Shown in pieces: positions 1-64,000 of a DNA stretch of 64,000 bases (its first letter is position 1; every line of letters starts with the position of its first letter). The stretch is from Acholoe squamosa (lineage: Eukaryota > Annelida > Polychaeta > Phyllodocida > Polynoidae), in assembly GCA_949317995.1 (NCBI GenBank), contig OX439035.1, positions 3,214,181 through 3,278,180 on the forward strand, given 5' to 3'. The translations under genes were made by a program, and so were the position numbers. Under the pieces are notes generated by a model. That model saw nothing but the letters and a program-made list of their open reading frames with translations, did not search any database and was not told where the DNA came from.

Positions 1-250
1 GGTGCATGAGGAGTCATGATGGGTACCTTGTATGGGATAAAACCTGGGGGTGCATGAGGAGTCATGATGGGTACCTTGTCCTGGATAAAACCTGGGGGTG
101 CATGAGGAGTCATGATGGGTACCTTGTCCTGGATAACACCCAGGGGTGCATGAGGAGTCATGATGGGTACCTTGTCCTGGATAACACCCAGGGGTACATG
201 AGGAGTCATGATGGGTTCCTTGTCCTGGATAATACCAAGGGGTACATGAG
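1..250 (+). repeat. 48-bp minisatellite, first array (cut by window edge)
   Basis: About five head-to-tail units of 48 bp, each beginning near GGTGCATGAGGAGTCATGAT and ending in a CCTGGG/CCCAGGG block. Because 48 is a multiple of three, one frame stays open and reads as a 16-residue repeat (core MRSHDGYLVLDNT). The array ends at the junction GTAGAAGCGGGG. The same array, longer, lies at 7530-7940. The open frame follows from the unit length and there is no start context or conserved domain, so I do not call it a gene. Confidence 0.95.
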
Positions 251-597
251 GAGTAGAAGCGGGGCTGCAGTTTAATTTTGTATATTTACAGCAAAAAGAC
301 CAGCACACTACTACACATTAAAAAAGTACACTCAGCTAGTAGCTGTGGTTCAGCCAGATAGGGCGAAAAGATTTTAATCTCTTTTGTGGAAAAATGATTA
401 CTAGAAAATATAAATTTGGCTTGCCAGAAGTATCCGTAGAATGCCTGGAGGTTGGTCACCGTCAACTATTTCATGAGAATTAGCCATATACAACATAGGG
501 CATGGTGGCTATGGATGTCAGGGTAGCATGATCTACAGTTAGACAGTCTCCCCTCCCCCATTCACACTATGCAATCTTAAAACTGGGCCACTCTTAA

Positions 598-818
598 CCC
601 TTTAAGGGCCGCTGATGCAGGATTGCATTATGCCCATTGGTCATCATGCACCAATGAAGTGCTGGCGAGAATGAAGTACTGGTGCATCATGCTGACCCTG
701 CAGGGTCGATACATGATGCTCCAATGAAGTTCTCGAGAGCACTCTCATCAGCACTTCATTGGTGCAACACAACTACTAATAGGCATGATGTATTAATTCA
801 TCAGCGGCCATTAATTGG
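598..818. mobile_element. piggyBac-type MITE, copy 1
   Basis: A 221-bp foldback element bounded on both sides by TTAA (594-597 and 819-822). The ends are inverted: CCCTTTAAGGGCCGCTGATG on the left, and on the right the complement of CCAATTAATGGCCGCTGATG. TTAA target duplications and CC-starting termini are the known signature of piggyBac transposons and their MITEs. The interior holds further nested inverted copies of CCAATGAAGTGCTGG-type sequence, so most of the element can fold. No coding capacity. Confidence 0.85.
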
Positions 819-1973
819 TTAAAAAATACATTTGTTTCATGCCCAGAGGGCTAGTGGACAGTTTCCTTGAGGGTGGAGAAAGTTGTTATTTTTTTTAAGT
901 TCTGAAATTTTTTTAAATCTTTTTGGTCTCTCAACTGTAGATTCTAGGTGTCCAGTCCCCCAAATTTAGAATGTGATAGAATGTGATTCATGCTGGCTCT
1001 GGTATCATGTTTATGGCAAATATTGAACTTTATTCATGGAAAAAAAGGTTTCTTCTCCCTCCTGGGTGTGATATATCACACCCACTGGACAGGAAAGGGA
1101 TTTATGTCATGGCAGATACGACCGTTACTTTAGAATAGTACTAGAAGCACCATATTCAATGGGGGGATGGAATACAGTGGGCCTGTATTCAACGAATGAT
1201 GATCACATGACCTGCTGCAGCAAATAGAGCTAAATATTGTTAAGTTTCTTTATTTAAAAGCTTTGAAACCTGTGTAGCCCTGAAATAAATGCTAATGTCC
1301 ATTCCCAGGGAATAAATTTGCATCATATTCACTGAGGTGAGGCTGCCCATATCCAACGATGCCTTATAGGCGGAGTTGAATGCAAACAGGCCACACCAAG
1401 GCCTTATTCCCTGGTCATGGACATTTGCTTATATATTTTAAGGGTGGCCCTATTAGAACGTTTATTGTGTTGCCATGTCACATGATACCTTACCTTCGTT
1501 ACTTGTCAATACAGTAAATCTTAAAAGACACATTATGGTAAATCCTTGTGTATAAGATGCTGGGAAGGTATCTTAATATAGGATGCATCCAGTGCCATTT
1601 GTCCCATACACAAGATGCCCCCGTATTGGATGCATCCGATGCTAATTCCTATCGCGCTTAGTATTGAGGTCCAGTGGTTCGACCATTGCTTCATCTGAGA
1701 CCTAAGCACTGATAACAGCCTGCATGAGTGAGTAAGTGAGTGATAGATGTTTAACACCATTTCGACAGCTAAGGTCATATTCATGGCGAGAACCACATTA
1801 CACAATTTCACAGAGGAATGTGTCAGTGCCCGCACATATGTGCACCACACACATCCAAGGGGATGGGAAAGAGGAGATATAGACCCTTTTAAGTGGGCTA
1901 GGGAAGCCCGATAGGAAAGGAAAGAGGAGAAATAGACCCTTTAAAGTGGGCTAGTGAAGCCCAACAGCCTGCA

Positions 1974-2080
1974 TGATGGGTACCAGGTGTTACAAAATGT
2001 ACCCAAAAAATTCTGCAGCAAATGTAGGGAGTCCTCTCATTGGTTGATATTGTATCCCTGGCAGCCCTATAGGACGCACG
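1974..2080 (+). repeat. Dispersed repeat carrying ATGGGTACC and CTCTCATTGGTT
   Basis: Shares ATGGGTACCAG, GCAG(T/C)AA and TCTCATTGGTTR blocks in the same order with 9732-9838, 50898-50990 and 59688-59790. The first pair is a by-product of the segmental duplication; the other two are independent copies. No coding potential, tail or clear terminal repeats were found, so the repeat class is unknown. Confidence 0.55.
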
Positions 2081-2904
2081 TAGGGTCAAATTTCAGTCTT
2101 TCTAGTACTGTTTTATATATCGTAAAATCCTCGCATATGAGACACACTCTGAATTGCCTAAATATGATGATATCTTCATGTATATGAGCCACGTCTCATA
2201 TATGAGGATTTATTGGACTCTAAGTCTGTGCGAACAAGACATAGCTTATACACAAGAATTACATCTTCTGCATCATATAGGAGTTAGCCAAACTATAGGT
2301 GTATCTTATATTTGAGGATTTTACACTATATGACAGGACTATAATTATTCAAATTTTACCCCAGGTACATTCTATATAATTTAGCCTAACTCAGGGTGCC
2401 CTCTATATACATGGGTGAGGCAAAAAAAAAGGTTTGTTTCCAGTTACCCGACTGACCCTGGCAGGTGTGCAAATCAGGGCAAATTTTTTTTTTCTACAAA
2501 ACTGTTTTAAGGCTGTAAATTCTTTAATAATGGTGTTATTTGTAAGCTGTAAAAACCAAAATGTATCCCAGATCAGGGTCCCAAGGTTGCACTCTGACAT
2601 TTTGTTTGGCAAGTATTTTATCATTAACAGGTAAAAAGATGCAGGATGGGACTACTCATCGCAACTCATTGTTCCACACTCATATACGATTTCGGCGTTC
2701 TCTTATGATGGGTGTCTCATGGACGGGCTGCATTGCTCCAATTGGGTTTATAGCAAACCCCAACCTATTGGCCACTAGCTGGTCTGGAACTGGTTCTGGC
2801 AACACATACTGATAAGAACTGATAAGATAGGACCAGCATGTCACTGAAAGTGGGTGTTAACCAGGGACAAGGTACCCATCATGGTATGTCTTATCAGTGG
2901 CTAA

Positions 2905-3173
2905 GGGAGTGATCATTTTTTAACAACGGAGGTGGGGCTGATGGGTTTGAGCGGGGGTCAGAATTTTTCCGCCCCCTTGACTAGGGGGAGTCAAAATAAT
3001 TTCACCTCTTTTTAGTGAAAAAGGCCAAGCGTTACTATAGGTTGAAAGGGCGCATTCGCATGCGATTTTCCCCTGCCAAATGGAGGGTTGAACAAACTTT
3101 GACCATTTGAGAGGGGGCCAAAATTTTGTTTCTGCATAGCCCCCCCCCCCCGTTGTTAAAAAAGAACACTCCC
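2905..3173. mobile_element. PIF/Harbinger-type MITE, copy 1
   Basis: A 269-bp element with inverted ends: GGGAGTGATCATTTTTTAAC on the left and GTTGTTAAAAAA..CACTCCC on the right. It is flanked by TAA on both sides (2902-2904, 3174-3176). A three-base TWA duplication with GGG-starting inverted ends is characteristic of PIF/Harbinger elements. The interior has G-tracts on one arm and C-tracts on the other. Four relatives occur in the window. Non-coding. Confidence 0.8.
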
Positions 3174-3728
3174 TAAGTACTGTAGGGGTTTGTACTGTAG
3201 GTGCTTTTAGGTGACATCCTCCAACCTGTATAGGTCTGTGGTAGTTGCAAGTACACATTCACTGAATAAAGGGAGTAATTCTCTTTATTCAGTAGAAATA
3301 CCGCCAAAATCTCATCTGGGATTCACTGGGACTTTTAACATGTGCGATATGCCCACACCCCGACCTTTATAGGCCTCCTGGAGTTATATGCTGTTCCCTA
3401 TATAGTAGTCTGTTTGTAGGTCCCACACCACAACATGTATAGGCCTACTGGGTTGTATATAGTAGTCTACTTTTAACCCTGTCCTGTATAGGCATACTGT
3501 GATTGTACCTCCCTCCATCTGACCTCTTTGGAAACACTAGTACCAATGAGTAGAAATTGACTCATTTCAATCCCCTTACACAGTTGATATTCCAGGTTTT
3601 GAGAATCGGAAATGAGGCACCCATAATAAGAGGACGCCACGATTTCTTTTTTAGGGGGAGGGGTGTCATTTTGATCAATCCATAATCAGTGGGGGGAGGG
3701 GTTGGGTCATAATAACCTTTATCATTTT

Positions 3729-5836
3729 GTTTGGGGGTCAGGAAAAATTTGCTGGTTCTCAAAAATCCATCAAATACCCCTGCCCCAGCTGTTCTAATCA
3801 ATGGCTTTTCGAAATTGAAAAAAAACATCCTCTCGCTAGAAACACACATTGTATACATGAGCTATTATGTTACTGTTATGCCTTTAGTTGGATATAAAAC
3901 CAGACACACAGATACTGCTAAGGTAATAAGGCACCTGTATATGAAATTGGCCAAGCCTAGTGCATGCCACAATAGTACTTTCGCTCATATTAGCTGCACC
4001 CTCCCATAAACCACACCCCTAACTTTGGGAGTAGCAACAAGCCATATACCAAAGGCTTGAAAACTCACAATTTAGTACTGTTCTTTAGGGTAATATACCC
4101 TCGTATAAGCCGCAGCCAGTTAACCCATAGTTTATCTTCTACATACACATGGAGAAAAAAATCTTACTCACGCGAGTCTAGATCCAGACTCAGGCAATGT
4201 CGCCAAAATGAGTATGGCCTGATCCTTGGATGATACTCAGGCAAAGCTATAAATATATCATTGTAGTGCTTTGACAGGTGAATAGTTGTATTCTAAAGGG
4301 TGTTTCATATTTATTATGATGGATAGAAAACAGAAAGTGATATTGCGATACAATGTTATATATCAGTATTTTAAATGTTACATACTGCTTTCATAGATAC
4401 ATAACACACTTTGTGTAGTAGAAATCAACTTTCATACATACAGTGATTGTATATATAAGACTGTTTATCTAAAAGAATTAATTATATGAGATTTTTAGCA
4501 TATGTCTTGTGAAAACTATGAATTTGGGTCTGAAATTTGAAATACCCCCAAAAATGGTCTGCCCCTCAACGGATTTTGTTTTGATAGTTTGTATGATATT
4601 TGGGTACCTATAAGGTACCAGAAAAACCATGGTCCTGATTTAAGTTTGAAAAGCAATTTATGTATGCTACATAAAGATAGGACCAGGTCCTGTCTTTTAA
4701 TAAGTACAGTGTCATAGTGACAATGATAATAATGATGACAAAGTATCTCATATATGATAGATACATTTATGGCCCTAAGGGTAAGTTCGATGCAATGTTT
4801 AAATGAAAATTGCTAGTCTGGAGACAACTTGTTAAGGTTGTATTCTACAAAGGAGAAAATGGGGACACATGTACATACACTGTAAACAAATATTGAATCT
4901 ACCATCCTTGTAAATCTAAAGATTGGATCACTGTAATTGTATGGCGGGGAACCAGTATAGTTTTACAAGATGCCCTAGATGGCAGTATGGTGGTACACAA
5001 GTGCATAAGGAACCGCTATGAAAAAAATGACAAATCCTGGCATGAAGGGCGGCATGATGCATGAATGTAGCTCTTATGAGTTACTCGCTATAGCTACTTT
5101 CATGCCTTATGATGACTAATGGGCATTAATCCATTATCAACTGGTTACGCTAAAAGGGTTAAGTTGACTGTCTACAGAACTGTATGTGGAGGTGGAATGT
5201 AGCTACTTAATATATCTTACATGTTATGTACGTTGGTAGTGACGGTTGAAATGTTGTTCAAAATATGTTAATAAAGATGGGTGGGACCTAGTGCAGAACC
5301 CCTGAGGCATGTCCTTACTGGTGCACCTGCTTTCCGGCACATCTTAGTATGGTGTGTCATTCATGGTGCAAGGTACCACTGACTGTACAAGCTTGTGTGT
5401 TTATGACGCATAAAACTACCATAAAACTACCATAAAAACACTGGCTAGGTACCGTAAAGCCCAACTCATTTGACACCCCTTAGACTCACTCTATCTATAC
5501 ATGGGTAAAAAGTCACACCTCTGGTGAGTTACGCACCAGGGCTGAATTTATGCATCATACAACTTAGTCATGATAAACATGAATGCAGCCAGGTTTATTT
5601 TAATGCATCATCGTCTTTACAAGAGGGGATGGATCTGTGTCATTATACCATTTTCTTTCTTTTCTGCTGTTGTTTTGGTTTTTGTTCTTCTTTTTACATT
5701 TTCTTATTGAACTAAGGCAGGGGAGAGTCATTCTACTGATTTCATTCATGTCAACAGTTCCTGATAAAGCATGAACATGTCTTTTTTTACTATATGGGTC
5801 TAGACCCCTAAATTCGACAGGGTGACATGGCCATTT
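3729..5836. other. AT-rich spacer between duplicated blocks
   Basis: No exon, RNA gene or complete mobile element can be supported. About 5040-5160 holds a degraded relative of the TTAA-type MITE: GGCATGATGCATGAATGTAG and its inverse, ending in GGGTTAA at about 5155. A related half-palindrome (GGTGAGTTACGCACCAGGGC) lies near 5523-5545. Short ORFs here have no recognisable domain. Confidence 0.6.
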
Positions 5837-6030
5837 CTTAAAATCGACATGTGACATGGAGCTTAGTGACAAGGACATAGAAAGGAAAAAGATAGTGACA
5901 TGAGACAAGGCCTTTCCTTAAAATCGACATGTGACATGAAGCCTAGTGACAAGGACATGGGAAAATAGAAATTTAGTGACAAGTGACATGGCCTTTTCTT
6001 AAAATCGACATGTGACATGGGGACCCCCCA
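5837..6030 (+). repeat. ~81-bp tandem repeat, about 2.4 units
   Basis: Units start with TTAAAATCGACATGTGACATG near 5837, 5918 and 6000 and contain the phrase AGTGACAAGGACATGG, itself a degenerate GTGACAWG repeat. The block is bracketed by TCTAGACCCC-like sequence on both sides (about 5800-5815 and 6030-6045). No coding role is evident. Confidence 0.8.
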
Positions 6031-6419
6031 TCTAGACCCCCTACTATAGGTAACGGTTTTCCACATCCTTTCTCAACTGAGAAGAACTCTGTATATAATA
6101 CAGACATGGTCAGAGGCTGCATAGATATAACCAATATCTATCGAGGTAGTAGTCTATACAATATATCTATTTGTCTATTTATCACTTTTTTTTAAAGTCA
6201 TACTTGTAGGTTTGAAGACAATGGCTTCTTTTTCCAAAGGAATTTGTGAAAACAGGAAGCAAGAGGTCTCTTTCTTCTTCATATATCACAATATAATAAG
6301 ATAGTTAAGATTATGTTAGCCTATAAAAGAACATATTAAGACATATAGGCCAACAATCTGAGCTGAGATCTTGTACATTCCTCCCCCTACGACATAATCC
6401 TGGATCCGCCACTGGGGGG

Positions 6420-6420
<1 letters not shown>

Positions 6421-6468
<48 letters not shown>

Positions 6469-6973
6469 AAATGAGACAGACAGACAGAGGGACAGAGGCA
6501 GGAGCAGAGACAGATGCAGACAGAGACAGAAAAACAAACACAAACAAAGGGACAGACAAAGCCAAACCCAGACAGAGACAGACAGACAGGGACAAATAGA
6601 AAGAGGCAGAGAGAGACACAGATACAGTCAGAGAGAAGAAGCAGACAGACAGAGATGGAGACAGACAGACAGGTACAGACAGACAGAAGCAAAGCAGACA
6701 GTGATAGGGACAGACAGACAGGGAGACACAGAGAGAGAAAAACAGACAGACAGGGACAGACAAACACATGGAGATAGGCAGGGATGGACAGAGACAGACA
6801 GGGACAGAGAGATAGAGACAGAGACAGACAGAGAAAGACAGGGACAGAGAGACAGGAGCATGGCAGACAGACAGTCACAGACCCCGGGTCATAGACAGGG
6901 ATGGATAAACAGACAGACAAGGACAGACGGACAAACAGGGACAGAGAGAGAGAGGGAGAGACAGACAGACAGG

Positions 6974-7009
<36 letters not shown>

Positions 7010-7063
7010 CAGACAGACAGGGACAGGGACAGAGAGAAAGAAGCATGACCGGCAGACACAGAC
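6421..7063 (+). repeat. Long imperfect CAGA/GACA/GAGA simple-sequence tract
   Basis: About 640 bp made almost only of A, G and C on the plus strand: GA runs (6424-6470 and 6975-7006) interspersed with GACAGACAGACA and GGGACAGA. The long Ser/Leu/Cys/Val or Arg/Asp/Gln/Thr reading frames seen here are artefacts of the tract lacking T on one strand. No gene is called. From 7064 to about 7500 I see nothing supportable. Confidence 0.95.
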
Positions 7064-7504
7064 AGGGAGAGAGGGGTTCTAGGAATCACCCCACTCTACA
7101 TTGATGAAGGCCTATATGAAGTAAATAGATTTAGGGCTTAGGCACAAGATACTGGGGCGGCACTTGAATTTATTTTGACACGAGTGTGCAGCTGACCCTG
7201 TGAAAACCCTTAACCTTGGTAAAATGGATTTTCACCGAAAGTGACCCTTGCTGAGAGGGCTTTTTGTCAACCATTAATGGTTATTTAATTAATTGTTTTA
7301 TCATTGAAAATTATGCCGGGCAAGATTGAAATTTGAGAGACGTGACCCTTGGTGAGAGGGATTTTGGCAAAAATCAGACCTGATGCATAGGAGCAAGATG
7401 TCAACTAAAAGAGCCTAGGATAAAGCAACTCTGCTCCTTGATTTCTAGAAAGAAGGACATTTTAGACCCCAAAAATTTTTTTTTTAAGAATAAAGGGTGT
7501 TTTT

Positions 7505-7940
7505 ACCCTCTCAGAATCAGTCAGTATCTTGTCCTGGATAACACCCGGGGATGGGTGAGGAGTCACGGTGGGTACCTTGTCCTGGATAATACCCGGGGGT
7601 GCATGAGGAGTCATGATGGGTACCTTGTCCTGGATAATACCCGGGGGTGCATGGGAGTCATGATGGGTACCTTGTACTGGATAAAACCCAGGGGTGCATG
7701 AGGAGTCATGATGGGTATCTTGTACTGGATAACACCCATGGGTGCATGAGCAGTCATGATGGGTACCTTGTCCTAGATAATACCCGGGGATGCATGAGGA
7801 GTCATGATGGGTACCTTGTACGGGATAAAACCTGGGGGTGCATGAGGAGTCATGATGGGTACCTTGTCCTGGATAACACCCAGGGGTGCATGAGGAGTCA
7901 TGATGGGTACCTTGTTCTGGATAAGACCAAGGGGTACATG
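7505..7940 (+). repeat. 48-bp minisatellite, second array
   Basis: About nine units of the repeat described at the window start. One unit near 7650 lacks three bases (CATGGGAGTC instead of CATGAGGAGTC plus flank), which shifts the open frame. Variants in the last 12 bases of each unit (AAACCTGGG, ACACCCAGG, ATACCCGGG) show the array has diverged unit by unit. It is longer than the visible part of array 1. Confidence 0.95.
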
Positions 7941-8289
7941 AGGAGTAGAAGCGGGGCTGCAGTTTAATTTTGTATATTTACAGCAAAAAGACCAGCACAC
8001 TACTACACATTAAAAGAGTACACTCAGCCAGTAGCTATGGTCCCTCCAGATAGGGCAAAAAGATTCTAATCTCTTTTGTGGAAAAATGATTACTAGAAAA
8101 TATAAATTTGACTTGCCAGAAGTATCCGTAGAATGCCTGGAGGTTGGTCACCGTCAACTATTTCATCAGAATTAGCCTTATACAACATAGGGCATGGTGG
8201 CTATGGATGTCAGGGTAGCATGATCTACAGTTAGAGAGTCTCCCCCCCCCCATTCACACTATGCAATCTTAAAACTGGGCCACTCTTAA

Positions 8290-8510
8290 CCCTTTAAGGG
8301 CCGCTGATGCAGGATTGCATTATGCCCATTGGTCATCATGCACCAATGAAGTGCTGGCGAGAATGAAGTACTGGTGCATCATGCTGACCCTGCAGGGTCG
8401 ATACATGATGCTCCAATGAAGTTCTCGAGAGCACTCTCATCAGCACTTCATTGGTGCAACACAACTACTAATAGGCATGATGCATTAATTCATCAGCGGC
8501 CATTAATTGG
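8290..8510. mobile_element. piggyBac-type MITE, copy 2
   Basis: Same element as 598-818, carried along by the segmental duplication: TTAA at 8286-8289 and 8511-8514 and the same inverted CC..GGCCGCTGATG ends. It differs from copy 1 by only a few bases, one being ATGATGCATT instead of ATGATGTATT near the right end. Confidence 0.85.
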
Positions 8511-10636
8511 TTAAGAAATACATTTGTTTCATGCCCAGAGGGCTAGTGGACAGTTTCGTTGAGGGTGGAGAAAGTTGTTATTTTTTTAAGTTCTGAAATA
8601 TTTTTAAATCTTTTTGGTCTCTCAACTGTAGATTCTAGGTGTCCAGTCCCCCAAATTTAGAATGTGATAGAATGTGATGCATGCTGGCTCTGTTATCATG
8701 TTTATGGCAAATATTGAACTTTATTCATGGAAAAAAAGGTTTCTTCTCCCTCCTGGGGGTGATATATCACACCCACTGGACAGGAAAGGGATTTATGTCA
8801 TGATTGATTGATTGATTTGTGTTTTACAGCACTTTAGCGGCACTAAGTGACTATCCTGTGCTTCACGGCAGATACGACCGTTACTATAGAATAGTACTAG
8901 AAGCACCATATTCAATGGGGGGATGGAATACAGTGGGCCTGTATTTTCAACGAATGATGATCACATGACCTGCTGCAGCAAATAGAGCTAAATATTGTTA
9001 AGTTTCTTTATTTAAAAGCTTTGAAACCTGTGTAGCCCTGAAATAAATGCTAATGTCCATTCCCAGGGAATAAATTTGCATCATATTCACTGAGGTGAGG
9101 CTGCCCATATCCAACGATGCCTTATAGGCGGAGTTGAATGCAAACAGGCCACACCAAGGCCTTATTCCCTGGTCATGGACATTTGCTTATATATTTTAAG
9201 GGTGGCCCTATTAGAACGTTTATTGTGTTGCCATGTCACATGATACCTTACCTTCGTTACTTGTCAATACAGTAAATCTTAAAAGACACATTATGGTAAA
9301 TCCTTGTGTATAAGATGCTGGGAAGGTATCTTAATATAGGATGCATCCAGTGCCATTTGTCCCATACACAAGATGCCCCTGTATTGGATGCATCCGATGC
9401 TAATTCCTATCGCGCTTAGTATTGAGGTCCAGTGGTTCCACCATTGCTTCATCTGAGACCTAAGCACTGATAACAGCCTGCATGAGTGAGTAAGTGAGTG
9501 ATAGATGTTTAACGCCATTTCGACAGCTAAGGTCATATTCATGGCGAGAACCACATTACACAATTTCACAGAGGAATGTGTCAGTGCCCGCACATATGTG
9601 CACCACACACATCCAAGGGGATGGGAAAGAGGAGATATAGACCCTTTTAAGTGGGCTAGGGAAGCCCGATAGGAAAGGAAAGAGGAGAAATAGACCCTTT
9701 TAAGTGGGCTAGTGAAGCCCAACAGCCTGCATGATGGGTACCAGGTGTTACAAAATGTACCCAAAAAATTCTGCAGCAAATGTAGGGAGTCCTCTCATTG
9801 GTTGATATTGTATCCCTGGCAGCCCTATAGGACGCACCTAGGGTCAAATTTCAGTCTTTCTAGTACTGTTCTATATCGTAAAATCCTCGCATATGAGACA
9901 CTCTGAATTGCCTAAACATGATGATATCTTCATGTATATGAGCCACGTCTCATATACGAGGATTTATTGGACTCTAAGTCTGCGCGTACAAGACATAGCT
10001 TATACACAAGAATTACATCTTCTGCATCATATAGGAGTTAGCCAAACTATAGGTGCATCTTAGATTTGAGGATTTTACACTATATGACAGTACTAGAATT
10101 ACTCAAATTTTACCCCAGGTACATTCTATATAATTTAGCCTAACTCAGGGTGCCCTCTATATACATGGGTGAGGCAAAAAAAAAGGTTTGTTTCCAGTTA
10201 CCCGACCAACCCTAGCAGGTGTGCAAATCAGGGCAATTTTTCTTCTACAAAACTGTTAATAATGGTGTTATTTGTAAGCTGTAAAAACCAAAATGTATCC
10301 CAGATCAGGGTCCCAAGGTTGCACTCTGATATTTTGTTTGGCAAGTATTTTATCATTAACAGGTAAAAAGATGCAGGATGGGACTACTCATCGCAACTCA
10401 TTGTTCCACACTCATATCCGATTTCAGCGTTCTCTTATGATGGGTGTTTCATGGACGGGCTGCATTGCTCCAATGGGGTTTATAGCAAACCCCAACCTAT
10501 TGGCCACTAGCTGGTCTGGAACTGGTTCTGGCAACACACACTGATAAGAACTGATAAGATGGGACCAGCATGTCACTGAAAGTGGGTGTTAACCAGGGAC
10601 AAGGTACCCATCATGGTATGTCTTATCAGTGGCTAA

Positions 10637-10907
10637 GGGAGTGATCATTTTTTAACAACGGTGGTGGGGCTGATGGGTTTGAGCTGGGGTCAGAATTTTT
10701 CCGCCCCCTTGACTAGGGGGAGTCAAAATAATTTCACCTCTTTTCAGCGAAAAAGCCCAAGCGTTACTATAGGTTGAAAGGGCGCATTCGCATGCGATTT
10801 TCCCCTGCCCAATGGGGGGTTGAACAAACTTTGACCTGTTGAGAGGGGGCCAAAATTTCTTTTGTGCATAGCCCCCCCCCCCCCGTTGTTAAAAAGAGAA
10901 CACTCCC
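10637..10907. mobile_element. PIF/Harbinger-type MITE, copy 2
   Basis: Duplicated counterpart of 2905-3173, flanked by TAA (10634-10636 and 10908-10910). The GGGAGTGATCATTTTTTAAC end is intact; the right end has AAAAAGAGAACACTCCC. Non-coding. Confidence 0.8.
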
Positions 10908-11468
10908 TAAGTGCTGTATGGGTTTGTATTGTAGGTGCTTTTAGGTGACATCCTCCAACCTGCATATGTCTGTGGTAGTTGCAAGTACACATTCACTGAA
11001 TAAAGGGAGTAATTCTCTTTATTCAGTAGAAATACCCCTAAAATCTCATTTGGGATTCACTGGGACTTTTAACATGTGCGATATACCCACACCCCGACCT
11101 TTATAGGCCATGCTGTTCCCTATATAGTAGTCTGTTTGTAGGTCCCACACCCCAACATGTATATGCCTACTGGGTTGTATATAGTAGTCTACTTTTACCC
11201 CTGACCTGTATAGGCCTGCTGTGATTGTACCTCCCTCCATCTGACCTCCTTGGAAACACTAGTATAAAACCTATCCACAGGGTGGTGCCAATGAGTAGAA
11301 ATCGACTCATTTCAATCCCCTTACACAGTTGATATTCCAGGTTTTGAGAATCGGTAATGAGGCACCCATAATAAGAGGACGCCACGATTTCTTTTTTAGG
11401 GGAGGGGTGTCATTTTGATCAATCCATTCTCAGTGGGGGGAGGGGTTGAGTCGTGATAACCTTTATCA

Positions 11469-12777
11469 TATTGGTATGCTTGTTGTTGCCAAGGCTACTC
11501 GGCCATGACATTACCATAAATCCTCGCATCAGGACGCCCCTTGTGTATAGGACACACCCTGAGTTGGGCTAAATCCTATAGGGAGGATTTGAATCAGTAG
11601 GTGGAGCTGTGATCTGGGGTTTAGCCTCATATTGACTGGATGACATCACAGGACAGTAGACAATTGGTTCTGTCCAATGTACACCCCAGGGACTTGTTGT
11701 TCACTGATGCTTGTGTTATACGGACTTAGCGGGATTACTTATCAGCCAATGAAATGGCCGCACCCATTGGACAATCTGCTACCTCGGTATATCTACATAG
11801 AGAAGTATAGAGAAGTACCAAGGACTATCCAGACCGGAACATTCATACCGATGTTTTTAGGAAGTGGTTATTTTTTAACAACAGGGGGAGGTTTGTGACA
11901 TTCTGTGCATACACAACGAAAATTTTTCCATCCCCGCCTCGGACAGCTCTGAAATTTTTCCGTCCCAGGAATCTTTCTGTCCCCCCCCTTTTATTCTATA
12001 GTGGTGCACAGGCTTTTTCGCTCAAAAGGGGCAAAATTATTTTTTGTCCTCCCCCTTAGAGGGGTCTGAAATTATTTTGTCCCCCCCAAAACCAACCAAC
12101 CCCTCCTGTTGTTAAAAAATGACCACTCCCTTAACCACTAAATGCCCTATCAATCGGGGATAACTTAGGGTATGTCTGCTCCCATGCCCTAACCCCAAGG
12201 GCCGCTAAAGGATGCACCTGGTGACTTTAGCATTGTTCTATAGTAAGAAATCCTTGTGTGGTTCACTGCTGCCCATATGTCCCTCCAATATGGTTGCTTA
12301 CACCTGTCTGTAGATATACAGGCAGGCCTCTCCAGTCTATGTGTGATTTGGACAGCAGGGGGATGCAATGTCTCCCGGGTACTGACTGCTACCAGGAGGG
12401 CATTTCGAAACGGTAGCTATAGATATAATTTTGAAATGCCCTGCCGAGCTCAGCCCAGGGGTTTAAAGGGCCAATGAAGGTGTTAGTGTGTGATTTATAC
12501 ACCAGCGTGTTAGTGTTACGCTGGTGCCCTACACGTATTGTGGGCATATGTATACATGACATTGTATACATGTCCTCAATATAAAGGACGGTATCCTGCC
12601 AAGTGTTAGCGTGTGATTTATACACCAGGGGATGCATTGTCTGTCACCAAAACTCAGCCCAGTGGGTTTAAAGGGCCAATGAAATTTACCTAAATGTTAC
12701 AAAAATTTACACTTTTTACACACAAAATTTCCTTATTTTAGCAAAAAAAATATCCAAGTAATATTCTGCCAGACTAT
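11469..12777. other. Non-coding spacer before element A
   Basis: Outside the MITE at 11860-12130 there is no supportable gene. About 12399-12466 is an imperfect foldback (GGGCATTTCGAAAC against TTTTGAAATGCCC). About 12460-12640 repeats GGTTTAAAGGGCCAATGAA and GTGTGATTTATACACCAG twice. About 12689-12752 (ACCTAAATGTTACAAA, then TTTTTACACACAAAATTTCC) also occurs at 36711-36766 and in the second 5.9-kb copy, so it is a dispersed repeat. Confidence 0.6.
11860..12130. mobile_element. PIF/Harbinger-type MITE, copy 3 (independent insertion)
   Basis: 271 bp, left end GGAAGTGGTTATTTTTTAAC, right end GTTGTTAAAAAATGACCACTCCC, flanked by TTA on both sides (11857-11859, 12131-12133). Its sequence and target differ from copies 1 and 2, so it is a separate insertion of the same family. 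Confidence 0.8.
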
Positions 12778-13024
12778 TGTAGGGGCTCGTAGATCGTGAT
12801 ATAGTGTGAGCGTCTACCTCGAGAGGGCGTTTCGAGCGGTACGCCCATCACCGGTAGTCACTAGACGTCCTTAAGACCACTGGTCGCTGTGGGGTGGTGG
12901 CAGCACTGTTCGCCTCGCCCCAGCTCCTACCTGGGGCCGGGGAAGGCGTTAGTCTGGCTCTGACTGTTGACGGAGTCAGACCACCTTTTACCGAGCTTAA
13001 GATACCATTAAGCAATCCATATCG
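12778..13024 (+). repeat. 5' LTR of element A, 3' end deleted
   Basis: Begins TGTAGGGGCTCGTAGATCGT and aligns with the full LTR at 31420-31777 and, inverted, with 48281-48636. Alignment stops after ATCCATATCGA. The rest of the LTR, the primer-binding site and the N-terminal gag region are gone, so a deletion joins the LTR directly to internal gag sequence. Confidence 0.9.
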
Positions 13025-13169
13025 ATCTTGAGATAGAAGTTCGAGTACCTCGGGATCCACAACAAATGACACTGCTCATGCTAACAATACAAACCGAATC
13101 CAAATGAAAGGGTACACCTCTATAAGCGGACCTAAAGTAGAGAGGGTAGTTCGTAACCTCAAGTCCGAA

Positions 13170-14324
13170 GAGATGACCGCTCCAGTCATAAATTCTACAT
13201 ACAGAATAAGTACAGATTCCACAGAACAATTGACACTAATTACGATATAGGAGCTAGGCAACAAGCCATTCTGACAAAGATTTACGAGGGCGTAAAAACG
13301 TGGAAAGAATGGTTCTCGAACTTTACTGATGACATGAGATGCAATGCATGGACTCCCGAGGAGGCACTACCACACCTGTTTCGCTGCCTGAAACATGGCC
13401 CAGGCCAGATAGCCGTCGAAAAGTGGAATGAGGTATACTTCGAAAGAGGTACATTCCAACAGTTGGTTGAGATTGCCAGCATTTTGCTGTACAACTTAGT
13501 GAGTGAAGATCCTTTCATGCTCTTCAAGAAGCGAACACAGAAACCTCAAGAATCATTACGAGCCTACGGGTACAAGCTGCAATCCCTGTTACAGAGGGCT
13601 CGGCCAGGAACCAACCCATCTGACAAATACTTCCTGAACAACTTGTTGCCACAATTCGTACAAGGACTTCGGGATGAAGATCAACAGCAAGCAGCTTTAG
13701 ATGCTTGGAAAGGAAGAAACCCTACCCTGATGGACCTTTTTGAAGGAATTGAGTGCTGGACGGTAAAGAAGACCCTCATGGCGGGAAAAGTGGAAATGAA
13801 AACCTCGAACACCAACGTTTGTGCGAGTACTAGTACTAGTACGACCCCCATGTCAGGAATACACCAACTGACACACACAGAAACAACCGACAATGATTTC
13901 GAGATCATTGAAAATCGAGGAGGAGGACGGGAGTATCTCCGCCATACAAGTAAAGAAAGATGTGAAGCGCAAGTATATTCCTCGAAGGATATACAACCGA
14001 AGCCCTAATGAAGCTCGAGGGGAAACAAGACCTACTTCGGATATTCTAACTACCGAAATGGCTGTAAGCCGGCCCCCAAGGCAACCCTTGGCGAGAGCTC
14101 CAGCTCCACCCGAGCCACTGGACATGAAAAAGATGATGGAAGATTTCATGAAAACATTTGCTGAGACCATGTATACCAGACCTGAACGACGAAGGGTTGA
14201 TCGAAGCAGACTATGCTGTTACCGCTGTCAGGAAAGGGGGCATTATGCTCACGAGGGCACAGCTCCAAAGCCTGTGCTATCCCGAGTCAATTATGTAGAA
14301 GAGAAACTTGAAGAGGAAAACTAG
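13170..14324 (+). pseudogene. gag: Element A gag (capsid and nucleocapsid), frameshifted
   Basis: Gag is the structural protein that forms the retrotransposon particle and binds its RNA. A frame open from about 13.15 kb runs to 14008. It contains the capsid-like block around KTWKEWFSNFTDDM and the later FMLFKKRTQKPQES..YGYKLQSLL, which also occurs in element C. A +1 frame change near 13.9-14.0 kb leads into a second frame ending at 14324 with a basic stretch and a zinc knuckle, CYRCQERGHYAHE. The knuckle's last cysteine is replaced by glycine (GGC where TGC is expected). The original start is lost by the LTR/gag deletion. This is a broken copy; the family assignment is secure because protease and RT follow directly. 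Confidence 0.85.
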
Positions 14325-14338
14325 AGAGGGTCACATCT

Positions 14339-15142
14339 GTGGCAAAGGATGTGATCCGAAATTCGAAAATCTGCCAAAAATCCACCACTGGTGAGTTAGT
14401 TAAAGAGTCAATACCCTCTGGGGAACTGGTATGTGGGAAGGATCCTCCCACCCCAGTCCGAGCCAGGGACTTCAACAGGGTAGGGACAGAGGAAGGTCGG
14501 AACCCAGGGGAGAGAACCCGTGTTGAAGAAGAGGGAGGTTGGGTTGAAGAGTTGACGCGTGTGAGTGCGGCCCACCTCCTCCCGAACCATCCGTGTGTAA
14601 CCTTCTTGAAGGGTTTCATATGGGAGATCGGTGATTCTCAGGAACAACTCCGATTTGCACAGAATTCCTCTCCTCTTGGGGGGAAACGATGGTACATTGC
14701 TGTATCGGCGAAGGGGCGGACTGGAGAATTTTTGATTGACACAGGTGCCAGCCATTCGTGTGTCTCGAGAAAATTCTTCAATCTGGTGTCCGGCAACCAT
14801 GAAACACTACCTGTTGGTGTTAATGTTTGCACGGCCGATGGTAGCCAGATGCAGACTTTTGGTAAGACGTTCATACAGATTGGAATGGGGGGCTACGAGT
14901 ATGTGATGAGCCCCACCATTGCCGACATAAGTGACGATGGAATAATCAGTTTGGATTTCGCCAGCTTGTATGGCACTGTGTTGGACCCCCGGTTCGGGAT
15001 GCTGAAAATTTGGCAACCATACAACTGCGAGATCCCATGTATATTGAGACATGTATCCTCGGTAGCCGCCGTGGTACAGACTGTGAAAATTCCACCTGGA
15101 ATGACTTGCGATGTCCTATGTTCTTCAAACAATGCTTTTTGA
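14339..15142 (+). pseudogene. pro: Element A aspartic protease region of pol
   Basis: Retroviral-type aspartic protease that would process Gag-Pol. The active-site motif LIDTGASHS is present, followed by the second conserved segment DDGIISLDF; related elements such as B have GILGLDF, so a glycine is changed to serine. The frame ends at an in-frame TGA (15140-15142) and continues in the same frame into the RT block, so the stop is a nonsense mutation inside one pol ORF. The 15-nt gap from gag and the change of frame suggest that pol was originally expressed by frameshift or as a fused ORF. Confidence 0.85.
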
Positions 15143-16161
15143 GGTTCGAACGCTGTCTTCAAACCCAATCCGGAAGTATTGTCTAGCCTACAGCTAGATT
15201 CTGTCGACACTCTGGTGGGAAATGGATCATGGACAGTAGCCCCTCTCATGAACAGAGGACGAAACCCTGTTTACTTGAAGAAAAACGAGAAAATTGGTGA
15301 TATGTTCCTGACCGAACATATCTTGGAAGCTCAATTCCGGACTGAACTGCCTGACGGCATAGTCCGAGGATTACCAGATGATTTCAGAAAATTAGTGGAT
15401 GATTCTTCCCTGAGAAACAGTTCAGAGAAAGAAAGGCTTCGAACTTTGCTTGCTACATTCCGCGAGGCCTTTGGGAAACCTGGGGGCTCGGTAGGTCGTA
15501 CTAGCAAGGTGTTACACACGATTGACACCGGTGATTCGAAGCCGTTCAAAATATCCTATAGGAGATTACCACTGAAAAAGAAAGTGGAGGCCGAAAAGCA
15601 AATTCTCGAGCAGCTGGAAAAGGGGGTTATTGTGCCTAGCATGAGTCCCTGGTCCAGCCCCATGTGTATGACCACGAAGAAGGATGGATCTATCCGATTT
15701 TGCATAGATTACCGGAAGTTGAATGGTCTGACTAAAAAGAATTCCTATCCCTTACCAAGGATAGACAAGACTTTAGACTCTCTAGGAGGAAACAAATATT
15801 TCTGTACCCTGGACCTTCAGTCCGGGTATTGGCAAATCGGGATGGACCCAAAGGATATGGAGAAAACTGCTTTCTTGAGTCACATGGGTTTATTCCAATA
15901 CAATGTTTACCTTCTGGACTGTGTAATGCACCAGCTACCTTCGAAGCTATGATGGATGAGATGCTAAGAGACCTTCTCTGGAAGAGTTGTTTGGTATACC
16001 TCGACGACGTTATAGTATTTGGAAAGACTTTCGAGGACTGTATAAACAACCTCGATTTAGTCCTGAAAAGAATACTAGCAAATGGTCTGAAATTAAAGGC
16101 TAAGAAATGTAATTTATTTAAATCATCCAGTACTTATCTTGGTTGTATAATAACTCAGTAG
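15143..16161 (+). pseudogene. pol: Element A reverse transcriptase, truncated
   Basis: Copies element RNA into DNA. In order: the spacer before RT, then FKISYRRLP, KDGSIRFCIDYRKLN, LDLQSGYWQIG, and after a frameshift near 15.88-15.90 kb the core GLCNAPATFEAMM and the catalytic YLDDVIVF. Sequence stops with STYLGCIITQ and a TAG at 16159-16161, the point where related elements continue into the RT thumb and RNase H. RNase H and integrase are absent from the element. Nonfunctional, but clearly Ty3/Gypsy by its YLDD box and motif order. Confidence 0.88.
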
Positions 16162-16893
16162 GCTTAAGGAGGCATCGAAACCAGACGAGTTCCCCGCACT
16201 GTCGGACACCCAGAAACCAGGCCCCGAATCACAGACCCTACTGTCATCTGGGAAACCGAAGCCTATAGGTCCCCCGGCTAGCCCTGCAACCACCTCTGCT
16301 CGTGGACGGGTTCAATCGGCGGATCCAAAGCGACCAGGCAGAGAGATGGTGATGAAAGACCCCACTCAACCCCTAACCGAGGCTGGAAGGGGGCGAGGCA
16401 TCACCATCGACGGCAGTGGGGCGTGGGCGGATCGTCTTGACATCCCGGCACTGCCACCCCATCCCCAAATGCTACTGCCACCTCGAGCTCTGCTTATGAG
16501 AGCGGCTCAGATACACACACGACCCCTGTTTCAGTGCCTCCAGTTAAGAGCATGAAGACCACCAACGTGCTACACTTGGTGAAGTCGAACCTCAAACTGG
16601 AGAACCCCAACGACTACATTAAGAATCGAACACAGGAGTCCTGTGACATCCAGGCCGACGTCTTTAAGGCGTGGCAAGAGAGGCACATTAGCCAAGCAAC
16701 CATCTTTCGCCGTTTGGATCTGCAGACAAGCAGTGAACACCCCGAAGACATCCCCGAAGTTTATTACTATTGTGCAGCAATCCCACTACACTGGTGGGCT
16801 GCTATAAAGTTATATATTATATATTGTACAGTTAACCACTATTTTTTTCCTACCTTACGCATAGTATTAACTCTATTTAAATATCGATCCTAA
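16162..16893 (+). pseudogene. Possible 3' coding remnant of element A, unrecognised
   Basis: After the RT stop the sequence keeps a coding-like character. First comes a proline/serine/lysine-rich frame (about 16164-16500), then a second frame (from about 16510) with an acidic/basic helical-looking stretch around KTTNVLHLVKSNLKLENP and KAWQERHISQ, ending near 16893. I do not recognise a domain. It sits where element B carries its third ORF, so it may be a remnant of an equivalent ORF. That link is positional inference only, as I see no clear shared motif. Confidence 0.35.
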
Positions 16894-17168
16894 CTTCGTC
16901 CACTAGGTTTAATCTCATAAAATATGTCTATTTATCACTAGTAAAAAGTTACTTTTTTTTTTAAATTGAAATCAAAGTTTATTGAGCCTCTCACAATTTA
17001 CAGAATCGTGGTAAATGAAGCACAACTGGAATTATAGTCAAACATCTCTCAGTAAGTCAAACACAATCATACAATCAAGAAAAAAAAACTACAAATCATA
17101 TTCATACGGTTAAATAGATACCATATCAAATTGTACACCATATCAATTTTGTAAAAATTACATACAAT

Positions 17169-17636
17169 TGTAGTGTTCTACCCCTCGATGTTCAATCGAA
17201 TCTTTCGATAAACAACGAAGAACAACTATTCAGGTTCCAGGTAAAACTTTATTGTCTAATAACACATAGGCATCAGCCGTTCTCGATCACAGTTACAGGT
17301 GGCAGAGTTTGAACTCTAAAACAGGTTCGACACTAGGCCTTCTAGTGTCTACAGTTGATATTCCACATACACCTCCTCTGTGCAGCAGCACAGAGGAGTA
17401 CTAGAATATGGTAGCCGGGCAGCCGCCAACCATCGCTCACGATGGTCAGTCAGGGCTGGACTGACCCTGAGGAAGGCCGTAAAACGGCCTTATATACACT
17501 GGAGTTGAGGGCCACGTGAACAAGTGGTGACGTGGCGCAGGACTCCAGCGCCCCCAGGCGTCGGGTAATAGAGGTGCTCTCGACGTCGCCCACGAGGACC
17601 ACGAAGGTACCTCGAAGACGACGCGGGACCACCACA
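17169..17636 (-). repeat. 3' LTR of element B
   Basis: 468 bp, same length as the copy at 29260-29727 and differing at only a few positions (e.g. GGGCTGGACTG vs GAGCTGGAGTG). On the minus strand it begins TGTGGTGGTCCC and ends GAACACTACA. It includes a TTATATAC segment that could serve as a TATA box. Confidence 0.95.
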
Positions 17637-17694
17637 CCACCCCCCACTAGACTGAAACGAGGTCTCTGAAAATTCAGAGACCCCGGATCAGTCT
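17637..17694 (-). promoter_or_regulatory. Element B polypurine tract and adjacent hairpin
   Basis: On the minus strand the bases directly before the 3' LTR read AGTGGGGGGTGG (17637-17648), a polypurine tract that primes plus-strand DNA synthesis. Immediately internal is a strong two-part hairpin. A 10-bp stem GGTCTCTGAA/TTCAGAGACC (17661-17682) is enclosed, across symmetrical 5-nt internal loops, by a 7-bp stem AGACTGA/TCAGTCT (about 17649-17694). Confidence 0.75.
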
Positions 17695-18229
17695 AAACAA
17701 TTAGATAATAATATGAACTACTGGATCCGTCGACATAGTCGACAGAAACAGTAGAGGAATATATAGAAATATAGTTTCTACTGTACTGTAGAAAAAAATT
17801 ATTATCACAGTTAATTATAAGGCGTTGCTCCATCCAACATAGGAGACCAGTGTCGAAACACTGCTTCACGACCTGCTCCTGGTCGATCCGAGGGAGGCAC
17901 GACCGGGTATGGCAACCGGGGTCGTGTCGTTTCCTCCCTGTCTCGTTGAGAAGCTCCTTCCAGCGTAGGAAGCCCATCGATAGTGTATAGTACTACTATG
18001 ATGGTCCTTCGACCGTGAGGCCGAGGATGTGTGGCACCACCGGGCCCTAAGACCAGGGTGGCGTCGGATCCACACAGCTTCGCAGGAAGGTCCGGGGACT
18101 GGAGAGGTACCCCCACTCGTGGAGGGTACACCGTCGTCCGGGAACGAGTTCCCGGGGGTTCCGTGCTGACATCGAGACTCTGTTCGATGTCAGCGATCCA
18201 AGCTGAAGGGGAGGAGCAGTAGTATCCAA
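17695..18229 (-). other. Element B 3' untranslated stretch between ORF3 and PPT
   Basis: AT-rich near the LTR, GC-rich toward ORF3. Several short frames exist but none has a domain or continuity with ORF3. I see nothing else to annotate here. Confidence 0.5.
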
Positions 18230-21200
18230 CTACTGATCCTCCGAGATGGACCCTGTAGCGGCGTCGTTTTCAGCCTGCTCTCCGTCAGTGCACTCCTCCT
18301 CATGTGAAGCGCTGGCGGCTAGCTGGCCCGAAAACGTCGGCGACTCCGGCAATGGGGCCACACGGTCCATTGTCGTACTCCAAGCCTCGTTAGAGGTCTC
18401 GGGTGCATCCCGGGAGTCCCCCTCAGCATCTGAGTGGAGAACGGCCGAGTCTGCTGAGTCACTTCCGTCGTCGTCGTCGCTCTCCTGACCTTCATGGTCG
18501 TCCTTGTCTCCCTGGTCAGGGGGAGCCGTTGGAGATTGATCGACGACATCGACATCCCCGTCTATATCCATCGACTGTTCCGCCTCAGCAGGTTCTACTG
18601 CTTGGGCGGAAGCCGACGGGTCCGGGCAGACGGCTACATTCGCCGGGGCCAGAGGTGTGATGCCATGAAGATCCGGATGGATCCTCGGTGACACCACTCT
18701 CTGGACCGGTGGCGGTGTAGGCTCGGTGGCTCCCGAGAGGGTTATCAAGGGAACCGAGGAGGAAGACGGGGCTGCTGGTGGGTAGACGGAGGCGCCGAGA
18801 GACCTACCCGGGGTGTCAGGCTTGTCCTGTACCACCTGCTCTCGGCCCAACATCGTCATAGCCGAGCTCAGACTGTCCATCTTTGGAGACAATTCTCTCA
18901 AAGGATTCGTCTGAGCCGCCAGCGTCCTGACGTCAGGGACCACTCCACCCTCGACGAGGTACCTCTGCGTTTCGCGAGAGGGCTCGGTTCGAACGGGCTT
19001 CAGGGTTCGGACGCCATGGTGCTTGTCCTTCATCCATTCCGAGAGTTGGACCCCGAAGACTCTGAAGAATTCGCGGTCGATTTCCTCCCAGCCTTCTATG
19101 ATACTATCCCTCTTGGTAATATCATATTGGGCTTGTGACTCAAAGTTATTGAGACGCGTTCGGACATCGGTCAGACGAGAGTCCATCTCCATCTGAACGG
19201 TCTGGCGCGCCTCATCCCTAAGAGCCGGAAGGAGCTCGTTACGGATGGCCATGTTTGTTCTATCAAACAGGCCGAACAAGTAGGCACTCGCTTCCTCATG
19301 AAATGCCTCACGGAATTTGTCGATAGCAGGGCTGCCCGTCATCTGTAGAAGTCCCTTACAACGTTCCACGAACGTCTTCGGGATCCCACGCTCGACGCCA
19401 TCGCCGTATGCAGGCTGTGCCAACTCCCAACGCAAGGTTGCTGTCGGGGTGTCGGCGCCTGTCACGACGTTGGAGAAGCTAGCTCCTGCTGCCGAGGTCA
19501 GTGTCGCACCTCCCACGTGGACACGCGGCGTGGCAGCTGGGGTGCTGTCTTCCGCCGCCGCAGGGGGTTTGACAGGGGGAGACGAGTTGGTGGTCACCTT
19601 GGGTTGCCGATCACGACCACTCCGGGATTCCACCGTCTTGCCTCCAGTTTTAGCACCACTGGTGCTTGGTTTGGCCGAACCGGTCGAAGCAGTCTTCGAC
19701 TTTTTAGGAGCCGGGGCCGGGGCGGCTTTCGATGCCTTTTCGGGCTTCGAGGGAGCAGCCTGCGGCTTAGGCTTCTTGGGTTCAGTCGAACCGGCAGACT
19801 TCCCAGCTTCTGTAGAGTGGGGCCTCTTGTTCCCACTCGTAGAAGCTGTCGGTCCTGGGTCTCGAGGACGACTGGCCTCCCGCTTCTTCCGTTGCTCTAC
19901 CCTGAACTCGGGGTAGGCACCGTAGAAAGCGGGCATCAGTTCCGGTCTGATATACAGGCACTTCGTAGACGGGGGTGCGGGGGCCATCCGCATCCAGAGT
20001 CTAGTCGGCGCGCCTGTCTTTTCATTCCATCCACACTTTCCAACCAGTGTCTCCACTAGTTGGATAGCGCCCTCGGCGTTGTACTTATGGGGCTGCTTGT
20101 ACGACTTGAGATGACGCGCCATCAAGCCCCTTCGTGAAGTCACGAAAGGAGGAGAGGTCGGGTCATCAGGGTCCTGATAACATGGAATGGTCTTTTCCAC
20201 CTTAACACAACCGAACTGCGGAGGGATGGCTCGATGCTCTTCAACCAAGTGTCGAGCATACCTGCCGTCTGTCGCGTATACGCGAGGGGGGAACCCCTTA
20301 CGTGTGCAGTTCTCGAAAGCACACTGCTGCCCTGGATTGAAGATACGCCATGCGAATCCAATCCGCTGTCGCTCGGGCAACGACACCCCCGACGAGTCCG
20401 AGGCATTCGTGATATTCTCGATCATCGAGACATACCAGTCAATGGCATGACTATCATCCGAATACCATTCCTCGTCGTCACTACCATCCTTCCTGACGAG
20501 ACTAGGGAGTACCACTTGACCGTTCTTGCGGTAGTCCTGAAGCTTGGTCAGTGGCCTGTCATCGACGTACTCAGTACGTCGTTTGGCAGTGATCGCTGAC
20601 AGCCGCTTCCACTCGTCGACAGCCTTGGCCGTGTCTGGGGGTGAGGATACGGTGCTCTCCACGGCACCGGCATCGACCTCCGATGGCTCGGTTCCAGGCT
20701 TCGGTGGTGCAGTAGACTCGCTACTCCTTTCCCGGGCTGGAGCCTTCTTGGCTGCGGATTCCTTCTTGCTACCTTCCTTCTTGGGCACCTTAGGGATCTT
20801 GAAGTCTTTCAAGGTACCCTTGGATGCCTTCGATTCAGTGGGCTTCTTGCCCTTAGAACCTGAAGGGTAGCACTTTTCGATGGAGCAGGTGTCGACGGCT
20901 CGTCGACCTCCATCTCGTCGGGGGAGGAGTCCCTCGAGGCGGCAGCAGCTGTGACCTTCAAGTCGCGCTTCTGCTGCTTAGATGCCTCTTTTGCCTTCCG
21001 GCGGAGCTACTTCTCCCGCTCCTGGGGCTCGGCCAAGGCTTTCTGTGCTTCCTCGATCTGCTTCAGAAGGGCTGTACTTTTAGCCGAGGTAGACTCGAGC
21101 TCTTGCTCGGGTCTGGTCCTCTTGGACTTCTTCTTCTTCTTCTGCGACTTGTGGCTCGCCGAAGAGCTGTACCCTGACTGCTCGTCGGACGAGGACCCCA

Positions 21201-21444
21201 TGGTTCTTCCTGAACTGCTGGGTTCCACCAGGGAGAGAGAAGACTCCGGGTCTCGAACCGTACTCAGACGGGACGAGACGTCGAAGAGGATCTTCGAGGT
21301 ATTTCGATCCGCACTCTGGCGGGTCGAAGCCTCGAAGGCGCCTTCGATGTACCTCGAATCTGCACTCAGGCGGTTCGAGGGACCGAAGACTGGAGCCTCG
21401 AGAGAACACGAGCCTGCGCTCACGCAGGTCGTGTCCCTCGACAC
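18230..21444 (-). pseudogene. Element B third ORF (ORF3): zinc-finger, low-complexity protein
   Basis: A long open frame (18230-20812, about 860 residues) downstream of integrase. It extends upstream through one frameshift (near 20.87 kb) and one TAG (near 21005) to about 21444, for a likely original length near 1,070 residues. Visible features in order: Ser/Lys-rich N-terminus with KKKKKSKR; Lys/Pro/Ala-rich segment; a C2H2-like finger (CX4C ... HX4H, about residues 165-200 of the long frame) followed by a second Cys/His cluster; a basic Ala/Pro/Ser linker; a helical region around AIDKFREAFHEEASAYLFG; and an acidic C-terminus with DDDDGSDSADS. There are no membrane segments or signal peptide, so it is not an envelope. 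The finger and basic tracts suggest nucleic-acid binding. Function unknown; I do not recognise the family. Confidence 0.65.
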
Positions 21445-21962
21445 TTAGGCAGGGGAGACCTCCTACACTCAGGTAGGGAGTCCCTGGGGCGGAGTATACC
21501 AGCTGGAATAAGCTAGGCTTAGTCCAGCTAATCTGCATCCGACTCTTACGAGAAGGCCGCAGATGTGACCTCCGTGGTGTGCGGCGCGGCCTTTTATCCC
21601 TGTGGCGCACGCCTCTGATTGGAGGAAGGGCCTACGTGACCGAGGAGGGCGAACCCTATTGGTCCACAGCGCATCACGCCATGACCAAATAAGGTAATGC
21701 TCAAAAAATAGAACGACTCACTCTCCCCTCACCATCACGCTCTGGTTCTCCAGTCGCAATGTTTGCATATGCCGTTATTTCCTATGCGGTCTATGGGTTC
21801 CAATACTATTAACATGGATAATTTGGGCACCCCCCCCTTCATCAGACTACCGGGATTAAAACAGATTTACCCAAGAACGGCACCTGTTATTTTAAAGCCT
21901 TATTAAAAACACAGTAAAGCTGCTGCTTAGTATTGTGCGAATCATCGATTACTGAGTAGGGT
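21445..21962 (-). other. Spacer between integrase and ORF3 of element B
   Basis: About 0.5 kb without a convincing frame. It contains AT-rich segments and the phrase CACCCCCCCCTTCATC near 21830. It may hold an ORF3 leader or splice signals, but I cannot identify them. Confidence 0.45.
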
Positions 21963-23542
21963 TTAATCTAGGACTTTTCCTGATTCTAGCCCGCCATCCT
22001 TTGATGTGGCCGGGCCAACCGGGCTATTAACCCGTTTCCGTCGGCGTCTGCCTCCCATCACTTGTGACGGTGTGGATGTAGGAGCCGGAGTGTTTGCTCT
22101 GGATTTCCTTTCATCCTTGACACTCGTTGACCGTTCCTTTGATGAGCCTTGGCACTTGAGCCTCGCTCGAGTCATAGGTCCGGACTGGAGTGACTGATCT
22201 CTGACTTCAATCGAAACGTTTCGATGTGAAGTTTGTTTAGTCGTTCGCACCTTCGAGGGGGGGTCGGGCTTCCGACATCCCTTCAAAGGCTGTTTAGATG
22301 TTTTCGACTTATCTCGACGGGCCGGTCGACCACAGCACCGCTTTGATGGTTTACTGGCATCCAACACCTCCACCTCGCTCAGTTTTCGAGCCTTTTGCTG
22401 TCGTTTTCGATGACCCTGCATAGTTTGTTTTTTAGACTGAACTTCCGGCCGCGATCTTTCGATCTCTTTTTCGTCCTGTCCAGAAACAGACTTAGCCCTT
22501 TTCGTGGCCTTACGAGAAGGTGAATCATCATCAAGTTGTGGTTGCAACAACTCGACAGTTTGTGATAGCTCTACGCCCAACCACCGGCGCACTCTATCGA
22601 CATTGCTCTTTTGCAACCGCCCGCGGGATGATCGAAGTAATAATGTCGACTCAGAGAGGACAGAATCCACTACGAACGGCCCATCCCAGATGGGGGCAAG
22701 CTTCATAGCTGCCTGGGGGTGTGGTACCTCACCACCTGTTCCCCAACTGAGTATCTTCTCTGCTTTAGCCCATAGTCATACCCGACCTTCTGGCGTTCCG
22801 CAGATTTACCTAGGTTTTCTCTTACCATGCTGTAACTCTCCCTCAATTGGTCACAAAGTTGTTCCACGAAAGTGACGGAACAAGGGACTTCGAGTGGGTT
22901 CTCGATTGAGCCGAAAATCACATCCGCTGGCATGAGAATTTCTTCCCCGAAGACCATCATATTTGGACTGCATCCAGTAGAACTGTGTTCAGAGCTGTTA
23001 TATGCCGACACCACATACTTCGCCTGTTCATCCCAGTCGTCCATATGTTTGTCTACCAACATAGTCAGACTCTGAATCAATGTTCTATTGAACCTTTCTA
23101 CCTGACCATCGCTCTGTGGTCTGTACGGATTGGTTCTCTGTTTTACAATCGTCAAATATTCACACATCTCAGAGAAGAGTCGAGACTCAAATTCTCGACC
23201 TTGGTCGGAATGCAGAAGCAACGGGACTCCAAAGGTCAAAACCCATTCATCCACGAAGGCCTCTGCACAGGTCTCTGCTGTGTGATTTGGTAGGGGAATA
23301 GCGCGTACATACTTGGTGAAGTAGTCCTGGATTACTAACATGCAAGTATTCTTGTTTGGCGTGGGTGCAAATCCCGAGATGATATCCATAGCTATCCTCC
23401 CGAATCTCACCCCGAACAACTCTTGGTGCAGAGGAGACTTACCCATGCCCTCGCCGGGCTTTACCAGGCAACAGGTAGGACAATGCCGAACCCAACGACC
23501 TATGTCCTTTCCCATTCCGGGCCAGTAATATCTCCTTTTCAC
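21963..23542 (-). pseudogene. int: Element B integrase with GPY/F module
   Basis: DDE integrase that inserts the cDNA. The HHCC finger is split: its histidines (HGHRTAAHFGR) lie just before an in-frame TAA at 23558-23560, its cysteines (CPTCC) just after. The catalytic core follows, with D in AMDIISGF, D in LLHSDQGREFES, and E in PQSDGQVERFNRT. A one-base loss in a C-run near 22715 shifts the frame. The next frame then reads KLAPIWDGPFVV, the GPY/F C-terminal module, followed by a long Lys/Arg-rich tail to 21963. Restoring the C-run would make the module continuous with the core, so this is one gene with a small lesion (or a sequencing error). The basic tail of about 200 residues is longer than usual. 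Confidence 0.88.
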
Positions 23543-23557
23543 TTTTTCGAGCGTTCG

Positions 23558-25290
23558 TTAACGACCAAAATGTGCCGCTGTTCGGTGTCCATGGCAAAAG
23601 GAGAGTACCTCGCCCCTCAGTTGGCGTGGTACAACTACTTGAATCGTGCGTCTAGCTCGACCCGCCTCGACTTTCCAGCAACACAACAAGCCTTCACGGA
23701 AGGTTAATAGAGGCCATTGCCCTACTAATTTCCGTACCTCGGCGCTCTCGATTGATACATCAGGCCTAGTGGGTTTAGCCCCCTTAACTAGCCATTCAGC
23801 AACTCGTTTGATGTCGGTGTCCGCTTTCTGAGCATCAATGAGTTCATCGAGAGACCAAAATGCAACACCCACCCGGCTGTCTACTAAACTACCTACAGCT
23901 GCCAAAACAGCATTATGACTGCCACAGTCTGTGCAATCCGACCTCTGGCATAGCCGCACAGGCATACGACTAAGACCATCGGCGTTTAGATGCTTGGCCC
24001 CACTTCGATGTTCGATCTTAGAGTTTTCGAGACCGAACTCCGAAAGGTGGGCCAGCCACCTACCCATCATCCCTTCAGCCTCTTTGAAATTCAGGAGCCA
24101 TTTCAAAGACGAATGATCGGTGCAGATAGTGAAGTTACCACCATAGAGGTAGTGCCTAAACTTCCTGGTGTACACGACAACCGCCAGCAGTTCCCTTTTG
24201 GTGGTGCAGTAGTTTCGTTGTGTTTTACTTAGAGTGTTGCTAGCAAACGAGATCGGGACCTCTGCTCCATCCTGCACTTGGGATAGAACAGCCCCGATCG
24301 CGGTATTACTAGCGTCAGTGTCCAAGATAAAACGACCGTCGGGTGTGGGGAATCGAAGCACAGGTGTCTCCCTGAAACTTCGTTTTAACTCGACAAAGGC
24401 ATGTTCGGCTCTTTCCGTCCACGCGAATGCCTCGTAACGACCTCTACTACCTTTAGGTTTTTGGATCACTAAGTCCTGTAAAGGGCTTACGAGTTCCGCG
24501 AACCCCGGGATGAACTCTTGGTAGTAGGAACAAAAACCAATGAAGGATCGAATTTCCTTCACTGTAGTGGGCCTAGCCCAAGTCATTACATCGCTAATTT
24601 TCCCCGGGTTGGCTTCTATACCCTGTTCAGACACGATTCGGCCCAGGTACTCGACTGAAGTCCTAAAAAGTTGACACTTTTTAGGTTTCAACTTCAGTCC
24701 CCATGCCCGAATCCTGTTGAAAACTTCTGCCAGATTCGCCATTGCTTCATCCGTCGTTTTGCCGAAGACGATGATATCATCTAGGTAAACCAGGCAACTT
24801 TTACCCAGCAAACCTCTCAACATCTCCTCCATCATTCTCTCGAATGTGGCGGGGGCGTTACACAAACCAAACGCCATTCGATCGAACTCGTAGAGCCCCC
24901 TCTGGTAGGAAAAAGCGGTTTTCTCGACGTCGTCGGGATTCATCCCGATCTGCCAATATCCAGATTGGAGATCGAGACAACTAAACCACTTGTTTCCTCC
25001 TAGGGCATCCAAGGATTCGTCGATGCGCGGGAGGGGGTAGGCATTTTTCTTAGTCACTCCATTCAGACATCGATAATCAACGCAGAATCTCATGGTCCCA
25101 TCCTTCTTCGTCACCATCTGGACGGGACTGGACCAGGGACTAGTACTTGGCCTAACCACCCCCGTATCCAACATCTCCTTAAGTTGTTCATCCGCCGCTG
25201 CTTTCTTGCTGAGCGGAATCCTTCTATAGGGGACTCGGATAGGTTGTGCGTCACCCGTGTCGATGTTATGCAGACATCGATCGGTGCGCC
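23558..25290 (-). pseudogene. pol: Element B reverse transcriptase and RNase H
   Basis: Reverse transcriptase: PIRVPYRRIPL, KDGTMRFCVDYRCLN, LDLQSGYWQIG, FGLCNAPATFERMM and the catalytic YLDDIIVFGK, then the thumb (FIGFCSYYQEFIPGFA). RNase H follows with its acidic residues in FILDTDASNTAIG, TKRELLAVV and CTDHSSLKWL, and NADGLSRMP at its end. The motif order (RT, RH, INT) and the YLDD box place the element in Ty3/Gypsy. An in-frame TAA separates this block from the rest of integrase. A frame change near 25290 separates it from the protease. RT of element A is clearly related (about the same motifs), so A and B belong to neighbouring lineages. Confidence 0.93.
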
Positions 25291-26268
25291 CTAACGGTTC
25301 ATCGTGCGGGTGCTCGCGATTTCCGCCGTCTCGATATCTGCAGCTTCTTGCTCGAGACGCATGATCACAGATCCTACCTCCGGTGAAGAGAGTTCACCGT
25401 TTCTGTCAGCGTACTGCACAGTACCGACTACCTGGCCTTTCTCCAGGACAATGTCTCGATTCAGTGGATTACAGACAGGAAACACTGTTCGACGGACATT
25501 GCTGACAAGGGGAGCCTCACCAACCAACCCAAAACTTCTCAGAGTTTTCAGGTCGGGTTCGACTATACCCTGTCGGTCTCTTTCCAGACCGTCGGATTTT
25601 ACCAAGACATCGCACCGATGTCTGGCAGGTATCCTAGTGGTCTGTGCTACTGAGGCTATCGATGACACTCTCTTCAGTTTACACTGATGGTGCTCTTCTA
25701 CCGGCTCGGTCATGACCAATTGACCCGTCCTTGGGTTCAGGATCATACCGTATAATGCCGCGAAGTCGAGCCCCAGAATGCCATCGTCAGCCACATCGGC
25801 CACTATTGGGCTAAACACATAGTGGGTCGATACGACCTTAAGAGGTAGAACCAATCGACCATAGGTCCGCATTTCGGCTCCAGACGCAGTGCACGCCGTT
25901 ATTCCCTCGTAGAGATTATCTGACGGCACTACTAACGTTTTCGCGAGTTCCCGAGAGACAATGGTGTGGCTGGCACCAGTATCTATCAGGAAGTCCAGAG
26001 AACGCCCTCGAATCTCTGCGGACAGGTACCATTGTTTCCCCGATAAGGGGGCGGTTCCTGCTAGCATTCTCAACCCTACGTCAGTACTCAGATCGATCCC
26101 TCTCTTCTTCAGAAAAGAGAGACAGGGATCATCTGAGGGAAGCTCTGTTGCGCAGACTCTGGCCAGCTGCCGCCTCAGGGCTTCTCTCCCGGCGTCGACT
26201 TTCACTTTCGATCCAGTCGAACCCTCGACCTCAGAGTTCGGGCTGCCAGCGCCCTGTTCCTTGGCCAT
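25291..26268 (-). CDS. pro: Element B aspartic protease region
   Basis: Open for 325 residues on the minus strand. The catalytic motif FLIDTGASHTIVS lies near residue 93 and the second conserved segment DDGILGLDF near residue 160, as expected for a retropepsin-like protease. The C-terminal half has no recognised domain and probably links protease to RT. This block alone carries no visible break, but pol as a whole does. Compare element A, where the second motif is altered to GIISLDF. Confidence 0.85.
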   Translation of the reverse strand: MAKEQGAGSPNSEVEGSTGSKVKVDAGREALRRQLARVCATELPSDDPCLSFLKKRGIDLSTDVGLRMLAGTAPLSGKQWYLSAEIRGRSLDFLIDTGASHTIVSRELAKTLVVPSDNLYEGITACTASGAEMRTYGRLVLPLKVVSTHYVFSPIVADVADDGILGLDFAALYGMILNPRTGQLVMTEPVEEHHQCKLKRVSSIASVAQTTRIPARHRCDVLVKSDGLERDRQGIVEPDLKTLRSFGLVGEAPLVSNVRRTVFPVCNPLNRDIVLEKGQVVGTVQYADRNGELSSPEVGSVIMRLEQEAADIETAEIASTRTMNR

Positions 26269-26392
26269 TGAGGCTTTTTCTACACCGACATCTTCAGAAC
26301 CCGACCGGTGATCAACCGGTGCCGCTGTGGTAAAGGGCTGGGACGGCCCTACCGGGACCTTACCTAGTTCCCTCGAATCTACTGTCGTCTGA

Positions 26393-28986
26393 TCAGGAGT
26401 GCCAGAGGTGCTGATACCTTGGCTTTTCGATGGTCGGGCAGCTCGATTGCCACGTCGAGCCGCCCGCCTCAGTTTTCCGTTGCGTCAGGTGGTAGACCTT
26501 TAATCGGCTTGGGGCAAGTTCGTGCGAAATGCCCCTGCTTCTTGCAGTTCCAACACTTGGCGTCCGACGGAGGGGTGCTCGGCTTCTCCGAGCTAGTAGC
26601 AGGGACATCCCCTCCCTCGATAACCCTGAGTAAATTCTTCAATTGACTCAGCGAGAAGGTCTGTTCCTGTACCTTGGGTTTGGAGGCCTTGTTTGGTGTT
26701 TTCGATTTACCACAGATTTCTGACTTTTCTTAGTCTTACTCCCCGCCCCGGGCTTCGAGTATGAGGACACTTCCCCCTGTCCCTCCTCGACCAAAGCGGC
26801 GTCGGCCAACGCCGACAATGCATTTGTCGAGGTAGGATTCACCAACTTCGGCAGGAGTTGTCGTTTCCGCAACAACTCGTCTGCCAAGTCCATGAGATCC
26901 TTGAGGGACATGTAAGTGCGCCACTCTCGAAGAACGTCTTGTTGTAAATCAACGTCATACAATCCTCCTATGAACAACTGGTTGACTTTGGTTATGAGCC
27001 GGCAAGACGTCTCAAAGCAAAGCCATAGGCTCTAATGCTTTCGTTCTTGCCTTGGCGTCTCTTCTCCATTGTGACAATGGGATCTTGAACGTTAGAAGTC
27101 ATTGCTTCCCTTACCATGTCGACCAGTCCATCCAAAGTCCCATCTCCATGCTCCTCCCATAGCCACACAGTATCAGCTGCGGGGCCATTTTGGAGTAACA
27201 TGAGGATTTGAGCTAATGCCATACTCGAGGTCCACACATTTACTCGACGGACGTGATTGAATCCGTGGTACCAACGGAGCCAATCATCCTTCCATGTAAA
27301 TGGAGGGCACTTGACTGACCTAGTTCGGGCTGGTTCATGCCCGATAGAGGTATTTTCAAACATTCTGCTTGATCTCCTGACCTGATCAAGAGCGAATGTT
27401 GTACCTCTTCTAGGTATTTGATGGTCCATCCCCATGTTTCTCATAGTCGTGTCTGCACGACTATGATTCATCCCCCAGGGGTTACCAGAATCGGCGTCAC
27501 TCAGGCGCGAAGCCTCGAATCTGATATCCCTATATTTGGGTGGATCAACATGTTGTTGGGTCGTGGTAGGGGTCGAGAACTGTCCGATCACTCCACTTAG
27601 ACCATCGGTGCGTGGCATCGAAGGAACAGGTTGGGTCCGACGTGACCTCAAATCAACTTTCGAGATGTCGTCGATTGCTCCCACCATTCTATCTATCTCA
27701 GCCTGCTGTTTTGAACGTTCCGCCTGTCTTAATTCCGACACTAGGAATTCCAGGCGGGCATGTTCGGGCTTCGAGAGATCTCGTTGCTCGCTGATGGCAA
27801 AGAGCTGCTTGACCTCCTTCATGGCACGATCAAGCCACTCTCTGTAGTTGGGGTTTTCGACTAGGTCCTCTTGAGTAGCAACTCTAGCAGTGCTGCATTC
27901 ACTACTTTGTTGCTTCTCTCGAAGTCTAGCGGCACGCAATTTCGATTCCGTCTGCTCCTTCAGACGTTCCTCGAGTGCGAGTTCATCACAAACTTCTTTA
28001 TTCACCCTGGCTTCATCAGCCTTCCTGCGAGACAATATCTCTCGTCGGAGCTTATCGATTTCTCCACGCATGGCTCCCAGAGTATCCGAATCCTTCTGAT
28101 CTTTCAGTGATTGGGCTACTAGGGATTCAGACTTCAAGGAATTAAGCTCGGCCTCGTGCCTCGCTTTTTGTTCCATTAGAATCTGATATTCTGCCATTTT
28201 GTTTGCGTGTTCGATTCGTTCCTCACAGCGACGACGCATTTCTGCCTCGTCCCTGGCTCGAGCATCCTCATCAGCTTGCATCTGACAGAGTAACGACTCC
28301 CGTTCCTGACATAGCTGTTTTACCTGCTTTTCATAAGCCGTTAGGTGCTCAGCTACTTCTTCAGTATGCTCGGCTGATTGTTGGTTCAACTCATGCCGCA
28401 ACTCTTGCAGTTGTTCCTCCAACATAGTCTTTTCTACTTCTTGTAGTTTCAACTTATGTTTAAGGGACGTCTGCTCGTGTTGGGCATCCCGAAAATCGTT
28501 TCGAGCTCTCTCGACACATTCTCGGCGGCTAGTAGCAAGGCGATCGATCTTCGCTTTTAGGGATTGACAATCCATTGCTGTCAATCGACTACGCTCGATC
28601 TCCGACTTCGTTGCAAGCAAGGACTCTTTTTCGCTAGAGAGCTGCTTGACCTTCTCCTGAAGATCAGTAAGTTCTCTCTTCGCGATCTGAGTCTTGTTCG
28701 AAGCCTCTAGCAATTGCTGCCTAAGCTGTTCCAATTTCAGCTCTATTTCTGTACTCTTCTCCTGAGCTTTCGTGGTGTTACTCGCGAGAGCATCCAACTG
28801 CTGGCGACCCTCGCGCAGTTGGCGTTGCTGCTCTTGCAGCAACTCCTCGTTGAGTCCCCTGCCACTGTCAATACTTCCTTGTATCGACACGGGCGAGGGA
28901 CCCTCGAAGGACCAACTGCCAAGGCCCATTGGAGTTCCCACGGGCGAGGCTGATTTTTCTACATAGGACAAACTCTGTGTCCTCAA
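26393..28986 (-). pseudogene. gag: Element B gag with long coiled-coil N-terminus and zinc knuckle
   Basis: The longest frame (26992-28986, 664 residues) starts with a Ser/Gly-rich leader. A heptad-rich Glu/Gln/Lys/Leu coiled coil spans roughly residues 45-350 and is followed by a capsid-like part (FTWKDDWLRWYHGFNHV, then GKNESIRAYGFALRRLA). Frameshifts near 26995 and again near 26650 break the frame; 26648-26977 continues the capsid (FIGGLYDVDLQQDVLREW). The nucleocapsid follows with an intact CCHC knuckle, CWNCKKQGHFARTC, at about 26510-26556. The coiled coil is an unusual extension for a Gypsy Gag, whose typical length is 250-450 residues. Likely role: particle assembly. It is degenerate now. 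Confidence 0.85.
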
Positions 28987-29245
28987 GAAATTCTCAGCCG
29001 CCGGAGAGAGTTGAGTCGATACTCACCAATTGAGTAGTCGGCTCCTTTGATACAGGCCCAACGGGTCAGACGATGGACCTATTATCAGGGAGTGGTTCAA
29101 ACCACCACCGATTAGTGGATCATTTCTATCCTCTAACGGGCCTGTAGTCACTTGATGTTGGTGATTGGGGTCATCACCTTCATCCAAGTGACCCTGCATG
29201 TCGAACTTAAGCTCGCAGTACATATGCGGACTAAAGTTAACAACT
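28987..29245 (-). other. Element B 5' leader
   Basis: About 260 bp between PBS and gag on the minus strand. It would contain packaging sequences. No ORF of interest is visible; I see no clear splice donor. Confidence 0.5.
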
Positions 29246-29258
29246 GGTCACGGCACCA
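29246..29258 (-). promoter_or_regulatory. Element B primer-binding site
   Basis: Minus strand reads TGGTGCCGTGACC one base after the LTR end. The first 12 bases match the complement of the 3' end plus CCA of animal tRNA-His (…GTCACGGCA-CCA), from established tRNA knowledge. Element C has the same 13-mer at the same place. Confidence 0.8.
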
Positions 29259-29259
29259 G

Positions 29260-29727
29260 TGTAGTGTTCTACCCCTCGATGTTCAATCGAATCTTTCGAT
29301 AAACAACGAAGAACAACTATTCAGGTTCCAGTTAAAACTTTATTGTCTAATAACACATAGGCATCAGCCGTTCTCGATCACAGTTACAGGTGGCAGAGTT
29401 TGAACTCTAAAACAGGTTCGACACTAGGCCTTCTAGTGTCTACAGTTGATATTCCACATACACCTCCTCTGTGCAGCAGCACAGAGGAGTACTAGAATAT
29501 GGTAGCCGGGCAGCCGCCAACCATCGCTCACGATGGTCAGTCAGAGCTGGAGTGACCCTGAGGAAGGCCGTACAACGGCCTTATATACACTGGAGTCGAG
29601 GGCCACGTGACCAAGTGGTGACGTGGCGCCGGACTCCAGCGCCCACAGGCGTCGGGTAATAGAGGTGCTCTCGACGTCGCCCACGAGGACCACGAAGGTA
29701 TCTCGAAGACGATGCGGGACCACCACA
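29260..29727 (-). repeat. 5' LTR of element B
   Basis: 468 bp; mates with 17169-17636. It is the upstream LTR for minus-strand transcription and would hold the promoter. Flanked on the right by the target duplication CAAT. Confidence 0.95.
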
Positions 29728-30331
29728 CAATTATAGACACAACAATGAATCATGAAAAATATATGTAATAATGATAAATAATGATAGACAAAACAAGCCC
29801 AGACAAACAAGAACAAAAGTAACACAGGCTAAGGCAGAAATGTACAGGATTGTTGAAATTGCGACTCACAACATACACCAAACACATAAGCTTCTATAAA
29901 GGAGGGTTAACAATGTACAAAATTCTAGACACAAATATATTATGCTCAAACTAGTAGGATCATGTAAGGATAAAGTAAGAAAGAAAAGAGCACACTGACA
30001 TTCACACATACACAAGGCATGATAATAACAATAATAATAATAATAATAACAATAGCAATACTAATACTGATATTGGCTGTTATTTCTGATGATAATAACA
30101 GTAATAATACCAGTGATAATACCAATGATTAAGGTAAAGATCATTTAGGTCATTGAACACAATTTAGAACTCTATCGGGTATTAGGCGTGATCTCAAAAG
30201 CTGTCTGTATTCTGTTTTAACCAATCAGAGTACCACTACAACCAATGCAAGGCCAAAAAGTACAAAATACTCAGATGTAACAACAATAAAAAATAAATAA
30301 ATAATAAATCAATAAATGCTTAAATGCTTGC

Positions 30332-30889
30332 CTAGCCTATTCCAGGATCAGAATCAGAGTCCAAACCATCGTCACTGGTCAATATCAAGCTCCCGACTTC
30401 ATCAATGGAGTTGTAATCATCATCATCCTCGTCACCATCATCGCCCGGACCATCATTTGGTACTCCCAGATTTTCAATACGTCTGACTCTCTGCTTAAAC
30501 TTCAGTTTTGTTTCAGTATGTTGATACCAGGTTACTAATAGCGACCACAGTTCAGCACCGCGGTATAGGGGTGACCTTTTATATGTACTTAGCCTAGGTT
30601 GTTTAACCAAAAATTTAATTTTTTTATCTGACCTAGTGACCCTGTCACCTCTATGATGATCCAACATATCATTACATCTAGAGTACTTATACATCAATAC
30701 CAATAACATTTCATCACGTCTTCTATCCAAATATGGAACCTTGCTCCTTGTATGGAGTTCCTCAACAGAGAGATATTCCCTGTTATACCTATAACACGTT
30801 CTTAGACCTCGATTCTGAAGTCTTTGTGCTTTGACAAGATTATCTTCATTACTACAACCTGCATAAACAAAGCTGCAGTAATCAAACAA
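30332..30889 (-). pseudogene. LINE ORF2 C-terminal fragment
   Basis: 185 residues resembling the extreme C-terminus of a non-LTR reverse transcriptase: KAQRLQNRGLRTCYRYN, VEELHTRSKVPYLDRRRDEM, LLVLMYKYS, then SPLYRGAELWSLL. The same motif series (LQRLQNRALRVCLKCN, KELHEICKVPVLEKRFDM, SPWYRGVALWN) closes the plus-strand LINE at 35.0-35.4 kb, so the two are related. The fragment ends in a very acidic tail (GDDGDEDDDDYN), which is unusual. RT catalytic motifs are absent because the copy is 5' truncated. Confidence 0.8.
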
Positions 30890-31007
30890 ACTTAGTATAG
30901 TCGTTTTATAGCACTTGGTGCTATAAACCTACGAGATCTGTTACTTGAAATATTCATAATACTTCTCAGGCACCAACCAAATGTGTTCATAATTCGAGGT
31001 TAATAGT

Positions 31008-31010
<3 letters not shown>

Positions 31011-31058
<48 letters not shown>
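31011..31058 (+). repeat. (AT)n(GT)n microsatellite
   Basis: Alternating AT for about 34 bp followed by GT for about 14 bp. The region 31059-31419 is the AT-rich 3' internal end of element A. It finishes with the polypurine tract GGTGGGGGTAG directly before the LTR. Confidence 0.95.
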
Positions 31059-31419
31059 AAATGTAAAAAAAAAAACACAGTTACTGTAAACTGCTAAAAA
31101 AAGCTATTATATAGGGTTCATACGTGAACTATAAAAAAAATTCTTTTCGGTTTATGTAACACATTTTACCATAGATAATTACAAACATGTTCTTCCGAAT
31201 TTGTCTCAATCCATCTCCTTCGGTGTTTATAGTGTATTAATATGTTTAATTTACCTAATATAATTATATGTAGCCGACTCCAATTACTAAGACGTCACAC
31301 TAATAATATATCACGTTCTACTTCGAACTCCCGTTTATTACTTCGAGCTCCTTTATTATAGAATAACTGTTAAATATGTTCTTTTTTACACACCCCTTTC
31401 CTTATTCTGGTGGGGGTAG

Positions 31420-31777
31420 TGTAGGGGCTCGTAGATCGTGATATAGTGTGAGCGTCTTCCTCGAGAGGGCGTTTCGAGCGGTGCGCCCATCACCGGTAGT
31501 CACTAGAGGTCCTTACAACCCCTGGTCGCTGCGTGGTGGTGGCAGCACTGTTCGCCTCGCCCCAGGTCCTACCTGGGGCCGGGGAAGGTGTTAGTCTGGC
31601 TCTGACTGTCGACGGAGTCGGACCACCTTTTACCGAGCTTAAGATACCATTAAGCGATCCATATCGAGGTAGATGTAAACCATACACCGAAACAAATACG
31701 TGCCAGTTGCACTAACCCGAGATCCCTTGTCTGGTTTTAACTTCGAACTATCCAAGACATATATTCGAACCATTACA
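31420..31777 (+). repeat. 3' LTR of element A
   Basis: 358 bp from TGTAGGGGCTCG to AACCATTACA, directly preceded by a polypurine tract (31409-31419). It matches the 5' LTR remnant and the 356-bp LTR of element C. Followed by CTAT, the target duplication. Confidence 0.93.
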
Positions 31778-31787
31778 CTATTATCAT

Positions 31788-32210
31788 GGATGCCCTCGGG
31801 GCATCAATCAACCTCACTTTTAGAAACTTGTAGGTCTGTCAGTATAGGCAGTGCCTGTCCCAAGGGGCATTATTCGTACCATGGATGACCTACGGGCATC
31901 ATCAATCCTCCTTTAATACCTTGTAGGAATGATCAGAGTATGCCCCTGGGGAATCATCTATACCATACATGCCTGGGGGGCATCTTTCCACATCATTGAT
32001 GCCTGGGGGGCATCATACATCATCCACATCATGAATGCCCTAGGGGCATTGTCCAAACACTCATATGCAAGACTGTTAATACAAGTACATATGTAGATAC
32101 CCCCAAGGCATTCTCCAATCTCCTATCCCTGTAAGCCTAATAAGACTTTCTATACTGGCCCTGGGGCCATTGTCGGCATCAGTAATGCCGCTGGGGCATA
32201 CAATATAGTA
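31788..32210. repeat. Array of short GC-rich palindromes (TGCCC..GGGCA type)
   Basis: At least nine near-palindromic sites of 12-14 bp in about 410 bp: TGCCCTCGGGGCA (31791), TGTCCCAAGGGGCA (31856), TGACCTACGGGCA (31886), TGCCCCTGGGGA (31941), TGCCTGGGGGGCA (31970 and 32000), TGCCCTAGGGGCA (32036), GGCCCTGGGGCC (32157) and TGCCGCTGGGGCA (32186). Each is set in AT-rich spacer of variable length with frequent ATCAT. Not a regular tandem repeat. It lies just upstream of the LINE and could be its 5' region. 32211-32600 shows nothing further. Confidence 0.8.
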
Positions 32211-32606
32211 ATCCAATACATTCCCTTCTCTATTGTTTTTGCTTCTTTAAATCTGGATCAATTATGATATTTGACAAAATGCATTAAATTCTTCTTTCTT
32301 AATTCTAAATTAGGTTAATAATCTTAAGTGCCACTTTTGCTGTCCTTTAATATCATTAACCCTAGCGATACCCAGTTATAAGATCTTAAGTCGCCAAGGA
32401 GTTTCTAAGTCGGGGGGGGGGATTTTTCTCTGATTAGCCACATAGCTGACATAGGTAAGCTGGTATAATCAGTCAACCCTTCTACGAGGATAATTTGTGG
32501 AAGAGGATTTGTATATTCTTAATTAGTCATTTATTTGTTGTTCTTTTGTTGATGCTTTTTCACATGTGTATACATTCATTGTTTAAGTATACATAAAATT
32601 AAACTT

Positions 32607-33170
32607 ATGGTTTGTGGTGTTAGTGATTTCAGGGAGAGGAGGGGACTGGTAATTTCGTCAATAAATTGTCGTAGTTTTGAAGACAAATATAATGAAATCT
32701 ATGGGATATTAGGGAGGAGTGACATAATATGTCTATGTGAAACCTGGCTGAAGCCTGCCTCACCTGATGGCCTGATTAATAGAGAGGATAGGTTACTGTA
32801 TAGGAATGATAGAATTGGTAAAAATTGTGGAGGAGTTGGCCTAAGTGTGAAGGCTGGCCTAGGGCAGTATATTAGAGTTGTAAATGACTTTACCATACAT
32901 ACCATCGATTATGAAAGTATTGCTATTATGTTAAACCTTCCTGGTGAAAAGGATTTATTGATTGTCTCTATCTATAGAATCCCAAATACGAATGTACCAA
33001 ATTTTATTAATTTCTTACGATCCATCGCTGGTTACGAATATAACAACAATCATGGTAGGCATGAGACTTGGATCTTAGGTGATATTAATCTCAATATGTA
33101 TGATGAAAATGATGCAGGGTGTGAAAGTTTCAGAAATGTGTACAGGATATTGGATGGAAAATACTAATTA
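32607..33170 (+). pseudogene. LINE ORF2, APE endonuclease domain
   Basis: N-terminal nuclease that nicks target DNA for target-primed reverse transcription. Conserved pieces in order: INCRSF, IICLCETWL (catalytic Glu), GGVGLSVK, LIVSIYR and WILGDINLNMY (Asp/Asn). A one-base frame change near 33150-33170 interrupts it. The rest of the domain (TCIDNIITNS, then SDHLPV with the catalytic His) lies at the start of the next frame. The start codon is uncertain. No ORF1 is visible upstream, so the copy may be 5' truncated. Confidence 0.88.
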
Positions 33171-35491
33171 ATGAGGTGACGAGACCATTTAGTGGTACTT
33201 GTATTGATAACATAATTACAAATAGCTTAGATGTAACTATTGCAAGTACGGTCTCTGCCCTAATTTCTGATCACCTCCCAGTTTTTGGTTATATAGGACA
33301 TGAGAATATCAGTTATGTTAGCACTAAGTATAGAGGAAGAGATTATAGAAACTTTAATGAAGACAGATTTAGAGATGTTTTAGAATCATGTGACTGGAAA
33401 CCCTATTATAATATTACTGATGATCTCGATATATTATGGGATATGTTATTGACTCCGTTAATTGAGTATTTGGACACTTTTCATCCTCATGTTGACCGAT
33501 ACATTAAAAAAAGTAGGAGATCATGGATTGATGATGAAGTTATGGATTTAGTATTTGAAAGAGAAGGATGGTTACGTCTCTATAGTGCCAATAAAAGTGT
33601 TCAGGAAAGGCAAACCATAAAGGATTGTCGAAGAAAAATTAGAAAGAAAATTAAAGCAAATCAAATTGGTGGTGTCATGCAAGAGTTGCAAGTATGTTAT
33701 GGTAATCCCAAAAAATTCTGGAAACACATAAATAACTTGTTTAAAGATTCAAATTCTATTGTGTATCCAGACATGAGACATCATATAACTGGTGCTGATG
33801 TAACTTCTGATGATGTTTGTGAATATGTAAATGACTATTTTTGTAATATTGGTAAGGATCTGCATATTGCTGCTGTTGGAACTGATCAATATCTTGTGGA
33901 TAATAATCTAGATATAGATGAACTATTGGCAAATGAAAACTTCTTAGATCAGAATATTAAGGTTAATAAGTGGGATGTCCATTTTGCTCTAAAAGAAATT
34001 GATAAAAATAAGTCATCAGGCATAGACGGAATAAGGGGAAATATACTACATTGTGCATTATTGTTGTTGATAAATCAATTCACTCATCTGATACAAATTA
34101 GTTTGGACAGGGGTATTTTTCCTAATTGTTGGGCAATGGCAGTTGTAAGACCATTACCTAAGGATTGGGATTTGGCAATGGTAAAAAATTGGCGACCCAT
34201 ATCAATACTACCAATGCCATCTAAAGTCATTGAGAAAATTATGTATTATTACTTATGTGAAAGTATGAAGAAAAATGGTACTTTTTGTGAAAACCAAAAT
34301 GGTTACAAAAAAGGGACAGGTACTGGTGATGCCACTTTTGACTTTGTTAATGAGCTTTATGAATGTAGAAACAATGGTCTGAAAACAGGGGCTCTATTCA
34401 TAGACTTCACTAAAGCATTTGACAGTGTATTACATTCAAAATTGCTAATTAAACTCAGTAAACTTGGTTTGAGTAAATCTAATTTTCTATGGTTTAAAAG
34501 TTACCTGGAAAATAGAAAACAACTAACTAGCTATGGTAATAAGTTGTCCTCAAACCAAGATATTGATTACGGTGTCCCTCAAGGATCAGTTTTAGGTCCC
34601 CTGTTGTTTGTCCTATATATTGATGATGTTGTTAAGGTCTTAAAAAAATGCAAGATTAAACTGTATGCTGATGACATTGTGATTTATAGTTCTAACAAAG
34701 ATGTAGACTTGGTTAATGAGAATTTGAATGAAGATGTAATTAACTTTAAGCGTTGGGTTATCGAAAACAGACTAACAGTAAATCCAACTAAAACAAAATT
34801 TATGTGGTTTTGTAATGCTCATAAATTAAAAAGATGTCCAGATTCTACTATAGACTTCAATGGCAGCACTGTGCAAACTGTCACCTTCTTTCCATATCTA
34901 GGTGTACATATTGACAGTAAACTTAGTTTTGATAAACAGATTAAAATTATCAAAAGAAACGTATGCAATAAACTATTTAGGTTTGCTAAGTCAAGAAAGT
35001 TTTTAACACAAGAGCAAAGTGTAAAGATATACTGTTGTACAATCAGACCAATTATAGAATATTGTTCATTTATAAGTACTAGTTGTAATGAGGATGGTCT
35101 TGTGGCATTACAACGACTGCAAAATAGAGCTCTTAGAGTTTGTCTGAAATGCAATATTAGACGGTATAGTGTGAAGGAGTTGCATGAAATTTGTAAGGTT
35201 CCAGTGTTAGAGAAAAGATTTGACATGCTATTATTATGCTTAATGTATAAGAAATCAAAGACTGTGTTAAATAGACCATAATCTTATAATACAAGGTCTC
35301 AAAAGAAGATTGTTTTTGAACTACCTAGGGTTATTACTAGACACTATAAAAGATCGCCATGGTACAGAGGGGTTGCTCTCTGGAATACTCTACCTGAGGA
35401 GATTCAGAAAGCTACGACAAAGGTAAAATTCAAAGAGGGTGTGATGAAGATAGAAAATATAAGGTTGAACCTGAAATTGGGTTATAATTGA
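33171..35491 (+). pseudogene. LINE ORF2, reverse transcriptase and C-terminal region
   Basis: Non-LTR RT with the end of the endonuclease (SDHLPVF), then KSSGIDGI, NWRPISILP, NGYKKGTGT, LFIDFTKAFDSV, YGVPQGSVLGPLLF and the catalytic LYADDIVIYS. The order and wording fit the Jockey/CR1-like group. A TAA at 35279-35281 is a nonsense change, because the same frame continues with KRSPWYRGVALWNTLPEEIQ to a TGA at 35489-35491. Two lesions (frameshift and stop) make the copy inactive. The last ~140 bp of this ORF form the left end of the 5.9-kb duplicated unit, so a second copy of the LINE tail appears at 41.28-41.41 kb. Confidence 0.9.
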
Positions 35492-35523
35492 TAATGAGAA
35501 GCAGGTGTGGAAACTGTGCCGCT

Positions 35524-35572
35524 TCATATTCATATTCATATTCATATTCATATTCATACTCACATTCATATC
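35524..35572 (+). repeat. (CATATT)n hexanucleotide repeat
   Basis: About eight near-perfect CATATT/CATACT units; duplicated at 41447-41495. Confidence 0.95.
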
Positions 35573-35796
35573 CTTTTTCATGTTTACATCCATATTGATA
35601 TTGCTGATGTTCCCATATGCATATGACCAATAATCATGAATCGTCGTTATCTGGGCTGCCAGGGGGGTCTAAAAAATATTCTGGACCAGCCTAAAATGTT
35701 TTAGGGTACATATAGTACAGGTATTGGGGCTTACAGTCCATATATGCGGGTAGCTTAAATATCATTTTTAAATCCACAGCGTGGGACCAAATTTGA

Positions 35797-36330
35797 GGGT
35801 CTCTCTAGGGTCTAATCGCTACTGATTGTACCATAGATTTAAGCCTTAATAGAGTAAGATGTTGATATTAACAGGCTAAGTTACTCTCATAAAGGTCTAT
35901 TGTCATATAAGATATTATAGTTAGATATGTTATACACTGGTGGCATTCTCTATGGGCTCTCTAGGGTGTAGGGTCTCTCTCGGGTCTAGGGTCTCTCTAG
36001 GGTCCAACTGTTAGTGATTGTACCTTAACTCTAAGCCTTAATGGATAGAGATGTTGATATTAACAGGCCAGGTTACCCTCATAAAGGTCCATTGTCATAT
36101 AAGATATAATATTTCGATATATTATACACTGGTGACAGACTATAGGGCCTCTCTCAGGTCTAGGGTCTCTCTCGGGTCTAGGGTCTCTCTAGGGTCCAAT
36201 TGCTAGTGATTGTATTATAGCTCTAAGTCTTAATGGAGTAGGGGTTTGATACTAACAGGCCAAGATACTTTGATATAAAGGTCAATTAACATGTAAGAGA
36301 TTATAGTTAAATATATTATACACAGGGAAG
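35797..36330 (+). repeat. 192-bp triplicated repeat
   Basis: Three successive units start near 35797, 35989 and 36181 with GGGTCTCTCTAGGGTC. Each continues through GTGATTGTA, TAAGYCTTAATGG, GATATTAACAGGC and ATTATACACTGG. The third lacks its end. The junctions carry extra copies of the 10-mer GGGTCTCTCT. Duplicated at 41720-42253. No coding content. Confidence 0.9.
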
Positions 36331-36591
36331 GAGGGAGGGCAGGAGGGAGGGCAGGAGGGAGGGCAGGAGGGAGGGCAGGAGGGAGGGCAGGAGCAAGAGA
36401 TGGAGGAGGGATGGAGGGAGGGGAGGAGGGAGGGGAAGAGGGGAGGAGAGAGGGGAGGAGAGGAGAAGGGAGGGGAAGAGGGGAGGAGGGAGGGGAGAAA
36501 GGAAGGAGGGAGGGCTGAGGAGGGGAGGGAGAAGGGAAGGGAAGGAGGGTAGGAGAGGAGGAGGAGGGTGGGGGAAGGGAGGGAGGTTGAA
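36319..36591 (+). repeat. Purine-only tract (GGAGGGAGGGCA)n
   Basis: About 270 bp almost free of pyrimidines on the plus strand, starting with regular GGAGGGAGGGCA units and becoming irregular GGGAGGGGA. Such tracts can form triplex or G-quadruplex structures. Pro/Ser frames on the opposite strand are composition artefacts. Duplicated at 42242-42514. 36592-37650 holds only AT-rich sequence, including the dispersed repeat shared with 12689-12752. Confidence 0.95.
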
Positions 36592-37651
36592 TATATAACA
36601 ATCTTTTTTTTAATTTTCACAAAGGATACATGTTAAAACACACCTTTAACCTATGCATTCTTTCTACAAAATAAAAGAAATCTAACATTTTAGCAAAAGT
36701 TTTACAAATTTACCTAAATGTTACAAAATGACACTTTTTACACACAAAATTTCCTTATTTAAGCAAAAATTTTACAAAAATTTTACAAATTTACCTAGAG
36801 CTTGCTGTGTAGAGCCAGTAATGAGAAGAGTTATGTGTGTAGAGTGGAAAGTCAGGTAGCACCTTAGAACTTCCAATAAACGACACGCTTTGATTAAATG
36901 CAGGCTTTGTCACGAGGTAAACAAAACCCACCTGACTGGTCAGTGTAGGCAGAGTGATTATTTTTGTAGTGAGTCACTCTTATGGCAAATTTAACTTGTG
37001 CTTTTAGCCACTAGCTATGTGACCACAAAGCCGCGTGTAAGTAAGTTTGTACATAGATAGTAAACCTATATGCCATAGCTGCAAATGAATTAATTATTTC
37101 CTAGCGGTCACCAAACTTTTGATCGCCTTCTCACTGGTTGTCAGCTGGAAACTGACAGGTTGTTGAAATTTTGATCCACAGAGGTCAGGTCTCCAGTTTC
37201 AGAAGTGTTCAAGCTTCTCACTGGTCGTCAAGTGACAAAGGTGTTGGTTTCTAATTGGAGGTTGAGGTGCGATGGTAGTTTGTGACTGGGAGTGTGAACG
37301 ACTCAGTGTCTTCCTTCCTGCTGCAACAATTGCTTTACAGACTTGACTGGAGCTGGGACCATGTTTGGCTGTCAGTTTTGTGAGTGAGGAACAAAAATAG
37401 GGACACATCCTTTAGACAATAAAACCATTCAGTATGATTCACAAGAGATCCACATTAATACCATATTGACATATAAGGCGGAATAGCAGTGTTTTGACAG
37501 TTAATGACAAAGTTATAGCGCTTAGTCAACAGATAAAACAAGGCGCGGGCTTAATATCCAAGGACGCTTCTTTTAGTTTATCTTTAACACACCAGGTGGC
37601 GACGCTCAGTTGCTTGGACCCGGTCCTTTAGGACAAGTTGACGCTTCTGTG

Positions 37652-38053
37652 ATGAATCAAGGTAAGTGGTTTGAAAATTTTGTATTTTGGGTGGAATTTT
37701 GAATTTTGATCATTTGTGTCAAAAAAAGGGCAAAAATTTTGGTTGTGACGCTTGTTTCCCGCAGCTCAATTGGGTATAAAAAGGACTTCCCGGCGTTTTT
37801 TTATGTCAAAGTTTATGTAATCAGCACCATGGAGGTATTTTACTTTCACATAATTTTTATTATCCTACACTTGGATGTTCACATGGAGGGCAGCAGGTAA
37901 GTGAAAAGTGTAAACGGAGAATTTTGTTGAATTTTGAGGTAATTTTTGGTTGGGTGAGTTGCTAAAAGGAAATTGTTTCATTTCAGCATTGTTGAGATAC
38001 ATTTTACCATCCAAGCGGTGCTGCCCCTGTCGGGCATGATGAATGGCTGGTAA
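37652..38053 (+). CDS. Possible small spliced gene, unit 1 (secreted-type 44-residue peptide)
   Basis: Canonical splice signals fit a three-exon transcript: exon ending ATGAATCAAG before GTAAGT (donor at 37662); acceptor CCCGCAG before 37765; exon ending CAGCAG before GTAAGT (donor at 37897); acceptor TTTCAG before 37987. In exon 2 an ATG at 37829 lies in a strong Kozak context (GCACCATGG). It opens a frame that begins with a hydrophobic, signal-peptide-like stretch (MEVFYFHIIFIILHL). The frame crosses the second intron in phase and stops at TAA 38051-38053, giving 44 residues. The upstream ATG in exon 1 would make only a short peptide. No known family recognised. Splicing and expression are inference from motifs alone. 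Confidence 0.4.
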
Positions 38054-38611
38054 TCAGGCAAGTCAAAGTTTACTGATGGGTTTTAATGGACCGAAATCAA
38101 GTTTACTTGTGATAGCACACGTCATTGTTGTTGTTTTGACACGCACACCAAGTGTGGGCACCTGTGACAGGCTGTTGTCATGGTGACGCCGTTTGACGGA
38201 CATCTTTTTTTGGCATTGCGGTGAAATTTCAAAATGGCTTTTAGGATGTGGCATCTGGCGGGAAAACTTTTAGGCGCCTCGGTGGGTACGTGCTGAGTAA
38301 ACACTGATTTAATCTAACTGTCTATGTTAGTTTTGGTTAGCTTATGGTCTAATCTGATGTTAGAGTTAACTAGCTAGGTAGGTAGCGCTAAATGACGGGT
38401 AGGGGAGTAAGATGCCTTTGGGGTTGGGAGTAAGATGCTGTTGTGGGGAGGGGGATCCCCACACAAGCGTGTGACAGGTTTTATCTAATGCTTTATCTGG
38501 CGGGACGTGCTACAGTACCTGACATCCCCACATAAGTGTAATGTATGTGAGTAGTATAGTATGTATCGGAACGGGACTATAGCTAATCTAAGGATATCAC
38601 TCACTGGGGAT

Positions 38612-38954
38612 GCAGCCAATCAGAGGCCTCCCTTTTGGCAGGAAGTTCAAATGTGGGATCACATGACCTAGACCCCCCGTGGTGTGGCACCAAAATGGAC
38701 CAATCAGAACCCTCCCTTTTGGTGGGAAATTCAAATTGGTCACGTGAACCAAACCCCCTGTGATGTGCCGCCAATATGGCGCCCTCTGATTGGCTGGCTG
38801 TTTAGGTCACGTGACCTCTATTATGCAAATAAGGTCACATGACCCTAATTTGAATGGACCAATCAGAGGTCGTCATTTTGGTGGGAAATTTGAAATATTT
38901 GGTTATGTGACTCTATTTTTTAAATTTTTTACTAAAATGGACACCTCTGATTGG
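38612..38954. promoter_or_regulatory. CCAAT / E-box / E2F-like motif cluster, unit 1
   Basis: In 340 bp the 9-mer CCAATCAGA occurs five times (38616, 38700 and 38859 forward; 38785 and 38946 reversed). It is interleaved with TTTTGGYRGGAA (38633, 38717, 38876), E-boxes in GGTCACGTGACC (38805), TCACATGACC (two) and GTCACGTGAAC, an octamer ATGCAAAT (38823) and AATATGGCGCC. The order CCAATCAGA, CTCCC, TTTTGGTGGGAA, TTCAAAT, TCACRTGA repeats like a degenerate module. Vertebrate NF-Y, USF/MITF-type, octamer and E2F factors bind such sequences. Which gene it would serve is unknown. Duplicated at 44535-44877. Confidence 0.6.
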
Positions 38955-38959
38955 TTGGC

Positions 38960-39610
38960 TGTCCACACATCATACCGTCAGCTGTATGCAAGCAAGTAGT
39001 GATGTGACCTTATTAGCATAAAGAGGTGTGGTTTATTATGTAGGTGAGGGTGTGACTATAGTGAGATATTTTTTATATACAAGAAAAAAAGATTAAAAAA
39101 AAATAAAAAAAAAAAGGGAAATATTTGGGGGCCCTTGGTGGGGGGCCTTTTGGGGGGACATTGGGGTGGGAGGGCCTTTTAGGGGGGCCCTTTTTTTTTT
39201 AAACGCATCCCTTGGGTAGGGGCGGGTTTACTAAAAATAAAATTTACATAATTTAAATATTAAATAGAAATACAATATAACCCACATATGGAGTAGTACA
39301 CATTCCACTTTTATTTGGCATAATTTCATTTAATTTTTTTCATTTTCGAGCAATTATATTTACACGTCATTATATACAAGTTCACACTCTCTACATATCA
39401 TAGTTGAATATAGCATAGGAATACATTAGAAACCCACACATGGATCAGTACACATTTTAATTATATTCAAAAGTCGGTGAATATAAGCTTACATACAAAC
39501 TATCTTGGTGACTTATCTATACATGAATCGTGATACATTGTGGGAGGTCTTTGTCCGGTTCATATATGTTGTCCCTGGTGAATCTATGGTGGTGTCTGGT
39601 GTATATATAA
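38960..39610. other. Non-coding, A-rich and G-rich stretch 3' of the BIR gene
   Basis: Contains A-rich and GGGGCC-rich low-complexity sequence (39085-39200), then AT-rich DNA with short ORFs lacking domains. It would include the 3' untranslated region of the minus-strand BIR gene. A TTTAATTATATT stretch is present but no clear polyadenylation signal is assigned. Same at 44883-45533. Confidence 0.5.
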
Positions 39611-39616
39611 TGTTTC

Positions 39617-40117
39617 TCATTTATCTACTGTGTCCTCCGACGTTACAGTGTGAGAAAACGCAGAAGTTGTTTGTCCAAAAGGAAACACTCCTCCACACTT
39701 CATTCTGAAAAGCTGCAACTCGTTGTCCAGAGAGTTCAATTTCTTCACCATTTTCGTCAGCAAAATTTTGCTCTGTGGACTTAGGTTCATACCTTCAGAG
39801 GCCAATGGGCAGGTAGGAGAATGTCTGAAATGTTCCACGGCAACGTCATCACTTTCTAACCATGTGTGTATAGCGACTCCACATTGGTAGCATTGAACAA
39901 CGTCCTTACCTCCGATGTAAAACAATCCGTGGGCAGCGAGTTTCTCTGTGAAAGGACGGGGTTTATTCCACATAATTGAATCGAAAGTGTTGAGTCTCCT
40001 TGATAAATCGACAAAACATACATACTTGACCATTCTCTTAGGTAGGTAGGTAGGTAGGTAACGTGGTGGGAGCAGTGACAATGGTGGTAGTAGCTGTGTC
40101 GAGTGTGGATGTACCAG
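39617..40117 (-). CDS. BIR-domain coding block, unit 1
   Basis: BIR domains bind caspases or other partners and define inhibitor-of-apoptosis proteins. The block encodes a single complete BIR: RRLNTFDS, then WNKPRPFTEKLAAHGLFYIG, then the zinc ligands in VQCYQCGVAIHTW, DDVAVEHFRHSPTC. It is followed by about 60 residues without a RING or other domain and a stop at 39617. If translated alone, the first ATG is at 40031-40033. A frame open to 40117 joins in phase to the upstream death-domain block through an 82-nt candidate intron (donor GTAAAG at 40199, acceptor GCAG ending at 40118; no good pyrimidine tract). Preceding CTACC repeats encode a Pro/Tyr/Leu linker. Cytoplasmic apoptosis or NF-kB-type signalling is the likely setting. 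Confidence 0.75.
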   Translation of the reverse strand: MVHPHSTQLLPPLSLLPPRYLPTYLPKRMVKYVCFVDLSRRLNTFDSIMWNKPRPFTEKLAAHGLFYIGGKDVVQCYQCGVAIHTWLESDDVAVEHFRHSPTCPLASEGMNLSPQSKILLTKMVKKLNSLDNELQLFRMKCGGVFPFGQTTSAFSHTVTSEDTVDK

Positions 40118-40157
40118 CTGCATACTCTCTGTCTCCACCACGTTCCTGTGTAGCGAC

Positions 40158-40898
40158 TTAAGATCTGATTCCTGTGGTGCACTCCTCCGCCTCCTTTACA
40201 TAATTCACCACGCCCTTCCACAATAACCCTCCACGTCTCATCTCTTTTTCTTTGTTTTCAAAGTGAAGCAATATATATCTGGCCACTTCAAACCTCCTCA
40301 TGTCATCCATCTGCACACGAATGAGCTGATGATATGTACTGTTTGGTTTAGCTTGCCACATTTTCAACACTCTGAAGGCATGGAGAGACATGTCTTGTTC
40401 CGGTTGTTGAGCAATACTATTTAGCTTTTCAGACATCAAGTCTAAATACGTCCCCATATCTTTCCACTCCCTGGATAGAGATTCAGACATGGTGACAAAG
40501 TACCTCTCCATTAAAAACTGGTTGGGGTTGTTGTAATCCAATTTGTACGTCTTGAAAAAGTTCTGCGACTGAAGTAACAGAGCTTGTTGATAAACACTCA
40601 TGTAGGCATGGTGGAGTTCTCCCCATCTGGCATGAGGTGTAGTTTTAGACCACCAAGTTTGGAACATCTCCATACACATATCCTGCACCATCTTGATAAT
40701 GACCATCTCCTGCAGACGATCATAGGCGATGTCCAAGTAGATTCCCAATTTCTTCCAAGATCCAACTAACAGCCTTCCTATATCATGAAGCAAACAATCA
40801 CTATACGTCAAATTCATTTCACACATGATACCGTCATCCTGTACACTCACTTCACATACGTCAGAGCCAGATAGTGAGGAAGTATTTTCAAGACTCAT
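40158..40898 (-). CDS. Tandem death-domain protein block, unit 1
   Basis: An ATG at 40896-40898 lies just inside an exon (acceptor TTTTTGCAG ending at 40904) and opens 246 residues. Two death-fold repeats are visible. The first is around LLHDIGRLLVGSWKKLGIYL with later FQTWWSKTTPHARWGELHHA. The second is around SESLSREWKDMGTYLDL with later AFRVLKMWQAKPNSTYHQLI. Both show the helix 1-2 LG..W..L pattern and the helix 5 W typical of death domains, which self-associate in apoptosis and innate signalling. The frame ends at 40158, or splices at 40199 into the BIR block. An upstream non-coding exon ends at 41100 with a GTAAGT donor (intron 41099-40904). Confidence 0.7.
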   Translation of the reverse strand: MSLENTSSLSGSDVCEVSVQDDGIMCEMNLTYSDCLLHDIGRLLVGSWKKLGIYLDIAYDRLQEMVIIKMVQDMCMEMFQTWWSKTTPHARWGELHHAYMSVYQQALLLQSQNFFKTYKLDYNNPNQFLMERYFVTMSESLSREWKDMGTYLDLMSEKLNSIAQQPEQDMSLHAFRVLKMWQAKPNSTYHQLIRVQMDDMRRFEVARYILLHFENKEKEMRRGGLLWKGVVNYVKEAEECTTGIRS

Positions 40899-40903
40899 CT
40901 TGT

Positions 40904-41273
40904 CTGCAAAAACTTCAGAAATCACTTGATGAAAGGTGGTAGGTGGGCAGGTAGGCAGGCAGGTTGGTGGTGCTGGTGATGGAAAAGGAAGTGGCAGTAG
41001 GCGCGGTAGTCGTAGTGGTCAGCAGTGATATATCCTTCCAAGAGAAATCGGGGTGCTTTATGTAGGGTGATCTAAGTTTATTTCCAGCTGGATACTTACC
41101 ACCAACTTTTCCTTCCTGTGTAGCATCTTATCAGCATGAGCCTTTTGAATTTGTTAACATCAAACAGGAGGAAAGACACTGTGACAAGTGTATTTGGTGG
41201 GATTAGGGGTGATTGCTTTCATTCTGTGTAGCAACTCATCTTTTAGATCTGTTGACAAAAAAACAGGTGGAAA
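40904..41273 (-). other. 5' exon and first intron of the death-domain/BIR gene, unit 1
   Basis: On the minus strand an AG near 41255 (TTTGTCAACAG) may be an acceptor for a further upstream exon. The exon reads into GGTG before the GTAAGTATCC donor at 41099. The intron is 196 nt and ends TTTTTGCAG. The phrase CTACACAG/AGATCT recurs here three times and again near 40150, as if exon sequence had been internally duplicated. Confidence 0.45.
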
Positions 41274-43574
41274 AAATCGCCATGGTACAGAGGGGTTGCT
41301 CTCTGGAATACTCTACCTGAGGAGATTCAGAAAGCTACGACAAAGGTAAAATTCAAAGAGGGTGTGATGAAGATAGAAAATATAAGGTTGAACCTGAAAT
41401 TGGGTTATAATTGATAATGAGAAGCAGGTGTGGAAACTGTGCCGCTTCATATTCATATTCATATTCATATTCATATTCATACTCACATTCATATCCTTTT
41501 TCATGTTTACATCCATATTGATATTGCTGATGTTCCCATATGCATATGACCAATAATCATGAATCGTCGTTATCTGGGCTGCCAGGGGGGTCTAAAAAAT
41601 ATTCTGGACCAGCCTAAAATGTTTTAGGGTACATATAGTACAGGTATTGGGGCTTACAGTCCATATATGCGGGTAGCTTAAATATCATTTTTAAATCCAC
41701 AGCGTGGGACCAAATTTGAGGGTCTCTCTAGGGTCTAATCGCTACTGATTGTACCATAGATTTAAGCCTTAATAGAGTAAGATGTTGATATTAACAGGCT
41801 AAGTTACTCTCATAAAGGTCTATTGTCATATAAGATATTATAGTTAGATATGTTATACACTGGTGGCATTCTCTATGGGCTCTCTAGGGTGTAGGGTCTC
41901 TCTCGGGTCTAGGGTCTCTCTAGGGTCCAACTGTTAGTGATTGTACCTTAACTCTAAGCCTTAATGGATAGAGATGTTGATATTAACAGGCCAGGTTACC
42001 CTCATAAAGGTCCATTGTCATATAAGATATAATATTTCGATATATTATACACTGGTGACAGACTATAGGGCCTCTCTCAGGTCTAGGGTCTCTCTCGGGT
42101 CTAGGGTCTCTCTAGGGTCCAATTGCTAGTGATTGTATTATAGCTCTAAGTCTTAATGGAGTAGGGGTTTGATACTAACAGGCCAAGATACTTTGATATA
42201 AAGGTCAATTAACATGTAAGAGATTATAGTTAAATATATTATACACAGGGAAGGAGGGAGGGCAGGAGGGAGGGCAGGAGGGAGGGCAGGAGGGAGGGCA
42301 GGAGGGAGGGCAGGAGCAAGAGATGGAGGAGGGATGGAGGGAGGGGAGGAGGGAGGGGAAGAGGGGAGGAGAGAGGGGAGGAGAGGAGAAGGGAGGGGAA
42401 GAGGGGAGGAGGGAGGGGAGAAAGGAAGGAGGGAGGGCTGAGGAGGGGAGGGAGAAGGGAAGGGAAGGAGGGTAGGAGAGGAGGAGGAGGGTGGGGGAAG
42501 GGAGGGAGGTTGAATATATAACAATCTTTTTTTTAATTTTCACAAAGGATACATGTTAAAACACACCTTTAACCTATGCATTCTTTCTACAAAATAAAAG
42601 AAATCTAACATTTTAGCAAAAGTTTTACAAATTTACCTAAATGTTACAAAATGACACTTTTTACACACAAAATTTCCTTATTTAAGCAAAAATTTTACAA
42701 AAATTTTACAAATTTACCTAGAGCTTGCTGTGTAGAGCCAGTAATGAGAAGAGTTATGTGTGTAGAGTGGAAAGTCAGGTAGCACCTTAGAACTTCCAAT
42801 AAACGACACGCTTTGATTAAATGCAGGCTTTGTCACGAGGTAAACAAAACCCACCTGACTGGTCAGTGTAGGCAGAGTGATTATTTTTGTAGTGAGTCAC
42901 TCTTATGGCAAATTTAACTTGTGCTTTTAGCCACTAGCTATGTGACCACAAAGCCGCGTGTAAGTAAGTTTGTACATAGATAGTAAACCTATATGCCATA
43001 GCTGCAAATGAATTAATTATTTCCTAGCGGTCACCAAACTTTTGATCGCCTTCTCACTGGTTGTCAGCTGGAAACTGACAGGTTGTTGAAATTTTGATCC
43101 ACAGAGGTCAGGTCTCCAGTTTCAGAAGTGTTCAAGCTTCTCACTGGTCGTCAAGTGACAAAGGTGTTGGTTTCTAATTGGAGGTTGAGGTGCGATGGTA
43201 GTTTGTGACTGGGAGTGTGAACGACTCAGTGTCTTCCTTCCTGCTGCAACAATTGCTTTACAGACTTGACTGGAGCTGGGACCATGTTTGGCTGTCAGTT
43301 TTGTGAGTGAGGAACAAAAATAGGGACACATCCTTTAGACAATAAAACCATTCAGTATGATTCACAAGAGATCCACATTAATACCATATTGACATATAAG
43401 GCGGAATAGCAGTGTTTTGACAGTTAATGACAAAGTTATAGCGCTTAGTCAACAGATAAAACAAGGCGCGGGCTTAATATCCAAGGACGCTTCTTTTAGT
43501 TTATCTTTAACACACCAGGTGGCGACGCTCAGTTGCTTGGACCCGGTCCTTTAGGACAAGTTGACGCTTCTGTG

Positions 43575-43976
43575 ATGAATCAAGGTAAGTGGTTTGAAAA
43601 TTTTGTATTTTGGGTGGAATTTTGAATTTTGATCATTTGTGTCAAAAAAGGGGCAAAAATTTTGGTTGTGACGCTTGTTTCCCGCAGCTCAATTGGGTAT
43701 AAAAAGGACTTCCCGGCGTTTTTTTATGTCAAAGTTTATGTAATCAGCACCATGGAGGTATTTTACTTTCACATAATTTTTATTATCCTACACTTGGATG
43801 TTCACATGGAGGGCAGCAGGTAAGTGAAAAGTGTAAACGGAGAATTTTGTTGAATTTTGAGGTAATTTTTGGTTGGGTGAGTTGCTAAAAGGAAATTGTT
43901 TCATTTCAGCATTGTTGAGATACATTTTACCATCCAAGCGGTGCTGCCCCTGTCGGGCATGATGAATGGCTGGTAA
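43575..43976 (+). CDS. Possible small spliced gene, unit 2
   Basis: Exact counterpart of 37652-38053 with the same donors, acceptors, Kozak ATG (43752) and stop (43974-43976). The one nearby difference (about 43650, A to G) lies in the first intron. See unit 1 for the reading. Confidence 0.4.
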
Positions 43977-44534
43977 TCAGGCAAGTCAAAGTTTACTGAT
44001 GGGTTTTAATGGACCGAAATCAAGTTTACTTGTGATAGCACACGTCATTGTTGTTGTTTTGACACGCACACCAAGTGTGGGCACCTGTGACAGGCTGTTG
44101 TCATGGTGACGCCGTTTGACGGACATCTTTTTTTGGCATTGCGGTGAAATTTCAAAATGGCTTTTAGGATGTGGCATCTGGCGGGAAAACTTTTAGGCGC
44201 CTCGGTGGGTACGTGCTGAGTAAACACTGATTTAATCTAACTGTCTATGTTAGTTTTGGTTAGCTTATGGTCTAATCTGATGTTAGAGTTAACTAGCTAG
44301 GTAGGTAGCGCTAAATGACGGGTAGGGGAGTAAGATGCCTTTGGGGTTGGGAGTAAGATGCTGTTGTGGGGAGGGGGATCCCCACACAAGCGTGTGACAG
44401 GTTTTATCTAATGCTTTATCTGGCGGGACGTGCTACAGTACCTGACATCCCCACATAAGTGTAATGTATGTGAGTAGTATAGTATGTATCGGAACGGGAC
44501 TATAGCTAATCTAAGGATATCACTCACTGGGGAT

Positions 44535-44877
44535 GCAGCCAATCAGAGGCCTCCCTTTTGGCAGGAAGTTCAAATGTGGGATCACATGACCTAGACCCCC
44601 CGTGGTGTGGCACCAAAATGGACCAATCAGAACCCTCCCTTTTGGTGGGAAATTCAAATTGGTCACGTGAACCAAACCCCCTGTGATGTGCCGCCAATAT
44701 GGCGCCCTCTGATTGGCTGGCTGTTTAGGTCACGTGACCTCTATTATGCAAATAAGGTCACATGACCCTAATTTGAATGGACCAATCAGAGGTCGTCATT
44801 TTGGTGGGAAATTTGAAATATTTGGCTATGTGACTCTATTTTTTAAATTTTTTACTAAAATGGACACCTCTGATTGG
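44535..44877. promoter_or_regulatory. CCAAT / E-box / E2F-like motif cluster, unit 2
   Basis: Copy of 38612-38954, differing at one position near 44826 (GGCTATGTG for GGTTATGTG). All five CCAATCAGA sites and the perfect GGTCACGTGACC palindrome are conserved. Confidence 0.6.
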
Positions 44878-45539
44878 TTGGCTGTCCACACATCATACCG
44901 TCAGCTGTATGCAAGCAAGTAGTGATGTGACCTTATTAGCATAAAGAGGTGTGGTTTATTATGTAGGTGAGGGTGTGACTATAGTGAGATATTTTTTATA
45001 TACAAGAAAAAAAGATTAAAAAAAAATAAAATAAAAATGGGAAATATTTGGGGGCCCTTGGTGGGGGGCCTTTTGGGGGGACATTGGGGTGGGAGGGCCT
45101 TTTAGGGGGGCCCTTTTTTTTTTAAACGCATCCCTTGGGTAGGGGCGGGTTTACTAAAAATAAAATTTACATAATTTAAATATTAAATAGAAATACAATA
45201 TAACCCACATATGGAGTAGTACACATTCCACTTTTATTTGGCATAATTTCATTTAATTTTTTTCATTTTCGAGCAATTATATTTACACGTCATTATATAC
45301 AAGTTCACACTCTCTACATATCATAGTTGAATATAGCATAGGAATACATTAGAAACCCACACATGGATCAGTACACATTTTAATTATATTCAAAAGTCGG
45401 TGAATATAAGCTTACATACAAACTATCTTGGTGACTTATCTATACATGAATCGTGATACATTGTGGGAGGTCTTTGTCCGGTTCATATATGTTGTCCCTG
45501 GTGAATCTATGGTGGTGTCTGGTGTATATATAATGTTTC

Positions 45540-46040
45540 TCATTTATCTACTGTGTCCTCCGACGTTACAGTGTGAGAAAACGCAGAAGTTGTTTGTCCA
45601 AAAGGAAACACTCCTCCACACTTCATTCTGAAAAGCTGCAACTCGTTGTCCAGAGAGTTCAATTTCTTCACCATTTTCGTCAGCAAAATTTTGCTCTGTG
45701 GACTTAGGTTCATACCTTCAGAGGCCAATGGGCAGGTAGGAGAATGTCTGAAATGTTCCACGGCAACGTCATCACTTTCTAACCATGTGTGTATAGCGAC
45801 TCCACATTGGTAGCATTGAACAACGTCCTTACCTCCGATGTAAAACAATCCGTGGGCAGCGAGTTTCTCTGTGAAAGGACGGGGTTTATTCCACATAATT
45901 GAATCGAAAGTGTTGAGTCTCCTTGATAAATCGACAAAACATACATACTTGACCATTCTCTTAGGTAGGTAGGTAGGTAGGTAACGTGGTGGGAGCAGTG
46001 ACAATGGTGGTAGTAGCTGTGTCGAGTGTGGATGTACCAG
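45540..46040 (-). CDS. BIR-domain coding block, unit 2
   Basis: Identical protein to 39617-40117 (offset 5,923): the same single BIR with all zinc ligands, the same tail and stop. No substitution is seen in the coding sequence, so the copies cannot be told apart at protein level. Confidence 0.75.
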   Translation of the reverse strand: MVHPHSTQLLPPLSLLPPRYLPTYLPKRMVKYVCFVDLSRRLNTFDSIMWNKPRPFTEKLAAHGLFYIGGKDVVQCYQCGVAIHTWLESDDVAVEHFRHSPTCPLASEGMNLSPQSKILLTKMVKKLNSLDNELQLFRMKCGGVFPFGQTTSAFSHTVTSEDTVDK

Positions 46041-46080
46041 CTGCATACTCTCTGTCTCCACCACGTTCCTGTGTAGCGAC

Positions 46081-46821
46081 TTAAGATCTGATTCCTGTGG
46101 TGCACTCCTCCGCCTCCTTTACATAATTCACCACGCCCTTCCACAATAACCCTCCACGTCTCATCTCTTTTTCTTTGTTTTCAAAGTGAAGCAATATATA
46201 TCTGGCCACTTCAAACCTCCTCATGTCATCCATCTGCACACGAATGAGCTGATGATATGTACTGTTTGGTTTAGCTTGCCACATTTTCAACACTCTGAAG
46301 GCATGGAGAGACATGTCTTGTTCCGGTTGTTGAGCAATACTATTTAGCTTTTCAGACATCAAGTCTAAATACGTCCCCATATCTTTCCACTCCCTGGATA
46401 GAGATTCAGACATGGTGACAAAGTACCTCTCCATTAAAAACTGGTTGGGGTTGTTGTAATCCAATTTGTACGTCTTGAAAAAGTTCTGCGACTGAAGTAA
46501 CAGAGCTTGTTGATAAACACTCATGTAGGCATGGTGGAGTTCTCCCCATCTGGCATGAGGTGTAGTTTTAGACCACCAAGTTTGGAACATCTCCATACAC
46601 ATATCCTGCACCATCTTGATAATGACCATCTCCTGCAGACGATCATAGGCGATGTCCAAGTAGATTCCCAATTTCTTCCAAGATCCAACTAACAGCCTTC
46701 CTATATCATGAAGCAAACAATCACTATACGTCAAATTCATTTCACACATGATACCGTCATCCTGTACACTCACTTCACATACGTCAGAGCCAGATAGTGA
46801 GGAAGTATTTTCAAGACTCAT
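46081..46821 (-). CDS. Tandem death-domain protein block, unit 2
   Basis: Identical to 40158-40898 including the acceptor upstream of the ATG, both death-domain-like repeats, the stop, and the candidate in-frame donor (46122). Its first exon and upstream region are bounded on the right by the unit end and then by the truncated Gypsy gag of element C, so the promoter context differs from what a single-copy ancestor had. Confidence 0.7.
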   Translation of the reverse strand: MSLENTSSLSGSDVCEVSVQDDGIMCEMNLTYSDCLLHDIGRLLVGSWKKLGIYLDIAYDRLQEMVIIKMVQDMCMEMFQTWWSKTTPHARWGELHHAYMSVYQQALLLQSQNFFKTYKLDYNNPNQFLMERYFVTMSESLSREWKDMGTYLDLMSEKLNSIAQQPEQDMSLHAFRVLKMWQAKPNSTYHQLIRVQMDDMRRFEVARYILLHFENKEKEMRRGGLLWKGVVNYVKEAEECTTGIRS

Positions 46822-47203
46822 CTTGTCTGCAAAAACTTCAGAAATCACTTGATGAAAGGTGGTAGGTGGGCAGGTAGGCAGGCAGGTTGGTGGTGCTGGT
46901 GATGGAAAAGGAAGTGGCAGTAGGCGCGGTAGTCGTAGTGGTCAGCAGTGATATATCCTTCCAAGAGAAATCGGGGTGCTTTATGTAGGGTGATCTAAGT
47001 TTATTTCCAGCTGGATACTTACCACCAACTTTTCCTTCCTGTGTAGCATCTTATCAGCATGAGCCTTTTGAATTTGTTAACATCAAACAGGAGGAAAGAC
47101 ACTGTGACAAGTGTATTTGGTGGGATTAGGGGTGATTGCTTTCATTCTGTGTAGCAACTCATCTTTTAGATCTGTTGACAAAAAAACAGGTGGAAAGGTA
47201 TTG

Positions 47204-48094
47204 CTATAACTGTATTTGTAGTAGGGATTGCAACTCATACCCATAGGGTAGAAATGACTCTTGGGATTTCTGGGTTTGTTTCTTGAAGAGCATGAAAGGG
47301 TCTTCACTTACTAGATTGTACAGCAAGATGCTGGCAATCTCAACTCGCTGTTGGAATGACCCTCTCTCGTAGTACACTTCGTTCCACTTTTCAACAGCGA
47401 TCCTACCTGGACCATGTTTCCAACAGTGAATCAGGTGTGGCAGGACCTCCTCAGGGGTCCATGCATTACATCGCATGTCATCCGTGAAGTTCGAGAACCA
47501 TTCCTTCCAGGTTTTCACACCTTTGTAGATCTTAGGGATGATAGCCTGTCGTCTGGCCGCATTGTTAGTGCGTACCAATTTTCGACATTGGTTAACGCTG
47601 CATTCCCTAATGGTCTCTTCACTATGCGCCGTGTTCGAAGTATTGACTGAGCGATTCAGCATATCTTCCAGCACACTGCTTCGGGATCTACGTCTTGAGG
47701 TTCCCACCGTGGCGCCACTAGCTCCCTGTGGGGCAGGTGTTGGTCCTCCAGTAGCACTAGCTGCGCCACCCCCAGTCGCCCCCTGGTTCCCCATACCTAA
47801 AGGTTCGGGTTCATGCACCGAATCATCATCATACGACAATTCGAAGTTTCCCTCTTCGTCATTTGGGGTACAATTGTGTTCTGTACCGATGTGCATTACT
47901 CCAGCCACGCTGAATCTTATTTGACGTTTTTCAGTTTCACCCTGACCAGATTTATGCGTGGGGTCATATACACCCTCGTTTCGGACATGGACCTCTGCAT
48001 TGTCATTAACAAAAGGGTCATATCGGTCTGGTTTCCTCAAAGCTTCAGCTGGTGTTGAAGTCACTATAGGTGCTGTACCCTTTATAAAGGTCAT
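47204..48094 (-). pseudogene. gag: Element C gag, 3' truncated
   Basis: 296 residues. The N-terminal part (Gly/Ala/Ser-rich, with TSRRRSRSSVLEDML) is the region missing from element A. The capsid block KTWKEWFSNFTDDM, NAWTPEEVLPHL and FMLFKKQTQKSQES is shared with A. Similarity ends at GYELQSLLQ, after which a few non-homologous codons lead to a stop where the duplicated unit begins. Start at ATG 48092-48094, about 170 bp after the PBS, is plausible but untested. Confidence 0.85.
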
Positions 48095-48280
48095 ATCTGG
48101 AGGTATATCCTTATCTAATAAAGGTGCACCCTTTCATCAATTTTTGGCTTGCACCATCAATATTTCCTTTTCTGAGGTTGTGGATCTCGAGGCATTCAGA
48201 GTTCGATCTCGGGATCCATCGTGCTCGTGTTCGGCCTCCAGGGCCATGCACTAAACACCAAGAACTGGTCACGGCACCAG

Positions 48281-48636
48281 TGTAATGGTTCAGATTACTA
48301 ACTCGTATGGTTCGAAGTAAAACCAGACAAGGTATCTTGGGTTAGTGCAACAGGCACGTGTTTATTTCTGTAAAGGTTTACATCCCCCTCGAGGTTAAGC
48401 GCTTAGTAAAGGAACTAGCTCAGAGAAAAGTGGTCCAACTCCGATCATTGGCAGAGCCAGACTAACGCCTTCCCCGGCCCCATGTAGGAGCTGGAGCAGC
48501 GCGAACAGTGCTGCCACCACCCTGCAGTAACCAGTGGTCGTTATGACCTCTAGTGGCTACCGGTGATGGGCGCACTGCTCGAACCGCCCTCTCGAGGAAA
48601 ACGCTCACACTATATCACGCTCTACGAGCCCCTACA
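48281..48636 (-). repeat. 5' LTR of element C
   Basis: 356 bp, the inverse of TGTAGGGGCTCG...AACCATTACA, collinear with 31420-31777. It supplies the full LTR against which the deletion in the element A 5' LTR can be read. Confidence 0.93.
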
Positions 48637-50440
48637 CTGGTCAGCACACTATAAATTAACGTGTTTATGCTTGTGACACCAAATTTTTTTTATCAACAAC
48701 AAGAGTGACTGATGGCTTTTTATAAAAACAAACAGGGTGTTATATCATGTAACCGAAAACTTGGTCATCCAAGGTTACTTCCTTTTCTCATTAGTGAAAT
48801 ATCTACCAGTAACAAAGTGAGAATGCAGTGTATGTGTCATAAAGTATGATTTATTTGGAGTAAATGTTTTTAAATGTTTTAGAAACCTGACCGTTGGGGT
48901 AAGGAGGTATAGGTAGAGTGAAGTACTGTAGTGGACCGTTTTAGGGTCTCAAATAAGCGCCTGTCTCAAATAAGGGCCGGGGGTAAAGACGTATTGAAAT
49001 TAATGAGCACCCGGGAATTTAAACGGGCCATGGTCAGGCACATCTTACAGGTATATATGTAAGTGGTACCTGGAGAGAGAGGTTCGTGTGAATGAGTGCC
49101 ACCAGGAGGCTGTTGTGAAAAGATAGAGGTGTTGCTTTCCAGGGTAGGTACCTCACTTCCCACATCCCTCCTCTACTTAACCACTCAGAATCACTTCCAA
49201 CACTGCAGTCCAGAAGTAGTCACTTTCCCACAAATCAATCTGTGTTGCGAAAAGTCGTCACACTTGAGTGCTTCCCAGACTGCCCACAACTATATACTTA
49301 TGTGACAGAGTGCAGGAAGCAACTTCCAGTTGAGGGGTTGTTAGTAACCACTTCTGGACCACTTCTGTTGGGAAGTGCCACTTGGCAATGCAAGAGACTA
49401 CCAATGATGAGTGCCTTTTGTTTTTGGAAGTAAACCTCCAACAGAAGTGACTTCCAAGAGTTTAGCAACAGCCACCAGGTAGAACAACCAACGACCGATC
49501 CTGCTAAAGCATGATCCACCCTTTCATCATGGAAAGGGGGAGGGCTGCTGCATTTTAGGCCAATCTTAAGGGGTACATTTCATTTTGAAGTATTTCAATA
49601 GGGGGGGGGGTATTTATATTTGCAGAATGCTGTCCCTGTCAGAAGTAATGAATGCTCCCAAAAGCATAGGTAGCCCTACTTTATGTGCCACATCACTACA
49701 TGAGTCACATGAGTGTTGCTGAACACCCTCTATGCATGGGCGCTCACCAAGCAACACCTCCCACCCAGTCCTTCCCCCTCTCACCCTTTCAGACTGAAAA
49801 ATCGTGATGTTTCAAACTTCAAACTTAGACTAACTGAGATGGTCTCAAACAATGACTTTCTCTCATCGTGATATCTCCCCAATTCCATATCATTTTTTTT
49901 TCTCAAGCTCTTCATTGCAAATATTCAGAAAAGACATCTTGGCCTAAAATTGTAAAGATCCAGGAATAATCTCCAATTATTTTTTTCTTAAAAAGATAAA
50001 GTATGTGATATTGTCTAACAATCCCTGTTGTTGTCCCCAGCATTGTTTCTGCACTATCAACTTTACTGCCATTCCTTTACCCCTTCATACATGTTATACA
50101 GCATTCCCTCAAGGGAGTTAGATTACCTCCTGTAGTCCTCTATAAGCCTCAATAAGAATCTGGTTCAAAGATAAGGTACGGCTTATATGCAAGAATTTAC
50201 AGTATGTATTAAAACTTAGAGTTTGATGGTTGAAGTCAGGTGTATAAAGGAGGCGGTGGTGTGGTGTCTGGGGTTTGTTACTCAAACCCTAATCATGCAC
50301 GCAAAATGAATCTAGGAACTCTGTGTGGGCCTTGCTCGATGCTCCCAGGTAAACATAATCCTTCACCCTGAGTGTGAAAAAAGATGAGATTACACAGAAT
50401 TAAGTGGGACCAAGAATATGGGTATTCATAGTCTTATGAT
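48637..50440. other. AT-rich intergenic stretch
   Basis: No exon, RNA gene or complete transposon is recognised. A G-run lies near 49602-49611, and GAGTGCCACCAGGAGG near 49093 has an inverted counterpart (CCCCCTGGTGGCACTC) near 62928. 49140-49440 is rich in ACTTCC/GGAAGT. Confidence 0.5.
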
Positions 50441-50443
50441 CCC

Positions 50444-50605
50444 TGTAAGATCACCTAAGAGCATCAATCTTGCTCTCATCAGCCGTGTATACTGTAAGAT
50501 CAATCTGAGAGCACCAATCTTGCTCTCATCAGTCCAGTAAGATCACCAAAGAGTACCACAGTAAGATCACCTAAGAGTAAAACAGATCCCCTAAGATCAC
50601 AGAAC
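50444..50605 (+). repeat. Degenerate tandem repeat GTAAGATCAC..
   Basis: Phrases GTAAGATCACCTAAGAG, CATCAATCTTGCTCTCATCAG and variants alternate four or five times at ~30-60 bp spacing. No other signal. Confidence 0.7.
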
Positions 50606-50827
50606 TGATGGTGCAGGTACCTAAATAACTTAGGTACTTCTGAGTAACAGACCCCTGGTATATTAACGCTGTACTGACTAAATGTACAGTATAAGTATCT
50701 TTTTAGCGCTTTAGAACTTGTATATAAATATCCTCTTTAAAAACCCTATCGAGTATCAAGCTGTAGAGCTCCAGGCCTCTACACTTGTACTAACACCTTT
50801 AGTACAAATATTGATATTTTACTTTGG

Positions 50828-50990
50828 CAGGTTGTCCCATGGGCGTGGCCATTGCTGGAGTTTGTTATCAGCCAGTTCTACTGAGAAGACCTATCAGATG
50901 GGTACCAGTTGGCAGCCGGGAGGACCGCAGTGAATAGTTGGGGTTCTCTCATTGGTTAATAATTAATCCTGCTAAGTCTGTATACAGTGT
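50828..50990 (+). repeat. Dispersed repeat shared with 59618-59790
   Basis: Begins TGGGCGTGGCCATTGCTGGAG and continues through GATGGGTACC and GCAGTGAATAGTT to TTAATAATTAAT, matching 59618-59790 in order and orientation. Its middle resembles 1974-2080. Likely a short transposable element; ends are not defined. Confidence 0.7.
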
Positions 50991-51040
50991 CATATGAACA
51001 ATTACTGTTTTAATGCCATTACTGTATCCCACTAATATTG

Positions 51041-51042
<2 letters not shown>

Positions 51043-51093
<51 letters not shown>
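51043..51093. repeat. (AT)n microsatellite
   Basis: About 25 uninterrupted AT dinucleotides. 51094-51590 shows no gene. Confidence 0.97.
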
Positions 51094-51097
<4 letters not shown>

Positions 51098-51589
51098 CAT
51101 GTGTAATGCCACACTGCCTGTTCCACCTCACTATATTAACAATCAGAGTAACATTGACCACCACAATGGGTAAGCTTGGACATGTTTCAGTGTATGGGTG
51201 GACGCAGACCTATGTAAACCTAAGGTACAATAAAACCATACAAGTAACACCTCAATCACTGGAAATGGACATTATTCTTTACAATTATTAGGTCTATTAT
51301 AAAGATACCATAATATGACAACAGGTGGTATACACTGTGGTGACCCATGTCTTGTATGGAGGCACACAGTGTGTGGTAGGAGGATACAGTTATATATCCC
51401 CTACATGGACACTGGTGACACACTTATGATGCCTGTATCATATGTAGCATGTGAAGTAGTACTGAAGGGTGCCATCTCCCTTTTAATATGTATATCTTCA
51501 GACCTATATCCCCTCTAACTATGTCTTACCTACACTACACACCATTGCACATTGGGCACATCGTGAACCCTTTCAGGGAGAAACGGTAT

Positions 51590-52015
51590 GATCGGAAGTG
51601 TGTCCCTGGTTCCGGTGGTGAACTGGGGCAAAAGGGTCACTTCTTGCAGATTTGACCTGGCCCTCTGTGGAGACGAATGTTGACGCCGCCGCGGTTCCCG
51701 TGGTGCCCGGCCAAATGGGGGTTTGGGGGCAGAGCCCCCGATCAAGGATATATGCCAGAACTCATCTGAATTTGAATTACATTCAGATGAGATCATCTGA
51801 AACTTATGGAAACTTAAATGGAAGAATATTATTCAGATGAGATCTCATCTGAAAACAGTCAGATCTCATCTGAAAACAGTCAGAAGTGTGTGACAGCATG
51901 GTCCCACCACGTCCCTGAGGAACTGAGGCGGCGTGAATGTTTGTCTCCAGTGTGACGTCATTCTACTTCCGGCCAGGTCAAAATCCCAAGAAGTGACCCA
52001 CATGCTGAACTGGGC
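51590..52015. mobile_element. Foldback (MITE-like) element with internal perfect palindrome
   Basis: Outer arms are inverted: GGGTCACTTCTTGCAGATTT with GACCTGGCC (about 51635-51664) pairs with the complement of GGGTCACTTCTTGGGATTTT with GACCTGGCC (about 51972-52003). More inward, GGAGACRAAYRTT and ACGCCGCC also pair. The centre has several CAGATGAGATC/GATCTCATCTG units, including a 22-bp perfect palindrome at 51832-51853. Target duplication is not resolved. Non-coding. Confidence 0.65.
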
Positions 52016-54854
52016 ACATGCAGTAGGGTGCTACCACCTAGTGTTGTAAATTGGCACTGCGGCCAACACATTTCCCATTGTATAGGGTGTTTCCCCATTA
52101 GGGTAGATTAACCTTAAGACGACCACATACCTAGAGTCGACCACCTGTCGGCTTGTTTTTCACACTTTCACATGTAGTGCATTGGTCTTAAACCCTAATA
52201 TGATTGAAATAGAGGTGTTATAGTACCCCAAACAGGGCTGGGCAACTATCGCCATGTAGCCAATAAGTGGCGACATTGGCCTTGAAATTGGCGACACCTA
52301 TATTGAGAGTGATCTCTAGATTCCAACAGTGAACGAATTTTTCAAATATTCCCATTAGAACCAAAGTTATGAGGTGGTTCCCAAATCAAGTCACCAGAAT
52401 GCATATTTTGACGTAAGAATTTTCACAATTTTCTCAGGGAAATGATCCCACCCCTCCTCCATTTCCCAATAAAGCAGCTTCCTGCTATCTTTTATTTTAT
52501 AATTACTTTTTTCTTTTGGAGTGGGAAGTGAAATTCTCTTTTAAGGCCTTTACTCCTCCCTCACATCCTTCTCAATCCCAGCATTATCTCAGCATTGCAG
52601 AGAGCATAGGCAGCAGAACAAGGGGGCAGACCCCATCCCCCCAGTGTTGCCGAAAAGATGCCAGCATGCCAGCTTTTGCCGGCGTATAATGTAAATGGCC
52701 GTCGTAGGGTCTTGGTACGCAGAATGGCCTGGCATAATCTGAGCTTTCTAATGGCGAAAGAATTTTTCAAATCAGTCAATTAGAAGCAAATGTACAGCTG
52801 TTTATGTATAATCATTTATAATACAGTTTATACCAGTGCCTTACCATGTCAATATTCATATGGCCTGCGTGATAGGAAAATGGCCTGCATAAGATGCTAG
52901 GATGCAGGCCACATTGGCAACACTGCCCCCCCCCCTCAATTTTTTGGACAACTAAGGAAATATTGGCCTGACAGCAAATCCAAGGTACAAATTACACAAG
53001 CCAAAATCTATTCAAAATATAGCAATTTAATGGTAAATTCTAAATTTTAAGTCTCCGCCAAACTGACTCACCTAAATGTTTGCCCCCCTCCCCCAAATTC
53101 ACCCCTGTTATGTAGGGTCATACCTCTAGTCTGAATATCTGATACATGATATTGCATATGACCAAAACATAGATTAGAGTGGTCCCTCAACTCAGTCTAC
53201 TTTTCAAAATACTATTGTAGATTTGGCCAGAGAGAATAGGTGTCATGGAAACTCCTCAGTTTTTTTTCACTTTTCTCAGTTTACTTTTAAAATCCACAAG
53301 GGACAATCTTGTGATTCATCCAGATCCAATGAGAATTCTTGTGTTCAGGTAACAAATTCCAAAAAATTAGGGTAGATAGGTTGGACTTTTTTTTTAATCA
53401 TTGGCTGTCCAAAATTATAGAAAACTTTGTTCAATGGATAATTACAAATGTAAAGATATGGAAATGTCAGTTATTTTAAGCTAGGAGAGGATGGGCTTTA
53501 ATTTGATACCAAATATGCCTATATTTTGCCATTCATCCTGATTTTTTATCAAATAAATTGAACATAATTAGGGTCGGGCCAAACAATTAGGATTGGTCAG
53601 GATACCTGAACACAACATTTTTTTAGGCCTAAGGAGTGGCTGGAAAATTATGAGTCAGTATAGCTCTCAAGATGCACCAGAATGCACCAAATACCCTCAA
53701 AAACCACTTTTCCTATACCCCCCATTACCCATATTGCTATGTCACACTTATAAATTCAATTCGCCTTGCTTGACAACCCAAATAACCCATTGAGATAGGC
53801 CTAGATCCATCGCCAAAATGTATTTCCCACCTTTGCACTGTTCTGTAGACATTTGTAATAAGTGGTTCAGGGAAGCCTCTATAATTATTAGGTTCTAGAA
53901 ATGCACCAGAATGCACCAAATGCACTCTGAAATTAAAAATTTTCCAGGGGTGGGTGGGGAAATGTCCCCACATACTGCAGGGGCGTAGGAAAAGGGGGGG
54001 CCATGGTAAATTGGATAAGAAGCTAAAACTTTCATCTCAAATAAGATTACTAAGTTAAAAGGATAGGGAAAATTGGGGCCTGAGGCTCAAATCAGATCTA
54101 AAATTCATAAAAAAAAATTGCCTTATCTGCAAATTCTACATAAGTATGTAAAGGCGTCGTCACTCTTGAGATGACAATTTAAGGTGGTCGCAGTGGGCTC
54201 GCTGCTGCGCCCACCCCAATGAAGATTTGCTTCCTACACCCCTTATAGCTCCTCAAAGTCAGGGGTGCTGCTTAGTTTTTTTTTTAGTGCTGCTTAGTCT
54301 TTTTTTCTGAAAATTCTCGATTCACCACGATCCTCAGCTACAGCATCTCTAGCCTTGGCTCCAGGTTTTTCAGATTTGCCCATTTTTGACGAGATTTACA
54401 ATATCCATGGCCATAAAATTGTCTCTAATTTCCATTCTAATTGAGTCACTATAAAAACATACATTTTCTTATGATGCAATACTTTTAATTATGCCATTCT
54501 ACTGCATATCTATAGAAAACACTCATTCTTTTTTCAAATGATAGTTTAATGAACATAACCCCATTAAAAAAGTAGTTATCAAGTGGTCAGCTCAAGATGC
54601 AAGGTGGTCATCTCAGGGTGAAAATAGACTAACTGAAATGGTCTTAGAAATGATGACAAACAGTAGATAAACTTTTCACATGGATTTGAGAAAGGTAATT
54701 GGTCCAAAAGCCCAAAAAATTGTCTTTTACTTAGTACCTTGGGGAACCCTAAGGACCAATTAGACTCTAAGATATTGGCTACTACATTTCCCTCATTGAA
54801 AATCTGCACAGGAATGGCCATCTTTGGGTTGAAGATGGGTACCTTTGTAGTAAC
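52016..54854. other. AT-rich intergenic stretch
   Basis: No supportable gene. The phrase ATGCACCAGAATGCACCAAAT occurs at about 53672 and again near 53899, each about 25 bp from a GGAAAATTAT or AATTTTCC sequence, suggesting a decayed foldback repeat. Short ORFs have no domains. Confidence 0.5.
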
Positions 54855-55074
54855 TGTAGGGGAATGTGATTTCCCCGTGCGCGATGTGCTGACTCTCAGG
54901 GGCCGGTCGTCGTGTAATCACATGTCCCCTCTCTGTGTCACCCCAGTCCAGCCATGGGTGGAAGGTAGAAAACGTTGTACGGGGAAGTAGCTCAGTGGTA
55001 GAGCAATCGTCTGAAGGCTGACAGGTCCCGGGTTCAACTCCCGGTTTCCCTAAACGTTTTCGCCGACCCCTACA
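54855..55074 (+). repeat. TRIM left LTR
   Basis: 220 bp. The 5' 126 bp holds GATTTCCCCG, ATCACATGTCCCC and CACCCCAGTCCA; then the 72-nt tRNA-like unit; then CGTTTTCGCCGACCCCTACA. The TGTAGGGG...CCCCTACA ends are an 8-bp perfect inverted repeat. Confidence 0.88.
54981..55052 (+). tRNA. tRNA-like gene in left LTR (anticodon loop reads GAA)
   Basis: 72 nt that fold as a tRNA: acceptor GGGGAAG/TTTCCCT (two G-U pairs), D stem GCTC/GAGC, T stem CCGGG/CCCGG with loop TTCAACT, discriminator A. Box A (TAGCTCAGTGG) and box B (GGTTCAACTCC) match the Pol III consensus. A TTTT terminator follows four bases after the 3' end (55056-55059). The anticodon arm is weak: loop CTGAAGG, stem ATCGT/CTGAC with only three of five pairs. 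It is therefore probably not a translating tRNA. Anticodon GAA would be Phe; that assignment is tentative. Confidence 0.75.
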
Positions 55075-55075
55075 A

Positions 55076-55088
55076 TGGTAGGGAAACC
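55076..55088 (+). promoter_or_regulatory. TRIM primer-binding site complementary to its own LTR tRNA
   Basis: TGGTAGGGAAACC begins one base after the LTR. Its complement GGTTTCCCTA-CCA equals the last ten bases of the tRNA-like sequence in the same LTR (55043-55052) plus a post-transcriptionally added CCA: 13 of 13 positions. Because CCA is not encoded after the LTR tRNA (AACG follows), the match reflects a mature tRNA, not copied DNA. Confidence 0.85.
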
Positions 55089-55166
55089 ACGTGGTCCTGA
55101 CCCACCTGAGGGGGGCTACGGAACTCGGTACCTGGGCTGGTGTGACACGGCAGGCGCTTCGTCCGC

Positions 55167-55182
55167 CCGGTACTTGTACCGG
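55167..55182. promoter_or_regulatory. Palindromic hairpin in TRIM interior
   Basis: CCGGTAC-TT-GTACCGG, a perfect 7-bp inverted repeat in a GC-rich internal region. In retroelement RNAs such short self-complementary hairpins often act in dimerisation or packaging; that role is inference here. Confidence 0.45.
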
Positions 55183-55293
55183 CAGTTGACCAGGGAATCG
55201 GGAATGCCTCGCACTGCTTGATAAAGCCCAATCGTCTGGTTGGGAGGAGAGCCGGGTTGTTGTTCAGCGGTGGTCGAAGCTGGTTGGGGGCTG

Positions 55294-55513
55294 TCTAGGG
55301 GAATGTGATTTCCCCGTGCGTGATGTGCTGACTCTCAGGGGCTGGTCGTCGTGTAATCACATGTCCCCTCTCTGTGTCACCCCAGTCCAGGCGTGGGTGG
55401 AAGGTAGAAAACGTTGTACGGGGAAGTAGCTCAGTGGTAGAGCAATCATCTGAAGGCTGACAGGTCCCGGGTTCAACTCCTGGTTTCCCTAATCGTTTTC
55501 GCCAACCCCTACA
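55294..55513 (+). repeat. TRIM right LTR
   Basis: 220 bp mate of 54855-55074. Roughly ten substitutions, many C/T or G/A. One alters the second terminal base (TC instead of TG), another the T stem of the tRNA-like unit. Confidence 0.88.
55420..55491 (+). tRNA. tRNA-like gene in right LTR
   Basis: Same 72-nt unit as 54981-55052, with ATCAT for ATCGT in the anticodon stem and ACTCCTGG for ACTCCCGG in the T arm. Box A is intact, box B and the TTTT terminator (55495-55498) also. The last ten bases that would pair with the PBS are unchanged. Confidence 0.7.
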
Positions 55514-55907
55514 TAAGGAATGCTGTAAACATACCATATATGGGCAGATCCACTGAGCAATGTTTGGGCCTATTTCGAGAGGATTTAAACTTTGGGGAGC
55601 TACTGTAAAAATGTAAACCACTATTCTTCATTATTTTAGTCACATCTGATAGAAAACATCTTGAGCTTTAAGTAGAGGGCAAATTTATGTATATCGGCCT
55701 ATAATTTGACAAGTTGCGGAGGCTCGAAGTTGGACAATACACCAAAAATGCCCTTTTTTGTCCAATTTTCCTTCATTCCCACTTATATATTGTTAAGCTA
55801 GGCAGTATTAGAGTGTGCTAAACCTATTTTGCCTTTGGTGAGAGGTCATAGCTATCTATTAAAAATATTTTGGCCATGTCCCTACCTCAACTGTCTTTTA
55901 CACATGT
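55514..55907. other. AT-rich spacer
   Basis: No gene or repeat recognised. Confidence 0.5.
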
Positions 55908-56905
55908 GTTATAATATCAAACTGTGAGCATCCTCACATACGTAACACTTTTTTTACACCTTAAACTTCCATGCTAAAAAAGTACCCTCACTGTTCTTAT
56001 TACCTGTGTTGAGCAGGGTCCCTAGGGGGGTTTTGATGGTAAATAAATGAAAGTGCTGGTTTGCTACAGATACAAGCTAGGTCTCATAAACCAAAATTCA
56101 ACTCCCGAAAACGTTACATATGTGAGGTACACTTTTATATGTCTGTATCTAAATAAATGATTCTTTATTTCTAGTCTCTCCTAGTGTAGTATATGAATTG
56201 AATGATTAAAACAAAAAATCATGGCTCAAGTCTGCATAGTAAGGCCACAGAGGGGGTCTTTTGGTATCGGTGTGGAAATCCTCACATACATAACAAAGAT
56301 ATGTGGAGGAGAAAGGAAATGTTTCCAGTTGCCCTGGCAGAAATGACCGACCACTGGAAGTCACTCAGAGGATCTCAAATTAGCTAAGCACAGTCTACTG
56401 TGATTTTGCAGCTCCATTTACACTGAAAGTTCTCAAAAAGGTAAGGAATTTCAATCAAATTCTCATGAAATAGTGTGTGTTATATATGTGAGGGTCTGCA
56501 ATTGTCTTAGATTGCATGGAAATGATATTTTGGGTTATAAGTTTGAAAGTCCCACGCCATAAACTGGCCATAGCAGCTTGGTAATGCCATTTAGTTTGGC
56601 CAGGAAGCCCCATACTGTTTAAGGCTTGATTTTCCTCACATACATAATGTTTTCACTGGGGAATGGAAATTGCTCTTTATTTATTTTTTTTTTTTTTATT
56701 TATTTTTTTTGATTTTGTATAGAAATGTATAGGCAGACATGTTGGATTCTATGATTTTACAGTAGAATTATGAAAAACACAAGAAAGGTGAAGCACATAT
56801 ATGAATGACTGTTATGAACTGTATACCAATAAATGACGACCTAGATAAGCTCCATGAAAAATTGATGAAAAGATATGACAATTACATGAAAAATGCCTAA
56901 AAATT
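55908..56905 (+). repeat. 998-bp tandem duplication, unit 1
   Basis: Starts GTTATAATATCAAACTGTGAGC and repeats at exactly +998 with almost no change (AACAAAGATATG vs AACAAAAATATG at 56297; length shifts in the T-run at 56680-56710). It carries five copies of a 15-mer CCTCACATACRTAAC in alternating orientation at 55932 (+), 56113 (-), 56280 (+), 56479 (-) and 56634 (+). No coding signal; a 61-residue frame has no domain. Confidence 0.93.
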
Positions 56906-57903
56906 GTTATAATATCAAACTGTGAGCATCCTCACATACGTAACACTTTTTTTACACCTTAAACTTCCATGCTAAAAAAGTACCCTCACTGTTCTTATTA
57001 CCTGTGTTGAGCAGGGTCCCTAGGGGGGTTTTGATGGTAAATAAATGAAAGTGCTGGTTTGCTACAGATACAAGCTAGGTCTCATAAACCAAAATTCAAC
57101 TCCCGAAAACGTTACATATGTGAGGTACACTTTTATATGTCTGTATCTAAATAAATGATTCTTTATTTCTAGTCTCTCCTAGTGTAGTATATGAATTGAA
57201 TGATTAAAACAAAAAATCATGGCTCAAGTCTGCATAGTAAGGCCACAGAGGGGGTCTTTTGGTATCGGTGTGGAAATCCTCACATACATAACAAAAATAT
57301 GTGGAGGAGAAAGGAAATGTTTCCAGTTGCCCTGGCAGAAATGACCGACCACTGGAAGTCACTCAGAGGATCTCAAATTAGCTAAGCACAGTCTACTGTG
57401 ATTTTGCAGCTCCATTTACACTGAAAGTTCTCAAAAAGGTAAGGAATTTCAATCAAATTCTCATGAAATAGTGTGTGTTATATATGTGAGGGTCTGCAAT
57501 TGTCTTAGATTGCATGGAAATGATATTTTGGGTTATAAGTTTGAAAGTCCCACGCCATAAACTGGCCATAGCAGCTTGGTAATGCCATTTAGTTTGGCCA
57601 GGAAGCCCCATACTGTTTAAGGCTTGATTTTCCTCACATACATAATGTTTTCACTGGGGAATGGAAATTGCTCTTTATTTATTTATTTTTTTTTTTTGAT
57701 TTATTTTTTTTGATTTTGTATAGAAATGTATAGGCAGACATGTTGGATTCTATGATTTTACAGTAGAATTATGAAAAACACAAGAAAGGTGAAGCACATA
57801 TATGAATGACTGTTATGAACTGTATACCAATAAATGACGACCTAGATAAGCTCCATGAAAAATTGATGAAAAGATATGACAATTACATGAAAAATGCCTA
57901 AAA
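56906..57903 (+). repeat. 998-bp tandem duplication, unit 2
   Basis: Second copy, ending at AAAAATTGG where unit 1 reads AAAAATTGTT. All five alternating 15-mers are kept. The junction has the shared sequence AAAATTG. Confidence 0.93.
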
Positions 57904-59402
57904 ATTGGCAAAAAATGTCAAAAATTCACAAAATAAAAAAAATAATTTCAGACTCGGCCCTGTTTTGCTAGGGTTGGTCGGGTAACTGGAAAAAAAAACT
58001 TTTTTTAGGCCTTATTTGTTATAATTAGGGCCTACCTTTACTGCTAGGGTTCATTAGGTCCAGTTTGGAAATTTTGAAATGATACCCCAGCCTGTCTGGG
58101 GTGAGAAGTTTTGATTATTTTTCTAAATTTTCACCTCCCACACCCCAAAATGCATTATTTTGCACTGCTCTTACCATTGTTTATTTACTCCTAGACCTAT
58201 AATCAATCATTTCAGTACATATAACCAATTTTACCATTTTTTTAACCATATCTCGAAACTGAGAGGATCTTAAGGTGAAAAATTATCAGCTGGGACCATC
58301 AATTAGGCTTCAAATACTAGCCACACCTGTCTTCTATTACTTTAAATAACATTAATTTAGCCCAGGCATCTGCAAGTTAATTAACAAATATCAATTAAGA
58401 AATAGAAATAATATAGGTCAGTCGTTAGTAACACACAGTTATACATAGATAAAGGCTTCATAAAAGCTCTTAAACCTTTCATATGAGCAGGTAGAGACAC
58501 TTTTTTTTAAATCAACACATCACCAATAGATACACACTGTATGATAGATAAAGTAGTCCCAGAATGATTTATATGGGCAAAACATACAGAAGCCCAGTTT
58601 AAGGGTAAGGGGAGGGGTTGAAGGGTTGACTTGAAAAATACTTGAATGTGTAGTGCACAGAAAGGGTGCATTGTACGCAAAAAAAAAGAAATTTTACAAA
58701 AAAATCCCCTATATAGTCCCCCTCTATGGGTAAATATAAAAATGCTGAGGAATTCCTTTTTAATATGCTTTACAGAGGTTTAAAATTTTGATCAGTCGCG
58801 CGAACAACGCTATTTGAACATATGAGAATGGCTAGGGTAAAAAGAAAGTTGAAACATATCACCTTTAAACCACATGGAAATCTTAGATAGGACCCCCCAC
58901 CAAGGAATAAATAAAATTATGGTGATCTTTTACTGCTTGGCTTGATGCTATAGGGCATGGAATGAGATGAATATTTAAAAAATGCCTATTTTGGGCCATT
59001 TTTCATTTTGGGCCATTTTTCAACATAAGGCCACCATATCTAAAGAAAATAGGGGACTGACATGCACAAATATGCCTTTCTTTTGAAGCCCTACATGTTT
59101 TCTTTCAAATGAGACCTAAAATAAGGAAGAATAGTTATTTACTTTTAATTCTACAGCCTGTATTAATAAAGACAAAAAAAAACAAAAGTGACATGGTTCA
59201 GCGGATCCAGTCATGTACAAATAGAAGATGGCATAGGTGTATGATATTTCTGGATTTCATATGTTGTTTTTTTTTATCCATTTATTAGGCAATTATTTGG
59301 CGATATTGTGAAAAGAGTTTCCATAAGTTCATGCACGTTCCTATATGATCCATACCAGATATCAGCTACCGCATTATCCTCCCTAGATGACCGAATCCTT
59401 AA
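57904..59402. other. AT-rich intergenic stretch
   Basis: No gene or complete repeat recognised. Poly-A and poly-T runs only. Confidence 0.5.
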
Positions 59403-59405
59403 TTA

Positions 59406-59557
59406 GGGAATGTTCAGCAATTATGTCACTGGTATTTAGGCATTTTTCAGGACTCACCCACCCCTTTGTCACTGTTTTTGTATGGAACATATAGAGGAAC
59501 CCAAAGACCCCCCCCCCCCCCACCCCCTAAGCAGTGACGTAATTGTTGAACGTTCCC
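59406..59557. mobile_element. Short TWA-flanked MITE, second family
   Basis: 152 bp with ~26-bp inverted ends (GGGAATGTTCAGCAATTATG against the complement of GGGAACGTTCAACAATTACG), flanked by TTA on both sides (59403-59405, 59558-59560). The GGG start and TTA duplication again fit PIF/Harbinger-type MITEs, but the ends differ from the GGGAGTGATCA family. The centre has a C-run. Confidence 0.7.
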
Positions 59558-59617
59558 TTAGTAGGAATGACCGGGCGAATCTCACTACCCTAATATGCTG
59601 CATATATACCAAGGTAG

Positions 59618-59790
59618 CTGGTTGTGCAATGGGCGTGGCCATTGCTGGAGCTTGTTACTAGTATGTTTTACTGACAAGAGCAAACAGATGGGTACCTGCT
59701 GCCCCCGCCCCCCCCCCACCGAGAGGCCCACAGTGAATAGTTCGGATTATGTCATTGGCTGTTAATTAATACTGCTATTATAAAGTCAGT
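59618..59790 (+). repeat. Dispersed repeat shared with 50828-50990
   Basis: Same order of blocks (GGGCGTGGCCATTGCTGGAG, GATGGGTACC, CACAGTGAATAGTT, TTAATTAATACTGC), with a C-run insertion near 59702-59718. Confidence 0.7.
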
Positions 59791-59829
59791 ATTACTATAG
59801 GTCTTACCGTAGTGGATTTTTCTTGATTG

Positions 59830-59952
59830 TATGATTGTGTTTTGACTTACTGATAGATGTTTGACTATAATTCCAGTTGTGCTTCAATTACCACGATTCT
59901 GTGAATTGTGAGAGGCTCAATAAACTTTGTTTTCAAACTTGAAAAAAAAAAA
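59830..59952 (+). mobile_element. LINE 3' tail with poly-A
   Basis: GTTTTGACTTACTGATAGATG through GAGGCTCAATAAACTTTG to a 12-base A-run. It is the inverse of 16953-17060, the 3' end of the minus-strand LINE in element A. AATAAA is present 20-25 bp before the A-run. No ORF2 is visible upstream, so this is a severely truncated LINE or a SINE sharing its tail. Confidence 0.7.
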
Positions 59953-60422
59953 ACTCACTTTACTTAACTCATTACCCCAACTGCACAGAAAAACAATGAG
60001 CCCAAGTGTGCTGCCCTGAGGGACCACAAAACCCAAGCCTTACAGAGTTAGAGTGTGTATGATTGCTGGTGTTTTCGTATTTATTTAGCCTGGTAATCCT
60101 CTATATAAAGCATGGCTCAGGTCCTAAAATCACTGTTTGTGCAAGGAATACTAACTTAGAGGTAGCAGCTGTCAAATGCTTTATCAAAATCAATGTGTTT
60201 CTAGAGCGGGTGTTTAACATGTTCAAAGCTGCTTACAGTGGGGACGTTTTTGGTCTAGAACCCATTAACAGTTACTTAGAGTCTTGTCCTGCTACTTTAT
60301 AATCCCACTTTATCTGCTAAATTGAAATTACTGGCTGTGTTTTATTCTCGTGAAATATTTTCTTTTGGGTTAAATCGAAAGATCGAAGGGTTGTTTTTTG
60401 GGATTATATTGGGTGCACTTTA

Positions 60423-60736
60423 GGGAGTAATCATTTTTTAACAACAGGGGGGTGGTGGTGGGTTTGCATGTGGATGCGTGAAAAAAAATTTTACCCCCCC
60501 CCACGAGGGGGTAAAATTTTTTCACCCACCCCCATAAGGGACAAAAATCACGCGCGAACGTCTCCTTTTAGCCTATAGTAATGCGCTGGGTTTTCCACTG
60601 AAAAGGGGTGAAATTATTTTGACCCCCTTATCAGAGGTGTTTCTGACCCCCCCCCCCAGTCAAGGGGTTGAAAAAATTCTGACCCCCCCTCAAACCCACC
60701 AGCCCCCCCCCCCATTGTTAAAAAATGATCACTCCC
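60423..60736. mobile_element. PIF/Harbinger-type MITE, copy 4
   Basis: 314 bp, GGGAGTAATCATTTTTTAAC to GTTAAAAAATGATCACTCCC, with TTA on both sides (60420-60422, 60737-60739). The internal inverted block AAAAAATTTTACCCCC/GGGGGTAAAATTTTTT near 60481-60522 adds a second hairpin not present in copies 1 and 2. Confidence 0.82.
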
Positions 60737-60847
60737 TTAGAAAGAGAAGAAAGAATTACCAAAACCTGTGACGAGACATAGGGCTGCACTTTAACAGTGG
60801 GATTTGATTTTAAATACTTCTGTTTTATAATGTAATATCCTGGCATA

Positions 60848-61095
60848 TTGAGGGCTGCTGATGCAGGAGTGCATGATACCCATTGGTCTTCATGATGCAC
60901 TAATGAAGTGCTGGCGAGGCTGCTGGCTAGGCTGGCACCGGAATTTGTGCTAAACCTCCTGAGTGTATTGACCCCAAAGCGTTGGTATGATGCATGAATG
61001 TAGCCCTGGTGAGTTATCCGCCAGGGCTACATTCATGGATCATGATGACCAATGGGCATGATGCACTCATGTATTAGCGGTCTTTACCTGATCCT
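60848..61095. mobile_element. Foldback element related to the TTAA-type MITE, with strong hairpin
   Basis: The left arm GGGCTGCTGATGCAGGAGTGCATGAT..CCATTGGTC pairs with the right arm GACCAATGGGCATGATGCACTCATGTATTAGCGG; both resemble the arms of 598-818. TTAA is not found at either edge. The interior has a perfect 16-bp hairpin: ATGAATGTAGCCCTGG (60994-61009) with CCAGGGCTACATTCAT (61021-61036). 61096-61845 shows nothing further. Confidence 0.65.
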
Positions 61096-61845
61096 ATAAG
61101 GCGCACTAGGGAGTCTAGTTTTGCACCTTATACATGGGGGGGGGGATCAGTGTAGGTTTAAATCAAATACGGTTGTATTCCTCAATACACTGTGTAACTT
61201 GATGATCATTTTTGCCACAATGCTTTAAAAACGTTTTACTCTAGAGCGGAAATGCTATAGCGTTCAAAAATATTTTCCTTTTCAGAGTTCATGTCAAACT
61301 ATATGAAATGGGGCGTTATTTAAAAAAAAAGGGGGGGGGAATTAATCTTTGAATACACATTCATACAATAAAGTTCATTATACCTTGGATAGCGGATGAA
61401 AAGCACTGACACTGTTGTTGTTAATTGTTTAATGCCCTTTTTCAACCAGGGCCAAAGGTACCACCCCTAGTGAGGATGTAGTTTAACGGATACACGCCAG
61501 GTGACAGCACACACAAAGTCAATGGCCATCATGGGAGGCTGGTGGTCATGAAGAACTAAATCCATTTTCTCTGTGATGTTTCTATAGGCTGGTACGAGTG
61601 AGTAAGGTTGGTGTATAGTTAAAGCCAAAGAGCAACCAGCCACCTTAAATAGTTAGTGTTTTACAGCTTTGGGGCTTCATGCCTTCTTAAAGTTTTAATG
61701 TGTTGTTAAATGGCTTGTTAAGATGTTGCTAGAGCTCTGATTTAAGTCTTGTTGGTTGAAAAGTCTAAATTTGGTAAGTTGTCCCCAGTCCATAGCAAGC
61801 TGTTTGTATAAACTAAGGACATTTAACTGCCTGTAAACCAGATAA

Positions 61846-62115
61846 GGGAGTGATCATTTTTTAACAACAGGGGGGGGGCTGGTGGGTGTGCGCGTGGGTG
61901 CGCGAAAAAATATCCGGCCGCCCCCTCTTGAGGGGGTAAAATCTTTTTGACCCCCCCCCCTTATAAGGGACGAAAATCGCACACGAATGTGCCCTTTTAC
62001 CCTATAGTAACGCGCTGGGTTTTCCACTAAAAACAGGTGAAATTATTTTGACCCCCCATCACAGGGGTTGAAAAAATTCTGACCCCCCCCCCGTTGTTAA
62101 AAAATGATCACTCCC
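61846..62115. mobile_element. PIF/Harbinger-type MITE, copy 5
   Basis: 270 bp with intact ends GGGAGTGATCATTTTTTAAC and GTTGTTAAAAAATGATCACTCCC, the best-preserved inverted repeats of the family. Flanks are TAA (left) and TTA (right), so the target duplication is not perfect here. Confidence 0.78.
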
Positions 62116-62118
62116 TTA

Positions 62119-63046
62119 TATGGCCACATGTCTATCTTATAATAGAAGGTAACATGGCCATATGGCCACATTACCTCTATAGATGTATTCCCTTATATTC
62201 AGTAATATGGCCATATTAGCTTTTATTAGGACCTGAGAATTTACTGCTAGATGGCCATAGTACCTTACACTGATTCTTATAGGTATGGATTTTGGATCCC
62301 AATAACTATTCTACGTGCTTTGTAGTTGTCAATCTAGTGTATCTACCTTGGACAAGAGAATATCCATGTAAAACAAATCTGCTAGATTGGGCGCACAATT
62401 TTTTTGTCCATGTAAAACAAATCTGCTAGATTGGGCGCGCAATTTTTTTGTCCTGTATATCACATATGGCCAATTCTGCGAAGTTCTGAGGGGAAAATCT
62501 ATTAGAAATTATACATAATTGTTATTGAAAAAAAATTCTGCAAGGGATATCCCAGCCCTATCAGTAAAACCAAAAATTGTGATCAAATAATGAAAAACCT
62601 TTCAATTACAGAGTCTTCCTTAATATGGGCATGCACCGCGTTGATAACGCGCAAGATATTGTGGGAGTGCAAAGACTGCATAGCTAGCATGATAAGGATC
62701 AGTTCAACCTTTAACAAGATAACAGTCTGAAGAGTCTGTTCAAACTCTGCCGTTGACTTCAACCCCCCCTCCCCCATCCTTCCCCCTGGCTTGGGTCTTG
62801 GTTTGGCGGGTGGCCCGGCCTGCGTTCCCCGCCCGAGGCTGTAGGATCTGTGGCGTCTAAATACCCCCTGACCCAGTACAGCAGAGGCTGAGGGGTAGTA
62901 GAGCTAACCCCCCCCCCCCCCCGTACACCCCCTGGTGGCACTCATTTTGCTTGGTGGCCTGATCCTGTAAATTGACGGATTAAGTCGTGCCTCCAGCCAG
63001 GTTCTGATCCCACCACTAAGAAGGACTTGTCTACCACAGGCCCCTT
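62119..63046. other. Non-coding stretch with small repeats
   Basis: Contains an imperfect 28-bp palindrome around CATGGCCATATGGCCACA (62148-62175), nearby further ATGGCCA motifs, and a 44-bp direct duplication CCATGTAAAACAAATCTGC.. at 62362-62449. C-runs occur at 62764 and 62911-62922. No gene. Confidence 0.6.
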
Positions 63047-63205
63047 TAACCCTCTAAGGGCTGCTGATGCAAGAGTGCATCATGCCCATTGGTCGTTATA
63101 TTGCACCAATGAAGTGCTGGCAAGTCTGCTCACCAGCACTTTATTGGAGCATTATGCCGACCCTACACGGTTGATACATAAACTCCCCAGAGGGAGTTTA
63201 TGTAT
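63047..63205. mobile_element. TTAA-type MITE, right end lost
   Basis: Begins TTAACCCTCTAAGGGCTGCTGATGCA, matching the left end of 598-818, and continues with CCAATGAAGTGCTGGC and its inverse CCAGCACTTTATTGG. The right terminal repeat is replaced by the minisatellite that follows. Confidence 0.7.
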
Positions 63206-63215
63206 CAGAGATTTT

Positions 63216-63580
63216 GACTGAAACTGGGAGGTTGTCGGTGCCATTATGACTGAAACTGGGAGGCTGTCGGTGCCATTATGACTGAAACTGGGAGGCTGTC
63301 GGTGCCATTATGACTGAAACTGGGAGGCTGTCGGTGCCATTATGACTGAAACTGGGAGGCTGTCGGTGCCATTATGACTGAAACTGGGAGGCTGTCAGTG
63401 CCATTATGACTGAAACTGGGAGGCTGTCGGTGCCATTATGACTGAAACTGGGAGGCTGTCGGTGCCATTATGACTGAAACTGGGAGGCTGTCGGTGCCAT
63501 TAAATGACTGAAAATGGGGGTTGTTGGTGCCATTATGACTGAAACTGGGAGGCTGTTGGTGCCATTTTGACTGAAAAGGG
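63216..63580 (+). repeat. 32-bp minisatellite, 11 units plus a partial
   Basis: Units of GACTGAAACTGGGAGGCTGT followed by CGGTGCCATTAT start at 63216, 63248, 63280, 63312, 63344, 63376, 63408, 63440, 63472, 63506, 63537 and 63569. The first eight are almost identical and the last four decay, as expected when unequal exchange homogenises the interior. No coding role. Confidence 0.97.
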
Positions 63581-63689
63581 GGCCTATCAACTTTGAAACC
63601 TTCAAGAGGGTGGGTTGTAGTGCGGCACCTGTTACTTACTTTGATGCCACACTCCGGGCCCAAATTGTAAATCTGCAGCACATACCACC

Positions 63690-64000
63690 GTAGCAGCTAC
63701 ACAGAGAGAAGAAATGGAGTCACAACGACTCAAAAATGGGAGTCCAGCTCCTATCACTGAGGTGACCCCCTTTGGGACTCTCAAGTGACTCCGAAAGATT
63801 AAGGAGTCCTCCAGCCTTGACTCCCTTCATAGGGAGAGTCAAATGGCCCTGATGCCATATAAATAGAGTGTCAATCAGATAGGACTCTATCACTGAATAG
63901 AGTCATACCTAGCAGACTCCATAGAGAGAATAGATATGGAGTCACTGTAACTCTGAAATGGTTGTCTTGGAATAGGGATTCAAAATGTTTAGTCCCTAGG
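63690..64000. other. Stretch enriched in GAGTC/GACTC
   Basis: About a dozen GAGTC or GACTC pentamers in ~270 bp, many paired (GAGTCACAACGACTC, GGACTCTCAAGTGACTCC). No gene. Sequence runs off the window. Confidence 0.5.

Follow-up and report, generated by a model that had tools for sequence, protein, structure and literature searches.

The window, by which we mean the whole 64-kb stretch of DNA that was analysed, contains a short LTR element and several larger ones (Table 1). The short element has a total length of 659 bp, and each of its LTRs measures 220 bp when the TGTA...TACA ends are included. The two direct repeats are 96% identical over 218 aligned nt (54857-55074 vs 55296-55513). The right LTR of the window copy starts with TCTA, where TGTA was found in 28 of 29 examined copies, and the 4-bp target duplication around the element is imperfect (TAAC/TAAG). 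The motifs AATAAA and TATA are absent from the whole 659 bp. With a lower limit of 120 aa for stop-to-stop frames, one antisense frame of 156 aa overlapped the element, and a protein search with this frame returned 16 candidates, none of them at E <= 10. Directly downstream of the element, at 55907-57916, lies a tandem repeat with a unit of ~1.0 kb (spacings 998 and 1001).

Table 1. Features of the short LTR element and of the larger LTR elements in the window
Feature	Position	Strand	Basis or remark
Left target-site copy TAAC	54851..54854	+	3 of 4 bases shared with the right copy TAAG, 55514-55517
5' LTR, 220 bp, TGTAGGGG...CCCCTACA	54855..55074	+	repeat alignment
tRNA-like gene, 5' LTR	54981..55052	+	ARAGORN tRNA-Phe(GAA); Rfam tRNA 54.6 bits
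Pol III box A (presumed), TAGCTCAGTGG	54988..54998	+	read from sequence
Pol III box B (presumed), GGTTCAACTCC	55031..55041	+	read from sequence
TTTT, candidate Pol III terminator	55057..55060	+	4-base trailer between tRNA and TTTT
One-base spacer, LTR to PBS	55075..55075	+	read from sequence
Primer-binding site (PBS) TGGTAGGGAAACC	55076..55088	+	complements LTR tRNA 3' end plus CCA
G-rich tract GGTTGGGGGCTG before 3' LTR	55282..55293	+	polypurine-tract position; T and C inside
3' LTR, first bases TCTA in the window copy	55294..55513	+	repeat alignment
tRNA-like gene, 3' LTR	55420..55491	+	ARAGORN tRNA-Phe(GAA); Rfam tRNA 52.5 bits
TTTT behind 3' LTR tRNA	55496..55499	+	T-run scan
LTR element A, LTR start TGTAGGGG	12778..31777	+	CTAT target copies on both sides; broken by nested element B
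Nested element B	17169-29728		PBS on -; LTRs nearly identical
PBS TGGTGCCGTGAC of element B, presumed tRNA-His type	29247..29258	-	12-nt match to tRNA-His
PBS TGGTGCCGTGAC of a relative of element A, presumed tRNA-His type	48268..48279	-	12-nt match to tRNA-His

Elements A and B are candidate Gypsy-type elements, judged by reading, in A by its frames. The nested element B has RVT_1 and RNase H domains by Pfam. A relative of element A lies on the minus strand at 47.2-48.6 kb, and the primer type of element A was read in this relative, the 5' LTR of A itself not being intact. The PBS TGGTGCCGTGAC, which we take to be of the tRNA-His type from its match to tRNA-His over 12 nt, stands one base past an LTR ending in TACA in both element B and the relative of A. 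A PBS match of 12-14 nt behind a one-base spacer is therefore not odd in this genome. The window also has two duplications. The copies at 35348-41018 and 41271-46941 have a repeat spacing of 5923 bp, are 100% identical in the 300-bp pieces that were compared and contain the same long frames; in the first copy, Pfam recognised a BIR-domain frame and a Death-domain frame, and five relatives of the latter were found by protein search. These two frames point to an animal host. The other duplication (1-3375 and 7597-11109) has a spacing of ~7.7 kb and includes a 48-bp tandem repeat.

The 72-nt tRNA-like unit that the sequence-only reading had described in each 220-bp LTR of the short element was recognised by ARAGORN and Rfam in both LTRs. 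The boxes A and B of the unit, which we take TAGCTCAGTGG and GGTTCAACTCC to be from the Pol III consensus, are intact as judged by eye. The earlier reading was also right that CCA is not encoded next to the LTR tRNA: AACG follows, and then TTTT. In either LTR a T4 run occurs only just behind the tRNA, and the element has no other. The scarcity of TTTT runs was considered as an adaptation to Pol III and rejected, because G+C-matched stretches are equally poor in TTTT. The acceptor, D and T arms of the units are paired and the anticodon arm is degenerate, with 2 of 5 anticodon stem pairs non-standard in both LTR copies; the complete anticodon stem of a functional host tRNA gene is thus missing from the LTR units. 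A preserved acceptor and T arm together with a degenerate anticodon arm are more in keeping with a primer than with a tRNA used in decoding. The minimum-energy folds of the two units were no better than those of shuffles (z -0.81 and -0.27).

All 13 positions of the PBS of the short element are complementary to the 3' end of the LTR tRNA with CCA added, and its location one base past the left LTR agreed with the earlier reading. It is the sole site with at most 2 mismatches in the 64-kb window and has itself 0 mismatches; shuffles give 1.9. Since the PBS starts with TGG though no CCA is encoded after the LTR unit, a matured primer is indicated, the CCA being the strongest hint.

The genome was then searched for copies (1.48 Gb in 63 contigs). 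The search with the element gave 43 matches from the best 40 scored of 2941 candidates, and 41 of these 43 span 574 or more bases of the 659-bp element. Thirty copies (L001-L030) were compared, among them the window's own locus; L002 has the flanks of the window locus. The PBS position was readable in all 30. The form TGGTAGGGAAACCG was found in 17 copies, TGGTAGGGAAACCA in 4, and other base changes in 9. The 14-nt form ending in CCG, present in the 17 copies, lengthens the match by one base when compared with the LTR tRNA end that occurs most often, and no correlation between PBS base 14 and the T-stem variant was seen by eye in the 30 copies. Exact 4-bp target duplications surround 13 of the 30 copies, where 3 without a readable right end were scored as misses, and they were found in 23 of 29 elements whose LTRs were called exactly at TGTA. 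The G-rich tract 5' of the 3' LTR is almost invariant among 29 copies; it contains T and C in the window class and is mostly GGTTGGGAGGAG in the other classes. Several insertion sites of L001-L030 read by eye as TA-NNNN-TA around the 4-bp duplication, which suggests a palindromic target preference.

The decisive test was whether LTR-tRNA 3' end and PBS co-vary between subfamilies, as the sequence-only reading had proposed to examine. For this we used a pattern consisting of box B, 15-45 bases, CTACA, any base and TGG, in which the tRNA 3' end and the body of the PBS were left free. It had 2000 exact matches in the genome (1075 forward, 925 reverse); the pattern read backwards as a control had 0 and 1. 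The sample analysed is the first 70 of 100 listed places among the 2000 matches, all on contig C1 and therefore non-random, and comprises 68 distinct matches.

In these 68 matches the outcome was strongly positive, and PBS and LTR-tRNA 3' end shift jointly over at least four tRNA 3'-end classes. The GTTTCTCCA class occurs with the PBS TGGTGGAGAAAC in 39 of 47 loci, GTGTCTCCA with TGGTGGAGACAC in 8 of 8, GTGATCCTA with TGGTAGGATCAC in 4 of 4 and GTTTCCCTA with TGGTAGGGAAAC in 4 of 4. Five loci belong to rare classes (GTTTCCCTT, n=2; ATGATCCTA, ATATCTCCA and the Gln-like GCGAGACTA, n=1 each), and each of them is one base short of the exact 12-mer. Longer 3'-end strings of the TRIM classes are CGGTTTCCCTA, CGGTTTCTCCA, CGGTGTCTCCA and CGGTGATCCTA. 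The LTR tRNAs have Ala-, Gln-, Phe-, Asp- and Ser/Cys-like backgrounds. Acceptor stems are still paired in the classes that were checked by eye, so that the two acceptor strands and the PBS seem to vary jointly as a set of three stretches.

The fit is at least 13 of 14 positions in 59 of the 68 matches. The observed sum of fits was reached by 0 of 10,000 permutations of the tRNAs among the loci, in which relatedness was ignored and two of the 3'-end classes are one base apart. The earlier statement that a 13-base match by chance is very unlikely is borne out by this result and by the co-variation over the classes. In the 59 two-LTR elements, the fit to the 5' LTR tRNA was 14/14 in 32 and 13/14 in 21; with the better LTR counted, 56 of the 59 fit at 13 of 14 positions or more. 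Below 12 of 14 were L074 (11) and L092 (5). Nine matches have no second LTR downstream, and six of them fit at 13 or more; one of the three below is a 3' LTR. The nine matches with a fit below 13 of 14 are L048 (a second match, 3' LTR), L051, L055, L061, L071, L074, L092, L096 and L100.

The joint change was also followed in pairs of loci with a similar backbone and a different tRNA. The window copy L046 and the loci L062 and L065 are 93-94% identical in their internal parts (over 200 and 185 nt), and their tRNAs are 79-80% identical. Their first 13 PBS bases differ exactly at the two positions where the tRNA 3' ends differ, and the PBS of L065 additionally differs from that of L046 at base 14. 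Upstream of the tRNA the LTRs are just 77% identical. In the Ser-like L103 and the Ala-like L044, this upstream LTR is 97% identical over 121 nt and the internal part 81% over 246 nt; the tRNAs are 79% identical and the PBSs differ accordingly. The locus L042, Asp-like by ARAGORN, is 94 and 92% identical to L041 and L045, respectively, over 170 nt of the internal part, and the best local match of its tRNA to theirs is 18 nt; the upstream LTRs of L042 and L041 are 81% identical over 77 nt. The swap pairs are similar only in parts of the backbone.

When all pairs with a like backbone and different end classes were counted in the 59 two-LTR elements, with the discriminator-T loci L051 and L059 excluded beforehand, both PBSs fitted their own tRNA better in 97 of 120 pairs. 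In 20 of the 23 exceptions one partner is L060 or L061, each the sole locus of its class, which have changed bases within the match region of the 5' LTR tRNA, and three involve a GTTTCTCCA partner (one of them L092). Because backbone stretches that are 92-97% identical carry a jointly changed tRNA and PBS, shared ancestry alone is insufficient to explain the fit. The locus L066, a Gln-like TRIM of ~490 bp with a tRNA in its LTR, has a tRNA-PBS relation of 13/14; its upstream LTR and internal parts gave only short, chance-like matches to eight other representatives. Since L066 has no clear backbone similarity to them, the arrangement may have multiple origins.

It is of interest whether host tRNAs would match the PBS better than the LTR tRNA does. 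The 3' ends of 22 animal tRNAs match at most 6 contiguous bases of the window PBS, initiator Met being the best. A whole-genome pattern for the tRNA-like 3' end CGGTTTCCCTA of the window class with a non-LTR trailer had no match; it covers trailers without A at base 1 or 2 and with a TTTT in the next 12 bases, and this one T loop. For the window class, a better match to a host tRNA than to the LTR tRNA, which would have refuted the earlier reading, did not turn up with this one pattern and the 22 ends. When eight LTR tRNAs were compared with 15 animal tRNAs, the best identities were 72-82%; the LTR tRNAs are thus diverged, and the PBS still follows the diverged form. With an animal tRNA-Ala as the query, the best 40 of 694 candidates were each 92% identical over 72/72 bases, and 30 of these best 40 form a host tRNA-Ala array at C15:5088323-5127130.

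From these comparisons, the element is very likely a Helenus-like TRIM, a miniature LTR retrotransposon that is non-autonomous and has in its own LTR tRNA gene the source of the primer for reverse transcription. The anatomy, the 4-bp target duplications, the complementarity of PBS and tRNA and their joint change on similar backbones are observed. On this basis Pol III, directed by boxes A and B, would transcribe the LTR tRNA and terminate at TTTT; tRNA processing would trim the transcript, and CCA would then be added. The mature 3' end could pair with the PBS one base past the 5' LTR on the genomic RNA, which in turn may arise when Pol III reads through the first TTTT, or may derive from another promoter. 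Reverse transcriptase and integrase would be supplied by a Gypsy-type element. The LTR tRNA may have a promoter role alongside priming. In retroviral plus-strand synthesis, the 3' end of the primer tRNA is copied into the PBS of the new copy. For this reason a PBS is a record of the primer that was used. The role of the LTR tRNA as the matching primer, as it had been put forward from the sequence alone, is supported by the joint change of tRNA and PBS between subfamilies. We consider it probable that there is a whole superfamily of LTR retroelements with private, element-encoded primer tRNAs, in which tRNA and PBS form a subfamily-specific lock and key, stay matched because the primer is copied into the PBS whenever an element is reverse-transcribed, and in which entire tRNA modules of different origin have been swapped together with the PBS.

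The intact boxes A and B would also be expected if the LTR tRNA were a Pol III promoter only and its match to the PBS had arisen by coincidence or drift, and the LTR tRNAs of Helenus have been read as promoters (PMC10886601). Coincidence is excluded by the co-variation across several classes and by the tRNA/PBS swaps on like backbones, which leaves this reading very improbable. That the two 220-bp blocks are just two SINE insertions, each with a tRNA-like unit with boxes A and B, would have refuted the earlier reading; it is itself refuted and has next to no chance: SINEs have no LTRs and insert by tail-priming, whereas here 4-bp target duplications enclose whole elements with LTR pairs, and the other copies contain the PBS and the G-rich tract.

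More serious is the capture of a primer, in which a host tRNA primes each subfamily, the LTR holds a captured copy, and PBS and LTR tRNA stem from one host gene. The several tRNA backgrounds among the LTR tRNAs would fit this, tRNAs packaged beside reverse transcriptase would be handy templates for capture, and for classes other than that of the window, a host tRNA may share the 3' end. However, for the window class the one pattern found no non-LTR gene with this 3' end, and the window PBS matches the diverged LTR form and none of the 22 ends; we regard capture as unlikely. The element could also prime itself in cis, if the 3'-terminal tRNA unit of the genomic RNA were processed, given CCA and folded back, or paired in a dimer, onto the PBS. 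With the T4 runs of the element confined to the position just past each LTR tRNA, a transcript made by Pol III readthrough would start and finish with a tRNA, and priming from an element's own RNA is known from Tf1/Tj1 (PMC4600332). Strand transfer would be awkward, though, with the primer still attached to its template, and a separate tRNA from the many LTR copies is simpler, so that priming in cis appears doubtful.

The enzymes would come from a helper, and the type of element A is a candidate. Element A resembles the TRIM in its TGTAGGGG terminus, in having a G-rich tract and in the 4-bp length of its target duplication, which is CTAT in A; element B and the relative of A share with it the one-base spacer 5' of the PBS. 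A helper should have the same PBS as its TRIM according to PMC4558846; against this expectation, helper and TRIM would here use different primers, because the PBS of the relative of A is of the tRNA-His type. Elements A and B also differ from the TRIM in that they are coding and that ARAGORN found no tRNA in their LTRs, and their PBS is presumably of the tRNA-His type.

By the usual description, LTR retroelements borrow a host tRNA or, in some plant lineages and the Tf1 group, use the 5' end of their own mRNA. A tRNA primer encoded by the element and co-evolving with its PBS would, if true, be a third arrangement and would give independence from the host tRNA pool. LTR tRNA units would then have a function beyond that of a promoter, and the published conclusion that they do not prime would be reopened. 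Annotators would also be warned that retroelement primers may be behind many predicted 'tRNA genes'. If the superfamily reading is true as well, the LTR copies across the genome would be dispersed primer-tRNA genes. The natural tRNA/PBS swap pairs within one genome make the primer idea directly testable.

TRIMs with tRNA-derived sequence in their LTRs have been published under the name Helenus (Kojima 2024; PMC10886601; also TRIMp3) and were mentioned later in a meeting report. In PMC10886601, the animal families have 4-bp target duplications and probable Gypsy helpers, and their PBSs match host tRNAs at the 3' ends or the anticodon loops. Section 3.6 raises the LTR tRNA as a primer and then finds none that is complementary to the PBS, and because of this the LTR tRNA was judged not to contribute to priming. 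By its anatomy our element is a TRIM and Helenus-like. It is shorter than ~1000 bp, does not code for proteins of mobilisation, and has a PBS and a polypurine tract between its LTRs; like Helenus it has in each LTR a tRNA unit that includes boxes A and B, which ARAGORN and Rfam recognise as tRNA-derived, 4-bp target duplications and a probable Gypsy helper. Unlike in Helenus, it is the LTR tRNA of the element itself that the PBS matches and with which it co-varies; the match to host tRNAs and not to the LTR tRNA is a reported observation on Helenus that stands outside its definition.

Measured against the accessible parts of these sources, only the primer relation is new. The earlier reading, whose interpretation of the primer is supported, had compared the arrangement with borrowed host tRNAs and with Cassandra-type TRIMs and had missed the published Helenus TRIMs with a tRNA in the LTR. 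No description of an element-encoded tRNA primer was found in the open-licence literature at the level of titles and abstract openings. Relatives were sought with three patterns in viral contigs and with one pattern in genome contigs, none of which had an exact match. Five viral-contig matches to the PBS of the GTTTCTCCA class lie in a near-identical stretch of five contigs, which is preceded by neither a tRNA nor an LTR end, and were rejected as chance; the SURF1 lead in sea urchin gave nothing useful. Bivalve TRIMs are described as lacking a clear PBS (PMC6934838).

The plant TRIM Cassandra likewise has a Pol III gene within each LTR, which is 5S rRNA in Cassandra and a tRNA unit here. A primer role for the 5S unit is not mentioned in the accessible text of PMC10886601. 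Self-priming is known from Tf1/Tj1, where the primer is a 5' segment of the element mRNA (PMC4600332), and priming from the mRNA 5' end has been predicted in some plant lineages (PMC6317226). As in Tf1/Sushi, Tj1, Tcn1 and TAR, the element itself would provide the primer. In contrast to their mRNA 5' segment, the primer here would be a tRNA-like RNA, since the PBS starts with TGG and the CCA is unencoded after the LTR tRNA. In conclusion, the mechanism would work like tRNA priming in its form and like self-priming in its source.
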